Source: Marchantia polymorpha subsp. ruderalis (Eukaryota > Streptophyta > Marchantiopsida > Marchantiales > Marchantiaceae). From it: DNA of 64,000 bases. Position 1 is the stretch's first letter. Each line of letters begins with the position of its first letter. The notes beneath the pieces were generated by a model. It had not been told where the DNA came from, searched no databases, and saw nothing but the letters and a program-made list of their open reading frames with translations. The DNA lies in contig AP031352.1 of NCBI GenBank assembly GCA_037833965.1, positions 25,400,501 to 25,464,500 of the forward strand, read 5' to 3'. Below are positions 1 through 64,000 of this stretch, piece by piece. The position numbers and the translations under genes were made by a program.

Positions 1-49
1 TCGCTTTCGAACACCGAAACCTCGAAAAATTCGTGTGATTGGAGCTTAC

Positions 50-409
50 CCCCACAGTTCTCTACCCTTTGTGAAAAGGGCAGCTTCAAACGAGCTTCTT
101 TTCGAGGAGTAAATAGCAGTGGAAACTCGTCTCTCATGTCTACCTCCCAGGCACCAGGTGCACGACCATACTCTTTACTAGCGTAGGCATCACCTGTGTA
201 AGCCTCTACGTCTTCAGTTAAGTCTCTCTCCTCAATAAAGGTTTCCAAAGTTCCAACATAAGCATTACAGTCTTCAACCTTCTTGATGGGCCACTTGTGA
301 GCGGGATTCCTGTTCCAGCAACACTGACCATCAACATGCTCACAAAGCAGATTCCGAATTTCCTCCTCTTGAAGTCCCTGCACACTACACGGCGGCCAAG
401 GTCGAAACG
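50..409 (-). CDS. SSUH2-like protein, internal exon of a gene running off the left edge
   Basis: On the minus strand an open exon of about 119 codons is bounded by an acceptor (…ctaaag, at 410-411) and a consensus donor GTAAGC (44-49). The frame reads PPCSVQGLQEEEIRN, then CCWNRNPAHKWPIKKVEDCN, then YVGTLETFIEERDL, and ends near RVENCGG. The order (a W/C-rich N-terminal patch, a 'Y-x3-LETF-x-E-x-R' motif, then a P-x2-F segment leading to the first Cys of a Cys-Gly-rich region) matches my memory of the SSUH2/ssu-2 homologue family, whose molecular role is poorly known; the Cys-rich DnaJ-like part would lie beyond the window. Codon use is even and there are no stops. The family call is by recognition only, so moderate confidence; that it is a real exon is more certain. 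Confidence 0.5.
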
Positions 410-1129
410 CTTTAGATGAAAAGGCGTATCGTCAAAGATTGAGAACGATGATTATTGGTCCAGATTATCTGTGTGTTCATACGTTCACAGATACATAGAG
501 AGAGGAATTCGGGATATAACCAAAAAGTACATTGGCAATTCAAATTAGACAGGGTGGGAACGGAAGGAAGTCGAAGAGGTTAAATATGGATGACAAATGG
601 CACTTCATCCAGGAACAATGTGGTTGTTAGGAAATGCGGATTAAACTCTAGAGTATCGAGAAGTACCCGTCAATAGAAGAAGGCAGGTGTTCAGGAGATA
701 ATTGTCGATAATAACAGCAGGGACTATCACAAAAGCAGGGAATATGAAAACAGGAGTAATGTCAACGACAACTTGAATGCGAAAAGTAAGAGAACTTCGG
801 AAACAAAACGAAGGATCATTAATCGATATATATGAGGCTTCACAGATTAGGTCATGTATGTCACAATGGACACTGGTGTAGAGGGTGTGAGAACGTACGG
901 TGAGGAAGACAAGGGAAGATCGGGCAGATATTTGAACATAGACACGGAGGACCAGAGAATCAAATTGCTGAACATTTGAGTTTGTTGGAGGTACATTAAC
1001 GAGCAGTGTAAGCCAACCAACAACGTGCCCACACCATGTGGACAGCCCAGAGCAGCAAGTACCCGTGAGATTGCTTTTAAAGAAAGTGCACGGCACACTA
1101 CCCACAACTAACAGCTAATACACACATAC

Positions 1130-1890
1130 CTCTGCAGTTCTGCTGGAGTCAGGGCATCGAACACAGGTTTTACTGGTGGGATGCCTCCGTGGCCACCTAC
1201 ATGACAGACGACACATGTTAGTTCGAACTGCAATGCCTTCCCAACTGCACGGAAATAAGAAATAGCCTTACATCTCTAGGGCCCACATCGTCCTCACAAT
1301 GACCAGAGAGGTTCACAGACTCAAGATGAGCAAGCATTTCCCCAAAAGCGCCCCTTGCAATTCGGTTTCAGAAAATTTTGACCGACGTGACACTCGCACA
1401 TTTTAGGAGTCTGATCGCGTCGAGTTTCTCGAACGAAACAATGATCCATCTATTACACACGAGTATTTTGGAAGCCACTGCAGCACATGCTGTGTATACT
1501 TGCGGGCCGATTCCTGATTGCAGAATCCTCGCTTCGTTGTAGACCAGCGGGCCTGACTAGAAATGCCTCCTTCACTGTAGCGCGAGGACATGATTCGCAC
1601 ATCATTTCCAAAAATTTGACAAACTCGGCCAGCAAAATCTCACCTACAGTGACGTCGGCGGTGTTCTCCGGAGTAACGAGAGCGGCATACAAATAAGCAT
1701 GGTACGGGTCTTGGACTGCTGCCTGCCGAATCTCTTGGCCACTGGCTACGATGGGTCCATCACTAGCTGGGGGCACCACAAACTGAGCCCATGTCGCCCA
1801 TTGCTGGCTCTTCTTCTGTGACCATTCTTCTCTTCCATCCGTATCCGGATACAACACACCTGCAATTGCACAAAGTCCTGCTGAGCTCAT
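1130..1890 (-). CDS. Coding-like stretches, probably upstream exons of the same minus-strand gene; model unresolved
   Basis: Two pieces look coding. (1) An ORF from an ATG at 1890 to 1453 with balanced composition (starts MSSAGLCAIAGVLYPDTDGR, contains CESCPRATVKEAFLVRPAG). (2) A short exon about 1130-1244 reading GKALQFELTCVVCHVGGHGG then ending LTPAELQR at a consensus donor GTATGT (124-129 past 1000). Between them the frame changes more than once (a run FGEMLAHLESVNLSGHCEDD lies at about 1270-1345), and I could not join the pieces with introns of normal size. Either there are short exons I have missed or the region carries small indels. No family recognised; Cys pairs (CESC, CVVCH) hint at metal binding. 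It could belong to the SSUH2-like gene or to a separate one. Confidence 0.3.
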
Positions 1891-1965
1891 ATCGCCACTA
1901 CGACTACAGCATACGCATGAGCGAGACCGAGGGGTGACATTCTTCACCCAAAAAAAAAAACACAA

Positions 1966-3700
1966 AATTGACTTGCTTGCCTTGATGGGTGGAATCTTTA
2001 AGCAAAGGTTCTGTTTGCGACGATGTCATGCTGAAAAATTCCTGCCTGCCTTGCAAAAATGCCCTTCTATGTCTCGGAAGCTCGAGTCTCAGATATGCGT
2101 GATTGACAGAACTGAAGAAGCAGATCCACGAATCAAACTCGGAATCAAACTTCGCTCTCGAGACGGGTTCCAGTCCACAATCACCTGTAGTCACCACCAC
2201 GCCTTCACAGCCCCATTACCATTCCTCGCCTTCGGAGCAGCAGACACAGCAGACACAGCAGGCCACTAGTCCACGAGTCCACTGCGAGCCCACGAAGCAA
2301 GCCACACCTCACTCACCACACTGCGCTACGCTTCCCTCCATTCCATTCCATTCGGCTCCGCTCCTCGAAAGAGCGATGCCCCTCTCTCTCTCTCTTCCGT
2401 TCCCCTCTGAGCCCGCCCTGCCTTCTGTAGGGATCACGCTCCTCGCCCGGCTCCTCGGGTCCCTTGCTTCACTGCAGCCTCACGGCCTGCCCTGCCCCTC
2501 GCCCTCGGCCTGTCCGCCCTTTTACTTTACAGTACTTTGCTTCCCCTCCCCTCCCCTTGCCTTGCCTTCCGCGTCCGGTGGGGTCCAGTCCGCGACTGCT
2601 GCTCCTGCGGGGTTCATCATAGCATCGGCATTCGGGGGCGAACGGAGAATCCTACAGATTCCGTCCACCGGGCACGGATGGAGGAGCTCCTGGATCCCAG
2701 GAGGGCGGGGAGTGATTGCTGCCCGGCTGGCCGGCCAGTTGGCAGAGGGTGCGGCACGCCCACCTGGGATGCGGTTGACTCATCGACCGCAACCGCTGTG
2801 AGCCGAAGGGCGGGTTGGATGGATGGATGGAGGTTCGGGAAACCCTGCTGGACTAGCCCCTCCTGAGCCTGGCGCATCGCATCCATTTGACTGCTTTGAC
2901 TCGTCAGTCTTGTCCGCTGGGCTATGCCTCGCTCCCGTCGAGACATCTGTCGCGCTTGCCACTAAGGCCACGACATGTGGGACATCTCCGATTTCGTCCT
3001 CCTCCGCGTTCTTTGGTTCCGTGGAGGGACTCCCGGTCCCTTGATCGGGCCAACTGCGGAACCCGGCTTTCGTGCGACTGGAAAGTACGCGTGACCACTG
3101 GACGCTGCCCGCGTGCGCTCCCGAACGAGTCCCGTGTTCTCCACAAAGCTGGACGGACCCGACGGAGGGAGGGAGGGACGAGGCTCGTTCTTCGGTTGGC
3201 CCAGATGTGGGAACCGTGACACGACGGCGAAGCGGACGAGGATCCACGCCAGAGTTCCGACGCTTACCGGGAGGTACCTTGCTTCGGGAGCAAATATCTC
3301 CTACACGCTTGCCTCCGCGCAAGGGCTTCCCGACGAGAGGCGGTCACCGGCCACGCGGGCTCGGCTTTCTGGGCCTGCGAATGTGAGAACGCATTCACGT
3401 GCATCCGCAAATGATCATGCCAGATCCGGGACGACTAAAAATAGAGCACTAATGATGTGCAGCCGTGACTGTCTGTCCAAGGGCCTCCTTCGGTAATCAT
3501 TGCCATGGTGGCCTTTCCTGTGACTCGGCTCAGGTCGGGACTCGAAAGGCTGCCATCCTGATCTGCCGAGGACCCGGAATCAAGAGTCCCTCGTTTCCGG
3601 CACGAGACGAGCATGGCCCGTATGAGGAGCAGGCCTCTCTAAATACGGAAAATACAGAACTCAAGAGTACGATTGTCGCATTTTGTTTTTAGAAAGTTAC
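1966..3700. other. GC-rich stretch without a recognised gene
   Basis: GC-rich and CpG-rich from about 2200 to 3600, with long pyrimidine-rich runs at 2320-2560 and a short ATGG repeat at 2817-2833. It contains several overlapping ORFs on both strands, all of low-complexity Pro/Ser/Arg composition, which is what GC-rich noncoding DNA yields. It lies directly upstream of the minus-strand coding-like region, so it may be its promoter/CpG island; that is inference. Confidence 0.4.
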
Positions 3701-3708
3701 CTATTTGT

Positions 3709-4131
3709 TATCTAGGTGGTTTTACTAGAGACACTAACGGAATCATTCAATTAAAACTTTGGAATGAAGGTTTGTGACCATTTTTTTTTTTTATCTAGGT
3801 GGCTTTACAAGAGAAACGCTCAACAAAAACTTTGTGGTGTCGAAGTGTGACAATGCCTTCGTTGGTCTAGGTGGCTTTACAAGAGAAACTAACGGACACA
3901 CTCAACTAAAACTTTGTGGCGACGGTTTTTGACAACGTCTTAGTTTATCTAGATGTCTTTCCTAGAAACACTCAACTAAAAATTTGTGGTGACAGTTTGT
4001 GACAATGTCTTCGTTGATCTAGACGTCTTTCCTACAAACACTCAACTAAAACTTGGTGGTGACGGTTTGTGACAATGTCTTCGTTGATCTAGATGTCTTT
4101 CCTAGAAAACTAACGGAGTACTTTGCGGTGA
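3709..4131. repeat. Tandem repeat, about six 70-80 bp units
   Basis: Six imperfect units begin near 3709, 3790, 3863, 3943, 4014 and 4084. Each starts with a form of TATCTAG(G/A)TG(G/T)CTTT, runs through ACTCAACTAAAACTTTGTGG and ends TGTGACAATGTCTTCGT. The last unit is truncated. Units 4 and 5 are the closest pair. No coding potential. Confidence 0.85.
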
Positions 4132-5996
4132 CAAATGATGAGTTCAACCAAGCAAGTTCTAATTTTTTGATTCCTTGCTTACCTCAGGAACTTGTAGTTT
4201 TGAAAACACAATAAAAAGTTGTTTAACTAGTTTTAAAATATCAAGATCGTCTTAAAATTTTCTTGGGAACGAAAGGACATGGGTAAAAAAGTGAAAGTCA
4301 ACAAACAACTTCTGATTTTTGTGTCCTGAGAACGTTATGAAGTCAATGTTCTCGGTTCACAAAAATCTATTGACTAAACAGTATGATTCCAGGTAGTAAG
4401 AAAAGATGTACTCAACTCATGGAATTTTTGGGAGAATTAGCTTGCCCATTCGTTATCTGTGTAAAGTGATTTATCAAAACTAAAATGGGAAAATTATATT
4501 CAAAAGAAAAAAAACACCATTTGTCCATCGAAGTTGTATTACATTGCCGTCAAATTTAGCCGAAAAAGTGAAATTTTAAATCAAGATTCGACAGAAAACT
4601 GTCAAATTCTTCATATTCCATGAATTGAGAATTATCCTTATTTTGTTGAGATACGGAATGATGAGAAAGCCCTGTCGACCGCGGGAGGACCGCGTCGGTG
4701 GAGTAGATGATTGTGCGGCAGATCGAAGACCCGGGCGCTCCACCGTAAACCTCTGAGCTCGAGCGTCCGGCCGGGCGGTCGACGTGTCGCGGCAGCGGTG
4801 AAATGCGATGACACGAAGGACCGTCCGTCCGTAAGGACGGAAGCTGCCCCGCGACCTTCAGATATTTGCCGACCGTCTGTCTCGACATCTCGGCAGCCCC
4901 GACGACAGCGACTCTCGTCGACGATCGAAATCCAGGGGCGCATTGGTCGCACTTATTTCATGACAAGGGATTGATCGACCCAATGGCCTTCGGACAGACC
5001 CGAACAAAATCTGTGGACTCGCCAGGGAACATTCGCTTTCATCCGTCAGTCTTTTGAGCGCAAGGCGGAAGCACTCGAGCAGACGCCTGTCGAGGAATCA
5101 GTCGGACGACTCGGAATGAGGTCGCCAACAGAAGGACGTCGGAAACAGCTGAAAAGGTGACGAATCGAAATTCGATTCCATTCATTCCGCGAGCGTATCA
5201 GAATGTTGAAAGTTTTGTTTTCATCGCAGTGTAATTCCCGAAGAGGAGAGGGATGCAGACATGAGGGCCCCTGATTCCTTCCTTACCTGAAGGAGCGTCG
5301 CTCCTCTGAGGGACGTGGAGCGACGCTCGAGCTCGGACAGCTCACCAGTGCGAGTGAGTTGGATCGAAGATCCTGAGAGCAGCGTTTGCATCCCGTTCCT
5401 CCTCGGGAATTGAATTGTGATGGAACGGTGGACCGATGAAGATTCTTCGAGCCCGAGGTGGACAGAGTGCACTTTCCCGTCTCGATCGAGCACAGCAATC
5501 CATGACTCGATCGATCGATAGAGCGAGCGAGCGAGCAATACAATATAGAAAAGGTATTCGGTGATGGCAAGGCCTCCCGACAGACCAGCTCGATCCTGCC
5601 CCACTCGCCGATTGGATGGCGATGGAACACAATCTAAGAGCGAATCAGAAGCAGTCACAAGCGAGCGTCACTTGCCTCCCACCTACTCCTGCTGAACGGC
5701 ATCTGATCGTCGGCCGCCACGGCCGCCCATCAGTGTGAGTCACCGTTCGGTTCGAAGGTCGACGTGCGGTCCAAGAGCTTCGCGCTATCGAGAGGCTCAA
5801 ACTCCATTCGCTTAAGCGGCCACATGATAGGCAGGCAGGCGATCCAGAGGAATCGCACTAGCTCTGGCACCTCGGGAAAAACAATTGCCCAAACACTTGC
5901 ACCGATTTGTCACTGCTACCAATAGCCAATCCCGCCATGGGCAGCGGCCACCGCCAGTACGAGCTACACATCCCTTCTCTACTCCCTTCTGGGCAC
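4132..5996. other. No recognised gene
   Basis: AT-rich to about 4640, then GC-rich to about 5900. ORFs present overlap on several frames and show no family motif. A short (GAGC)n-like run lies at 5520-5535. Nothing further supported. Confidence 0.4.
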
Positions 5997-7672
5997 TATC
6001 CCATCGCTCTGCATACTCGCATGTGCTGAGGTTAAATGAGGACCTCTAGATTTTGCGCATCTCCTGAATGTGCTCGTAACACTTTCAGCAATGCTCTTCA
6101 CGTATGCCTCTGCTGAGACTCATTCGCATGGATGGAACGACGGCATTGGATTTACACCCCCTTACCGCACAAATGAAATGATCCTCGAATCAGAGTTTTG
6201 GTTGCACCTTCGGCGGTCCTTGAAGTTCAGAAGGTGATGAAGATTCTCGTCGAGTACAGTCTGTAAACATCAAATGTCATCAGAAAATGTGGATTGTCGT
6301 CGGCACACAAAACCGTCTCCATCCAAGTACCTCAGTGCCGTGTGGATGGAACATGAATCAGGAGTAGTCTGACGAACGTGATGCAATACTGGAGACGAGG
6401 CGATCATTTGCCATTTCGTGGTGGTGTACTAGACCGACGTATCTCCTCATGTCATACCTTGCTTTTTGAAAGGAGGCGGTCATTACAACTGCATGAGGTG
6501 CATCACCAGTACAGTACGAGGCAAGCGTTGCTGCGAAAGCCTGTGGCTGCAGCGCCCGAAGAAGGATTACAATTGCAACCATCAATCATCCTGACTACAC
6601 CGTACTCAAGACTGCATTGCATCGCTTGTTGTGATCATGAGCTTCACGAATGGATGGGTCGGAGGAGAAGGGAGAACTCTTCGTAAACTATGTGGCAACA
6701 TTCCGAAACTAGAAGCTAGAATGTGGTGCCCTGTTCGATTGTGCTTCGTTGAGATTACCTTTCATGAGGGACGCCTCACCCTCGTCTCGATACGGACTGG
6801 TCATCCTGAAAATTCTTCAGGATGACCACTCCACTCAAATCAAATCTCGTCCTCTCCTTTGCACCGATTCTTCTGTTTCTCACATTTGCATCACAGTTGA
6901 AGATTTTCCTCCGTATTGAGGAGGACTTTCTTCTCTTTCGCCACAACGCAGTCCGATGAGATTTATGCTGCAGTGGAGTTTTATATTCCCAGCACGTGTC
7001 CACAACGCTCCACTCGATGGGTTCAGGCTGAGGACATTCGTCTTCGACTGACGCGCGTTGTTTATGCCTTCCCACCTTCCACCTCGATGTCCTGGTATTC
7101 GGATTCAAAACCATGTCTGTCATTGCCAAGATCTTGAACTTGATATTCTGACTCGTTATGTTCCGGAGATTTTCTCCGTTGCACACTAATGTACTTAGAT
7201 GTTCTGATTTTGACTTTTCACCTTTCACGGTCTCTCATGGCATCACAAGCGCTTACAGGGGAGCCCGTCTGTCGCTTTCATACAGATGTAGTTTCATCAT
7301 ACAGCTTCGAAACTCCAACCTCGATGCAGCAGATCTGTTCACTCTCCAGAACACGAAAGTAATTCGAAATCTCGATCCAGGTCTGAATTCCTTCGAGACC
7401 ACAAGCATGTAAAGCACTACTCCATGGAGTGGACATTAAAGGCTGGCAGAATTTGTCAAAGCTGGAGCATGATAATTGCCTTAAAGGAAGACGTCCAGAG
7501 ACAGTTGTCCACCCCAGCAAAGAGGCCTCCCCCTAAGAGAACTCATCACTACAACATATTGCAGATTCAATCATGTAAATCATTATCATCTAAAAAAATG
7601 TATGATGTTGGTCATATTTATGCTTCATTTTCTGTCTCAATTGAATTTCCAAGATTACTGCTATGACATTCT
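5997..7672 (+). repeat. Block R1, repeated in direct orientation at the right edge of the window (R2)
   Basis: From TATCCCATCGCTCTGCATAC at 5997 to 7532 the sequence matches 61828-63060 with few substitutions, and 7599-7672 matches 63931-64000, which runs off the window. R1 holds about 250 bp (roughly 6694-6946) and about 60 bp (near 7290-7350) that R2 lacks; R2 holds about 870 bp (63061-63930) where R1 has 66 bp. Conserved minus-strand ORFs (about 6776-7228 in R1, 62518-62826 in R2) share EDECPQPEPIEWSVVDTC, but I recognise no family, and plus-strand ORFs overlap them. Confidence 0.85.
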
Positions 7673-8867
7673 TTTATCTTTAACCCAAAAAAAAAATCGT
7701 TCTAAAAGTAGACGCCATGTGAGGCTGAATATAGTTAATTACTAATTTAATATTTATAAAAAATATTCCTAATTCACTCAATATTTTTTTCTAAGTAACT
7801 AAATATTTTTAACTGAATTTTCAATTGAGATAATACTGAATTTTTATATTCAATAGTATAATTTTAATTAACAATAGGTCATACGTATAATTTTAAAATT
7901 CATATAATTTTGCAAATGGAAACTTAAATTAGCGAAACTCATGAGAAGAACTCACAAATTTATTTCATTTTCTTTGAATTTATAGAAGATATGTAGTGAG
8001 AACTGTTAAATAGATTTTAAACAATCATAATTTTCTTAAAAAGAACTTAAACTTTTCCTTTTCTTCAAAACTTTGTATTTATTTACTCACTTACTTATCT
8101 TATATTTATACCCATGAATCCATTGGATTTAAAACTAGAAATTTGAAGCTCTCTACACTGAAAATTCCATGTTATAGTGCTCTGAATATGCTTTTTTGTG
8201 TTGAAATTACTCGGAATCTCTTAACTACTTCATGTACAATATTTTGTTAAAATCCAAAGTTTGGAAACTAACACATAAACATAAAAAAAGTATGTTTTGA
8301 GTTGTTTTCAAGCCATGAACTATAATATATAAAAGATTGTTAAAACGAGGATTTAGGTTAAAGACCTCAAGTTTAATATAAATTAATCTTCTCTCACTTT
8401 GTATGTTGATAGCAAGGTTTTGTTTAGTGGTGATTTTTAATTAAATCAGTCCAAATTTTAGCGATTATTATGGTGGCACTCGGCCGCCGCAAGTTGGTTT
8501 TTCAAATACAATGTTTTTCACGTAGTAGTGGCAGCAAAATTAAATCAGCCAAAGGCTGCCGCCATTATGGCGATAGCAAAATTAAGTGTAGCCGCAGGCT
8601 ACTGCCACAACCGTTACATGGCAGTTACAGCCGGATGTGGCGCATCCTTTTGATTTCCTTGTCCACTCTAATCATGTTACGGCCGGATGTCCGCATCCTT
8701 TTGATCTTGCGACATTTTGATTCCCTCGTCCACCCGAATCATACTCTGATACGTCTTGCAGCTCGAGAAAAAGTTCATCAAAAAACCAAGAATAAAAGAA
8801 AGAATGTGGATGTGGTCCTGCAACCTCCGGGCTGACTCTCACTCAAGTTTATCTCAGATGGCTTTTT
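7673..8867. other. AT-rich stretch without a gene; short internal duplication
   Basis: 7680-8460 is strongly AT-rich with no long ORF. At 8470-8600 there are short GC palindrome-like runs (AGCCAAAGGCT, AGCCGCAGGCT). At about 8630-8760 a segment of about 55 bp (GCCGGATGTGGCGCATCC … then a GTCCAC stretch) occurs twice in imperfect tandem. Confidence 0.4.
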
Positions 8868-9599
8868 TGTAACCCATCATGGTTCTAGAACACTATGATA
8901 TCTCATCATACTCATAGCCCAAAGACACTCACACAATTTCAATGTATCATTCCAACTCACACAGTCATCACCACTCCAAGGTACTAAAAATCGTCACTCC
9001 TTCATATATGAAACAAGTCTTTACATATAAACTCTCCAAACTTGCTTGAGAGGCGTTACTCTACCTTTCTATTTATACTACTTGAGAAGTTACCATAGTA
9101 ACATATAGTAATGTCTCCTAACTCACTTATACCTAGATAAGTTTGACTAACCCGATATATGTGACAACATGCCATTGACCTATCTAAACCTTCTAGAAGT
9201 TTCCGGAATCCTAGGTTGAGGTGGCGACATGCCATTTGAATCTTTAAAACTTCTAAAAGCTTCCTAGCCACTAAGTCAACATTAGACTTAATCTAGCCAA
9301 TCATCTTTCATACATTTAGTCAAACCAATCAAATCCAAGCTTATTGTCAAATATCTAATCCTTTGAAATCTAGGCTTTTGAAAAAGACAAAATAGAAGTG
9401 CTCACTACATTCTTCTATAACTCCGCTAATTATTCCGCCAACTATAGACATTATAGCTAAACTTCGTCATTACTAGATAAACTTAGTTATAACTAACTAA
9501 TTTAGTCATAACTAGCTAGACTTAGCTATATCTTGGCCAATCATCATTAACCACTTGAACTCTTCTACGACTTAGTACACATGTGCAACATCCAATCTC
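8868..9599. mobile_element. Putative LTR of an old retroelement (E0); its end recurs at 36620
   Basis: The last 138 bp (9462-9599: CTTCGTCATTACTAGATAAA … ACACATGTGCAACATCC) match 36620-36757 in the same orientation with about 10-15% substitutions, and both copies end CATCCRATCTCRCA. The right copy is cut exactly where family-E element E2 begins. I infer that this is an LTR and that it starts near TGTAACCCATCATGG at 8868; I see no target duplication or primer site, so the left boundary is a guess. Confidence 0.35.
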
Positions 9600-10192
9600 G
9601 CAGTCTTGTTGGGCTTGCAACAGAGAAAACGAGCGTGGTCACGATGAGAGTTGCTGTGTCGATGATCAGAAGTGATCGTCATATCAAAAGTGCAGGTGAT
9701 CAGAAGCGTGGGCGTCAAAAAGGCCTTGCGAGTCATCATCATCATAGCAGGATGGACTCTTTGCTTCTAATAGCAATCCTGGTGACAGAGTCTATCACTA
9801 TTGCATTCATTCACTTCGAGAAGTGCATTGCCTATGAGTCATTGACAACTTCGTGGGAATCAAATCTCATCCTTTGCCCTGAAACATGGCGGTTTAATCT
9901 TTTGAAATAACAACTTTGTGATGAAAGAAGAGACGCTGTGTGTTTTCCTGCCATGAGAGGACTTGAAGTGCAATACCTCAAGCCATTTGACAAGGATAAT
10001 CACACGTGAGAGGTCTATCATGCATTGCTTGCGATCATAAACAAACCATAAACAAATCGTAGCCAGGGATCAATCGATGGGATTTTGTAGGGCAGGCAAG
10101 CGTGGTCATCTTCCATCTCTTGCGGCCGAGACCACTAATTGCTGTCGAGAGCAGAATCCATAGATGGCTTGCGACCAAAAAGAGTAGGAGGA
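9600..10192. other. No recognised gene
   Basis: Interval between the putative E0 LTR and the chromovirus LTR. One plus-strand ORF (9581-9910) has no recognisable domain. Possibly internal sequence of E0 or of the truncated chromovirus's flank. Confidence 0.3.
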
Positions 10193-10600
10193 TGTAACAC
10201 TAGGGTTTAGAAAGAAGCTCACTCGAAGATAGAAACGTAAACTCTGAAGATGAGAGATACCAACAATGGTTCTCCTCTCCATTATATAGCTCTCACCAAC
10301 AAGTACAAGGAGATAAGATCTAATCCCCACCATCCATCCCACTCCTAGTGGATGGATGACGTGGCGGATAACCCTAACAAGCACACGGATCGTTGACGTG
10401 GCGCACCCAACTAACACACTCAATCTTTACCTACAGGCACACGGATTGCTGACATGGCACTGTCAACTAACACATCCACTCTATACCTACCAAGTGCGCG
10501 GATCGCTGATGTGGCAGCTATGACTAGTGCACACTAAAGTATCTACATCAATATTTAGAGTAACCTCTACTTTAGTTCTAATTAACTAAAGATGGTTACA
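10193..10600 (-). mobile_element. LTR of a truncated chromovirus (Ty3/gypsy), 3' copy
   Basis: On the minus strand the segment runs from TGTAACCATCTTTAG to CTAGTGTTACA, with terminal TGTAAC/GTTACA inverted repeats, 408 bp. It directly follows a polypurine tract and the chromodomain end of an integrase. A TATATAAT promoter-like box on the minus strand lies at 10281-10288. The 5' LTR is not in the window. Confidence 0.75.
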
Positions 10601-10617
10601 AACCTCCCTCCTTTTAA
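10601..10617 (-). promoter_or_regulatory. Polypurine tract of the truncated chromovirus
   Basis: On the minus strand CTTAAAAGGAGGGAGGTT lies directly before the LTR start, the usual site for priming plus-strand DNA synthesis in LTR retroelements. Confidence 0.7.
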
Positions 10618-10845
10618 GATGCAACGTCCTCATTGCACATACGTTTAAATTCATGAAGTATCAAAGGTGCATTTGCTAAATTTTTAGCTGGTTCCCAAGT
10701 TGATTTATACCATGCATAGCCTTTCCATTGAATCAAATACTCTACTTTGGGATATTTATGACCTCGAATACGTTTCTTGAGTATCTTTTCTACCTCAAAC
10801 TCCTCATGATCTGCTATCAAGGTTGGAAGAGTAAGTGGTGCTGGT
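10614..10845 (-). pseudogene. Chromodomain: C-terminal remnant of a chromovirus integrase
   Basis: The frame reads [20 protein letters not shown] then [20 protein letters not shown] and ends with a short helix (LHEFKR) before the stop. This is a canonical chromodomain: an E-x-EVEKIL first strand, the Y-LIQWKGY strand, and W-x-STWEP with the third aromatic. In chromoviruses it caps integrase and binds methylated histone tails. All upstream pol is missing; at about 10845 the sequence switches to the 3' region of E2, so the predicted ORF (to 10880) starts in foreign DNA. The neighbouring polypurine tract and LTR confirm the assignment. Confidence 0.85.
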
Positions 10846-12694
10846 TGCACTCGGAGGACGCACAGTGCAGCGTAGTTCACTCAACACACACACATGAAAC
10901 TGTAGAAACACAACTCAGAGGTCGGTTAGGACCTCTACTTAAGATTTCAGGGGGAAAGTTTCTCACCAGTACATTTAGGGGCTCTGCAGGTTGTGACTCC
11001 CAACTCGGCTTTTACAACCATTCCACTAGTTTCTGCTAGCAGAGGGCATCCGGTTTGGACCTCCTACTTCGGATGCGGTATCTTCGTCAAACCGAAGTCA
11101 CTCACACGCGGTGAACAACACACTCAACTCACAAAACGCGTAGAGAATACAGGTCCGAACTGAGAAACTCAACTGAGAAAAGATCCAGTGGCACACCATA
11201 ACAGTCTATTGACGAGTTTGAATTCTCAGGAACTAGTCATTCCCAGAAATACTACAGAGGTTTGCCCCGAGGGCGCCTTCTGCAACGTAACCTGAATTAC
11301 AACCAAGGCTTACTCGAAGTAAAAAAACTTCACTTTGGCATTCAGGGTAAACATCTTGAAGGAGTACAATCAGGAACAATCACCCGAAGGTGTAGGGACG
11401 AACTGTTCAAGTATCTAACCAGTTACTAGCTCTGAGCATTCAGCAATCACCCGCAGGTGTAGATCCAAACTGCTCAAGTATCTAACCAGTACACTGGCTC
11501 TTAACATTCGGCCGAAGGCCTTCAGCTACAAAATGCGGTATCTTCGTCAAGCTGTAGCTCCTCTTGCGCGGTGACCGAACTAAGGACACAAACACGCTGT
11601 GGTACCCCACTTTTGGTATTTTTGAGGAAATTAAAACATTTTTGGAAAACTGTACCGCGGCAGCAGTGTAAATAGCCTTCGGTGCATCAAAACAGAGTGA
11701 AATTGGAAGATCGCAGAGATTCTCGAGAGAACTCGTAGAATCCAGGAGTGGGGTGCAACGTCGGGGACGGGCACTGTAATAACCCACCAAAGGCTAAAAC
11801 TGCAGTATGGTGGTAAAAAGATCGAACCCACAGGGACAGAGGCAACACACAGAGTAAAAGTGTCACGTTTAACAGACTTTTGTAGAGTTTGAATTCTAGG
11901 CGACTGTCACTCCCAGAAATACTGCAGTGCTCGACTCGGAGGCTCGACTCGGAGGAGGATCTCGACTCGGAGGATGCTCGGAGGATGCACAGTACAGCGT
12001 AGTCACTCAACACACACACACACACACACCTGAAACTGGCAAAAGCACAACTCGGAGGTCGGTCAGGACCTCCGCTTCGGATTTCAGGAGGAAAGTGTCT
12101 CAAAAGTTCACTTAGAGGTTCTGCAGGTAGTGACTCCCACTCCGGCTTTTACTGCCCTTCCGCCAGGAACTAGCGTAGGGTACCCGGACTGGACTTCCCA
12201 CTTCGGAACGAAGCCTCTTCATACGCCGTGGACGTCACCCTCGACTCTCACACCAAACGCAGGGAGTGCAGACCCGACTGAGAACTTAACTGAGACACGA
12301 TCCAGTAACACACACACAACCTGAATTGCAAACCAAGGCTTACACAAAGTAATAAAACTTCACATTGGCATTCAGGGGAAACTTCCCGTAGGAGTACAAT
12401 CAGGATATGTCACTCGAAGGAGTAAGGGGGAACTGTTCAAGTATCTAACTCGCAGCCGGCTCTGAGCATCAGAAATCACCCGCAGGTGCAGATCCGCACT
12501 ACTCAAGTCTCTAACCGGGTACTAGCTCTGAACATTCAGCCGAAGGCCTTCAACTACAACATACGGTAACTTCGCTATGCTGCAACTTCTCTACGTGGTG
12601 CCAGGACCAAAATGCACAAACACGCCAAGAAAGTGAGTTCCTGATCTGCACTTCCGAAACTGGAAGAGACCCAAGGCAAAACGCCTTGATCTAC

Positions 12695-12700
12695 TTTATA
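12695..12700 (-). promoter_or_regulatory. TATA box near the 3' end of E1
   Basis: TATAAA in the context GGTATAAAGTAG, 926 bp from the element's 3' end. The same box sits at the same relative place in E2 (17466-17471), E3 (33270-33275), E5 (49448-49453) and E6 (45372-45377), each followed by a CAAGGCGT-like or CCAGGCGT-like stretch. Confidence 0.6.
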
Positions 12701-12732
12701 CCCTCAAAGGTCCTAACTAACACTACGCTATC

Positions 12733-15576
12733 CTATCTACTACTCGCAACATCTGCGCGAAACCAAACTATACTATTGCACTCGGCGGATCCGGTGCTGC
12801 GCCTCCTGCGCGCCGGACTGCTCCGCTCGCTGTCTCTACCTTGCCAGTCTTCCGACCGGCTGCGCAACCCCAGGCGTCGGAGGGCTGCAGTGACTTCCGA
12901 CTCTAAGTGCGCCATAGTGTCGCGCGCACCCCACAAGAAGGTTTCTAATTTCCTCGCTACTCGCCGCCGACTCCGACTGTCACCCTCCGTCAATGCCGCC
13001 GCCCGAAGCTCGAACTCCCTGAGTGTGATCCTCTCTTGAGCTGCCACCTCCCAATGGGCGTATCCTTTTAGGCAGTGAGTCACCCGCGTCGCCAACTCTT
13101 CTCGCGCCCTGCGGCTGCCTTCCACCTCTGCTAGCTGTATTTCCGCTTCCGCACGCTGCGCCCTCAAATCCGAGCACTCGGATTGCAAGTTGCGCAACAA
13201 CTCCTCATCCTTCTTGCGGCCTCTTTGACTTTCTTCTAAGGCGCGCGTCTGGCGCGCAAGCTCGGCTGCTAGGATGCGGTTTTGTCTCCGCTCTTCCTGC
13301 AATTCCGACTCGATCTTTGCCCGCATTAGCTCGGCCTCCGCCTGGCTTTTCGTCGCCGCATCCTCCCTCTGCTGCTGCAAGGCTTGGTATAGCTTCTGTG
13401 TGACCGCCAGGTGTTGTCGGAGGGCGGTATTCCTCTCCTGATATACGTGGCACCTAGAGGCCCAAGTGGCCACCTTGCTCCTCGTCCTGCGCTTGACAGT
13501 CTCCACATAAGACTGCGGTTTTCCAGTACCTGAGTACTTGGATGTCTTGCGATCCAGATATCGCAGGAGTGGGACTATCTGCTCGCACAACACCCCTGTT
13601 GGCGTTTTCTGCACAGAATCCGCTTCCTGCTCTTCCGAGCTCGTCTCATCCTCAGTCTCGAGGATTTCAGTCGCCACCGAATCCCTTGGCGACTCCCTGG
13701 AACTGTGGCGCGCAGCAGCTTCCGCTGCGACTGCCACTCCACTGCCTGCTAAAATATCCAGGGCAGTGGGGGATCCCACTGCTTGAGCCCCTGTTCCGGC
13801 TCGATCTTCGGTTTCCGAAGGGGTCGACGCCGCAGTGACTCTTGTCACCTTTGCACCGCCCGCTTCTGCTGCCTGCCCTTCCGGCGCAATCTGCGCGGAA
13901 GGTGTCTTCGCTGAAGGTGCGTCCGCTGAAGGCGTCCGCACACTGGTCGCCGGCCCTGTCCGTCTCGCAGTCGGCGAATCCGGCCGACCCTCTGTTGACC
14001 GACTCGCAGTCGGCCGACCAGCAGTTGTCCGACTGGGAGTCGGATACACCCTGCGCGTCTTCACTCCACTTGGCCTGCTTGCTGGTGGCGTTTTCCCAGA
14101 AGTGCCTTCCGCCGAAGACGACCTTCTGAGGGTTGTTGGCTCGTCAGCCAAACTCTCTTCTGCTTCCGGCCTGCTGTCCGGTTCAACGCGCCGTTCAGTT
14201 GGCCTTCCTTCCGCTTGTCGACCTTCAGTCGCCCGACTCGTAGTCGGCCGACTGTCAGTCCGTCCATCTCCTTCCGAAGGCATTGGTGCCTTCTGCGCAG
14301 AGGTATTTGTCGACTTCCCTAGAATCTGCGCGATTATCTCCTCCTGCGTGGGATTCCGCCGGAGCGGAGTACGCCCGGTCTCCTCAGTACTAGTTGGCAT
14401 TTTGCGTGCCCTCTGTTTTGGTCGACTGTGAGGCTCGTGGGTGGGCCGACCACGAGTCGGCGCAGCTGGCACTTCCGGCTGCCTGTCCTCAGGTCTCTCA
14501 TCCCACTTCCGCTTTCGCGGAATGCGCTCACTTCGACGTTCTTCTGCTGCTCTTGCTGGGGCCGGAGCCGGAGGCGGACTGGCAGGTTCCTCGTCCGGAT
14601 CCGTGTCTACTTCGGCCTCCCGTGAGTATCTACCTGGATAGCTCTGTGTCAGCAGCGGAAACCGTGTCCGCTCTGATTTTGTCAAACATCCCATCGCCCG
14701 ATAAAACACAATCAGGTAAGGCGAAAGATGATTGAGGGTTCCTCCTCTCTCTTCTTGCGCATGTTGGCGCGTCACCTTCCACAGGAGCCGTGCCCAATGC
14801 ACTGGAGCTCCTGACAACACTAGCTCCACAAATTCTACCTGCCAACCATGCATGTGAGCGGTCTTGCTCGGCTGCAATATCTGCAGCAATGCAGTCGCGA
14901 CATTTCTCCGCAATCGATCTTTGTAATCCCGTGTCCGGAAACCGTTCTTGGGATGCCTGGCAACTTTGAAGAGCTCATTGTAGGAGATTTCTTCCTCCTG
15001 GGACACCTTCACGCTATCGGCCTCGAAGAGGAGATCCCCTTCCTCGCCGGCACACCTGCCCAACACCTGCGCCCAGTTACAAATGTCCCATCTTTCTGGA
15101 TGTGGACGGAATCCGCGTGAGGGCTTGTGTCTCTCCTGCAGATACTCGCGCACCATCTCCGGACATGTCCAGTTCCACCCCCACAGGAGGAAATCGAGCT
15201 TCAGCCCCAGCAGCACATCTTGAAATGCGCGTAGACCGATCTGCGGCCTACTGAGGGGAGACACTCGCAGCTAGGGAACCTTCGACATTGCGTTTCCTGC
15301 ACACACAAACGTTCTCCCTTTCGCTCGGTCTCTCACAATCGCCACTGCGCGTCGGCCGCTCAAGCACTGACTGCTCACTATCTCTTTGCTCACGCTCAAG
15401 TTCGCTACTCGCAATTCTCTCCAAGGTCTGTCAAGATCCTTGCGCAACTCGTCTCCGCACTCTCTCCTCTCACTGCAGGTCTCTCCGCCCTTGCGCGTAA
15501 TCTTGGAAGCTGGAACTCGCAAAATCAAGAATGAGAGAATGAGACTGGAGCGCAGTCTTTTCTTCTCCGAATTCAA
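12733..15576 (-). pseudogene. Family-E protein, longest copy (about 947 codons, one in-frame TAG)
   Basis: One frame runs from an ATG at 15576 to 12733, broken only by TAG at 15273-15271, five codons after an inner ATG at 15288. After the stop about 843 residues are open. Regions: N-terminal conserved block (LDFLLWGWNWTCPEMVREY … NGFRTRDYKDRLRRNVATAL … NHLSPYLIVFYRAMGCLT), a long Pro/Ser/Thr/Arg-rich middle, a PTALDILAGS motif, a block VPLLRYLDRK … SYVE-x4-RRTRSKV, then some 200 residues of coiled coil and a basic tail (SPARRRRSTGS). I do not recognise the family; there is no zinc knuckle, protease, RT or integrase. Motifs shared with diverged copies E2, E3 and E5 argue that it was once under selection as a protein. 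A gag-like structural role is a guess. Confidence 0.75.
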
Positions 15577-17531
15577 GAACGTCCAACGTTCTTACTGGTT
15601 ACAACGTACGCAGCCGGCTATACGGCCTAACGGTTCGCCCTTTGCATGCGCGAACTCACGTCTCCGCACTGCGCGCATTCGCATGCGTGAATGTTGAATT
15701 CTCCCGCCGCCGCCGCCTTCCGGACTCGAGTCCGCCGCAGGGTATACGTCGGCTATGTTGTCTTTCCCTAACCCGTTCATCACCGGAGGCGTGTCGCCGC
15801 TGGCGTGTTCCTTATCCATCGGCGCCTTGCTGGAGGCGCACATCCAGTCGGAGCGAATGACGCCGGCGCGCATTCGTACCGCTTATTTTGTCCTTTATGC
15901 CTCGTCCATTGCTGACGGCGCATATCCCGCCGGCGCAAATCATGCCAGCGCAGTCGGCCATCAGCGCCACGTCGGAGGCGTACATCCGACCGGCGCTTTC
16001 CTTCCATGAGCAGCCGCCAAAGGCGCTTCCGACTCTGAGTTGGTTTCCTCCCATGAGCGCGCGATTCCGCCGAAGGCGCATCGCCGAGGGCGTACGGGAG
16101 TCCTTTCCGGCTGTGAACCCTAGCGCGAACGGCGCATGTCCGGCTACGAGTTTTCCAACGCTCATAACTTCTCCGTCCCTGATCCATATCCAACGCTTTT
16201 GGGCTCGTTAGAACGAGCGTCCCGAGCTCTTTCTAATGTGACTTCAACCAACTGGATCTACCGTGTATTCCGATCGTTATGAAGGTTTTCCCTTTCCGCG
16301 CTAGCGGAGCATCGCCGAAGGCGCACTCATGGTCGGACGCCTTCAGAGGTCCGGGCCGTTCTTCTGATGTCTTTAGCAAAACCTCCTCCTGATGTGTCTG
16401 CGCCAGAAGCGTAGCTTCCTTATACGTTGGAAGCGCGTGAGTAGATACACCTCAGAAAAGGAGCTTTTGCCAAAGGCGCCGAAGACATTGGCGTTGGTAC
16501 ATCCGACTACGCGATTCTTCGTGACCTCGTGACGATCTCATCAATCCACTCTATTTAACGTACCCTTTTCTAACTACAAACACTGCTTCGGTACTAGTTT
16601 TCTAAAATTGTTTAAATTCTGCAAAAAAACAAAAAGTGTGTTACCACAGGCACCACCCTCCATGCGGGCTCTGAAGGTATAACCCCTTCGGCGCAAGGCG
16701 CAAAATCCGCCTTCGGCACCAGAGGAATCCTTCAGAATTTGGTCAATTCCCAAACGCCTCGACTTGGTTAGGGACTTGTTGGAAAGAGCTCGATGCGCTG
16801 ATTCTAACGAGCCCAAGAACGCCACGAACGGATGAGGACTCCGGGAGTTATGAAGGTCGCAAGATACTTAGCTTTCCGCCTACGAGTAGGCGAGGAAAGT
16901 TCTCAGTGAGTCCTTCAGTGCAGACCTGTGTTCTATGCGCGTTTTGTGAGTTGAGAGTGTTGTTCACCGCGTATGAGTGACTTCGATCCGAAGTAGGCAG
17001 TCCAAACCAGGTTTCCTACGCTAGCAGCAAGCTAGTGGAAGTGTTGTAAAAGCCGGAGTTGGGAGTCACTACCCGCAGCTTCGCTGAGTGTACTCTTGAG
17101 AGACCTTCCCCCTGAAATCTTGGGTAGAGGTCCTAACGGATCTCTGGGTTGTGTTTCTGTAGTTTGAGGTGTGTGTGTGTGTGTGTGTGTGTGTTACGCT
17201 GCACTGTGCGACCTCCGAGTGCGCTCCGAGTGGACACTTGCAGTATTTCTAGGAGTGACAGTCGCCTGAGAATTCAAACTCCTCAATAGTTTGTTGAACG
17301 TGACACTTTGTACCCTGTGTGTTCCTCTGTCCCTGTGGGTTCGACCTTTCTACCACTATATTGCAGTTTTAGCCTTTAGTGGGTTATTACACAAGCAGAG
17401 AAAATGAGTTCCTGGTCTGCACTTCCGAAACTGGAAGAATCCCAATGCAAGACGCCTTGAACTACTTTATACCTTCTAAGTCCTAACTAACACTCTACAC
17501 TACACTGCAGCACACTGCACTACACTACAGG

Positions 17532-18412
17532 TCATCTACTGTGCCTCCTGCGCGACGGAATGCCGCGCACTAACTCCATACCCGACCAGTCTTTGGCTCG
17601 AATGCGCAATCCCAGCCGCCGCAACACCGCAGTCACCTCCGCCTCAAGGGACGCCGTGGCGTCTCGCGACCTTGATAGAAACGAATCTAACTTCTTTGCC
17701 ACTCGCCGCCGGCTCCGACTGTCACCCGACATCAAACCCGCCGCACGAAGCTCTAACTTGCGCAATGTGATCTTCTCCTGTGCAGCCACTTCTCAGAGGG
17801 TGTAACCTCTGAGACAGTGGTTTACACGCTCCACCAACTCTTTTTTCGTGCGATCTGCCTCCCGTCGGCGATCGTCTTCAACCACCACTGCTGCTGCAAC
17901 TCTGCATCCGCACGCTGCGCTCTCAATTCGCCGCACTGCGATTGCAGTTGGCGGATTAAGTCCTCATCTGCCTGGCGTGCGAGCTGACACTATTCTAGCA
18001 ACCGCGTTTGTCGCACAAGCTCCTCTGACAAAATGCGATTCTGAGTCTGCTCAGAATCCAGCTCATCCGCGAGCTTCGCCTGCTCCTTGGCGAACTCCTT
18101 CTTTGCCTCCTCGAACTTGTCGTCTCGCGTCTTGTTGACTGCCTTCTGCAGCTTCCGCAAAAGAGTAATGTGGCCACGCAGGGCCTCTTTCTTCAATCGC
18201 AGATACTTGATGTCCTCATCCAAGGAAGCCAACAATTTACTGGTTCTGACTTTGGTGCGAGTTCGCCTGCGCATCAATTCGACGTAGGACCCAAGGTTAC
18301 GGGGGTCAGCATACTTCGCCACCTTGCGATCGAGATACCTCAACAGAGGTACCATCGTTTGCACAGTGCCGTCCTCGGCGTGCTTTTCACCGACTGCTCC
18401 TCCTCCTCGTCC
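17532..18412 (-). pseudogene. Family-E protein of E2, C-terminal part
   Basis: Minus-strand frames carry VPLLRYLDRKVAKYADPRNL, SYVELMRRRTRTKVRTSKLL, a coiled coil (LRLKKEALRGHITLLRKLQK onwards), then after a frame change LRNVIFSC-region residues equivalent to ITLRKLELRAAGL … DSRSRRRVAKKLDSFLSRSRDA and a basic end. These align with residues of E1 from the YLDRK block to the C terminus. The 5' part of this ORF lies 10 kb away at 28388-28859 and beyond 34248, separated by the DNMT retroelement and E3. The ORF has at least one frameshift. Confidence 0.8.
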
Positions 18413-18416
18413 GAGC
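18413..18416. repeat. Target-site duplication GAGC, left side of the DNMT retroelement
   Basis: GAGC at 18413-18416 matches GAGC at 28384-28387. Joining the flanks without one copy restores a plausible E2 reading through the acidic stretch before the YLDRK block. If two terminal bases of a circular precursor were kept, the true duplication would be shorter (2 bp). Confidence 0.7.
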
Positions 18417-18523
18417 TGTCGTGCGACTCGGTATTGCCATACATCATACATCGCTGCCATGCTCTACTCACAACTCACACATACATACACAAGGAACGAG
18501 AGTGTCCACACTCAAAGGTATCA
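18417..18523 (-). repeat. LTR part B (U3-like), inverted copy at the left edge
   Basis: Reverse complement of 23229-23336 with few changes: from TGATACCTTTG to CGCACGACA on the minus strand. It directly abuts the start of pol. Confidence 0.9.
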
Positions 18524-19744
18524 CTCTACACAAAGGTAGAGCCACGCGGTGCGACAGGGGAGTTGGATCCTCAGAGGGGTGAGGGTGGGCGTCAGGCCAG
18601 ACTCTCCCAGTCGTTTTTGCTGTCAGAGGTGGGCAGTACTTCATCCATGAGACCTGTACCACCTAGTGGCCTTAGTGGGAGGACTCAGACATCTACGTCA
18701 CGTGTGGTGGACACGGACACACCATCTAGTGTAGTGACGCGGATGGCTAGCTTAGTGATGAGATCTCCATTATTTTCAGCTATGGAGCTGATGGACTCTA
18801 GGATTGACTTGGCTCGGGTTTTTCGTGCAGCAGCCACGTTGTGTGAACGTGGGAGTATCACTGCTACGAGTGCCGAGATAGGCGAGACTATTGGTGAGGA
18901 GCTATCCTCTACGACTCCATCGAGCGATGAGTCGACATGGCAGGCGGCAGCGGCACGGATGGAGTCCTTGCCAGCCCGACCAGCCATTGATCGGGAGAGG
19001 GTTGTCCCTGGTGTGTGTATGGTGGACAACCGGAGCGGTGTATTTCGCTTGGTGAGTGCTACAGGGCAGGTGTATGTCCCAGCCATAGTGTTGCTGGATT
19101 CTGGTGCACAGCCTTTGATGTTGGGCAAGATTGCCTGCATTAGTTTGGGAGTTCGGAGGTCCGAGTTGGAGCCTTGTCCGTTCCAGATTCAGACATCACT
19201 CGGTGGCACCGGCGACAGGTCTTACAGGATGACCAGAGAGCGCATATCAGTGCAGTTGAGGCATGGTCATGCTCAGGATAGCTCGCAGTTTGGAGTTCGA
19301 GCGGTGGTTACATCAGTAGAGTCATATGATGTGCTTGTTGGTGGAGCGGTGTTATATCCGATGGGATTTCGGATGGATTATTGGACGGAGACGGCAGCTT
19401 ATTGCCCTGGTTGGGAGTCTGGTGATGGACGTATGAGTGAGCTGCCTGTGAGGTTCATTTCTCGAGATCGACCTCTTGGATCTTCTCCTGCAGTTTTAGC
19501 CTCTATTGCGGGTTTCAGTGGAGTGCTCACATGGCCTGAGGACTTGTTGGAGGGGAACAAGTCAGCCGAGGATACTCCAGTCTATGAGGAGGTGGAGGAG
19601 ATGGTGAGTCTCGCAGCGGCAGTGTCATCATCTTTGGATGTTCCACTTTGGGATTCTTGCCACGCATTACAGCAGGAGGCTGATAGGTTGGTGAAGAAGG
19701 CTTGGAGTGAGGCCTTTTTACCAGCAGAGGCAGAGCGAGTCTAA
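18524..19744 (+). pseudogene. pol, first part: retropepsin-like aspartic protease
   Basis: Open from the LTR edge to TAA at 19742-19744; first internal ATG at 18647. The active-site motif VLLDSGAQPLML (Asp codon at 19097) and the later hydrophobic pair region YDVLVGGAVLYPMGFRMDYW are the two hallmarks of Ty3/gypsy proteases, which cut the Gag-Pol polyprotein. About 200 Ser/Thr-rich residues precede the domain. The frame continues past the TAA straight into the methyltransferase, so protease and methyltransferase were once one polyprotein. Its usual upstream neighbour gag lies elsewhere on the other strand. Confidence 0.85.
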
Positions 19745-21023
19745 GGTGGTCGGCTAGTATGTGGTCTTAGCACCCTATCACCATTAGTTACTACACCTAT
19801 CGTATGGGAGTATTCCCCAGAGGGTGTTTGTTTGCTAGATCTTTTTGGAGGGATCAGCACGGGTTTGGCTGCAGTGTTGCAGTCAGGTATTCTTGTACGT
19901 AGATACTTGTATGTGGAGAAGGACGAGACTGCACGTCGGGTTTCTTCACGACATGTTACATAGTTGATGCAGCGTTTTCCTTTGTTGTTGCCGCGATCAG
20001 CTGTTCAAGGATACCAGAAGGCGTTGCCTGCAGACATTTCATTGCTGGGGGCGCCAGACCTCGATCGAGTTGGACATATTGATTTGGTGATTGCGGGATG
20101 GCCATGTCAGGGGCACACCCGCGCTGGGCATGGAGCAGGGTTACATGACCCGAGAATCTCGGATGTTTTGGGAGATGCTACGAGTGTTACGTCATCTCCA
20201 GGAGCAGCAGACACGTTCTTCCGCATACATTCTAGAGAACGTACCATTGTTGGGTGACACTCGGGCCCAGTTGATGGCGAGTGTCCATGCGGTCAGGGCA
20301 TGGATTGGATCAGCAGTGTTGTTGGATGCTGCGAGGGTTGGTTCACGTGCTCATCGTGCACGCTTGTGGTGGACCAACCTTGTACCACGAGAGATATTGC
20401 ATCATGCGTATGATTCTGTGCATCGTGATCCTACCCTCACCGTTGACGGGATCTTGGATGTCTCTCGATACTCTCAGGTGGTGAGAGTAGCGGATAGGTC
20501 ACCCATGGCATTGATGAACCACGTAGATCAGCCTCGGATGGCTTTGCCTACGTTGGTCAGTTATCCGGCATCACATGCATATCGTGATGGGGGACCTGGA
20601 CTACTGTGGGACAGTACCCTACATCAGTTGGTGGAGCCCAACGCTGATGAGAGAGAGCGTGCGATGGGGTTTCTTACTGGTGTGACCGCGGCTTCTTCAG
20701 TTTCAGAGGCATCGCGTCGTCAGGTTTTGGGTCAGGCTATGGACCTAAACTGCTTGACATGGATTGTGAGCTTGGGTTTGGCCGAGCAACGCCGTTTGCG
20801 CGCAGATTTGGTGGTTGTTACACCACTTATTAGCTCATTGCCTACCGGGACGGTAGTGGCAATGGCTGGGGGCGACTTGCGAGATATTCGTCATCCTTGG
20901 AGTTCATGGGACGTGACGAGAGGACTTGCGAGAGTAGACGCCCATGCAGTTGGAGATGTTAGTCACGGGGAGGTTGCTACGAAGGAGGGTACGGAGAGCC
21001 CTCCTTTGGAGGAGGTGTCATAG
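19745..21023 (+). pseudogene. pol, second part: DNMT3-like cytosine-5 DNA methyltransferase
   Basis: Transfers methyl from S-adenosylmethionine to cytosine C5. Motifs in order: I, LLDLFGGISTGLAAV (about 19832); II, YVEKDETARR (about 19910); IV, GWPCQGHTRAG with the catalytic Cys (20102-20113); VI, ILENVP (20232); VIII, SRAHRARLWWTN (about 20345); IX/X, ERERAMGFLTGVT … RRQVLGQAMDLNCLTWI (20655-20770). The AHRAR-x-WW-N form of motif VIII and FGGISTGL form of motif I resemble DNMT3/DRM-type de novo enzymes more than DNMT1 or CMT. Length about 400 codons, catalytic domain only. Defects: TAG at 19961-19963 and a one-base frameshift near 20148, between motifs IV and VI. The TAG at 21021-21023 separates it, in frame, from reverse transcriptase. 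It sits between protease and RT, in the element's own reading frame, so it is cargo of the retroelement, not a host gene that happened to be nearby. Confidence 0.88.
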
Positions 21024-21761
21024 CAACCAGTGACAGTATCGCCTCTCTCTTGTGGCTCCATGGAGGAGGAGTGGGAGCCATTGATTGGTTCTCAGATCAC
21101 CGGAGGAGAGAGGCGACGGTTGATACAATTCCTACGTGACTATAGGAGTTGTTTTGCCTTCAGTATGAAGGAGTTGGGTACTTTGATTGGACCCGGCATA
21201 CGGATAGAGTTGGCTAGTGATACGCCAATCTTCCGTCGTCCCTATCGATATAGTGATATGGAAAGGGACTTGATTAAGAGTCGGACGTTGGAGTTATTGG
21301 AGGCTGGGTTAGTGGAGTTGTCGCATGGTGAGTATGCTTCAGCCACTGTTATGCCAGCGAAGAAGGATGTACATTGCAACTACACGGATATGCGGATGTG
21401 TGGAGATTACCGTCCTATCAATCGGCAGACGAAGGCCGATAAGTATGCCATGCCTACACCTGAGGAGATCTTCGATGTGGTGGGACATGCGAAGATTTTT
21501 AGTACTTTGGATCTTCGGGCGGGATACCACTTGTTGCCGATTCGAGAGGAGGACAAGGCCAAGACAACGTTTTGGGGTGTCAACTCTCACGGCAAGGATT
21601 GTTTGTATCAGTGGCGATTCTTACCCTTTGGGTTGAAGAATGCACCTGCCGAGTTCCAGAGAGTGATGGACAGGATTTTGGGTTCAAGATCGTGTTCTCC
21701 AGAGGGCGAAGAGATACCGATTGGAGGGAGCACATGTTCTCCGAGTGTGGGAGGACGGTAG
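21024..21761 (+). pseudogene. pol, third part: reverse transcriptase, C-terminally deleted
   Basis: Copies the element's RNA into cDNA. Visible: the N-terminal fingers (GIRIELASDTPIFRRPYRYS), LVELSHGEYASATVMPAKKD, RMCGDYRPINRQT, FSTLDLRAGYHLLPIREEDK with the first catalytic Asp, TTFWGVNS, and the QWRFLPFGLKNAPAEFQRVM block typical of Ty3/gypsy. After MDRILG (about 21683) homology stops: the YxDD box, thumb, connection and RNase H are missing, and the sequence passes within about 50 bases into the integrase N-terminus. The frame closes at a TAG at 21759. The frame is the same as that of the second half of the methyltransferase. The missing part means this copy cannot reverse-transcribe itself. 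Confidence 0.9.
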
Positions 21762-23065
21762 GGTACGGGTAGTACCGCATCCAACTCAAAGAGCACGCAT
21801 TGTGAGGCATGCTCATGAGGAGTTGGGACATTTTGGAGTGAAACGTATGTACAGCTTACTCCTATGTCAGTATTGGTGGCGTGGTATGCATACGCAGGTG
21901 CAGCAGTTGGTATCACGTTGCATGGTTTGTGATCGAGTGAGGGTATCGTTCAATGCCCCGACACCAGAGTTACATCCCTTACCCATCATGGGATTGGGTT
22001 ACTTGTTGGAGTTTGGACTTTGCTGGACCACTACCTTTGACTACACGACATCATCGGTATGTGTTGGTGATGGTGGAGCATTTCTCCAAGTGGATTGAGT
22101 TGGTGGCATTACCTGACAAGGCGAGTGAGGGAGTAGCATATGCTTTCCTTGACAAGGTGCTTAGTCACTTTGGTGCACCAGCTGAGGTGTTGACCGATCA
22201 GGGGACAGAGTTTCAGGGTGAGTTTCAGGTCTTGTGTGACAAGACGCTGATTGATCACCGGACTACTTTCCGAGATCATCCAGAGGCAGATGGTTTGGCT
22301 GAGCGGATGGTACAGACGGTGAAGAGAGCGTTGCGCAAGTATGGCCTACAGAAGGGGCATCTTGGGGACTGGGATATTCAGTTACCATGGTTGGCCATGG
22401 GATATCGATTCAGTCGTCAAGCATCCTTGGCTTCGTTTTCACCATATTTTCTATTGTACGGCCGAGATCCAGACTTGCCTGCCGCGATTCATCGTGAGTC
22501 TAGCGAGGTGGTGAACCTTGATGATCCAGATATGTGGGTGAGAGTGTGTTCTCAACGTGCAGTGCTCTTTCGGAGAGTTATGCTTGCAGCGTTTGAGAAC
22601 CTTGCGATTGCTCAGCACCGGGATACGTTGCGGTATGCAACTATTCGAGGAGGAGGTTATCGACCATCGATTCGTAGGTTCCGCGTGGGAGACTACGTCT
22701 ATCTACAGCAGACTGCACCGACTACGTTGGATGTGACGGCAGGACGCACTATCCTGCGAGTGCGAGAGGTGTTACCTTCTGGGGTTCCCATGTTGGAGGG
22801 TCGTGACGGTGTCGTTTGGAAGTATCATGTGCGCAAATGTGCGCCATGCCACCTCCCAAACGTGGATGGTACTATGGACCCAAGCTTGGCGATTGTACGT
22901 GCCGGCTTGAGGTGCATGTTATGTGGGTCAACTGATCAGGCGGCCCATATGTTGGTGTGTGATAGGTGTTCTAGGGGATGGCACATGTCGTGCTTGACTC
23001 CACCTATCGATGTTGTTCCTACTGGACGGTGGGTTTATCCTCGATGTACTTCAGAGGGTAGATGA
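21762..23065 (+). pseudogene. pol, fourth part: integrase with a C-terminal PHD finger
   Basis: Joins cDNA to host DNA. The zinc-binding HHCC region is read in one frame to about 22010 (AHEELGHFGV … SRCMVCDRV), then a one-base shift moves the rest to another frame (SLDFAGPLPL onwards, to TGA at 23063). Catalytic triad: Asp in LDFAGPL, Asp in VLTDQGTEF, Glu in HPEADGLAER, with spacing close to D,D35E. A GPY/F-like module follows (RRFRVGDYVYLQQ). The last 60 residues form a PHD-type zinc finger: CMLCGS … MLVCDRCSRGWHMSCLTPP … VPTGRWVYPRC, i.e. C4HC3 with the seventh ligand replaced by Tyr. PHD fingers read histone H3 tails; here it takes the place where chromoviruses carry a chromodomain. Whether this copy still folds with one missing ligand is doubtful. 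Confidence 0.88.
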
Positions 23066-23213
23066 CTTGATCTTCACATGTTATGAATTGCAGATAGGCG
23101 ACTAACGATGGGGCGACATAGCACCCGGCCTACTGGTTCGCGCACCCACGAAGGTGCATAGCATGTAGTTGTAGATAGGACTACCTGGGAGTCAGAGGGA
23201 CCTGACCGCCAGC

Positions 23214-23225
23214 TAGGGGGGCGAG
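23214..23225 (+). promoter_or_regulatory. Polypurine tract of the DNMT retroelement
   Basis: AGGGGGGCGAG directly before the LTR start (23227-23229), 150 bp after the integrase-PHD stop. This fixes the LTR start at TGTGATACC or TGATACC and the orientation of pol as +. Confidence 0.75.
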
Positions 23226-23228
23226 TTG

Positions 23229-23650
23229 TGATACCTTTGTGTGTGGACACTCTCGTTCCTTGTGTATGTATGTGTGAGTTGTGAGTAGAGCATGGCAGCG
23301 ATGTATGATGTATGGCGATACCGAGTCGCACGACAGCTGTCATGTGTATGCACGTTAGTGCAGTTGCAGATCGACGTTGGGTCGATTTGAGTTCAGACGT
23401 GTTGAGTTCGAGTTGGACGGGGAATGTTGGGAGTCGGCTAACGTTGGGCCGCGGCAGACGGGCGAGGAGCGTTGGATGAAGTCGACACCTTTTGGGGATA
23501 TATTCGAGGCGAGCTCGAAGAACTGTCAGTTCTTCGAGTTGAGCCTTTCGCGTAGGGATATGTCAGTCCCGCTAGCTTCGACTCTGATTCTACCTGCGAG
23601 TAGTGAGTTTGGCTCGACTCTCTGTATTCTTGTGTTTCGACACTGATTTT
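23229..23650 (+). repeat. Complete LTR of the DNMT retroelement (parts B plus A)
   Basis: Part B (23229-23336) recurs inverted at 18417-18523; part A (23339-23650) recurs inverted at 28069-28383. Between them is the palindrome GACAGCTGTC. Part A contains an inner inverted repeat (CTCGAAGAACTGTCAGTTCTTCGAG split over 23515-23540). This is the only place where B and A are joined. The end is set by loss of similarity at ACACTGATTTT. Confidence 0.85.
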
Positions 23651-23651
23651 G

Positions 23652-25287
23652 CTGCACCTCTAGTCACTACAACCGATGCCTCCACCTGTGCTGCACTTGC
23701 TAGATAAGGGAAATCCTCTTCCTCGTAAGAGGTGGAAGTGCTCGCCCCAGAACTCATCATAGCAGCAAGCCTCTGCTCCAACTGCTCAATACGAGCAGCC
23801 ATCGCGCTCTCTGTGGCCGAAGTAGCACTCGCTACAGGACGTCCAACTACACCGGCACCTCGACCACCTCTACCAGCACGGCCACCTCGACCTCGAGAAG
23901 CATCACCACCACGACCTCTACCACCAGATGTCAACTCTGGATGAAGGTCAAAACACCGATCTCGAGTATGACCTGCTCGACCACAGTGGTCACATACCAC
24001 CTGTGCTGACTGGGGTCTAGCCTATGAACTCTGACCTCCGGCCTCTTGGGGACAATCTCTCCGCCGATGATCCCCTCCACATGTCCAACATGCTGGTCCC
24101 TGCTGCTGGCCAGCAAACGACGGCACTAGTGCACGTGCCCCTGTATCTCTAGCGGCTGTCTGGTGTCGTGTCTGCGCTCCGCGACCCCCACCACTACCAC
24201 CACCAAAGGGTCTAGACTGTGCCGTGCTCTGCGGGACACGAGAGGTAGTAGCTGCGTCTCTAGCGAATGAAGAAGTCACCACTCTCTCCTCCACTATGTT
24301 AAGCTCAATCTTCTCAGAAATCTTCGCAAACACATAGGCCAATGTCGGTGACGCATTGCTCTAGAGAGTAACATCCCGAACCCTCCGCCGTAGCTCTCTG
24401 TCCAGTATCCTGTACCAATACTGGACCGCCTGTGCCTCAGTTACACCGTGAGTAACTGAGATCAACCGCCGCATACGAGTGTATGCCTCCCGAAGACTCT
24501 CACCAGTCTTCCGCTCAAACTCCCGGAGACTCCTCAACTTCTCCGCCCTCACCCCCTGATAGTTCTTCCTCAACCTCTTGAAGAACTCAAGAATGGGGCT
24601 GAACGAAGGTACGCAAGTAGTCTCTCCACTCGTGCTGGCAACGCCAACAGCACCGCTGGTGGTACCTGCTCCACTAGTACCATCGGTGATGCTACCATTT
24701 GCACCTCCACTAGTACCAACACCACCCTGGGTGATCGACGTATAGTTTGGAGACCAATGACGCCTCCATGCGTCAATCTCCACAGCATACTCTCTCCCAA
24801 ACTCATGGTAGTCATCCATGGGAGGCCCCTCCAGATGTTGAAACAACCCCTTCCATGCAAAGAAGGGTGTAAACAACGTGGGGTTACGCAAGAACTCCAT
24901 ATCGCACTACGTGTCAAACTCCTGGATGAAATCATCCAACTCAATGGTGCCCACTGCACCAGAGTACCGCCGTGGGCCCTTCATGGCCCCGTACATACCG
25001 TCCATGTCCCCAGTCCACGAGTGTGGGACCCTAGACAATATCACCACCAAAGATCCGCTATCTGCCACACTCCGCGCCTCTACAACCACTGATGCGCTAG
25101 GATGAGGTAGCCGATACCTCAACCCACTCCGCGTAAATCCTCCACGGTCCTCAACGGAACCCCCAAACTCCTCCGTGATGACTGACTCACCAATCGGCAC
25201 CACTGCCACAACTCCACCTGCCCTCGTCCCTGCACTAAACCTGCTCTAGCCCTACTGACTATGGGTATGAGCAACCTAACCTGTCAT
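23652..25287 (-). pseudogene. gag of the DNMT retroelement (about 545 codons, six in-frame TAG)
   Basis: A single minus-strand frame runs from ATG at 25287 to the LTR edge. Contents: an N-terminal region (VVAVVPIGESVITEEFGG), a retrotransposon gag core (FLRNPTLFTPFFAWKGLFQH, FKRLRKNYQGVRAEKLRSL, REFERKTGESLREAYTRMRR, YRILDRELRRRVRDVTL), then two zinc knuckles: CWTCGGDHRRRDC (one residue short of the CX2CX4HX4C form) and CDHCGRAGHTRDRC (canonical), followed by a Gly/Arg-rich run. Gag forms the particle and the knuckles bind RNA. The frame is broken only by TAG codons, at plus-strand 25276, 25252, 25246, 24907, 24361 and 24022; there is no TAA, TGA or frameshift. It ends VVVTRGAA at about 23652, where it runs into the inverted LTR instead of into protease. 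Confidence 0.88.
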
Positions 25288-28068
25288 CACCGCAAGAAGA
25301 CTCTCCTGGTCCAGTGGTCATCACTCCAGTCTCACCATGAGAGAAACAAAGATAGGCGACGGTGATCAAATCCAGCTGCACTATCGACAGCACACTGGAG
25401 TAAAACTACTCCGGAAATCAACGTCAACCCAGACATGGGCGCGCATCAAGAAGCCAGACTGGAGAGGATCCAAACACAAGCAAACAGCTAGCAACGACTC
25501 TCCAGCCGAAATGAAACACAGCACAGAACAACACAACACACGGGAAGTCGCCTCGCATAACGATCCCGAGTCGAGCTCCATCGCCTCCTCTCATCTTCCA
25601 CCTCCTCCCGCGCCCGCGCCTGCAACGCTATCTCGCTCATCCCATCGCAAAAAAATAATGACCTCCACGCCAAGCTATCCCGTACTTCACCTCATACCTC
25701 CACTTCACAATACAAATAGAGGCGTCGAATATAACAAATATGAAAAGCCTATCTACCCTAACTGTTTTCCATAGAAAAAAAACAAAATAGAGATAAAGCA
25801 ATATTTTTACAACCGACAAACCATAGTAAGTGAGACGAGTACAAATTCTCAATCTCTTCAGAATATTTTCCTCTCTTTTTTTTTTCTTTTTTTTTTTTCT
25901 TCCCGCTTTTCCTCTTCCTCTCCTTCCTTCCTTCCTTCCTTTTTGTCTCTCTTGTCAACTCACATTGACTTCAGCAAAGACAATTATGTCCGACGAATTT
26001 ACAAGCCTCCCTACAAATTCGGTTTGTAAAGAGCCACTATACTACTCCTGTTGATTAAACTTTCTACTACTATAATCTCAGGAACTCTAACTTACAAGAG
26101 CTTAGCAACAAAAGCAGCAATACAGGCGGACTTCAACCCTGACCGGATGTCGTATTGTACTGTCCTGTCCTCAGATCTTGATCAGAATGGTGCTCGCATT
26201 ATATTCTTCCTCACATATTCCATAAATCTGCTCGCCTCAGTACAACACATTCCGTTCCTCGCCAGAGGTCACCGTCCATTACTTCACTTCTGCCTCAGTA
26301 TTCATCATTGTACATGGAGTTTGCATAGTCTCATATATTCCGGTCGCTTTGTCCTTGAAGGATGAACGCATGAGATTCAAGGCTAATTTAAGTGCAGTAT
26401 CAAAATTGTCCAATATTTTGGTTCTGTGTTCAGGTCCACCGACGATGTTATCAAGATTCTGTAAATGAGCGACTAAAATTCGATGCTTCTGATTAAGGGG
26501 CTAACGACACAGGCCTCCGAAATGGACACGTCAAGGTGTCGGCCTATTATCACAACTAAACGCCCCATTTCTGTTCCCAGGTCAAGTTCCCTCCAGTGAG
26601 GATACTTCTGGAGAGGTTACGTGTCAATGTTGTCAAAATAGTGAGAAAAAAACAAATGCATTTCGAATCTGCCATCCCTGGCTTTACGATTGAGTGCGGC
26701 GGATTTTAAGTTCATATCCTCCACATTGATTGCCCATTCAATCACGGCACGGAATTTCAACCAAAATATTATCTTCCCGCCCATGTCACCGGAGGTCGTC
26801 CACCCATTGCGGGGATTTGAAGTATCAAGCAGAGAAATGCAAATTCATGAGCAGAAGATATATTCGTTGAGCGGGACAGATGGAGCCAAGTGGTCGATCT
26901 ACTCTACGGATGACATAGGAATAAACTCCAGCTCTATTACCAGAGGAGAAAATTCCCGTGCAAAAAGTACAGTGCAAAAGATTCCGTCTGATCACTTTGC
27001 TCACAGCCTAAACTAGGCCAAGCAGTAGACGATGATTCACTGAACTGATTGGATTCTCCATCAACTGGCTCAATCCAGTCCTCCCGTTACCCAAAGTCTG
27101 CTAGGGATATTCATCGCGCAAGCTTGTCCTCCTGCACAGACCTTCCGCCTTCTACCTCTGCGTCAACTTGAGCATTCGGTTTCTCGTGATTATAACTTGA
27201 GCCTGTGGAAACCTCGTGTAATTCTCCCGTACAGGTGAGTCGAGTGACTTGATTGCGCATCATATACGTCCTCCACCATGCCGACTTATCAAGCACTACT
27301 GGCAGCTACACTTTTAATATCGATCGGCCTAAACCTGGAACCTTCATAGCACACAGAAAGTGGGGTTGCCCTACACATCCAGCAATCGAATCCACATCTC
27401 CACTATCTCATCCTTTGTCCTTGCCGTCAAAACGTATCCATTTTTCTGCGTTGTCCAATTGTGAACGAGCTTTCGCCACTCTCTATTCAAAGTTCCGATC
27501 GACTGCTCGACTGCAACGAACCTACTAAACTCATACTCCTCCTGTGGATAAATTTCACCAAACACACGGCTGCTCCAAAATCCTACACAACAGTCCCTGA
27601 GGATGAAGAACTGTCTTCGACCCTTTGTGGAATTCTCACGTTCAGAGCATGTTTAGACAGTCACGTCTCTATGTTCAGCTTGTGATGGATCTCGAAGCTT
27701 TTGCTGGCTCTCCGTTGTAACCCGCTTCAGGACAAGGCCGTGTGCTCGAGAGTAGAGAGTTCGCATGACAGGTACGGCAAAACTGGAGCAAGCGAACGAG
27801 AGGGAGACTGTCGGACAAAAACTTTCACATAGTTTCCAGAAAAGTACCAAACACATTATCTCTAGTGATCTCTACCAAATGAGCAGGGACACAATTCTAA
27901 GAGAGAAAAGATGGGAAACAATTTGCACAAAGAAAACCACAAAGAGAAAACTGATAAAGCAGTAACAAAAACCTGAACACAAGAACGAAAGCACGAACAG
28001 AAAACCAAGAAGAACCCAAGCAAAAATCTGAACACACTACATTGACTTATACTGTCAGTTCTTCGAGT
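25288..28068. other. Leader of the DNMT retroelement, no recognised gene
   Basis: About 2.8 kb between gag and LTR part A, long for a leader. It has a pyrimidine-rich run at 25865-25940 (purine-rich on the gag strand), scattered short ORFs on both strands without motifs, and no tRNA-like primer site that I can identify next to the LTR. A later insertion here cannot be excluded. Confidence 0.4.
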
Positions 28069-28383
28069 AAAATCAGTGTTGAAACACAAGAATACAGAGA
28101 GTCGAGCCAAACTCACTACTCGCAGGTACAATCAGAGTCGAAGCTAGCGGGACTGACATATCCCTACGCGAAAGGCTCAACTCGAAGAACTGACAGTTCT
28201 TCGAGCTCGCCTCGAATATATCCCTAGAGGGTGTCGACTCCATCCAACGCTCCTCGCCCGTCTGCCGCGGCCCAACGTTAGCCGACTCCCAACGTTCCCC
28301 GACTCCAACTCGAACTCAACGCGTCTGAACTCAAATCGACCCAACGTCGATCGGCAACTGCACTAACGTGCATACACATGACA
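28069..28383 (-). repeat. LTR part A (R-U5-like), inverted copy at the right edge
   Basis: Reverse complement of 23339-23650. On the gag strand it begins TGTCATGTGTATGCACG and leads into the leader and gag. Differences from the inner copy include several C/T changes at CG. Confidence 0.9.
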
Positions 28384-28387
28384 GAGC

Positions 28388-28859
28388 CCAATTCGTCTCT
28401 GTCATCCTCCGAATCGAGGATATCGGTCGCCACGGAATTTCCTTGCGATTTCCAGGAGTTGGGCTGCGTAGCTTCTGCTTCTGCTGCTGCTGCTGCCGCC
28501 GCACTACTTCCTGCCAAAATATCTAAGGCGGTGGGGGATCCTGTCTTCGACAAACTCGCACCGTCCGCCCGATCTGTCGCTACCAAAGCCGCAGCGCCGA
28601 AGGTGTCTACCGAAGAAGGCGGCTCGCCGGAAGTCCCTTGGGCCGAAGGCCCTTGAGCCGAAGGCCCACCTTCCTACGGTGCTTCCGCCGAAGGCTCCCT
28701 ACTCACAAGCTCTTGGGCCGAAGTCCCTTGAGCCGAATGCGCCTTATCCGCCAGCTTCTTCCCACTTCTCCGCTGCGCCGAAGGCTCCTGCCCCGAAGGC
28801 GAGTCAGCGAACGGTGTTTGCTCGGAGCACATGTCCGCCGCCGGCACGTTTGTGGGTGC
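28388..28859 (-). pseudogene. Family-E protein of E2, middle part
   Basis: Minus-strand frame with SPTALDILAGSSAAAAAAAE, EATQPNSWKSQGNSVATDIL and an acidic run DSEDDRDELG, cut by the DNMT retroelement. It is equivalent to the PTALDILAGS motif region of E1 (about 13.75 kb), E3 (32.15 kb) and E5 (48.34 kb). Upstream it is Ser/Pro-rich and full of GCCGAAGGC-type palindromes (28590-28810). It is continuous with the N-terminal part at 34248-35303 once E3 is removed. Confidence 0.75.
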
Positions 28860-30156
28860 CGCGCTGTGGTACCTCACTTTTGGTATTTTTGAGGAAATTA
28901 AAACATTTTTGGAAAACTGTACCGCGGCAGCAGAGTAAATAGCCATCGGTGCATCAAAATAGAGTGAAACTTGAGAAACTCGGAGAATCTCGAGAGAACT
29001 CGTAGAATCAAGGAGTTGGGTGCAACGTCTGGGACAGGCACCGCCCTAGATGCGGGCTCTGAAGGAATAACCCCTTCGGCGCAAAGCGAAAAATCCGCCT
29101 TCGGCGCTAGAGGAATCCTTCAGATGCTGGTCAATTCCCAAACGCCTTGACTTGGTTAGGGTCTTGTTGAAAAGAGCTCGACGCGCTGATTCTAACGAGT
29201 CCAAGAACGCCACGAACGGAGGAGGACTCCGGGAGTTGTGAAGGTTGCAAGACACTTAGCTTCTCGCCTACGAGTAGGCGAGGAAAGTTTGTCCTATGCG
29301 CGGACGAGGGAAGTCCGCCTACGCGTAGGCGAAATAGGGTTTGACGTTGGCGGGATGTCCGCCGCAGATGTCGCCTACTCATAGGCGGGGAGGACTAACA
29401 CCTCTGCACAGGCGGACGAGCGAAGACCGCCTACGCACAGGCGCTTCGGCGTCGGCGGGAAATCCGCCTTCGGCCCTAGAATTGCGCCTTCGGGGTTGGA
29501 AATTGTACGGCGCCTTCGGCGCCAGCGCAGCAGCGCGGACGGGCGAGGACCCAACGGAGTAGTAAAATCCGTACGGACCGTACGGACGAATGCGCCTTCG
29601 GCCGGTCGGGGTTACGGGGACAAGAGCGCCGACGGAGAGGCGAGAGAAACGCACAGACTGGACGGAGTCCGTTGACCGCGGTCAACGCCTTCGGCACAGC
29701 CGCCTTCGGCGCTGCGCCAACGGCGAGGGACCGGCGCAGACGAATGCCCGCTGCGCGGACGAACGTTTGATACGCGGACGGAATTCGCCTACGCGTAGGC
29801 GAGCGCCTACGCACAGGCAGATGAAATTCCGCGCCGACGGAGATTCCGCCGGGGATTCCGCCTACGCAGAAGGGAGTTCAATTTTTGTCCGATGCGCGGA
29901 CGATCGCCTTCGGCGGAGCGGGACTGGCCAAAGATAAGTACGAACGAGTGTAGCGCGCAAGGCGAGAAATCCGCCTTCGGCGCTGCGCACCCATGTCCGC
30001 GGCGTAGTACGCTAGCGGAGTTCAAATTGCCAATTCGAGCGTGTGAGTTAAGTCAGCGTCTGCGGAGCGTGAAGCCGCGCGTGAGAGAGGAGGCCGTTAT
30101 AGCGCGGAGCCGGCGCGGTCATCAAGTGATTCGACCTTCACGACCGAGAGCCGACC

Positions 30157-33100
30157 ATGACCTTCGACTAGGAGACGAAAGACGCCCCATTCTTGAATTC
30201 GCGATTTCACTTTCTAGTGCGAGCTGCGCGCGTCCACCTGCTAGCTGTTAAACGTTCTAGACATCGCCGCGCGGAGAATTACTTGGTGATTGAGAGAGAA
30301 TTGAGTGCGCGCGATTTGAAATTGAGGGAGATTAGAGTTTGCAGAGGAAGCAAGAAGCTCGAGCAGAGAGGAATGAGAGTTGTTGCGCAAGCAAATCTCA
30401 AGAACGCAATGTCAAGGGTGAACAGGCTGCGGATGCTGCCGCTCCGGCTTCCACAGAACGGGTTGCGTGCTTTCGAGGAGCGGCTGATTGCAAGAAAACT
30501 TGATTTCTTGCTGTGGGGGTGGAATTACATATGTGTAGACATGGTGCGCGAATCGTTGGACGCGGAGCGACAACCTACGCGCGGATTGCGTCCGCACGTA
30601 GATCGGTGGACCGTCCACGATTGGGCGCAGGCATTTGGGAGGTGTGCCGGCAACGACGGGTACCTCCTATTTGATAGTGAGAGCGTCAAGGTGACGAAGC
30701 AGGACGAAGCGCAATTCGTGGATTTGTTCAAGCGGGAGAGATCTACCAAGAACGGGTACAAAACCCGCGACTACAAAGATCGTTTCCGCCGAACTGTAGC
30801 GGCGGCGCTGCTGCAATTGCTGCAGCCGCACCGCACCTCGTACATCACCTTGTGGCAGGTGTCTTTTGTGGAGCTCATCTTGGCCGGAGCTCCAGTTCAC
30901 TGGGCGCGCATCCTACATAGGGTGATGCGACAGCACGCATACAAGGAGAAGGGGGGAACTCTCAATCACCTCTCCCCTTTCTTGATAAACTTCTATCGAC
31001 AGAGGAACTGTTTGACCGCGGCGGAGCTCGCTCGTTTTTTCGCCATTGTCCGTCGATCATCCCGGGAAGTATGTGCGGGATAACGAGGTCGACACCGACG
31101 CAGAGGATTCCCCAGCTTCTACTCCGCCGACTCAGCGGGACGAGGGAAGAAGCACACCCGCAGCAAGAGTGCCGCGAAAACGAAGATGGAGAGAGGAACC
31201 AGAGGAGGAGCAACATCGAGAACCAACTGCTCCCATACGGCAGCGGCCACTGCACGAAGTGTGCAGCCGGCCGAAGCAGAAGGCGCGCAGGCTTGTGTTA
31301 CCAGCCAGCAGCGCGGACACGGCGACGATCGCCACGGAGAAGGGAAGTGCGTCACCGGAGACGATCGGAAGAGCGCGGACGTCCGCAGGAGCGGTGGACC
31401 ACGCTACTTCTCCGGCGGACGAGAGGCGGCCTTCGGGCCAGGGGCCTGCGGGACAAGGCCCTCCGGAGTTACCACGTGCAATGCGGACGAGTGTTCCGCC
31501 TACGCACAGGCGACTCCCAGCGGATAGGCGACCTCTTGCAGACGTGGACCTTTGCCTACGCGTAGGTAGAGAAAGTTCGCCTACGCACAGGCGGCCGCCT
31601 ACGAGTAGGCAGGATTCACCCCCGGTACAACGTAGGAAGGGGAAGGAGCCGGCGGAAGATCCGCCTTCGGGTCAAGGGCCTTCGGGGCAAGGCCCTCCGG
31701 CGTGTAACGCGCCGCGATTTGCGCCTTCGGCGCCAGGCCTTCGGGCCATCGAGTCATTAGCAGGGAGCGTGCGGAGACCGCACCTTCGGCGGGTAATCCG
31801 CCGGAAGATGCGCCTTTGGCGGTAGGGCCTTCGGGCCAAGGTACATCGGGCGAGCGGCCCTCGGCTCTGTCGCCTTCGGCGCTGCGCCTGCGGCGGATAA
31901 GGCGCCGGAAATTGCGCCTACGCGCAGGCCAGACGCAGCCCTCACGCAGGACCGATCGGGGGAGCAGGACCTAACGGAGGAGCAGATTGTACGTCTGCGG
32001 GACGAAATTCGAGTACGCGATGCACAATTACACCCCGCGCAGACACATCCCGCTCGATCGCCTTCGGCGGCGGACGTCGGCGGCGAAGGAGCGACAATCG
32101 ACGCTCGACAGGCGGATGATGGGGATGTAGCACGGCCACATTCACCCACCGCCTTGGACATTTTAGCGGGGAGCATCGAAGCCGCAGGAGTGCCATCGGC
32201 GGCAGCACCCGCAGACCACTCGCAGCCCCACTCGGGCCAGTCGCCAACGCAATCAATGGCGACCGAGATCCTTCCTTCGGATGATGACGAAGGAGGATCC
32301 ACGGAAGCAATGTCGGGATCGAGAGACACCAAGGAGGAGGAGGAAGAAATTGTTGGAGCGCCGACGGCGGCGCTCTGTGAGCAGGTAGTACCTCTGCTGA
32401 GGTACTTGGACCGCAAAATTGATAAATACGCGGATCCTCGCCAACCTTGGTCCTACGTCGAGTTAGTGCGCAGGCGAACTCACACTAAAGTCTACACCAG
32501 CAAGCTGCTAGCTCGGGTGGACCGGGAACTCAAGGAGTTGCGAGAGCAGTATGACTACTTGTGGGGACAGTACAATCTCGTGCGGAAGTCGCACGCCTAC
32601 AACGAGTTGAAGAAGTAGAGACTGGAGGAGCTCACCAAAGATGTGGTGAGGACCACAGAAGAACTGATTTCTGAGAAGACTTAGAATCAGGTTCTGTTAG
32701 AGGAGCTCGTGCGACTGACGCGATTGTTGGCAGAGTGTCAGCTCGCGCGACAGGCGGATGAGGATTTGATCCGCAGGCTGCAGTCGGAGTGTGGAGAATT
32801 GAGAGCTCAGCTTGCAGAGGCCGAATCGCAGTTGGTAGTGATTGAAGACGATCGCAGGCGAGAGGCAGATCGCACGAAGGAGGAGATGGCGAGGCGAGTC
32901 GCCCACTGTCTCAAGGGCTACGCCCACAGGGAAGTGGCGGCGCAGGAGAAACTCACACTGCGTGAGTTAGAGCTTCGCGCAGCCAGGTTGTTGGCAGGTG
33001 ACAGTCGGAGTCGGCGGCGGTTAGCGAAGAAGTTAGACTCTTTTCTGTCGAAGGCGCGGGATACCATGTCCACCCTTGAGACGGAAGTGTCCGCGGTGTT

Positions 33101-33233
33101 GCAGCATTTGGGACTGCGCAGTCGAGCTGAAGATTGGCAGGGTAGGGAGTTAGTGCGCGGCAGTCCGTCGCGCAGGAGGCGAAGCACAGGTTCTGCGGAG
33201 TGTAGTGTAGCGTGGTTCCGTGCAGGCGTGTAG
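30157..33233 (+). pseudogene. Family-E protein of E3, broken
   Basis: Starts at ATG 30157 (MTFD), TAG at 30169-30171 where E5 has CAG. Open to about 31030, where an extra base relative to E5 shifts the frame. Conserved blocks: NGLRAFEERLIARKLDFLLW, GWNYICVDMVRE, NGYKTRDYKDRFRRTVAAAL, NHLSPFLINFYRQRNCLT; then Pro/Ser/Arg-rich middle with PSGQGP repeats encoded by palindromes; MDILAGSIEAAG at 32154; VPLLRYLDRKIDKYADPRQP; coiled coil to GSPSRRRRSTGS. Further breaks: the stop at 31823, a stop at 32616 where E5 encodes Glu, and TAG at 32682-32684 where E5 has CAG. Confidence 0.85.
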
Positions 33234-33269
33234 CATAGTGCAGTGTAGTGCTAGTTAGGACTTAGAAGG

Positions 33270-33275
33270 TATAAA
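33270..33275 (+). promoter_or_regulatory. TATA box of E3, about 37 bp after the ORF
   Basis: TATAAA, 973 bp before the element's 3' end; conserved in position in E1, E2, E5 and E6. Confidence 0.6.
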
Positions 33276-34017
33276 GTAGTTCAAGGCGTCTTGCCTTGGG
33301 ATTTTTCCCAATTTTGGAAGTGCAGATCAGGAGCTCATTTTCTCTGCGTGTTTGTGTCCTTAGTTCTGTCACCACGCACGAGGAGCTACACCTTGGCCGT
33401 CCGCATTGCGTAGCTGAAGGCCTTCGGCCGAATGTTCAGAGCTAGTACATTGGTTAGAGACTTGAGTAGTTCGGATCTACACCTGCGGGTGATTGCCGAT
33501 GCTCAGAGCCAGTGACTAGTTAGATACTTGAATAATTTCGCCCCTACACCTTCGAGTGTTTGTTCCTGATTGTACTCCTTCGGGATTTTTCCCCTGAATG
33601 CCAAAGTGAAGTTTTGCTACTTCGTGTAAGCCTTGGTTGTAAATTCAGGTTACGCTGCAGCAGGTGCCTTCAGGGTAACCCCTGTAGTATTTCTGCGAAT
33701 GACAAGTGCCTAAGGATTCAAACTCTTCAATAGACTGTCGTGATGTGTTACTGGAATGTTTCTCAGTGAGTCCTTCAGTGCGGACTTGTGTTCTCTGCGC
33801 GTTTTGTGAGTTCACCGCGTATGAGTGACTTCGATCCGAAGTAGGCAGTCCAAACCGGGTTTCCTACGCTAGCAGCAAGCTAGTGGAAGTGTTGTAAAAG
33901 CCGGAGTTGGGAGTTACTACCCGCAGCTTCGCCGAGTGCACTCGCGAGAGACTTTCCCCCCTGAAATCTTGAGTAGAGGTCGTAACGGATCTCTGGGTTG
34001 TGTTTCTGTAGTTTCAG

Positions 34018-34048
<31 letters not shown>

Positions 34049-34247
34049 GCTGCACTATGCGACCTCCGAGTGCGCTCCGAGTGGACACTTGCAGTATTTC
34101 TGGGAGTGACAGTCGCCTGAGAATTCAAACTCCTCAATAGTCTGTTAAACGTGACACTTTGTACCCTGTGTGTTCCTCTGTCCCTGTGGGTTCGACCTTT
34201 CTACCACTATATTGCAGTTTTAGCCTTTAGTGGGTTATTACACGCGC

Positions 34248-35303
34248 GTTGTCTCTCCTGGCCCAAAGGCCGTCTTGCTTCCGCCGAAGGCGTCCGTGCC
34301 TTCGGCGCAGGGAGGTCTGCTAACCTCTTTGCAGTCCGCGCGCTCTTATCCTCCTCCGAGGATAGTGAGTCCTTCCCCTCTGCGGCACGCCCCGTCTCCG
34401 TGCTACTTGCAGGCAACACGAGCCTGCGTGCCTTCTGCTTAGGCCGACTGCAGAGCTCGTGCAGTGGCCGCTTCCGTTTGAGAGCAGCCGAATCGCGGTG
34501 TTGGCCCTTCTCTGCTTCTCCTTCCCATCTTCGCTTCCGCGGCACTCGTGCTACGAGCAATTCTCCTTCAGCTCTCGGTTGGGCTAGTGGCGTGGAGGCA
34601 GGAATCTCGTCTTCGTCGGTGTCAACCTCGACGTCCTTCACATACCGCCCCGGATTGCTGCGTGATAGCAATGGAAATTGCACTCGCTCGGTCGCGGTCA
34701 GACAACCCATCGACCGATAGAAATTGATCAAGAAGGGGGAGAGGTGATTGATCGATCTACCCTTCTCCTCAAACGCATGCTGCCTCGTTATCTTCCACAG
34801 GATGCGAACCCAATGAATTGGAGCTCCGGCCAACGCCAGCTCCACGAATGCCACCTGCCAAGAAGTGAGTAGGTGGTCCGGTGCGGCTGCAAGAGCTGGA
34901 GAAGTGCTACCGCGACATTTCTGCGGTAGCGATCCTTGTAGTCCCGGGTCTTGTACCCGTTCTTGCTGGACTTGCTGCTCTTGAAAAGGGCCGCGAAGGA
35001 AATCTCCTACTTCTTCGTGACCTTGATGCTTTCGCTCTCGAATAGAAGATGCCCGTTTTCTCCCGCGCATCTCCCCAACACTTGTTCCCAGTCAGCGATG
35101 ACCCATCGCTCTACGTGCGGTCGAAATCCGCGCGTAGGTTGGTCTTTGTCCTTCTGCCACTCGCGCACCATGTCTTGGCACACGTAATTCCACCCCCACA
35201 GGAGGAAATTGAGCTTCATCGCAGTCAGCTCGTGCTGCAAAGCGCGCAACCCAATTTGCGGTAGCTTCAGCGGGATCATCCGCAGCTGCGTCGTTTTCGA
35301 CAT
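34248..35303 (-). pseudogene. Family-E protein of E2, N-terminal part
   Basis: Starts MSKTTQLRMIPLKLPQIGL at 35303 (the frame is open further upstream) and carries LNFLLWGWNYVCQDMVREWQ, RGFRPHVERWVIADWEQVLG, a TAG at about 35012-35010 where E1 has Glu and E3 Asp, NGYKTRDYKDRYRRNVAVAL, a frameshift near 34870, then SWQVAFVELALAGAPIHWVR and NHLSPFLINFYRSMGCLT. It ends at the E3 insertion. Codon 6 is CAG, the site where E1 has TAG. Confidence 0.8.
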
Positions 35304-36619
35304 CGCGTTCTTGAAATTCCCGACCGCGCTTCAGAAGTCCGTGGCTTCTTCCGCTAGCTCCTCGCTTCTTGTACGCGGACGCGATCTCTCCGCGAACTCT
35401 CACTATCAAGCAATTCTCACGGTTGCGCACTCAACCCTCGCTCTGACTTTCAATTCTCCACGCGTCGCATTCTTCTCTGATTTCTCTCTGCCAATTTGCG
35501 TGCGCGCTAAGTTCTCGCGAGAAATCAAAATTGCAATTCTAAGAATGAGTCGCTTGCCTTCGGCTCATAAGATTTCATCTTCGACACTTGGCGTGGGGAT
35601 CGACCAACTTGATTGCTGCGCCGGCTTGGAGGCGTAACGGCCCCCTTCTCGCACGCTCGGCTTCACGCTTCGCCGTTGTACGGGCTCACACGCTTAAAAA
35701 TTGAATTCGATTTCACCCGTCGTCCGTCGACGTAGCCCTGTTCGCGCAGCGCCGAAGGCGCGGCGACGGAGGCCTTTGCCTCTGGCCGATCCTTGACTTT
35801 GTCCATTCCCGCACCGCCAAAGGCGTTCCGCCGAAGGTGTACGGCCGAAGGCGTACATCTTCCGCCGAAGGCGTTGACCCGCAACGCCGAAGGCGAATCC
35901 TTGAAGACGTCCGTCGACGTAGATGCATCGCCGAAGGCGTTGATCGTAGTCAACTGGTCTTGTACTTTCTGTTGATCTCTCTTGTCCCCCCGAAGGCACT
36001 TTTTCTGCAGGAGTTCCGTTCCGCAGAAGGCGCACGTGTCCGTACCGCCGAAGGCGCTCGGCCGAAGGCGGACTGTACGGAGTCGCTTGCCCCGAAGGCG
36101 TTGACCTAATCTTGATGCGCTGGCGCCGAAGGCGCTCGTACAAAGGAGTTCACCACCGAAGGCGTTGACCCTTGGGCCGAAGGCGGCTCGTCTCTCGACC
36201 TAAGTGCATCGCCGAAGGTGCACCCTCTCAGTGACTTTTGACACTCGTAACTCCTTCATCACTCATCCGTTCCAAGTGTTCTTGAGCTCGTTAGAACAAG
36301 CGCGTTGAGTTCTTTCCAACGAAACCCCAACCAAGTCAAGGCGTTATGAATTGAATAACTTCTGAGAGATTTCCCTAGCGCCGAAGGCGTATTCTCCGCC
36401 TTGCGCCGAAGGAGATTCCCCTCAGAATCGGTCGTTCAGGCCGGGGCGCCTGTCCCGGATATTACGCCCAACTCCTGGATTCTACGAGATTCTACGAGAC
36501 CCGCGATTCTCCATTTCACTCTATTTAAGTGTACGGATTACTATTTACAGTCGCTGCTGCGGTACTGTTTTCCAAAAATGTTTTAAATTCCGCACAAAAA
36601 CAAAAAGTGGGTTACCACA
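35304..36619 (-). mobile_element. 5' region of E2
   Basis: GC-rich 5' region, with more than ten GCCGAAGGCG/CGCCTTCGGC-type palindromes between 35740 and 36440, one GTTAGAACGAG … hairpin module at about 36290-36340, and the terminal TGTGGTAACCCACTTTTTG at 36619. No coding motif. Confidence 0.8.
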
Positions 36620-36757
36620 CTTAGTCATGACCAGATAAACTTAGTTATAACTAACTAGTCATAACTAGCTAGACTTAGCTATGTCTTGGCTAATGATCGT
36701 TAATCATTTGGCTACTTCTACAACTTAATACACATGTGCAACATCCGATCTCACAGT
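36620..36757. mobile_element. Fragment of the E0 LTR, cut by E2
   Basis: Same orientation as 9462-9599 and ending at the same place (CATCCGATCTCACA). It begins exactly at the E2 terminus. Confidence 0.6.
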
Positions 36758-36850
36758 ACCTCTCCCAGTCGCATGCACCCCACCCGTCGGCAAGGCTCTC
36801 ATCTTCCCTTCACCTGTGCTCCATTTGTTAAGGCTCGTTTCTCCTTCACC

Positions 36851-37031
36851 TCCATTGTGTCATATCTTCAATACCTGTTGTTTTTCACTTGTTCGATCAA
36901 CCGATGTTCTTACTTACAAAACGATGTTCCCATTTTGCACTTCCATTGTGTTATATCTTCAATACCTGTTGTTTTTCACTTTTTCGATCAACCAATGTTC
37001 TTACTCAGAAACGATGTTCCCATTTCACACA
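36851..37031. repeat. Tandem duplication of a 91-bp unit
   Basis: 36851-36941 and 36942-37031 both run TCCATTGTGT(C/T)ATATCTTC … CGATGTTCCCATTT with about 8 differences. The surrounding 36758-37980 is AT-rich and holds no recognised gene. Confidence 0.85.
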
Positions 37032-37989
37032 CAACTTTAGTTGAATTTTTCAGAATTTCCAATTTTCTTCTTCTAGGTGCCATGATTTAGCTTGTACCTA
37101 TGTTGTTTTAGCTAGATAAATAAGGGAGAAATTTGACCATAATTATGCTTGCCTCGTTGTCTGGCTAGTTAGCCAGCTAGCTTAGTGGGCGACAGGTACA
37201 TTGCCTTTGTGTGAGTGGCAGTTGTTGCTTCCAGACTTTTTTGTGTGATTCTTCAGGTTCAAACAGAAGACAAAAAGCATGGACCCCAACTCTGTCCAAA
37301 ATCATACATCTACAGCAAATGAGTGTGAGAACTTACTTGAACTGAACATTGTTTCTTAAAATTGTTTGTAAATCTTACAATTTTACACCACCCCAAGGAG
37401 ATCAAAGAATTTTTCAATCTACCTTTTGACAGTTCTTCTTCAGTAGTCTGATTTTGTGACTTCTCTATATTTTAAAGCTATTTCTCAGATACAACAATTC
37501 CAACAACTTTAGCACATATCTATTCTAAGGCGTGGGGAAATAGGCTTACGTCGAACCCTGTTGATGATAGTGAGAACGTTGTTGATGATAGTGAGCAAAT
37601 TTTTCTTTATCTTTGTTGCTATACAACAGTCAGTCTATATGGAAGTAATTTTTTCTGATGCCTTCTATCTTTTGATCTGTGATGTACATGAAATCTAGGT
37701 GTGACCTCCAAACACTCATTTCAGCTCCCATAGACACACCTATTGATGATTGCAAGAGCACAAAGTAAAGAAACGTTGAAAGCATTACGTTCATACATGC
37801 GAATGTCAGCATGTAAATGACCAGTGCAGTCTCATCATTGAGTGTCCTTGCTTCTGCTGGAATATTTTTTTGCCTGTTTTTTATACTTGCGTGCAAGGTC
37901 AGAAAGAATTTGGTCTGGGCTATTTGTCTGTCTCTTGTTGTGATAGCTTGTGTTCTGATTGGTGGTGGTAAGGGTATTACCCGCCCAAG

Positions 37990-38473
37990 CTGGCCCCTTT
38001 GGGTGAAAATAGCTCCAAGCACCTACTTGGGCATCTTTGGCAGACAATATGTGACTATCTCAGACCCCGCCGAAGCCAAGGCCTTGGCCGCCATCAAGAA
38101 GAAGAGTAAGGATGCGCCACTAGAGGCTAATGTTGTAAAACATCCAGCGGTGAGAACATTTCTTGTGCTAACTCTCGACTTGTGTGTTAGTTGCCATCTC
38201 CTCTAAAACTTGGTTCAAACTGAGAAGTTTGTGATCTCCGTGATGCAGAATGATCAGAATTTGCAGAGTATCACGATCGGTATAATCGTTGCTCAGTCAG
38301 CCGGTGTTCACATCCCAAATATGGCATCTGGCCCCAACACTCAGCCTGACAGCTCTCAGTCAATCGCACTAGATTAGGCGGCTACACATGTTGCAGCCCA
38401 TGGTACAACTGGTGTTGCCACTCATACACATGTTACTAAGAACCAGCAGGCTGCAAAGAAACGAAAAGTGTGA
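37990..38473 (+). pseudogene. Coding-like segment before the hAT relic, ending in a nuclear-signal-like KKRKV
   Basis: First stretch: RPSWPLWVKIAPSTYLGIFG … SDPAEAKALAAIKKKSKDAP … VKHPA to about 38150, then a donor-like GTGAGAA. Second stretch from about 38248: QNDQNLQSITIGIIVAQSAG … IALD, TAG at 38375-38377, then AATHVAAHGTTGVATHTHVT … QQAAKKRKV and TGA at about 38471. The two may be exons. I recognise no domain; it is plausibly the N-terminal end of the hAT-like transposase that follows or a separate small ORF of that element. Confidence 0.35.
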
Positions 38474-38830
38474 TCATGCTGCAACAGACGCCAACCTGCA
38501 TTTCAAATCAGCCTGGACTATATTGTAAACCTGGCTGCATTTCAATAGCACTACAAACGTTGCACACTCTGAGGTGTGTAGAAAAGCCGGTTTTAAAAGA
38601 AGTCTAGCAGTCGGCACATCTATGCTCAAGTTTGACACTTGAAAAACGCATGCTAACACAACAACTCATAAGAACGGTCAGCTTCAGTGCGATAAGATGG
38701 AACTCGAAGAAGCTGACCGGTATGAATCCTATTGGGTGCCACCATCTCTGTAAGATTTGACTTGCTTTTGCTACATCCTACTGCCATTGGATCCCGCTTG
38801 CTAGGGTTTAAGCTGCTGACCTTATCTCGC

Positions 38831-40907
38831 TGCTTCAGGCCCTTCCGTCAACTCCAGCAACAAGACATTCAGGCTGCCATCAACGCCACCCATGATGATG
38901 CAAAACGCAAGAAGCTAATGCAACTTCAAGCAATTGTCTACCTTCTGCTCAAGGACCGTCCAATGAGCGAGTAAATCTTTCATGGGGGTTGTTGCTAGTA
39001 GTCCACCCGGCCTCTGTATCAAATGTGCAACATGCTGCCTCCAGAAAACAATGCTCTTGCTATTACTCAAAGCTAAGTTGAACTGTGGCTTACATACATT
39101 CATCTCGTTTGCAGCTTTCCTGATATCGCGGACCTGTTTTGTGCTGCCAGCTGCAAACATATTGGCAGCTCCCATTGGAGAGATGATTATGGTTGGGAAA
39201 TGGTTGATGCCCTAGATGTAGTCCTAGTAGAGGAGCTCAAGCGTTGTGTCAATGCCTCCCCCGTCATCGCCCTCACCATAGATGACAGTAGTGTTTGTGA
39301 TCTTATTGAGTATATGTCCCATGAGATCTTATTCATAGAGGATGGCCAGCAAAGATCTGAATTTCTCATCCTTCAACCACTCACCAATACAAACGCTAGG
39401 TCTCTTATCAAAGCATTGCTAGCGTCTATCTAAAACGTGTTAGGCATGTCTAGGGAGGATTTTAAAATCTCAAGCTTATTGCGTTTGGCAATGATGGTGC
39501 ATCTACCATGATGGGCTGTCATGTCGGGGTAGCAACGCAGCTCGTCAACCTGGTGGCTCCCGCCATGTTGCCAATTCATTGTGCAGCCCATAACACTGCT
39601 CTGTGGATGGTGTGATCACCGAGGATGCTCTATACGCACAGATCGAGGCAGCCGTCAAGGATGCTCATTCGTACTTTGCTATATCAACTCAACGTTGGGC
39701 TAGCTTCAAGTACCATGCATATGCTTGCAACACACCTGGGTTGCGCATGCTCCGAGTGCATGATGTTAGAGGGCTATCTGTGAAAGGTTACTTGTCGAAC
39801 ATCATCACGAAGTATGCATCCCTCATCAGCGCCTTGCGCGATAACATGACCTCCAAAGATTCCAACAAGAAAATCAGATTGGCTGTTGAGAAGCTATATG
39901 CGCAGTTCGTGGACATCGATACCATGCTTGGCTGCCTAGTCTTCATGCGGCAATTCGAGTTGTTGCAGTACCTCAGCAAGTTTTGTCAGCAGCGAGATGT
40001 GTTGTTTGATCAACTGCGTGTCTAGGTTGACAACACATCAATGGCATTGAAGCAGGAATACTTAGAGGGCGACAAGATGTTCACAAGCAAAGTGTGGAAG
40101 TACTTTGTTGAGCTAATTGATGACGGAGAGGATAGGAAGCTTAGCCTGTTGTGCTGGAGTGATGATGACACTTTGCAGTTTGACACCAATGCCAAGGAGG
40201 ATAATGTGCCCATGCACAACATCATCAACACATTCACAGTGCTTGGAGCTAGGGCAAATCAACACACAGAAATTACCATGGTGACTAAGAGCTGCTTTCA
40301 TGCAGCTCAAGGTCGTGCAAAGAAATTAGCTACAAACATTGCCAAGCTGTTAGTGATTGACCTCAAAAGGAGGTTTCCTCGGGTTGAAGTGCTTGAGGCC
40401 TTTGCTGTTTTGTAGCCAGCCTATTGGCCGAAGAAGCCTTCTGATGAAGATGTTAATATCAAGCTAAACATCTTGTACAATATATATGGGAAGATCATCA
40501 AACTGGCCAATGAGAAAGAAGTGCCAGCCTTAGAAGATCATACTAAGGTAGAGTTGCAAGAGTATAGCTTCAAGGCTCTCATGCAAAATATTGTGGAGGA
40601 GGTTAGCCATTGGGGCACAACCCATTCATTTTGGCAGAGTATATTAAGAAATGACATCCTTTCGAACACATTGAGTGTTTTCTGCATATTAACAACAATT
40701 ATGCTAGTTATCCCAATAGGCTTTGTGGAGAACGAGCTTGTGATCTCTGCTATGAACTATATCAAAGACAAAAAGCGCAATCGCCTAGGGCCAAAGCACC
40801 TCAATGTATGCATTCGAGTTAAGCAGTCATCGTACACAGTGCATAGCTTCCCGTATCTAGTTGCGTTGGCAAAATGGGAGGCAACCAAAGAGCGCCGCAT
40901 GTACTAG
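38831..40907 (+). pseudogene. hAT-superfamily transposase relic
   Basis: Broken plus-strand frames in order: QQQDIQAAINATHDDAKRKK … IVYLLLKDRPMSE; after an acceptor-like TTTGCAG at about 39114, PDIADLFCAASCKHIG … VIALTIDDSSVCD (the first catalytic-region Asp pair seen in hAT enzymes); FGNDGASTMMGCHVGVATQL … LPIHCAAHNTAL (39483-39604), the hallmark 'D-G-A … HC-x-AH' stretch; a helical insertion region (39620-40400); and a C-terminal dimerisation-like end, TIMLVIPIGFVENELVISAM then KKRNRLGPKHLNVCIR. At least five stops or frame changes. No terminal inverted repeats or 8-bp duplication found. Type resembles DUF4371/zinc-finger-862-like hAT proteins. Confidence 0.7.
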
Positions 40908-41887
40908 GATGAGTCTATAGCCAAGCGAATTAAACTAGTACAGCGTAGGAACGTGTCTGACTTAACTATGTGCAGAAAAATTGCCATACTAACCATCTTG
41001 AAGATATACTATATGAAGTGAACTTGGCGGCAGGATTTGGATGAAAGCTAAGTAAAACGCCACATAGAGCCGTGGCGGCAGATTTATAATGTGATGCAAC
41101 CAAAACATCACATGTGGCTGAAACAAAAATAATAAATGGGTATCCACCAACCATAGCGTGGTGGTTTCAATATTAATAATGGGGGGGGAGCAAAACGCCA
41201 CAAGTGGCATTTTGAAAATAAACCTAAACGAAACATTGGCTGACTGTAATTGTTACACAAACTCTTAATCTGCTTCGCGTGTTGGGATATGAGGTTTTAT
41301 GACTTATCTCAACAATCAATAAATACCATAATGGATGACGTAAAGAAACGGCATTCAGATAAGAATATAAAATAAACATATATATATATGACATCATTTT
41401 ATTTGTGTCTTGACATGGATTATTAACAGAACTTCATTGAAATCAGAACACAGTTCTTTCCTAGAGAGAAAAAACTTCAGTTTGTCACTTCCTAGCCATT
41501 CATTTCTTAAACACCGCTGATTTAAAAATGATTGATCATTACTTTATTATCTGGTTCAGGCATCCGTGTAACAGTACCAAAAGACGTGTGAAAAGTATAG
41601 ATTTCCCACCCTGTTTCAACACTGGTTTCAGCTTTCATACGCAGCCATTCTCTGTGCAAATCCACCTCTAGATGAGGGAGAAGACAAAAGGCATAACTAT
41701 GAAATTACTAGTCTTCACAAGTCTCAGTCCATGTAATACCCAGGAATCAAAGCTGCAGTAAAGTAGACAGTCTGAAACTGCCATATCGTATGCACAAAGC
41801 AAGGGATTCGGCTTTGCTCACTTCATATAATTATTTTACAAAATCTTGCCAACCTAAACCGCACTAAATTAGATCGAGATAGATGCG
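40908..41887. other. No recognised gene
   Basis: AT-rich; TA microsatellite at about 41380-41392; a CGCCACA… motif recurs at 41050-41075 and 41195-41210. No coding motif. Confidence 0.4.
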
Positions 41888-43122
41888 TGTGGTACCCCAC
41901 TTTTGGTATTTTTGAGTAAATTAAAACATTTTTGAAAAACTGTACCGCGGCAGTTGTGTAAATAGCCCTCGGTGCATCAAAATAGAGTGAAACTGGAAGA
42001 TCGCAGAGAATCTCGAGAGAACTCGTAGAATCCAGGAGTTGGGTGCAACGTCGGGGACAGACACCACCCTACATGCGGGCTCTGAAGGAATAACCCCTTC
42101 GGCGCAAGGCGCGAAATCCGCCTTCGGCGCTAGAGGAATCCTTCAGAACCTGGTCAATTCTCAAACGCCTTGACTTGGTTAGGGTCTCGTTGGAAAGAGC
42201 TCAACGCGCTGATTCTAACGAGCCCAAGAACGCCACGAACGGAGGAGGATTCCGGAAGTTATGAAGGTCGCAAGACACTCAGCTTCTCGCCTACGAGTAG
42301 GCGAGGAAAGTTTGTCCTATGCGCGGACGAGGGAAGTCCGCCTACGCGTAGGCGAAATAGGGTTTGACGTCGGCGGGATGTCCGTCGCGAATGTCGCCTA
42401 CTCGTAGGCGGGGAGGATTAACACCTCTGCGCAGGCGGACGAGCGAAGTCCGCCTACGCACAGGCGCTTCGGCGTTGGCGAGAAATCCGCCTTCGGCCCT
42501 AGAAATGCGCCTTCGGGATTGGAAATTGTACGGCGCCTTCGGCGCCAGCGCAGCAGCGCGGACGGCGAGGACCCAATGGAGTAGTAAAATCCGTACGGAC
42601 CGCACGGACTGTACGGACGGAACGGACGATCGCCTTCGGCCGGTCGGGGTTACGGAGACAAGAGCGCCGACGGAGAGGCGAGAGAAATGGACAGACTGAA
42701 CTGAGTCTGTTGACCACGGTCAACGCCTTCGGCACAGCCGCCTTCGGCGCTGCGCCTACGGCGAGGGATCGGCGCTGACGAACGTTTGATACTTCATCTG
42801 CCTGTGCGTAGGCGAGCGCCTACGCACAGGCAGATGAAGTTCTGCGCCGGCGGAGATTCCGCCGGGGATTCCGCCTACGCAAAAGGGAGTTCGACTTTTG
42901 TCCGATGCGCGGACGATCGCCTTCGGCGGAGCGGGATTGGCCAAAGATTAGTACGAACGAGCGCGCAAGGCGAGAAATCCGCCTTCGGCGCTGCGCACCC
43001 ATGTCCGCGGCGTAGTACGCTAGCGGAGTTCAAATTGCCAATTCGAGCGTGTGAGTTAAGTCGGCGTCGGCAGAGCGTGAAGCCGCGCGTGAGAGAGGAG
43101 GCCGTTGTAGCGCGGAGCCGGC

Positions 43123-46100
43123 TGTGGTAACCCACTTTTTGTTTTTTTGTCGGAACTAAAACATTTTTGAATAGTAAGTACCGCGGCAGGAGCTGTAAAT
43201 AGTAATCGGTACGCGAAACCAGAGGATCGAGGACAGTCAAGGTGTTTTGGGCTTAGGCCACAGTGGGACGCTTGGGACGGAACGGGCGGTTCATGCTGCA
43301 GGATCCGCTTCGAGCACCTTCGGCGGTTGATCACTCATAACTTTCTCAATTCGTAACGCCTTGAGTTGCTTCGGGTCTTGTTGCAAAGAGCTCGCGACGC
43401 TCGTTCTAACGAGACCAAGAACTTGTGAAACGGATGAGAGGTCACTGAGTTATGAGTGTCGGAAGTTACTGATGGGGGGGCCTTCGGCGGTAGAGCGACT
43501 TTGGCGGTACGCCTTCGGCGGAAGAACCGCCGGAAGATGCGCCTTGGGCGGTAGACGCCTTCGGTCAACGCCCTCGGGTCAACGCCTTCGGCGATACGGG
43601 AGAGTGCATTCGGCGGAAGAGTGAAACCCTCATAACTTTCTCAATGCGCAACGCCTCGACTTGGTTAGGGTCTCGTTGGAAAGAGCTCAACGCGGTGATT
43701 CTAACGAGCCCAAGAACGCCACGAACGGAGGAGAATTCCGGGAGTTATGAAGGTCGCAAGATACTCAGCTTTTCGCCTGCGCACCGGCGAAGAAAGTTTT
43801 TTCCTATGCGCGGACGAAGGAAGTTCGCCTGTGCACAGGCGCTTCGGCGTCGGCGGGAAATCCGCCTTGGGCCCTAGAAATGCGCCTTGTGAGGTAGAAA
43901 GTGTACGGCGCCTTCTGCGCCAGGTCATCGCCGCGGACGGCCAGGTCAGTGCCGCGGACGGCCAGGACAACGCCGCGGACGGACAAGTCAGCGCAGCGGA
44001 CGGACAGCTCAGCGCCGCAGACAGCCAGGTCATCGCCGCGGACGGACGCGGACGCCTGTGCACAGGCGGACGGCCTGTGCACAGGCGGGTTGCAAGTAGG
44101 CGGCCTGTGCATAGGCAGGCCTGCGGCGGAAGAGTAAAACCGACATTACTTTCTCAATTCTTAGCGGTTTGACTTGATTCGGGTCTCGTTGGAAAGAACT
44201 CGACGAGCTGGTTCCAACGAGACCAAGATCTCTTGAAACGGATGAGGCATCACCGAGTTAGAAGCGGCGGAAGTTTCTGATATGGAGGGCCTTCGGTGCT
44301 AACATTTAGAGGGGCCTTCGGCGTTAACACTTAGAGAGGCGGCTTACGCCGCGGACGGACGCGGACGCCTGTGCACAGGCCGTCCGCCTGTGCACAGGCG
44401 GGTTGCAAGTAGGCGGCCTGTGCACAGGCAGGCCTTCGGCGGAAGGGTAAAATTGACATAGTGTTTTCAATTCTTAATGGTTTGCGGTGGTTAGGGTCTC
44501 GTTGGAAAGAGCTCGCGACGCTCGTTCCAACGAGCCCAAGAACGCCTGGGACGGATGGGAATTTAGGGAGTTAGGACTATCGGAAGATACGTAGACGTTC
44601 TCCTTCGGCCCTAGATGTTCGCCTTCGGGGTTACGCTTCCGGGAATTCCGCCTTCGGAGGTAGGGAGATCGACTTTTGTCCGATGCACGGACGGACGCCT
44701 TCGACGGTTGCAGGCCTTCGGCGGAAGAGTAAAACAGTGATAACTTTCACAATTCTTATCCGTTTGACTTGGTTAGGGGCTCGTTGGAAAGAGCACAACA
44801 CGCTCGTTCCAACGAGCCCAAGAACGTTGCAAACGAAGCAGGGATCCGTGAGTTATGGGCGTCGGGGTGACTGTTAGAGATTGACAAGGTGTGGAAGTGC
44901 GTCTTTGGCGGTTGGACGCATTCGGCGGTGCGCGGAAGGAGATTTCCTCCGGCGAGGATCGGGTGGTCATGAATGTAGAATGTTCAGGTGTGGCAGTGGC
45001 GGCCTGCGAGTAGGCGGCTTGCGTGTAGGACGCGTGGAACCCACAGTCCTCGGATTTTGGAGAAGGAATTTTGGCCTAGGTTCAGAGATCTTGCGGGGCC
45101 CATATCTTTGCGATGGACGGTCGGATGGATCTGAAATTTTGTGGGGCCGTTGATCTCGGCCGGCCACGCCTGCCTGCAAATTTTCAGCCTAAGATCTTGG
45201 GTGGGAAGGCACTGGCGGCTCTGTACAGTAGGCTTAGGATTTAGATTTAGGGTTAGGGTTAGATTTAGGTTGTAAGTTAGAGGGGAAGGCAGCCGCCGAC
45301 TCCTCAGGTGTAGGTTTTGTTGCGGCTCGCACCATGGTAGTGCAGTGTAGTGTTAGTTAGGACTTAGAAGGTATAAAATAGTTCCAGGCGTTTTGCCTGG
45401 GGTTCTTTCCCATCAGAAGTGCAGATCAGGAACCCATTTCCTTTGCGTGTTTGTGTCCTTGAGTTCTGTCACCACGCACGAGGAGTTACAACTTAGCGTT
45501 CCGCATTTTGTAGCTGAAGGCCTTCGGCCGAATGTTCAGAGCTAGTACATTGGTTAGAGACTTGAGTAGTTCGGATCTGCACCTGCGGGTGACTGCCGAT
45601 GCTCAGAGCCAGTGACTAGTTAGATACTTGAACAGTTTCGCCCCTACACCTTCGAGTGTTTCTTTCTGATTGTACTCCTTTGGGATTTTTCCCCTGAATG
45701 CCAAAGTGAAGTTTTGCTACTTCGTGTAAGCCTTGGTTGTAAATTCAGGTTACGCTGCAGCAGGTGCCTTCAGGGTAACCCCTGTAGTATTTCTGGGAAT
45801 GACAAGTGCCTGAGAATTCAAACTCTTCAATAGACTGTTATGGTGTGTTACTGGAATGTTTCTCAGTGAGTCCTTCAGTGCAGACCTGTGTTCTCTGCGC
45901 GTTTTGTGAGTTGAGAGTGTTGTTCACCGCGTCTGAGTGACTTCGATCCGAAGTAGGTAGTCCAAACCGGGTTTCCTACACTAGCAGCAAGCTAGTGGAA
46001 GCGTTGTAAAAGCCGGAGTTGGAAGTCACTACCCGCAGCTTCGCAGAGTGTACTCTTGAGAGACTTTCCCCCTGAAATCTTGAAGTAGAGGTCCTAACGG

Positions 46101-46343
46101 ATCTCTGGGTTGTGTTTCTGTAGTTTCAGGTGTGTGTGTGTGTGTTACGCTGCACTGTGCGACCTCCGAGTGCGCTCCGAGTGGACACTTGCAGTATTTC
46201 TGGGAGTGACAGTCGCCTGAGAATTCAAACTCCTCAATAGTCTGTTAAAACGTGACACTTTGTACCCTGTGTGTTCCTCTGTCCCTGTGGGTTCGACCTT
46301 TCTACCACTATATTGCAGTTTTAGCCTTTAGTGGGTTATTACA
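43123..46343 (+). mobile_element. Family-E derivative E6 (3221 bp), no ORF, tandem hairpin modules
   Basis: TGTGGTAACCC at 43123 to GGTTATTACA at 46343, perfect duplication CCGGC (43118-43122 and 46344-46348). It has no coding region. Instead it carries five copies of a module (near 43345, 43635, 44150, 44465, 44745) with the core TCGTTGGAAAGAGCTC … TTCTAACGAGCCCAAGAACG, against one in other E elements, interleaved with GCCTGTGCACAGGC and GCCTTCGGC palindromes. 45341-46343 is the usual E 3' region with TATAAA at 45372. Confidence 0.9.
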
Positions 46344-46390
46344 CCGGCGCGGCCATCAAGTGATTTGACCTTCACGACCGAGAGCCGACC

Positions 46391-49300
46391 ATGACCTTCG
46401 ACCAGGAGACGGAGGACGCCCCATTCTTGAATTCGCGATTTCACTTTCTAGTGCGAGCTGCGCGCGTCCACCTGCTAGCTGTTAAACATTCTAGACATCG
46501 CCGCGCGGAGGATTACTTGGTGACTGAGAGAGAATTGAGTGCGCGCGATCTGGAATTGAGGGAGATTAGAGTTTGCAAAGGAAGCAAGAAGCTCGAGCAG
46601 AGCAGAGAGAGAGTTGTTGTGTAAGCAAAGTTCAAGAACGCAATGTCAAGAGTGAACACGTTGCGGATGCTGCCGCTCCGGCTTCCACAGAACGGGTTGC
46701 GTGCTTTCGAGGAGCGGCTGATTGCAAGAAAGCTTGATTTCTTGCTGTGGGGGTGGAATTACATATGTGTAGACATAGTGCGCGAATGGCTGGACGCGGA
46801 GCGACAACCTACGCGCGGATTGCGTCCGCACGTAGATCGGTGGACCGTTCACGATTGGGCGCAGGCATTGGGGAGGTGTGCCGGCACCGACGGGTACATC
46901 CTATTTGATAGTGAGAGCGTCAAGGTGACGAAGCAGGACGAAGCGCAATTTGTGAAATTGTTCAAGCGGGAGAGGTCTACCAAGAACGGGTACAAGACCC
47001 GCGACTACAAAGATCGTTTCCGCCGAACTGTAGCGGCGGCGCTGTTGCAATTGCTGCAGCCACACCGCACCTCGTACATCACCTTGTGGCAGGTTTCTTT
47101 TGTGGAGCTCATCTTGGCCGGAGCTCTAGTTCACTGGGCGAGCATCCTGCATATGGTGATGCGACAGCACGCCTACGAGGAGAAGGGGGGAACTCTCAAT
47201 CACCTCTCCCCTTTCTTGATAAACTTCTATCGACAGAGGAACTGTTTGACCGCGGCGGAGCTCGCTCGCTTTCCGCCATTGTCCGTCGACCATCCCGGGA
47301 AGTATGTGCGGGATAACGAGGTCGACACCGACGCAGAGGATTCACCAACTTCTACTCCGCCGACCCGGCGGGACGAGGGAAGAAGCACACCCGCAGCAAG
47401 AGTGCCGCGGAAGCGGAGATGGAGAGAGGAACCAGAGGAGAAGCAACATCGAGAACCCACTGCTCCCATACGACAGCGGCCACTGCATGAAGTGTGCAGC
47501 CGGCCGAAGCAGAAGGCGCGCAGGCTTGTGTTACCTGCCAGCAGCGCGGACACGGCGACGATCGCCACGGAGAAGGGAAGTGCGTCACCGGAGACGATCG
47601 GGAGAGCGCGGACGTCTGCAGGAGCGGCGGACCACGCTACACCTCCGGCGGACGAGAGGCGGCCTTCGGGCCAGGAGCCTGCGGGACAAGGTCCTCCGGA
47701 GTTACCACGTGCGATGCAGACGAGTGTTCCGCCTACGCACAGGCGATTTCCAGCGGATAGGCGACCTGTTGCAGACGTGGACCTCTGCCTACGCGTAGGC
47801 AGAGAAAGTTCGCCTACGAGTAGGCAGGATTCACCCCCGATACAACGTAGGAAGGGGAAGGAGCCGGCGGAAGATCCGCCTTCGGGTCAAGGACCTTCGG
47901 GGCCAGACCCTCCGGCGTATAACGCGCCGCGATTTGCGCCTTCGGCGCCAGGGCTTTCGGGCCATCGAGTCTTTAGCAGGGAGCGTGCGGGGACCGCACC
48001 TTCGGCGGGTAATCCGCCGGCAACCCGCCAGATGCGCCTTCGGCGGTAGGGCCTTCGGGCCCAGGTACATCGGGCGAGCGGCCTTCGGCGTTGCGCCTGA
48101 TGCGGACCAGGCGCCGGAAATTGCGTCTACGCGCAGGACCAATTGAGGGAGCAGGACCTAACGGAGGAGCAGATTGTACGTCCGCGGGACGAAATTCGAG
48201 TGCGCACTGCGCAATTACACCCCGCGCAGACACATCCCGCTCAATCGCCTTCGGCGGCGGACGTCGGTGGCGAAGGAGCGACGATCGACGCTCGACAGGC
48301 GGATGATGGGGATGTAGCACGGCCACATTCGCCCACCGCCTTGGACATTTTAGCGGGGAGCAGCGAAGCTGCAGGAGTGCCATCGGCGGCAGCACCCGCA
48401 GACCACTCGGGCCAGTCGCCAACGAAATCAATGGCGACCGAAATCCTTCCCTCGGAGGATGACGAAGGAGGATCCACGGAAGCAATGTCGGGATCGGGAG
48501 ACACCGAGGAGGAGGAGGAGGAAATCGTTGGTGCGCCGGCGGCGGCGCTCTGTGAGCAGGTAGTACCTCTGTTGAGGTACTTGGATCGCAAATTTGATAA
48601 ATATGCGGATCCTCGCCAGCCTGGGTCCTACGTCGAGTTAGTGCGCAGGCGGACTCGCACTAAAGTCCACACCAGCAAGCTGCTAGCTCGGGTGGACCGG
48701 GAACTTAAGGAGTTGCGGGAGAAGCATGAATGCTTGTGGGGACAGTATAATCTCGTGCGGAAGTCGCACACCCACTACGACAAGTTGAAGAAGGAGAGAC
48801 TGGAAGAGCTCACCAGGGATGTGGTGAAGACCACAGAAGAACTGATTTCTGAGAAGACTCAGAATCAGGTTCTGTCAGAGGAGCTCGTGCGACAGACGCG
48901 GTTGTTGGCAGAGTGTCAGCTCGCACGACAGGCGGATGAGGATTTGATCCGCAGGCTGCAGTCGGAGTGCGGAGAATTGAGAGCTCAACGTGCGGAGGCC
49001 GAATCGCAGTTGGTAGTAATTGAAGACGATCGCAGGCGAGAGGCAGATCGCACGAAGGAAGAGATGGCGAGGCGAGTCGCCCACTGTCTCAAGGGCTACG
49101 CCCACTGGGAAGTGGCGGCGCAGGAGAAACTCACACTACGTGAGTTAGAGCTTCGTGCAGCCGGGTTGCTGACAGGTGACACTAGGAGCCGGCGGCTGGT
49201 AGCAAAGAAGTTAGACTCCTTTTTGTCGAAGGCGCGGGATACCATGTCCACCCTCGAGGCGGAGGTGTCCGCGGCGTTGTAGCGTTTGGGACTGCGCAGT

Positions 49301-49411
49301 CGAGCTGAAGACTGGCAGGGTAGCGAGTTAGTGCGCGGCAGTCCGTCGCGCAGGAGGCGAAGCACAGGTTCCGCGGAGTGTAGTGTAGCGTGGTTCCGTG
49401 CAGGCGCATAG
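46391..49411 (+). pseudogene. Family-E protein of E5, broken in few places
   Basis: ATG at 46391 (MTFDQETEDAPFLNSRF); TAA at 46622-46624 where E3 has CAA; then the same frame continues from 46643 (MSRVNTLRMLPLRLPQNGLR) to a stop at 48047. Blocks: LDFLLWGWNYICVDIVREWL, NGYKTRDYKDRFRRTVAAAL, NHLSPFLINFYRQRNCLT, VPRKRRWREEPEEKQHREPT. After a short damaged Pro/Ser-rich stretch with a frame change near 48120 the frame resumes (LREQDLTEEQIV, PTALDILAGSSEAAGVPSAA, VPLLRYLDRKFDKYADPRQP, long coiled coil) to TAG at 49280-49282, where E3 has CAG; the basic tail follows in frame. Its neighbour E3 is close enough for codon-by-codon comparison. Confidence 0.85.
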
Positions 49412-49447
49412 CATAGTGCAGTGTAGTGCTAGTTAGGTTTTAGAAGG

Positions 49448-49453
49448 TATAAA
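49448..49453 (+). promoter_or_regulatory. TATA box of E5
   Basis: TATAAA, 971 bp before the element's 3' end, matching E3 and E6 in position. Confidence 0.6.
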
Positions 49454-50476
49454 GTATTTCAAGGCGTCTTGCCTTGGGATCTTTTCCAACATCATAGTGC
49501 AGATCAAGAACTCATTTTCTCCGCGTGTTTGTGTCTTTAGTTCTGTCACCACGCACGAGGAGCTACACCTTAGCGATCCACATTGTGTAGTTGAAGGCCT
49601 TCGGCCGAATGTTCAGAGCTAGTACATTGGTTAGAGACTTGAGTAGTTTGGATCTACACCTGCGGGTGATTGCCGATGCTTAGAGCCAGTGACTAGTTAG
49701 ATACTTGAATAGTTTCGCCCCTACACCTTCGAGTGTTTGTTCCTGATTGTACTCCTTCGGGATTTTTCCCCTGAATGCCAAAGTGAAGTTTTGCTACTTC
49801 GTGTAAGCCTTGGTTGTAAATTCAGGTTACGCTGCAGCAGGTGCCTTCAGGGTAACCCCTGTAGTATTTCTGGGAATGACAAGTGCCTAAGAATTCAAAC
49901 TCTTCAATAGACTGTTATGGTGTGTTACTGGAATGTTTCTCAGTGAGTCCTTCAGTGCAGACCTGTGTTCTCTGCGCGTTTTATGAGTTGAGAGTGTTGT
50001 TCACCGCGTATGAGTGACTTCGATCCGAAGTAGGCAGTCCAAACCGGGTTTCCTACGCTAGCAGCAAGCTAGTGGAAGTGTTGTAAAAGCCGGAGTTGGG
50101 AGTCACTACCCGCAGCTTCGCTGAGTGTACTCTTGAGAGACCTTCCCCCTGAAATCTTGAGTAGAGGTCCTAACGGATCTCTGGGTTGTGTTTCTGTAGT
50201 TTCAGGTGTGTGTGTGTGTGTTACGCTGCACTGTGCGACCTCCGAGTGCGCTCCGAGTGGACACTTGCAGTATTTCTAGGAGTGACAGTCGCCTGAGAAT
50301 TCAAACTCCTCAATAGTCTGTTAAACGTGACACTTTGTACCCTGTGTGTTACTCTGTCCCTGTGGGTTCGACCTTTCTACCACTATGTTGCAGTTTTAGC
50401 CTTTAGTGGGTTATTACAATGCGGTAAAAATTGCTGTGCTTCACGGTCATAAATTACATGTGGCAACTTGGTGAAC

Positions 50477-50613
50477 CTACCAACCTAAGTAGTGGCTACC
50501 CCACTGGATTAAAGGATGTGATAAGTATGCGCCTACAGTGAATCCGACTATCACATAGTAGGGAACTCGCATGAATTCTTTATAATAGTCATCCGGGAGC
50601 TGTTGTCGACCGT
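50477..50613 (-). pseudogene. Z-ISO: Z-ISO, C-terminal exon
   Basis: After an acceptor GCAATTTTAG the minus strand reads GRQQLPDDYYKEFMRVPYYV then IVGFTVGAYLSHPLIQWGSH and TAG at 50479-50477. This is the C-terminal end of 15-cis-zeta-carotene isomerase, a plastid membrane enzyme of carotenoid synthesis (NnrU family). It lies under 300 bp downstream of the N-terminal exon; the exons that should lie between, with the heme-binding and transmembrane core, are absent, and no donor of the N-terminal exon restores the reading frame. Confidence 0.8.
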
Positions 50614-50809
50614 CTAAAATTGCAGCAAACTAACCCAAAGATGAATAAGATTTCCAGCATCACCACCTGCTCACAAATAAAGATTTAAGGCACGTCAAGT
50701 CAACGACTCTGGTTATGTCATCAAGCTACGTTATACATCAGAAACTCAGAGCCATTCAAATCAAATTGTTGCGCAAAGATCGAAATGGAACAAATATGTA
50801 GCCAAATTG

Positions 50810-51337
50810 CTAAGCCGAAGTAAGAGAGGCTAGAAAGAAGACCAAAGGGAAATTAAGGATTGTGACCTCATGTTTGGCGTTGAAGGAAGCCAAAGCATCC
50901 ACGAATGCCGTTCCGTAGCCTGTATTTGGATCCAGCCAGGCAACATACAAAATAGCCAAAACGACTCCCAGCACAAGAGTAAAATATATCCAAGATGACG
51001 TCTTTTGATCCTTGACGTCGAATACACCTGCATCTTCGCCAACAAGATTCGAAAACGTACTGTCCTCGCTGTCAGGATCAGTCACATTTTGAACATCTCC
51101 CGAACTGGACTTCACTTTGAAGGGAGTGCTTTGACCAGAGGCAGGAAAAGACGATTCTTCGACATCTGGTTTAAGCTCTGCTTTCCAGCTTCTAAATGGA
51201 CTACTCCGCGCCGGTTGTTTCCTCGGGGAAATAGTTTGTGATAATGACTGAACACTTGCCGCTAATCCCCATGGTCCCTGCAGCTCAGTAAGAGCGGGCG
51301 TTAGCTGGTACTTTGAATTTCTTTCTTGGTTAACCAT
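50810..51337 (-). pseudogene. Z-ISO: Z-ISO, N-terminal exon
   Basis: ORF from ATG at 51337. The first 100 residues are Ser/Pro-rich (transit/linker-like, though no clear plastid signal at the start). Then NLVGEDAGVFDVKDQKTSSW and IYFTLVLGVVLAILYVAWLD, DPNTGYGTAFVDALASFNAK HEV, the well-conserved start of Z-ISO with its first membrane helix. Conservation stops at about 50860, where a possible donor GTCACA occurs, and the ORF then runs to a chance stop. The NnrU core (about 170 residues in the family) is missing between this and the last exon. A functional copy must exist elsewhere if the organism makes carotenoids by the plant route. Alternative: an assembly gap or misjoin. Confidence 0.8.
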
Positions 51338-53569
51338 TGACTAGCTAAACTGGAAAAAAACTCCGGACACGTATGTGTAAAAGCCAAAATACACTGAATG
51401 CAAGGGTTCCATAGGTGGTTTATAGCATGGCAACACCACATGTGTACGTGCCACTTTGAAAGAGGGGTGAAGGAGAGCAAGCAGATACGACGCATGTCGA
51501 GGCACAACAGACACTAAGCGGAGGGGTTATTAAAATCTGGCCGCTGCACTGCTCATGGACTTCGAGAAAGGAAAATTTACGACACTTTGCCCAGCCCTCA
51601 TAGAAATTCGAGAGAGAATTCGAGTGCTACAAAAATTCGTAATTCATGCACACAGTCAACTCAAAAAGCTGAAGGAATACTGACCAGCAGGCACAAGCGC
51701 GAGGAAGAAAGTGAAGAACTACGCAGCCTGCTGGAATGGAGGCAGCTTCCAGCTTGAAGAAACGTCGGGCCGAACATGTATTCAAGAGTTACAAAGCCAA
51801 ATGATTGAACTGTGCTCTGATTGGTATGAAGCCCCAACGCACCAACAGTTTCTTTCAGTCTTGAAAGCTAATTCCTGTCGCATAAGGAAGTACATGTCAA
51901 AGCTCACCCTCACAGGCCACACAACATGGTCTCTCCAGCTTCCGATCGCGAAATGTAAATAAAAGATCCTGAAGCAAGTGAACACTTCCACAGTAACAGT
52001 CACATTTATGTATACCAGATTTTTCAATGGAGTGCTCGGAGATTGGTTTGACAGCATTCTCAGTGAGAAATTATATGACATATATATTATATGACATCGC
52101 ATTATTTAACTTTAGAATTGACTGACAGTGATGGTCCGGAGCAATTCGCCACCACAAATCACAGCAAAGATAATATTGACGGCGATCCAAAATCGCTCAT
52201 CGTTGCTCAGCATGCTGCAGCGTTGACATCTTCACTTCTCCGCGCATTTGGCGAAGAAAGACGAAAGCAAGCTGAGCGAGGGTTTGAATAGAAGACTAGA
52301 GAGAGGAGGCGGGGAAAGCCAAGATCTCTCTGATGCTCCGTCTCCATAACCAACACCTCTCGCTCACCTTTATCGACTTACTCAACAGTTCGTCCGCCCG
52401 AATAGTGTTCGTATGAAGGGACCCGCCCGTGCTCCATACCAGTGAAATCCATACTCGCTCCGAATTGTAGGGGCGAAGTGGAGCGTAAAGGATGGATCAA
52501 TGAAGGCTTCATGCATCATATGCGAGACGAAGTGGAAATCAAGACTCTCGAAACTGACATAAAATCTTCTGCAGTGTGCTGAAACGTATCCTGTTTCGCT
52601 TAGACGAGAGAAATTCTTTCTATCTGGACGAAGAGAATGGTGTACATAAACTTCAGAATCCCTGAGACTGGATCAGCAGTTCTTGATTCAGGACTCCAGA
52701 CGTGATGATAATAAAGCTTGCATCCAGAAATTAAGGGCCATTAGAAAAACTGTTGATGTGTTATCAAATATTTTGTTCCGAATGTCTCTTACCTTGTCTC
52801 GGTGCTTCCCATTTTTATCTTTCTACTAGAAGGTATTCGTGGAGTCGGCATTGCTGCCCTCCTTGAATCTGTTCGAATTGCCATGCAGAAAGAAGAATCC
52901 ACATCCCAGCATTTCAGTTCTAGTAAGCCATGTATCAGGTCATGGTTGACTAGCTGAGGTATATCTGTGAAAGACGCTGATAACATGTTTGTGCTGGCCG
53001 TGATCTGAACACAATGGTAAGCGCCAGCACGCTCAGAACTGTGACGTGTAGAAATGTGGTAGTTCGTAGCACGCATGCTTTTGCAGTTGGACTGCGTGTG
53101 GACGTTCAGTTACAAAGACTTTTCCAGCAATTTGACTTTAACGTCGAGAATATCATTTCAAAGAATGGAGAACATCGTTTGCTGAATATCAAAGTGAGCG
53201 TGATTCGCGTTCAATTCCTTGACTCCGATATTGTGTACAGATTCATCACGCAGAATATTAATAATGTATCAGAAGCACGGTCATGAAGTGGACCAAGCTA
53301 TCCTTGTGTAAGGTTGATGATCACTAGCAGTAAATACTGTATCGAGCAGAGAGCCAAGAGCTCGTGGTCAATGGGATGAAGTGAACGGAGAAGGATATCG
53401 ATACTGGATTCGATACATCACTCGAGATTATACATCTTCCCATGTAGTCCAAAAAAGCAGCATTCCGATTACTCCAACTCAACCTCAATCAAGTAGAGCG
53501 AGATCCACAGGTTCACTGCGGTGTACATTTCGTATGTCCAACTAAATCTAAGTATATCTGCACGATCTG
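51338..53569. other. No recognised gene; two short coding-like stretches
   Basis: 51711-51962 (+) reads QELQSQMIELCSDWYEAPTH and LKANSCRIRKYMSKLTL; 52092-52291 (+) reads HSKDNIDGDPKSLIVAQHAA and LLRAFGEERRKQAERG. Both have gene-like composition but no family I know, and neither has convincing splice or start context. The rest is AT-rich without long ORFs. Confidence 0.3.
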
Positions 53570-54260
53570 ACCACACGCAGTGTTCAAGATGTGGACTTTC
53601 CTCACAGGGCATTCGCAACACTCCGTCGTGCAATCTAGCGGCAGGCTCTGGAAGAGACGAAACCAGCGGCGCAGACATAGTGTGTTAGATGCTTCGCCTG
53701 TCATTGGAAAGACCCTGCAGTTTTGCGTTGAGAGAGTTGTAGAGTTTGTGAGAAAAAATATAAGAATACGAATGACTTCTTAGATATGTGACTACAGCTA
53801 GCTAGATTTGTCACGTCCAATTTGTCATCTTTGATGAATTTACTCTGACCTGGGTGGTCGAAACAATTTGTGAAACAATCATAACAATTACTCTGCTTTT
53901 ATTATGAACTGGTGTCAGGATGTGACAGCGTGGTTGTCTGCTGTAAATTCTATGCGAAAGGGAGTTTATTAAAAAAGTATAAATCTCAAAGCTGCAGTAG
54001 AACAGTAGAATAAGTCATGTGCTAACGCTCATATCAGGTACGGGAAAGTCTTCCTTAGAACATATTTAGAGACAATTTGCTCCCTGATTCTCGGAGATTC
54101 CTTGGATCCGGCGTGCCTGGCAAGGTGGTGAATATTTGCAGACACAGCATCAAACTTTGTTGCTGGTGGCATGATTGATAATGCGGTGAGGTTTGAATTG
54201 GTGAATAGTCTGTCATCTAAGCCCCACGAACTCAGCATGCTTTTTCTATATTCAGGTTCA
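53570..54260 (+). repeat. Block D1, diverged direct repeat of D2 (61090-61790)
   Basis: Matches in order: CAGTGTTCAAGATGTG, TGACTTCTTAGATA(T/C)GTGACT, GATGAATT(C)TACTCTGA, ATCAGGTACGGGAAAGTCTTCC, and a gene-like end reading (D2) KIDDVVRFELVNG. Divergence is high (roughly 25-35%, with indels). Both copies contain a frame with SGTGKSS-like residues, suggestive of an old gene fragment, but I cannot name the family. Confidence 0.6.
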
Positions 54261-54284
54261 TTCACTTTGGCTTTGCAATTTTAA

Positions 54285-54742
54285 CAAAATCATCCGGTCC
54301 GCCATGGACTCCCAGGAAGTCAAAACACGAAAATGTGGTGAAAATTCGAGAAAGGTTTGTAGTTTCCACTATAGAACTTCGAGTAAATCTCTTCTGCAGG
54401 ACTGCCCATTTCAGTAACTTGCAGGAAGTCACCCATCACCACATACTGCAACAGTTCATCGATACTGATTTGATTGTAGACAAGGAGCAGTAAGTGTATA
54501 ATGGAAAACATACACGTCTTATGACAGGCTCGTTACTATTGTGCTTTCGGGAAAACCTTGCCTGTAGAGAATCCCAAAAGCCACTGAAGGTAAAAGGTGG
54601 TATTGTTCAGGGGAAGCATATGTCGTGAAATTTGTGCTGGCAATTGCACTTGCATCCGAATTGGAGCAGGGAAGTAACGTGCACCCGAATCTTCGAATAT
54701 TGTAGCTAAATTGCCATAGTCGATGGCCTGCCCCAGTGGCAT
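54285..54742 (-). other. Coding-like minus-strand stretches, unknown
   Basis: 54536-54742 reads MPLGQAIDYGNLATIFEDSG and LPAQISRHMLPLNNTTFYLQ; 54320-54511 reads SIDELLQYVVMGDFLQVTEM; then FLGVHGGPDDFVKIAKPK near 54300. Three stretches of gene-like composition in a row hint at small exons of a minus-strand gene, but I recognise no family and cannot join them with confidence. Confidence 0.25.
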
Positions 54743-55595
54743 ATGAACTTATGCCAAGCTAGATGCTCAATGTCCATTTCGCCTTTCGTTTTCGGCAAGG
54801 GTGAATCTAATCTAATCTATAATCAGACAAAAGCATCGGAAATGATTAAGTCAACGAGGAACAAATCCACCGTTTCAGTGACTGGGTCTTATGGACTATT
54901 TGGCCACACCAGGGATAGTTGGCATGTTGTCATGTGTTGTGTTGGCATGTTGTCCTTACCTCCATCGCTCACACAATTCGATGGCAAGATCTGATTGAAG
55001 ACGCTGCATGTGTTTTTCACGACCTACCCATCTACCCGCAACTAGATTCGCATTCTCCCACTCCAATTGTACCTTCAGCTTTACACAATGCAAAGTACTT
55101 TAAATCTGAGATCCTGAGCTTCCATTCATTCCGACACATTCTGCGTCCTCATCTCACCATTTTTGCGAAGAACCAGTCTTCTTTACATTTCAGTATCACC
55201 TCCAGAGCTATCAACTTTTCCACTCAGTTCGAGTTCAGTTACGAGTGCACATCAAACACTTTTCTCCAGTTCACGATAGGTTTGCGTCCGGATAGATTCA
55301 CGCACATTGAATTGGAATCCTGGTTGTCTGCTTTCATTTTGATTCACATCGGCTGTCCTGCCCTGCACTGAATTCGAGCAGCCTCCAACTTCCACTTTGC
55401 TCAATCTTCCTCCTTTCGTGATCATTGCTCTTGATCCGATGCTTGGAGTAATCTCTGTGTCACTCCTGTAGCACCGCGCAAGAAGTCTCGTGACCAGCGG
55501 GCACATGCGCGCACACAAGTTGTGACTCTCCGACGGACAGTTCAGCTTTGTTCGGGTGAGCCGGGCTTGCATCTCGAGGAGAGAGCCTCTTGTAA

Positions 55596-58500
55596 GTGAC
55601 TCTTGTACATTTCGCCCGCGCGTGTCCAGCAGCAAACGTTTCTTTCTCTGTGAGAGTGGAAGGTGCAGGTGCGTCCATCGTCAGTGACGCTGCTGAGCTT
55701 GCGACACGGGGAATGGACTCCGCAGACGAGGAACCGGAGCTATTGAATGTTCCTCTCAACACCTGTCATGTTAGTTTTCTAATTGAGGTTGTGTTTCTGA
55801 CCATGACGTATGTGGAAAGGCTGATGTGTGTTGTTCTTTCAATCGGCTCAGATTGCTGGGACTACATTGAGAAGTATCAACTACCGTATCACCCTCTCCA
55901 CGACCAAGGGTATCCTAGCATCGGAGATATGCAGAGCACACAGCGGAAGGAACCGGAGGTAATCGGAAACTGCAACACCTTGGAGGTTCTCGACGTGAGG
56001 CAGATCTGTGGCCGAGATAGATTGAGGATGACGGAGATGGCTTTCAGAGGATTCATGTCTAGCACCAATCTACGAGAGATAATCTTTTACCCCATCGTAT
56101 GGAGTTCAGATGAGGAAATAGAGAGCTTGTGTTTACAGCTGGGGGGAATCCTGTATTCCTCTAGCGTAACAAGATTGAGAATAGGGGAATGCGGATTGAG
56201 TGCCAGATGTTGGTTGAATCTCGCCTCAGGACTGCGAGGAAATTCGAAATCTAAACTCGAGTTTTTACATTTAAGTAACGCGTGGGAGGACTCGAGTGCG
56301 GTGAAGCATGTGGCTGACATGATCAACAGTGCTCCTCGATTACAATGGTTGGATTTATACAGCGGTTTAGAAATGGATGATGAGGCCGTTGGAATGCTAT
56401 CCCAAGCTTTGATCCAGAGCTCGTCTTTGGAATGTTTGAATTTAGATGGGGTGAAGTGGGGAGCGGCCTTATTTCTGAAAGCTTTGGCCGGAGACGATGG
56501 CAACCGATCCATTGAATCTCTTTCACTGTCACTGTCCTTGAATGGTATCGATCCATTGGATGGACTCGGAGACTGTTTGAGGCAACTTCTCACTTCCAAC
56601 CCATCATTGAAGGAAGTGGGGTTGAAATGCTTGCGGATGCGTCCTGAGGAATGGCAGCAGCTCGGCGAAGTCATACGTGACAATGCTATAGCAACACATA
56701 TTCATCCAGAGTTTCGGTGGGAAGAGGATGAAGAAGATGAGTGGAAGTCAATAGAAGCTCTTGCGTGTGCTGCTAGCTCTGATGTCAAGGATCCCATAGT
56801 GTACCTTGATCTCACACTTCCCAGTTACCATGATTATGTGTTATCACTAAACCTATTAGGTAGGGTACTGCGCGGGGAACTCAAATCTCTATATTTTTTA
56901 TCCATAAAGTTGGGAAATTATTCACCTGGAAAAAATAAATATTTACCACCTAGCAACGAAGATAGATTGAATGGAAACACTAGAGAGACTTCAGTCCTGA
57001 AGGCGCTGCTAGTAGAAGTTGAAAACAAAGATGTTTGGAAGTACCTGCTTCTGTGTTTGCGAGGTAACACAAGTCTCACTCACTTGGAATTGTCTGGCTT
57101 CGAACTCGACAAGGAGTCGTTGAGGGACCTGATGGGGCTCCTCCGAGGGAACACAAGTCTCACTCACTTGGATTTGTGTGACTTGATGTACGAACTCGAC
57201 GAGGAGTCGTTTAGGGACCTGATGGGGCTACTGCAAGTCAACTTGACTCTCCAGGACATATATGTAGATAAAATAACTGACGGACAGGAGGCGCAGATTG
57301 AAGAGGCGCTCAAGCAGAACCAGAAGCGGGCCGAGTACATGTCCGCCTTCAGAGAAGCCAAATTAGAATTTGAAGCTGCAAAAGCCGGTCGACTCTTCTT
57401 GTGCGGCTCTCCTCTAGCAGGTAATGTGCTCTCTACGTTCTCAGTTTTTTTCTCAATCTATGCAAACTAGCAATCTAAGGTTTGACTTTTCAAAATTAAT
57501 ACTACAGTCAAAAAGTTAGATTTTTTTATCTACATGTATTTAGAATTGTGTAAATATTTAAGAAAACTAGAAACAAAAAAAAAGACAGCTAATATCAAAA
57601 AAATTAGATTAAAAATAAGAATTATTTCATAATTTTAAATTTTGATGTGAAATTCGGATTTTTCCAGTACTATTTATATATTAATATGATTAAATAATGT
57701 GGTATCAAAGAATCTATAAAAACATTTCAAGTCACAGGATGTATTTATTTTGATTTTATTTATTCATTTGCAGGCAAGACTAAAGTGTGTCAAACCCTGA
57801 TGAGGATAGTTAAAGGCAAAAGTTGGATTGGCAGCAAAGTGAAGGAGTTGTGGAGAACACAGGGAATTGAAGTGGAGTTCTTGCAAAACAATGACAAAAA
57901 GCAGATCTCAATTTGGGATCTTGCGGGACAAGAAATTTTCCGTACCCTTCAAAATGTTCTCTTCCCTCAAACCAGCAATTTTTGTTTTTTTCTATTTGTA
58001 TATAGCCCCTTCTGTCAGTTGAAATCTCTTGTTAAACCATACTCTTGTTTCCAAATAGAGTTGGAGGAGTGGTTGAGTTTTATCACATCCAGCACTAGGG
58101 TCACGGGACATAATCGTCCACAAGTTCTTGTTGTGATTTCACACAAGGATAAAGTTACATACAGTTCTTTGAATTGGGCTCACTCCATAGTGAAGGAGCT
58201 CACCCACAAATTTGCAAAATTTGTGGATCTCCATCCAAAGTGTTTTTATGTGAATGCTGGGAAGAAGAAGCAAGTTATTCCTCTCAAAGATAAAATTTTT
58301 GAGATCTTTGAAACATTGTTGAGTGACAAATCCCCACGAGTTCCACAATTGTGTTCTAGACTCTCTTTCCTCTTGAGTACAGAGATCAAGGAGATCAGAA
58401 GTTGGCCTCTTTGGTCCTCCAGAAAGTTGTTGAGTGGCAAATCCCCAGAAGTTCCACAATTGTGTTCTGAGCTCTCATCCTTCTTGGTTACAAACATCAA

Positions 58501-60681
58501 GGAGAACAAAAATTGCCCTCTTTGGTCATCTCAAAAGTTTCATCTGTTCTGTGAGCTCAGCTTGACCCAATATATTCCATCATCTTCTCCTTTTGCTTTT
58601 GATCATTCAAGGATTTTAAAATCAATATTATCCTATTTGAATGACGTTGGATCCATTGTTTCTATCCCCAACCTTGATTACATCATTGTAGATCCGAACT
58701 GGCTAACCAATACATTGTTAGGTGGGCTGGTAGCTTTGGGTCAAGATTTCCAAGCTCAAGACTCCGGGTCTTCTTCCAGAATGATGTCAACTCACTCAAA
58801 TGCAAGCAAGGACGGATTTGTGAGTGAGAGTGACTTTCATCGGTTGATCAAGGACTTCCAGCAAAAGCAACCACATTGTGTGGACAGACATGTGCTTGAA
58901 GACATCCTTATCAATTTAGATTTGTGTTTCAAGGTGGAAGATACTTCTCAGTATTTCATTCCCTCCTTCATACCTGAGCATGCAAGCACGGAAGAGCATA
59001 AGCCTCAAGAATTGGCTTGGAAAACTAGGGATCAGACTTCAAAGTTTGTCGGCATCCGGATTCAGTGCCAAGATGGAACAACAATGTCACTGACCGCTGC
59101 TTTCTTCCCATGCTTCCAGGTGATTTTACATATACTGTGAGAAGATTGAAGGCGTGAAGTTCTGATTGTAACTTGTGGTTGATGAATGTACTGTTCCATT
59201 CAGTTTTTTCAATTTTGATTTCATATTTACTTCAAAGATGAATTCATTTTCTAGACTGCGCAGCTCAATATTTACCAAAGTTTGTATCATTGTAGATGTT
59301 CATGAGACGCAAGTTGATATCGGAGATGAATGTTTCTAAGAAGAATGTGACCTGCTCTCGCCATTATCTACGACTTTTCCTTGATGGATACGAAGTCTAC
59401 GTCGAGCAAGGAACGTCTCACAAGTACGTGGATGTTCTGATGTTACGCTCGAAGCATAAATCAAGGTCGGAAGCTCTGCAATACGCGATGAAGCATATCG
59501 TCCAAGAGTTGATGTCATTTTGCGCATCATCCAAAGGCTGTCCAGGGGTGGCGTTAGTGTTGGGTGTGATCCAAACACGTTGCGTGGAGATGCTAGTTCC
59601 AAGTGATCTCAGAGGAGCCATTCTGATCGAGGAGCTCAAATCAAACTTCATTCGTCGCATCAATAACAAACTTGAGGATATTCCGCCGAATATGTTGCTT
59701 TTGGTGAAGGAGGAAGAGTTGTTGAACTATGAGCACTCTTGGCCCCCGATTGAAGGGCACACACCGGTAATATTTGAGAGAGCTAGGGATTTGCTGTGGG
59801 AAAGCGATGTGGAAGGGGTTGTGAATGAGATCCAACAGAAGTGCTCTCAACACTTGGAACCCTTTCGGCAAGCCTTAATAAGCGTGAGCAATGATTTGGA
59901 TCAACCTTACACTGAAAGTGAGAACAGGGTTGGCAACCCGAGTAATTCAGACCGACTTTATAGGTCCAACTTCCTTAAGCTGGATGAGAGATTGAGATCA
60001 GTGGAGAGCGTGGTCCAGAGAGTGGATATGAAGCTAGGACAGATACTCACTTTCCATCAAGAATTCCAGTCAAGGTTGAGTGACTTCATGTGTAAAGTGG
60101 ACAGGATGATTGAGTATCCTGAATCGCTTCAGCAGGCAAGAACTCCCAAGAGACCTTACGTGACAAACGATGTTGGTGTTCTCTATAGGATAAGTGCAAT
60201 TCTTCATGCCGGTACAACCATTCGCTTATACTTGATGTGTGAGTCGGTGACTGGATTTCACAAAGTCAAAGATCAAGAAGGTTTAAACATACGCTTGGAT
60301 CGGGAAAATCTCAAGTGGCTTCGGAAAACTATTGAAATCTCATGCAAACTCGTGTATTACGCTGTGAAGGCGGGACTGGAAAGTACCCTCAGTTTGAGCC
60401 AAGCGATTCCGGATTGGAAAGATTTAGAATCAGATATTGTTAAACTAGATAGCATTAGCGATCGTGATCGTAGGGCAGTTCTAAAAGGTGGGGAAAGCAT
60501 GGAGCTAAAAGAAGCATGGCTGAGGATTCAGCAAACTCTTGCGCCTCAGCTTCGACATAGCTATTCGGCAAAATTCAAGTTGTATCAGGTGAAATACGTG
60601 AGTCTAGAATTAGGTGGGCATGCATGGGTGTGCGAGGAGTGCATGCATAAAGGTCTTAGTAGCGGAATTTTGTCAGTTTAG
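55596..60681 (+). CDS. LRR-Roc-COR (ROCO-type) GTPase, three exons
   Basis: Exons 55596-57420, 57774-59119 and 59296-60681 join in phase to about 1518 codons (1479 if the ATG at 55713 is used). Introns are GT-AG. Exon 1: N-terminal region and leucine-rich repeats, clearest as LECLNLDGVKW and the pair GNTSLTHLELSGFELDKESL / GNTSLTHLDLCDLMYELDEE. Exon 1/2: Roc GTPase with P-loop GSPLAGKTK split by intron 1, G3 IWDLAGQE, G4-like SHKDK. Exon 2/3: COR region (LDYIIVDPNWLTNTLLGGLV … RSEALQYAMKHIVQELM). Exon 3 ends with a predicted coiled coil (LDERLRSVESVVQRVDMKLG) and a conserved-looking tail (ISAILHAGTTIRLYLMCESV … HAWVCEECMHKG). ROCO proteins bind GTP and dimerise through COR; plants have TORNADO1-type members, and some lineages have expanded families linked to recognition. 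No kinase domain. It looks intact. Confidence 0.85.
57421..57773 (+). other. Intron 1 of the LRR-ROCO gene, within the P-loop codons
   Basis: GTAATG … TTTGCAG, 353 bp, strongly AT-rich. It splits GSPLAG and KTK, phase 1. Confidence 0.85.
59120..59295 (+). other. Intron 2 of the LRR-ROCO gene
   Basis: GTGATT … TTGTAG, 176 bp, AT-rich, phase 0. Confidence 0.8.
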
Positions 60682-61089
60682 GATTTGTAGGAGGTAAGAA
60701 TGTCATTATGCAATTGACAAGGATATGTTTAGACGCTCATGTAATATGAGCATCTGCGAAACCTTCCTTAGGGTTTTCACTTGTACAAGTCTTTCATAAC
60801 TTATGCAATCATGTCAATCGCGCAGTTATTTTTCTAAAGAAGATCAGTTTTGGCTAGCTATCAAAATTACATATTGAGGACAAAGTTCTAAGTGCGGCTT
60901 GTTGCAAGTCTCACCCTGTCGAAATTCCTACATTTATACGTTGGGTTGTCAGCCTTGACTTTTGATACATATCCCAATATGATTGTTCTGAATGATGAGG
61001 GTACAACATCTGTAGAATTGACAGGAATAAAGATCAGATTATGTTATTTTTGTACAGTTGGTAGCCTTGTTTAAACACGAGTGAACACT
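60682..61089. other. 3' flank of the LRR-ROCO gene, no gene seen
   Basis: Short intergenic stretch, AT-rich; no hexamer or terminator that I would single out. Confidence 0.4.
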
Positions 61090-61790
61090 GCATGTTCCGA
61101 CCACATGCAGTGTTCAAGATGTGCTGGAGTCAGCTTTCCTCACCTGGCCTTTGTAACACTCGATGTGCACTCTTCGAGCGTCAGGCTCTTGAAGAGACAA
61201 ATACGGCTGTGCAAACCTCGTGAGTCAAATGACTGGCATGTGATTAGAGAGACAACTCAGTTTTACGCTGAGGATGTTGCGGAGTCTGTGAAAAAGAGGG
61301 TCAAGATGTAAGAATCCGAATGACTTCTTAGATACGTGACTGCAGCTAGGTAGCTTTTTGCGCTCCATCTGTAATCTATGATGAATTCTACTCTGAACTG
61401 GATGGTCGGAATAATTCATGAGACAATCAAAACATTTTATTTGCTATTTTTACAACTGTTGTCATGAGTCATTTAATGGCAGCTTGGGTGTCTTCTGCAA
61501 ATTCTCTGAGCAAGGCAGTTCATTCAAAAGGGATTGATCTCAAGGCTGTGGTAGAAGAAATCGATAAGTTCTTAGATGTGCTACCACTGAGATCAGGTAC
61601 GGGAAAGTCTTCCACAGAATGCATTTTGGGACATTTTGCTCGCTGATCATGGAAATTCATGCAATGGGCGTGCCTTGTTACGTGGTGCAGATATGCTTAA
61701 ACGGCAGCAGGCCTGTTTTTAGTCGCAAGATTGATGATGTGGTGAGGTTTGAACTGGTTAATGGTAAATCCCCAAGTGTAAGTATTCCAG
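61090..61790 (+). repeat. Block D2, diverged direct repeat of D1, with gene-fragment character
   Basis: Better kept than D1. It reads CSRCAGVSFPHLAFVTLDVH and HVIRETTQFYAEDVAESVKK (to 61311), then MAAWVSSANSLSKAVHSKGI, AVVEEIDKFLDVLPLRSGTG KSS (to about 61620), then after a frame change EIHAMGVPCYVVQICLNGSR and KIDDVVRFELVNGKS. An SIS sugar-isomerase-like fold is one thought because of the SGTGKSS … AMGVP spacing, but this is weak. It ends about where R2 begins. Confidence 0.5.
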
Positions 61791-61827
61791 GTCGAACAGA
61801 AAATAATAAAAAGATTTGGAGGTGCCA

Positions 61828-64000
61828 TATCCCATCGCTCTGCATACTCGCATGTGCTGAGGTTAAATGAGGACCACTAGATTCTGCGCATCTCCTGAAT
61901 GTGCTCCTCAACACGTTCAACAATGCTCTTCACGTATGCCTCTGCTGAGCCTCATTCGCATGGATGCACGACGGCATTGGATTTACACCCCCTTACCGCA
62001 CAAATGAAATGATCCTCGAATCAGAGTTTTGGTTGCACCTTCGGCGGTCCTTGAAGTTCAGAAGGTAATGAAGATTCTCGTCGAGTACAGTCTGTAAACA
62101 TCAAATGTCATCAGAAAACGTGGATTGTGGTCGGCACACAAAACCGTCTCCATCCGAGGACCTCAGTGCCGTGTGGATGGAACATGAATCAGGAGTAGTC
62201 TGACGAACGTGATGCAATACCGAAGACGAGGCGATCATTTGCCATTCGTGGTGGTGTACTAGACCGACGTATCTCCTCATGTCATACCTTGCTTTGTGAA
62301 AGGAGGCGGTCATTACAACTGCATGAGGTGCATCACCAGTACAGTACGAGGCAAGCGTTGCTGGGACAGCCAGCCTGTGGCTGCAGCGCCCGAAGAAGGA
62401 TTACAATTGCAACCATCAATCATCCTGCCTACACCGTACTCAAGACTGCATTGCATCGCTTGTTGTGATCATGAGCTTCAGGAATGGATGGGTCGGAGGA
62501 GAAGGGAGAACTCTTCGTTAAACTATGTGGCAACAACGCCACAACGCAGTCCGATGAGATTTATGCTGCAGTGGAGTTTCATATTCCCAGCACGTGTCCA
62601 CAACGCTCCACTCGATGGGTTCAGGCTGAGGACATTCGTCTTCGACTGAAGCACGTTGTTTATGCCTTCCCACCTTCCAACTCGATGTCCAGGGTTTCGG
62701 ATTCGAAACCATGTTTGTCTTTGCCAAGATCTTGAACTTCATATTCTGACTCGTTAGGTTCCGGAGATTTTCTCCGTTGCACACTAATGTAGTTAGATCT
62801 TCTGATTTTGACATTTCACCTTTCACGGCCTCTCATGGCATCACAAGCGCTTACAGGGGAGCCCGTCTGTCCCTTTCATGCAGACGTAGATTCAGACCTC
62901 GATCCAGGTCAAAATTCCTTCGAGATCACAAGCATGTAAAGCACTACTCCATGTCGTGGGCATTAAAGGCTGGCAGAATTTGTCAAAGCTGGGGCATGAT
63001 AATTGCCTTAAAGGAAGACGTCCAGAGAGAGTTGTCCATCCCAGCAAAGAGGCCTTCCCCGCATCTGCATGGACCTTGCGTGCTGAAGTCAAATTCCACC
63101 TATTACTGTACTGGGCAGACACGGTCATAACACAAGGGAGCAGAGAGTCGATAGAAGGGATGGGTGGTCGGTCACAGCAGCATTAATGAAGGAAAAATGT
63201 ACCAAGGACTCTTTTCGGAATGGGCTCTTTTTTGAACTAGCTCCAGGACGGAGTTCGTTGCAAGTTCTTAGTTTCTTTCGTGCATATCTCATTCAATGTA
63301 GGCCTGGTCTGGTGACTTTTCCACGACAGAGGAATCTGTCATTTCCTGAGGTTTGGTGCAGCTACAAAACTTTGCAACTAAGCAGGTTCTCACAAGTCTG
63401 TCAAAAGCGCGATGATGTGTTTGCTAAGATCGTTTATTTATACGACTGTCAGCTAATCGTGTATAGTACAGTATTTGTAAAGCAAGGTATGAAATGTATC
63501 AGTAAATAATATCATTGAGAATATGTATTGAATCAAAGAGGGTCTTATATAAGAGCTTGGCGCTCATGACGTGCATACCTCAAAATAGGGGTAGAAGCTT
63601 TAGGGGTATTCCCCCCATGACTTTTTCCATCTGATGAACTTCAATCAGCTCGTTCCTTTCTAGAGCGATTTGCTTCATTTCCAAGCATTCAATTCTGTTT
63701 TTGACTTGAAGCTGATTTATGCTTTGGAGCTTGCTACATGTTGAAACAAATTTCTATTTGAATAATTGCTACTTTTCTTTGAAAATAGTACGTAGAAGTA
63801 TCAAATCAGTATATCACTCCACCCACTTTCACGAACGGTTGTACAAAACTTACGAACGAGACTTGAAAACTTTAAGGTCGTAATGTTGACCATGCATTTA
63901 AACACATATAATTTAAAGATTGGATTTAAAAATATGATATTGGTCATATTTTATGCTTCATTTTCTGTCTCAATTGAATTTCCAAGAGTACTGCTATGAC
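61828..64000 (+). repeat. Block R2, direct repeat of R1, running off the right edge
   Basis: 61828-63060 matches 5997-7532 and 63931-64000 matches 7599-7672. 63061-63930 has no counterpart in R1; it is AT-rich with one ORF of unknown type (63186-63509). The junction with D2 is abrupt. Confidence 0.85.

Follow-up and report, generated by a model that had tools for sequence, protein, structure and literature searches.

Plants silence transposons by cytosine methylation, and a retrotransposon that encodes a cytosine methyltransferase of its own raises the questions of whether that enzyme is a regular part of the element, how it came to be there, and what it might contribute. Such a gene, a DNMT3-like C5 methyltransferase, had been predicted at positions 19745-21023 of a 64,000-nucleotide stretch of the Marchantia polymorpha genome (hereafter the window; contig C3, 25400501-25464500). 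We searched the genome (241 Mb in nine contigs) and protein databases for its relatives, and confirm the prediction: motifs, protein comparisons and fold comparisons agree, and the carrier belongs to a multicopy family.

Structure of the window copy

Judged from its sequence, the window copy is a dead, rearranged and degenerate member of a young Ty3/gypsy family of Marchantia (Table 1). The original prediction had correctly identified the element, but its orientation, its extent and an internal inversion needed correcting. Alignment to the intact copy L015 placed window positions 18538-23345 forward (element 2976-8886, without 6110-7221) and 23655-25588 backward (element 2962-955), and the simplest reading would be a single minus-strand element, 18417-28383, in which the stretch from repeat A2 to the end of gag was flipped after insertion. 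A 111-nt inverted repeat, considered as the element's native termini, was rejected, as it arises from this inversion. A deletion near 21680 (element 6110-7221) has removed part of the reverse transcriptase (RT) and RNase H, so that the copy cannot be autonomous. The methyltransferase (DNMT) does lie between protease and RT, as had been proposed, but of the single stops thought to join these parts, those closing the protease part and interrupting the DNMT represent damage, and only the stop between DNMT and RT is a feature of the family, present in all 20 fetched copies. Repeats A1 and A2 are 96% identical in the window copy and 99.3-100% in each of four further copies, which makes the window insertion the older one; its DNMT DNA is 97.3% identical to that of intact copies L022, L026 and L028.

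Elsewhere in the window, positions 17399-17758 resemble, at 73-90%, the DNA that lies beyond the downstream end of intact L015 (9608-9996) and are perhaps another repeat family adjoining the element. An ORF on the plus strand at 57698-59140, matched by Roc and COR-A at scores close to or under the cut-off, is likely a host gene; in a further plus-strand ORF, at 55596-57470, PAPS reductase is matched over a short stretch (E = 6.8e-8).

Table 1. Features of the retroelement copy in the window (strand relative to the window)
Feature	Position	Strand	Basis or remark
Target site duplication GAGC, left copy	18413-18416		Identical to 28384-28387
Whole element, 9967 bp, with internal inversion	18417-28383	-	Ends TGTC..GACA; B2 left, A1 right; 4-bp duplication
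Repeat B2, right end of element	18417-18524	-	98% complementary to B1; 95% to B of L028
Internal stretch in inverted orientation (gag end, protease, DNMT, RT, integrase, PHD, B1, A2)	18538-~23650 (boundaries approximate)	+	Colinear with intact L015 2976-8886, plus A2
Aspartic protease part (LLDSGAQ)	18538-19744	+	Sequence; DSGA in 20/20 fetched copies
Stop (TAA) closing protease part	19742-19744	+	Lesion of window copy
DNMT3-like C5 cytosine methyltransferase region	19745-21023	+	Motifs, protein match; type from intact copies
Stop (TAG) inside DNMT	19961-19963	+	Damage of window copy
Frameshift inside DNMT	near 20.1 kb	+	Frame change in translation
UAG between DNMT and RT, leaky-type context UAG CAA CCA	21021-21023	+	Conserved in family
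RT, shortened by deletion also removing RNase H	21024-21761	+	PF00078, 3.6e-13; element 6110-7221 absent
Integrase part (rve match ~22004-22267)	21941-22912	+	PF00665, 1.5e-13
PHD finger, integrase C terminus	22913-23047	+	PF00628, 1.1e-8; 9.4e-11 in intact copy L018
Repeat B1, preceded by purine-rich tract GGGGGGCGAGT	23224-23335	+	97% to B of L028; sequence
Repeat A2	23338-23650	+	85% to A of L028; 96% to window A1
Gag part (element 2962-955), in element's own orientation	23655-25588	-	Two stretches, 79% and 83% to L015
Captured host transcript piece	26112-27808	-	Two blocks ~ C5:5215074-5216874 at 97-98%; lacks one 92-nt intron with GT-AG ends
Repeat A1, left end of element	28068-28383	-	86% to A of L028
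Target site duplication GAGC, right copy	28384-28387		Identical to left copy

Coding layout of intact copies

The methyltransferase profile PF00145 matches at least 123 genomic places, some of them host genes, and 20 with long reading frames were fetched, a choice biased to intact copies. The predicted succession of protease, DNMT and RT recurred throughout this set: in 20/20 copies Gag, protease and DNMT form one open frame (ORF1, 1351-1365 residues), followed by a UAG and then the RT. ORF2, comprising RT, RNase H, integrase and a PHD finger, is whole (1042-1045 residues) in 15 copies and split, shortened or interrupted in the other five. Pfam analysis of two copies, L018 and L028, identified the DNMT and a gag match below cut-off in ORF1, and RT, RNase H, H2C2, the integrase core and PHD in ORF2; in the translation of L018 a DSGA protease motif and a pair of CCHC knuckles can be seen, the former present in all 20. 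The element thus has the Ty3/gypsy traits of a CCHC-bearing gag, a DSGA protease, the order RT-RNase H-integrase, and an H2C2 and DDE integrase, as read from these two copies with gag below cut-off. The integrase had been described as of a PHD type, and Pfam placed the finger at its C terminus in the window copy, L018 and L028.

The codons separating ORF1 from ORF2 are TAG CAA followed by CCA or CTA in all 20 copies, and TAG CAA CCA in the window. Leaky stops of type I, typified by tobamoviruses such as TMV, have the consensus UAG CAR YYA, which every one of these sites fits; readthrough is predicted from this context alone.

Terminal repeats and insertion

Near the 3' end, a repeat termed B (85-120 bp) occurs twice, flanking a repeat A of about 290 bp, in 15/20 copies (L014 having extra copies and L016 a shortened one); in the other five the B pair was not found within the stretch fetched. 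Upstream DNA was fetched for four copies, and in each a second A, 99.3-100% identical to the first, precedes ORF1 by 2.3-4.1 kb. The terminal repeats are therefore split, in the order A...B-A-B, with outer ends TGTC and GACA. All five copies with both ends in view are flanked by 4-bp target duplications (CACA, AAAG, ATCT, TACT and, in the window, GAGC).

An ordinary gypsy element with two LTRs was rejected: the left end has no whole LTR, and A1 was found further upstream. Of the features by which Ty3/gypsy elements are recognized, two identical whole LTRs are absent and a target duplication of 4-6 bp is present; of those of DIRS elements, the split repeats are present, but a DDE integrase (Pfam, L018 and L028) and 4-bp duplications stand in place of a tyrosine recombinase and insertion without duplication. 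Since the repeats are split and yet 4-bp duplications occur, the sequence evidence indicates that the repeats are laid out as in DIRS/PAT elements and that insertion is of the DDE integrase kind. Split repeats are also found in REM1 and TOC1 of Chlamydomonas.

Spliced host transcripts in the 5' region

The stretch between A1 and gag differs between copies. In L019 it contains six consecutive exon blocks of C8:424060-426298, in antisense and encoding a Sec63 domain (6e-35), beside pieces of other loci; in L015, six blocks of C8:13218722-13221870, and in L018, two blocks of C4:1365419-1366953, both in sense by an intron test; and in the window copy, the two blocks listed in Table 1. Host intron ends were GT-AG at 12/12 junctions tested, allowing for slide from overlapping block ends. 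Four of five copies examined (L019, L015, L018 and the window) thus contain spliced host mRNA. The 5' region of the fifth, L028, contains one unbroken block, 97% identical to a single other locus (C3:5311008-5311769), with no intron visible. The piece in L019 recurs in three other copies, in one of them split, which indicates that captured pieces such as this are copied on.

These comparisons show, at the level of sequence, that reverse transcription in the Marchantia family takes in host mRNA, and this makes it plausible that the DNMT entered by the same route, as a captured spliced mRNA. LTR elements holding captured host gene pieces are familiar, spliced host mRNA being found inside maize Bs1, for example; by comparison with elements of that type, four of five copies here hold different pieces at the same 5' place.

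A DNMT3-type enzyme

In the window, motifs I (FGGISTG), IV (PCQG), VI (ENV) and VIII (AHRARLWWTN) and a motif X stretch were found where they had been predicted. Pfam detected in this broken copy a single weak PF00145 piece (19967-20167; E = 0.0046; 16.9 of 22 bits), below the curated cut-off. The open part of the frame, P0002, matches a protein annotated as DNMT with 66% identity over 99% (E = 8.6e-122), and on this comparison its identity is far beyond chance. Of 6225 candidate proteins, 200 matched P0002 with an E-value no greater than 0.001; among the 120 matches listed the closest named ones are Marchantia polymorpha entries, at up to 88% identity and, in a second search, up to 95%. A tblastn search of phages with P0002 gave no match.

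Assignment to a de novo, DNMT3/DRM-like type held for its DNMT3 part. The best match in the PDB was DNMT3A both in a single-sequence search (1.8e-10; HaeIII, 1.7e-4; 4onj, 2.9e-4) and in a profile search (1.1e-19; 4onj, 2.1e-9; DRM2, 7.5e-8; HaeIII, 1.6e-6), where 4onj, labelled 'DNA methyltransferase', is an entry that we take to be DRM. An AlphaFold model of the element DNMT was of middling quality (pLDDT 74.6, pTM 0.80), and a Foldseek comparison with the PDB returned DNMT3 entries as all 50 listed matches, at modest TM-scores (0.49-0.54 on the model). By sequence and predicted fold, then, the enzyme is of DNMT3 type, DNMT3 being nearest among solved structures. Identity as a DRM was rejected: motifs I-IV-VI-VIII-X follow one another in linear, un-permuted order.

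Among Marchantia host genes, L001 (C6:12459429) is linear and DNMT3-like, and L002 (C2:342518) and L034 (C3:19066767) are rearranged and DRM-like, with a later motif upstream of motifs I-IV. Motif VIII of the host DNMT3 reads CKRRRLYWSN; the element keeps AHRAR.

Linkage of the methyltransferase to the reverse transcriptase

A search by RT found a DNMT match within 3.5 kb upstream of the RT, on the same strand, at 115 of 150 RT places (median distance 694 bases), and at 45 of the best 50. A uniform lack of the DNMT in other copies, which would have spoken against the prediction, was thus not seen. The places were the best 150 of 2782 candidates, all at least 90% identical and thus near kin only; they were compared with 178 DNMT places, namely 121 of the 123 PF00145 places (C3:19066770 and C2:6442483 being dropped) and 57 of 145 taken as new from a second search. 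The count is a lower bound, the window itself having been scored as unlinked and the DNMT lists being incomplete; true losses are possible among the 35 unlinked places.

Substitution patterns point the same way. Mean dN/dS between two subfamilies was 0.14 for the DNMT (64 pairs). For RT, RNase H, integrase and PHD, with 26 pairs each, it was 0.05, 0.05, 0.08 and 0.13, and protease and gag gave 0.18 and 0.09. Comparisons within subfamilies, which involve few changes, gave 0.22 for DNMT and 0.42 for RT. By these measures the DNMT is under purifying selection, with RT and RNase H held more tightly (0.05 against 0.14). That the gene is a functionless passenger, captured by chance in one or a few Marchantia copies, would be in keeping with the host mRNA pieces that family copies do contain. 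This explanation is contradicted by the linkage at 115/150 RT places, by the selection just described, and by DNMT-bearing relatives in Klebsormidium, Sphagnum, Calypogeia, Riccia, Haematococcus, Monoraphidium and (in pieces) Tetrabaena, and we regard it as wholly improbable.

It is also conceivable that the domain no longer methylates DNA and serves instead in nucleic acid binding, as a structural part of Gag, or in RNA methylation. The Klebsormidium domain produced no methylation in yeast, a result its authors judged inconclusive, and they raised RNA methylation as a possibility for SymbioLINE (PMC5890265). Against such a role, the strings of motifs I, IV, VI and VIII are intact in 20/20 fetched copies and that of motif X in 19 (L028 differs), in a set biased to long frames, and the AlphaFold model matches DNMT3; we consider loss of DNA methylation unlikely.

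Relatives and origin

We assembled 148 related proteins of at least 1100 residues from protein searches and genome loci, and assigned their domains with our own profiles. A PHD finger occurs in 93, of which 92 also have a DNMT domain (the exception is P0203), a pairing enriched by design through DNMT-bearing queries and the use of the best matches of longer lists; 23 arachnid gypsy proteins, also returned, have neither DNMT nor PHD. Two domain orders prevail: RT-RH-DNMT-IN-PHD in 82 proteins and DNMT-RT-RH-IN-PHD in seven. Among named hosts, RT-RH-DNMT-IN is represented in Haematococcus, Monoraphidium and, in pieces, Tetrabaena, and DNMT-RT-RH-IN in Klebsormidium nitens (P0234, labelled partial), Marchantia and, in pieces, Sphagnum fallax (P0141); DNMT pieces alone were found in Calypogeia, Riccia, M. 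paleacea and other Sphagnum. P0279 has a full RT-RH-DNMT-IN-PHD frame and is named after GHUV01001039.1, by its form presumably a transcriptome record, which hints that such elements are transcribed. P0116 and P0240, filed under bacterial bins (Obscuribacterales and Minisyncoccia), group with this eukaryotic retroelement clade in the DNMT tree, and their bacterial placement is probably bin contamination.

Trees were built from 26 of the 86 RT-DNMT-IN proteins (12 chosen, 14 drawn randomly) plus others. The RT tree unites the RT-DNMT-IN elements in a single clade (100/99), to which K. nitens is sister (88/91). In the DNMT tree rooted with M.HhaI they form one starred clade (95/98) at a point where long branches meet; without M.HhaI the host branch falls among them, so that the group needs two changes, and a single clade is not rejected (p-AU 0.16). 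A single capture of the DNMT, followed by movement of the domain, appears likely from these trees, two captures being the alternative. The host gene L001 joins human DNMT3A rather than the elements (100/99), these two long branches being the only host DNMT3 references. Recent capture of the present Marchantia DNMT3 gene was rejected, as joining L001 with the Marchantia element has p-AU 0.003, and capture from a host gene at this one locus is rejected with it.

The original prediction noted that DNMT-bearing retrotransposons had been published in 2018 from dinoflagellates and charophytes; the report in question indeed describes them from dinoflagellates and one charophyte alga (PMC5890265). The Marchantia family is probably of the same lineage as the charophyte element: P0234 has the order DNMT-RT-RH-IN and lies among the present elements in both DNMT and RT trees, where deep order is weakly supported and the record is not named KnitGypsy-Dnmt3.

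Comparison with described elements

The kind of element is already known from KnitGypsy-Dnmt3 of Klebsormidium nitens (de Mendoza et al. 2018, PMC5890265), which similarly combines a Ty3/gypsy pol containing an un-rearranged Dnmt3 with DIRS-like repeats, the same blend as here, and shows purifying selection. Unlike it, the Marchantia family has a conserved UAG of leaky type that leaves the DNMT together with Gag, the hosts are liverworts and mosses, and the 5' region holds spliced host mRNA. The Marchantia integrase is followed by a PHD finger, for which comparison with KnitGypsy-Dnmt3 is limited, P0234 being labelled partial. SymbioDIRS-Dnmt3 of Symbiodinium likewise has a Dnmt3 within a retrotransposon, split repeats and two domain orders, but carries a tyrosine recombinase where the Marchantia element has a DDE integrase (PMC5890265). 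REM1 is a gypsy-type element of a green alga; its truncated integrase lies in a reverse frame with a chromodomain, and the portion of its description available to us does not mention a methyltransferase (PMC2774666).

A 2019 opinion, in the part available, stated that methylase transposons are not found in land plants such as tracheophytes; treating elements with DAM and with DCM jointly, it counted green algae among their hosts, and the algal members are thus partly foreshadowed (PMC6338049). A 2025 paper repeats the 2018 finding (PMC12344493). The word 'Marchantia' does not occur in the main text of PMC5890265, and the literature searched, supplements lying outside the search, yielded no description of liverwort or moss members. 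Relative to that literature, the liverwort and moss members, the second domain order in the named chlorophytes, the PHD pairing and the 5' regions with spliced mRNA are apparently new.

Possible function

In our preferred explanation, which we think rather probable as a whole, this is a gypsy family in which a DNMT3 made at the level of Gag methylates the element's own cDNA or insert, a PHD finger aids targeting, and the enzyme was gained by an old mRNA capture. Ribosomes would mostly halt at the UAG, yielding as much methyltransferase as Gag and far more than RT, and the enzyme would be located in the particle, the site of cDNA synthesis. The DNMT3 domain would add de novo methylation, probably at CG, to newly made cDNA or to the fresh insert, and DNA so modified might resemble host DNA and escape being handled as foreign or damaged. 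The PHD finger, reading histone H3, could guide integration to chosen chromatin. The lineage probably acquired its DNMT well before Marchantia arose, by capturing a host mRNA from which the introns had already been removed. In the liverwort the enzyme is encoded ahead of the leaky stop and in algae within Pol, positions that suggest a need for it inside the particle. Of the roles considered, methylating its own cDNA or insert de novo is the likeliest for the element, if taken singly a near-even call. SymbioDIRS-Dnmt3 domains produced de novo CG methylation in yeast; in Symbiodinium, DNMT-free elements have spread too, and the enzyme is therefore not required there (PMC5890265). CpG observed/expected ratios, at 0.71-0.73 in four intact copies against 0.59-1.22 in 16 window bins, revealed no strong mark of CG self-methylation.

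The enzyme could act in trans or in self-restraint, methylating chromosomal copies or host loci and so quieting the family such that it is tolerated, or disturbing host silencing. A Gag-level dose, as suggested by the position of the leaky stop, would distribute it widely; most intronless (retrotransposon) DNMT genes are silent in Symbiodinium, and slowed retrotransposition was raised as a possible benefit by the 2018 authors (PMC5890265). Self-silencing would be hard to sustain by selection within one family, and A1 and A2, 99.3-100% identical in 4/4 copies, indicate recent spread despite any such role; we doubt this explanation.

A broader picture, which we offer tentatively as something less than an even prospect, is of a green-lineage gypsy clade, spanning chlorophytes and streptophytes, defined by an integrase PHD finger and a nearly always present DNMT3 that moved once (PR-DNMT-RT versus RT-RH-DNMT-IN). 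Template switching would load spliced host mRNAs into a 5' bay. The DNMT would be an ancient product of such loading, by now an essential replication enzyme whose dose in liverworts is set at Gag level by the leaky stop.

These elements present a paradox, in that a transposon keeps a de novo methyltransferase under selection although cytosine methylation is what silences transposons. An intronless host enzyme could come to lie in an element through capture of the sort that the mRNA pieces beside A1 directly attest, and the Klebsormidium case can be re-read as one twig of a wider green clade rather than a private event. Public methylomes exist for Marchantia, and a young and abundant family in this tractable laboratory plant makes it testable whether the cDNA or the new insert is methylated, and by which enzyme.
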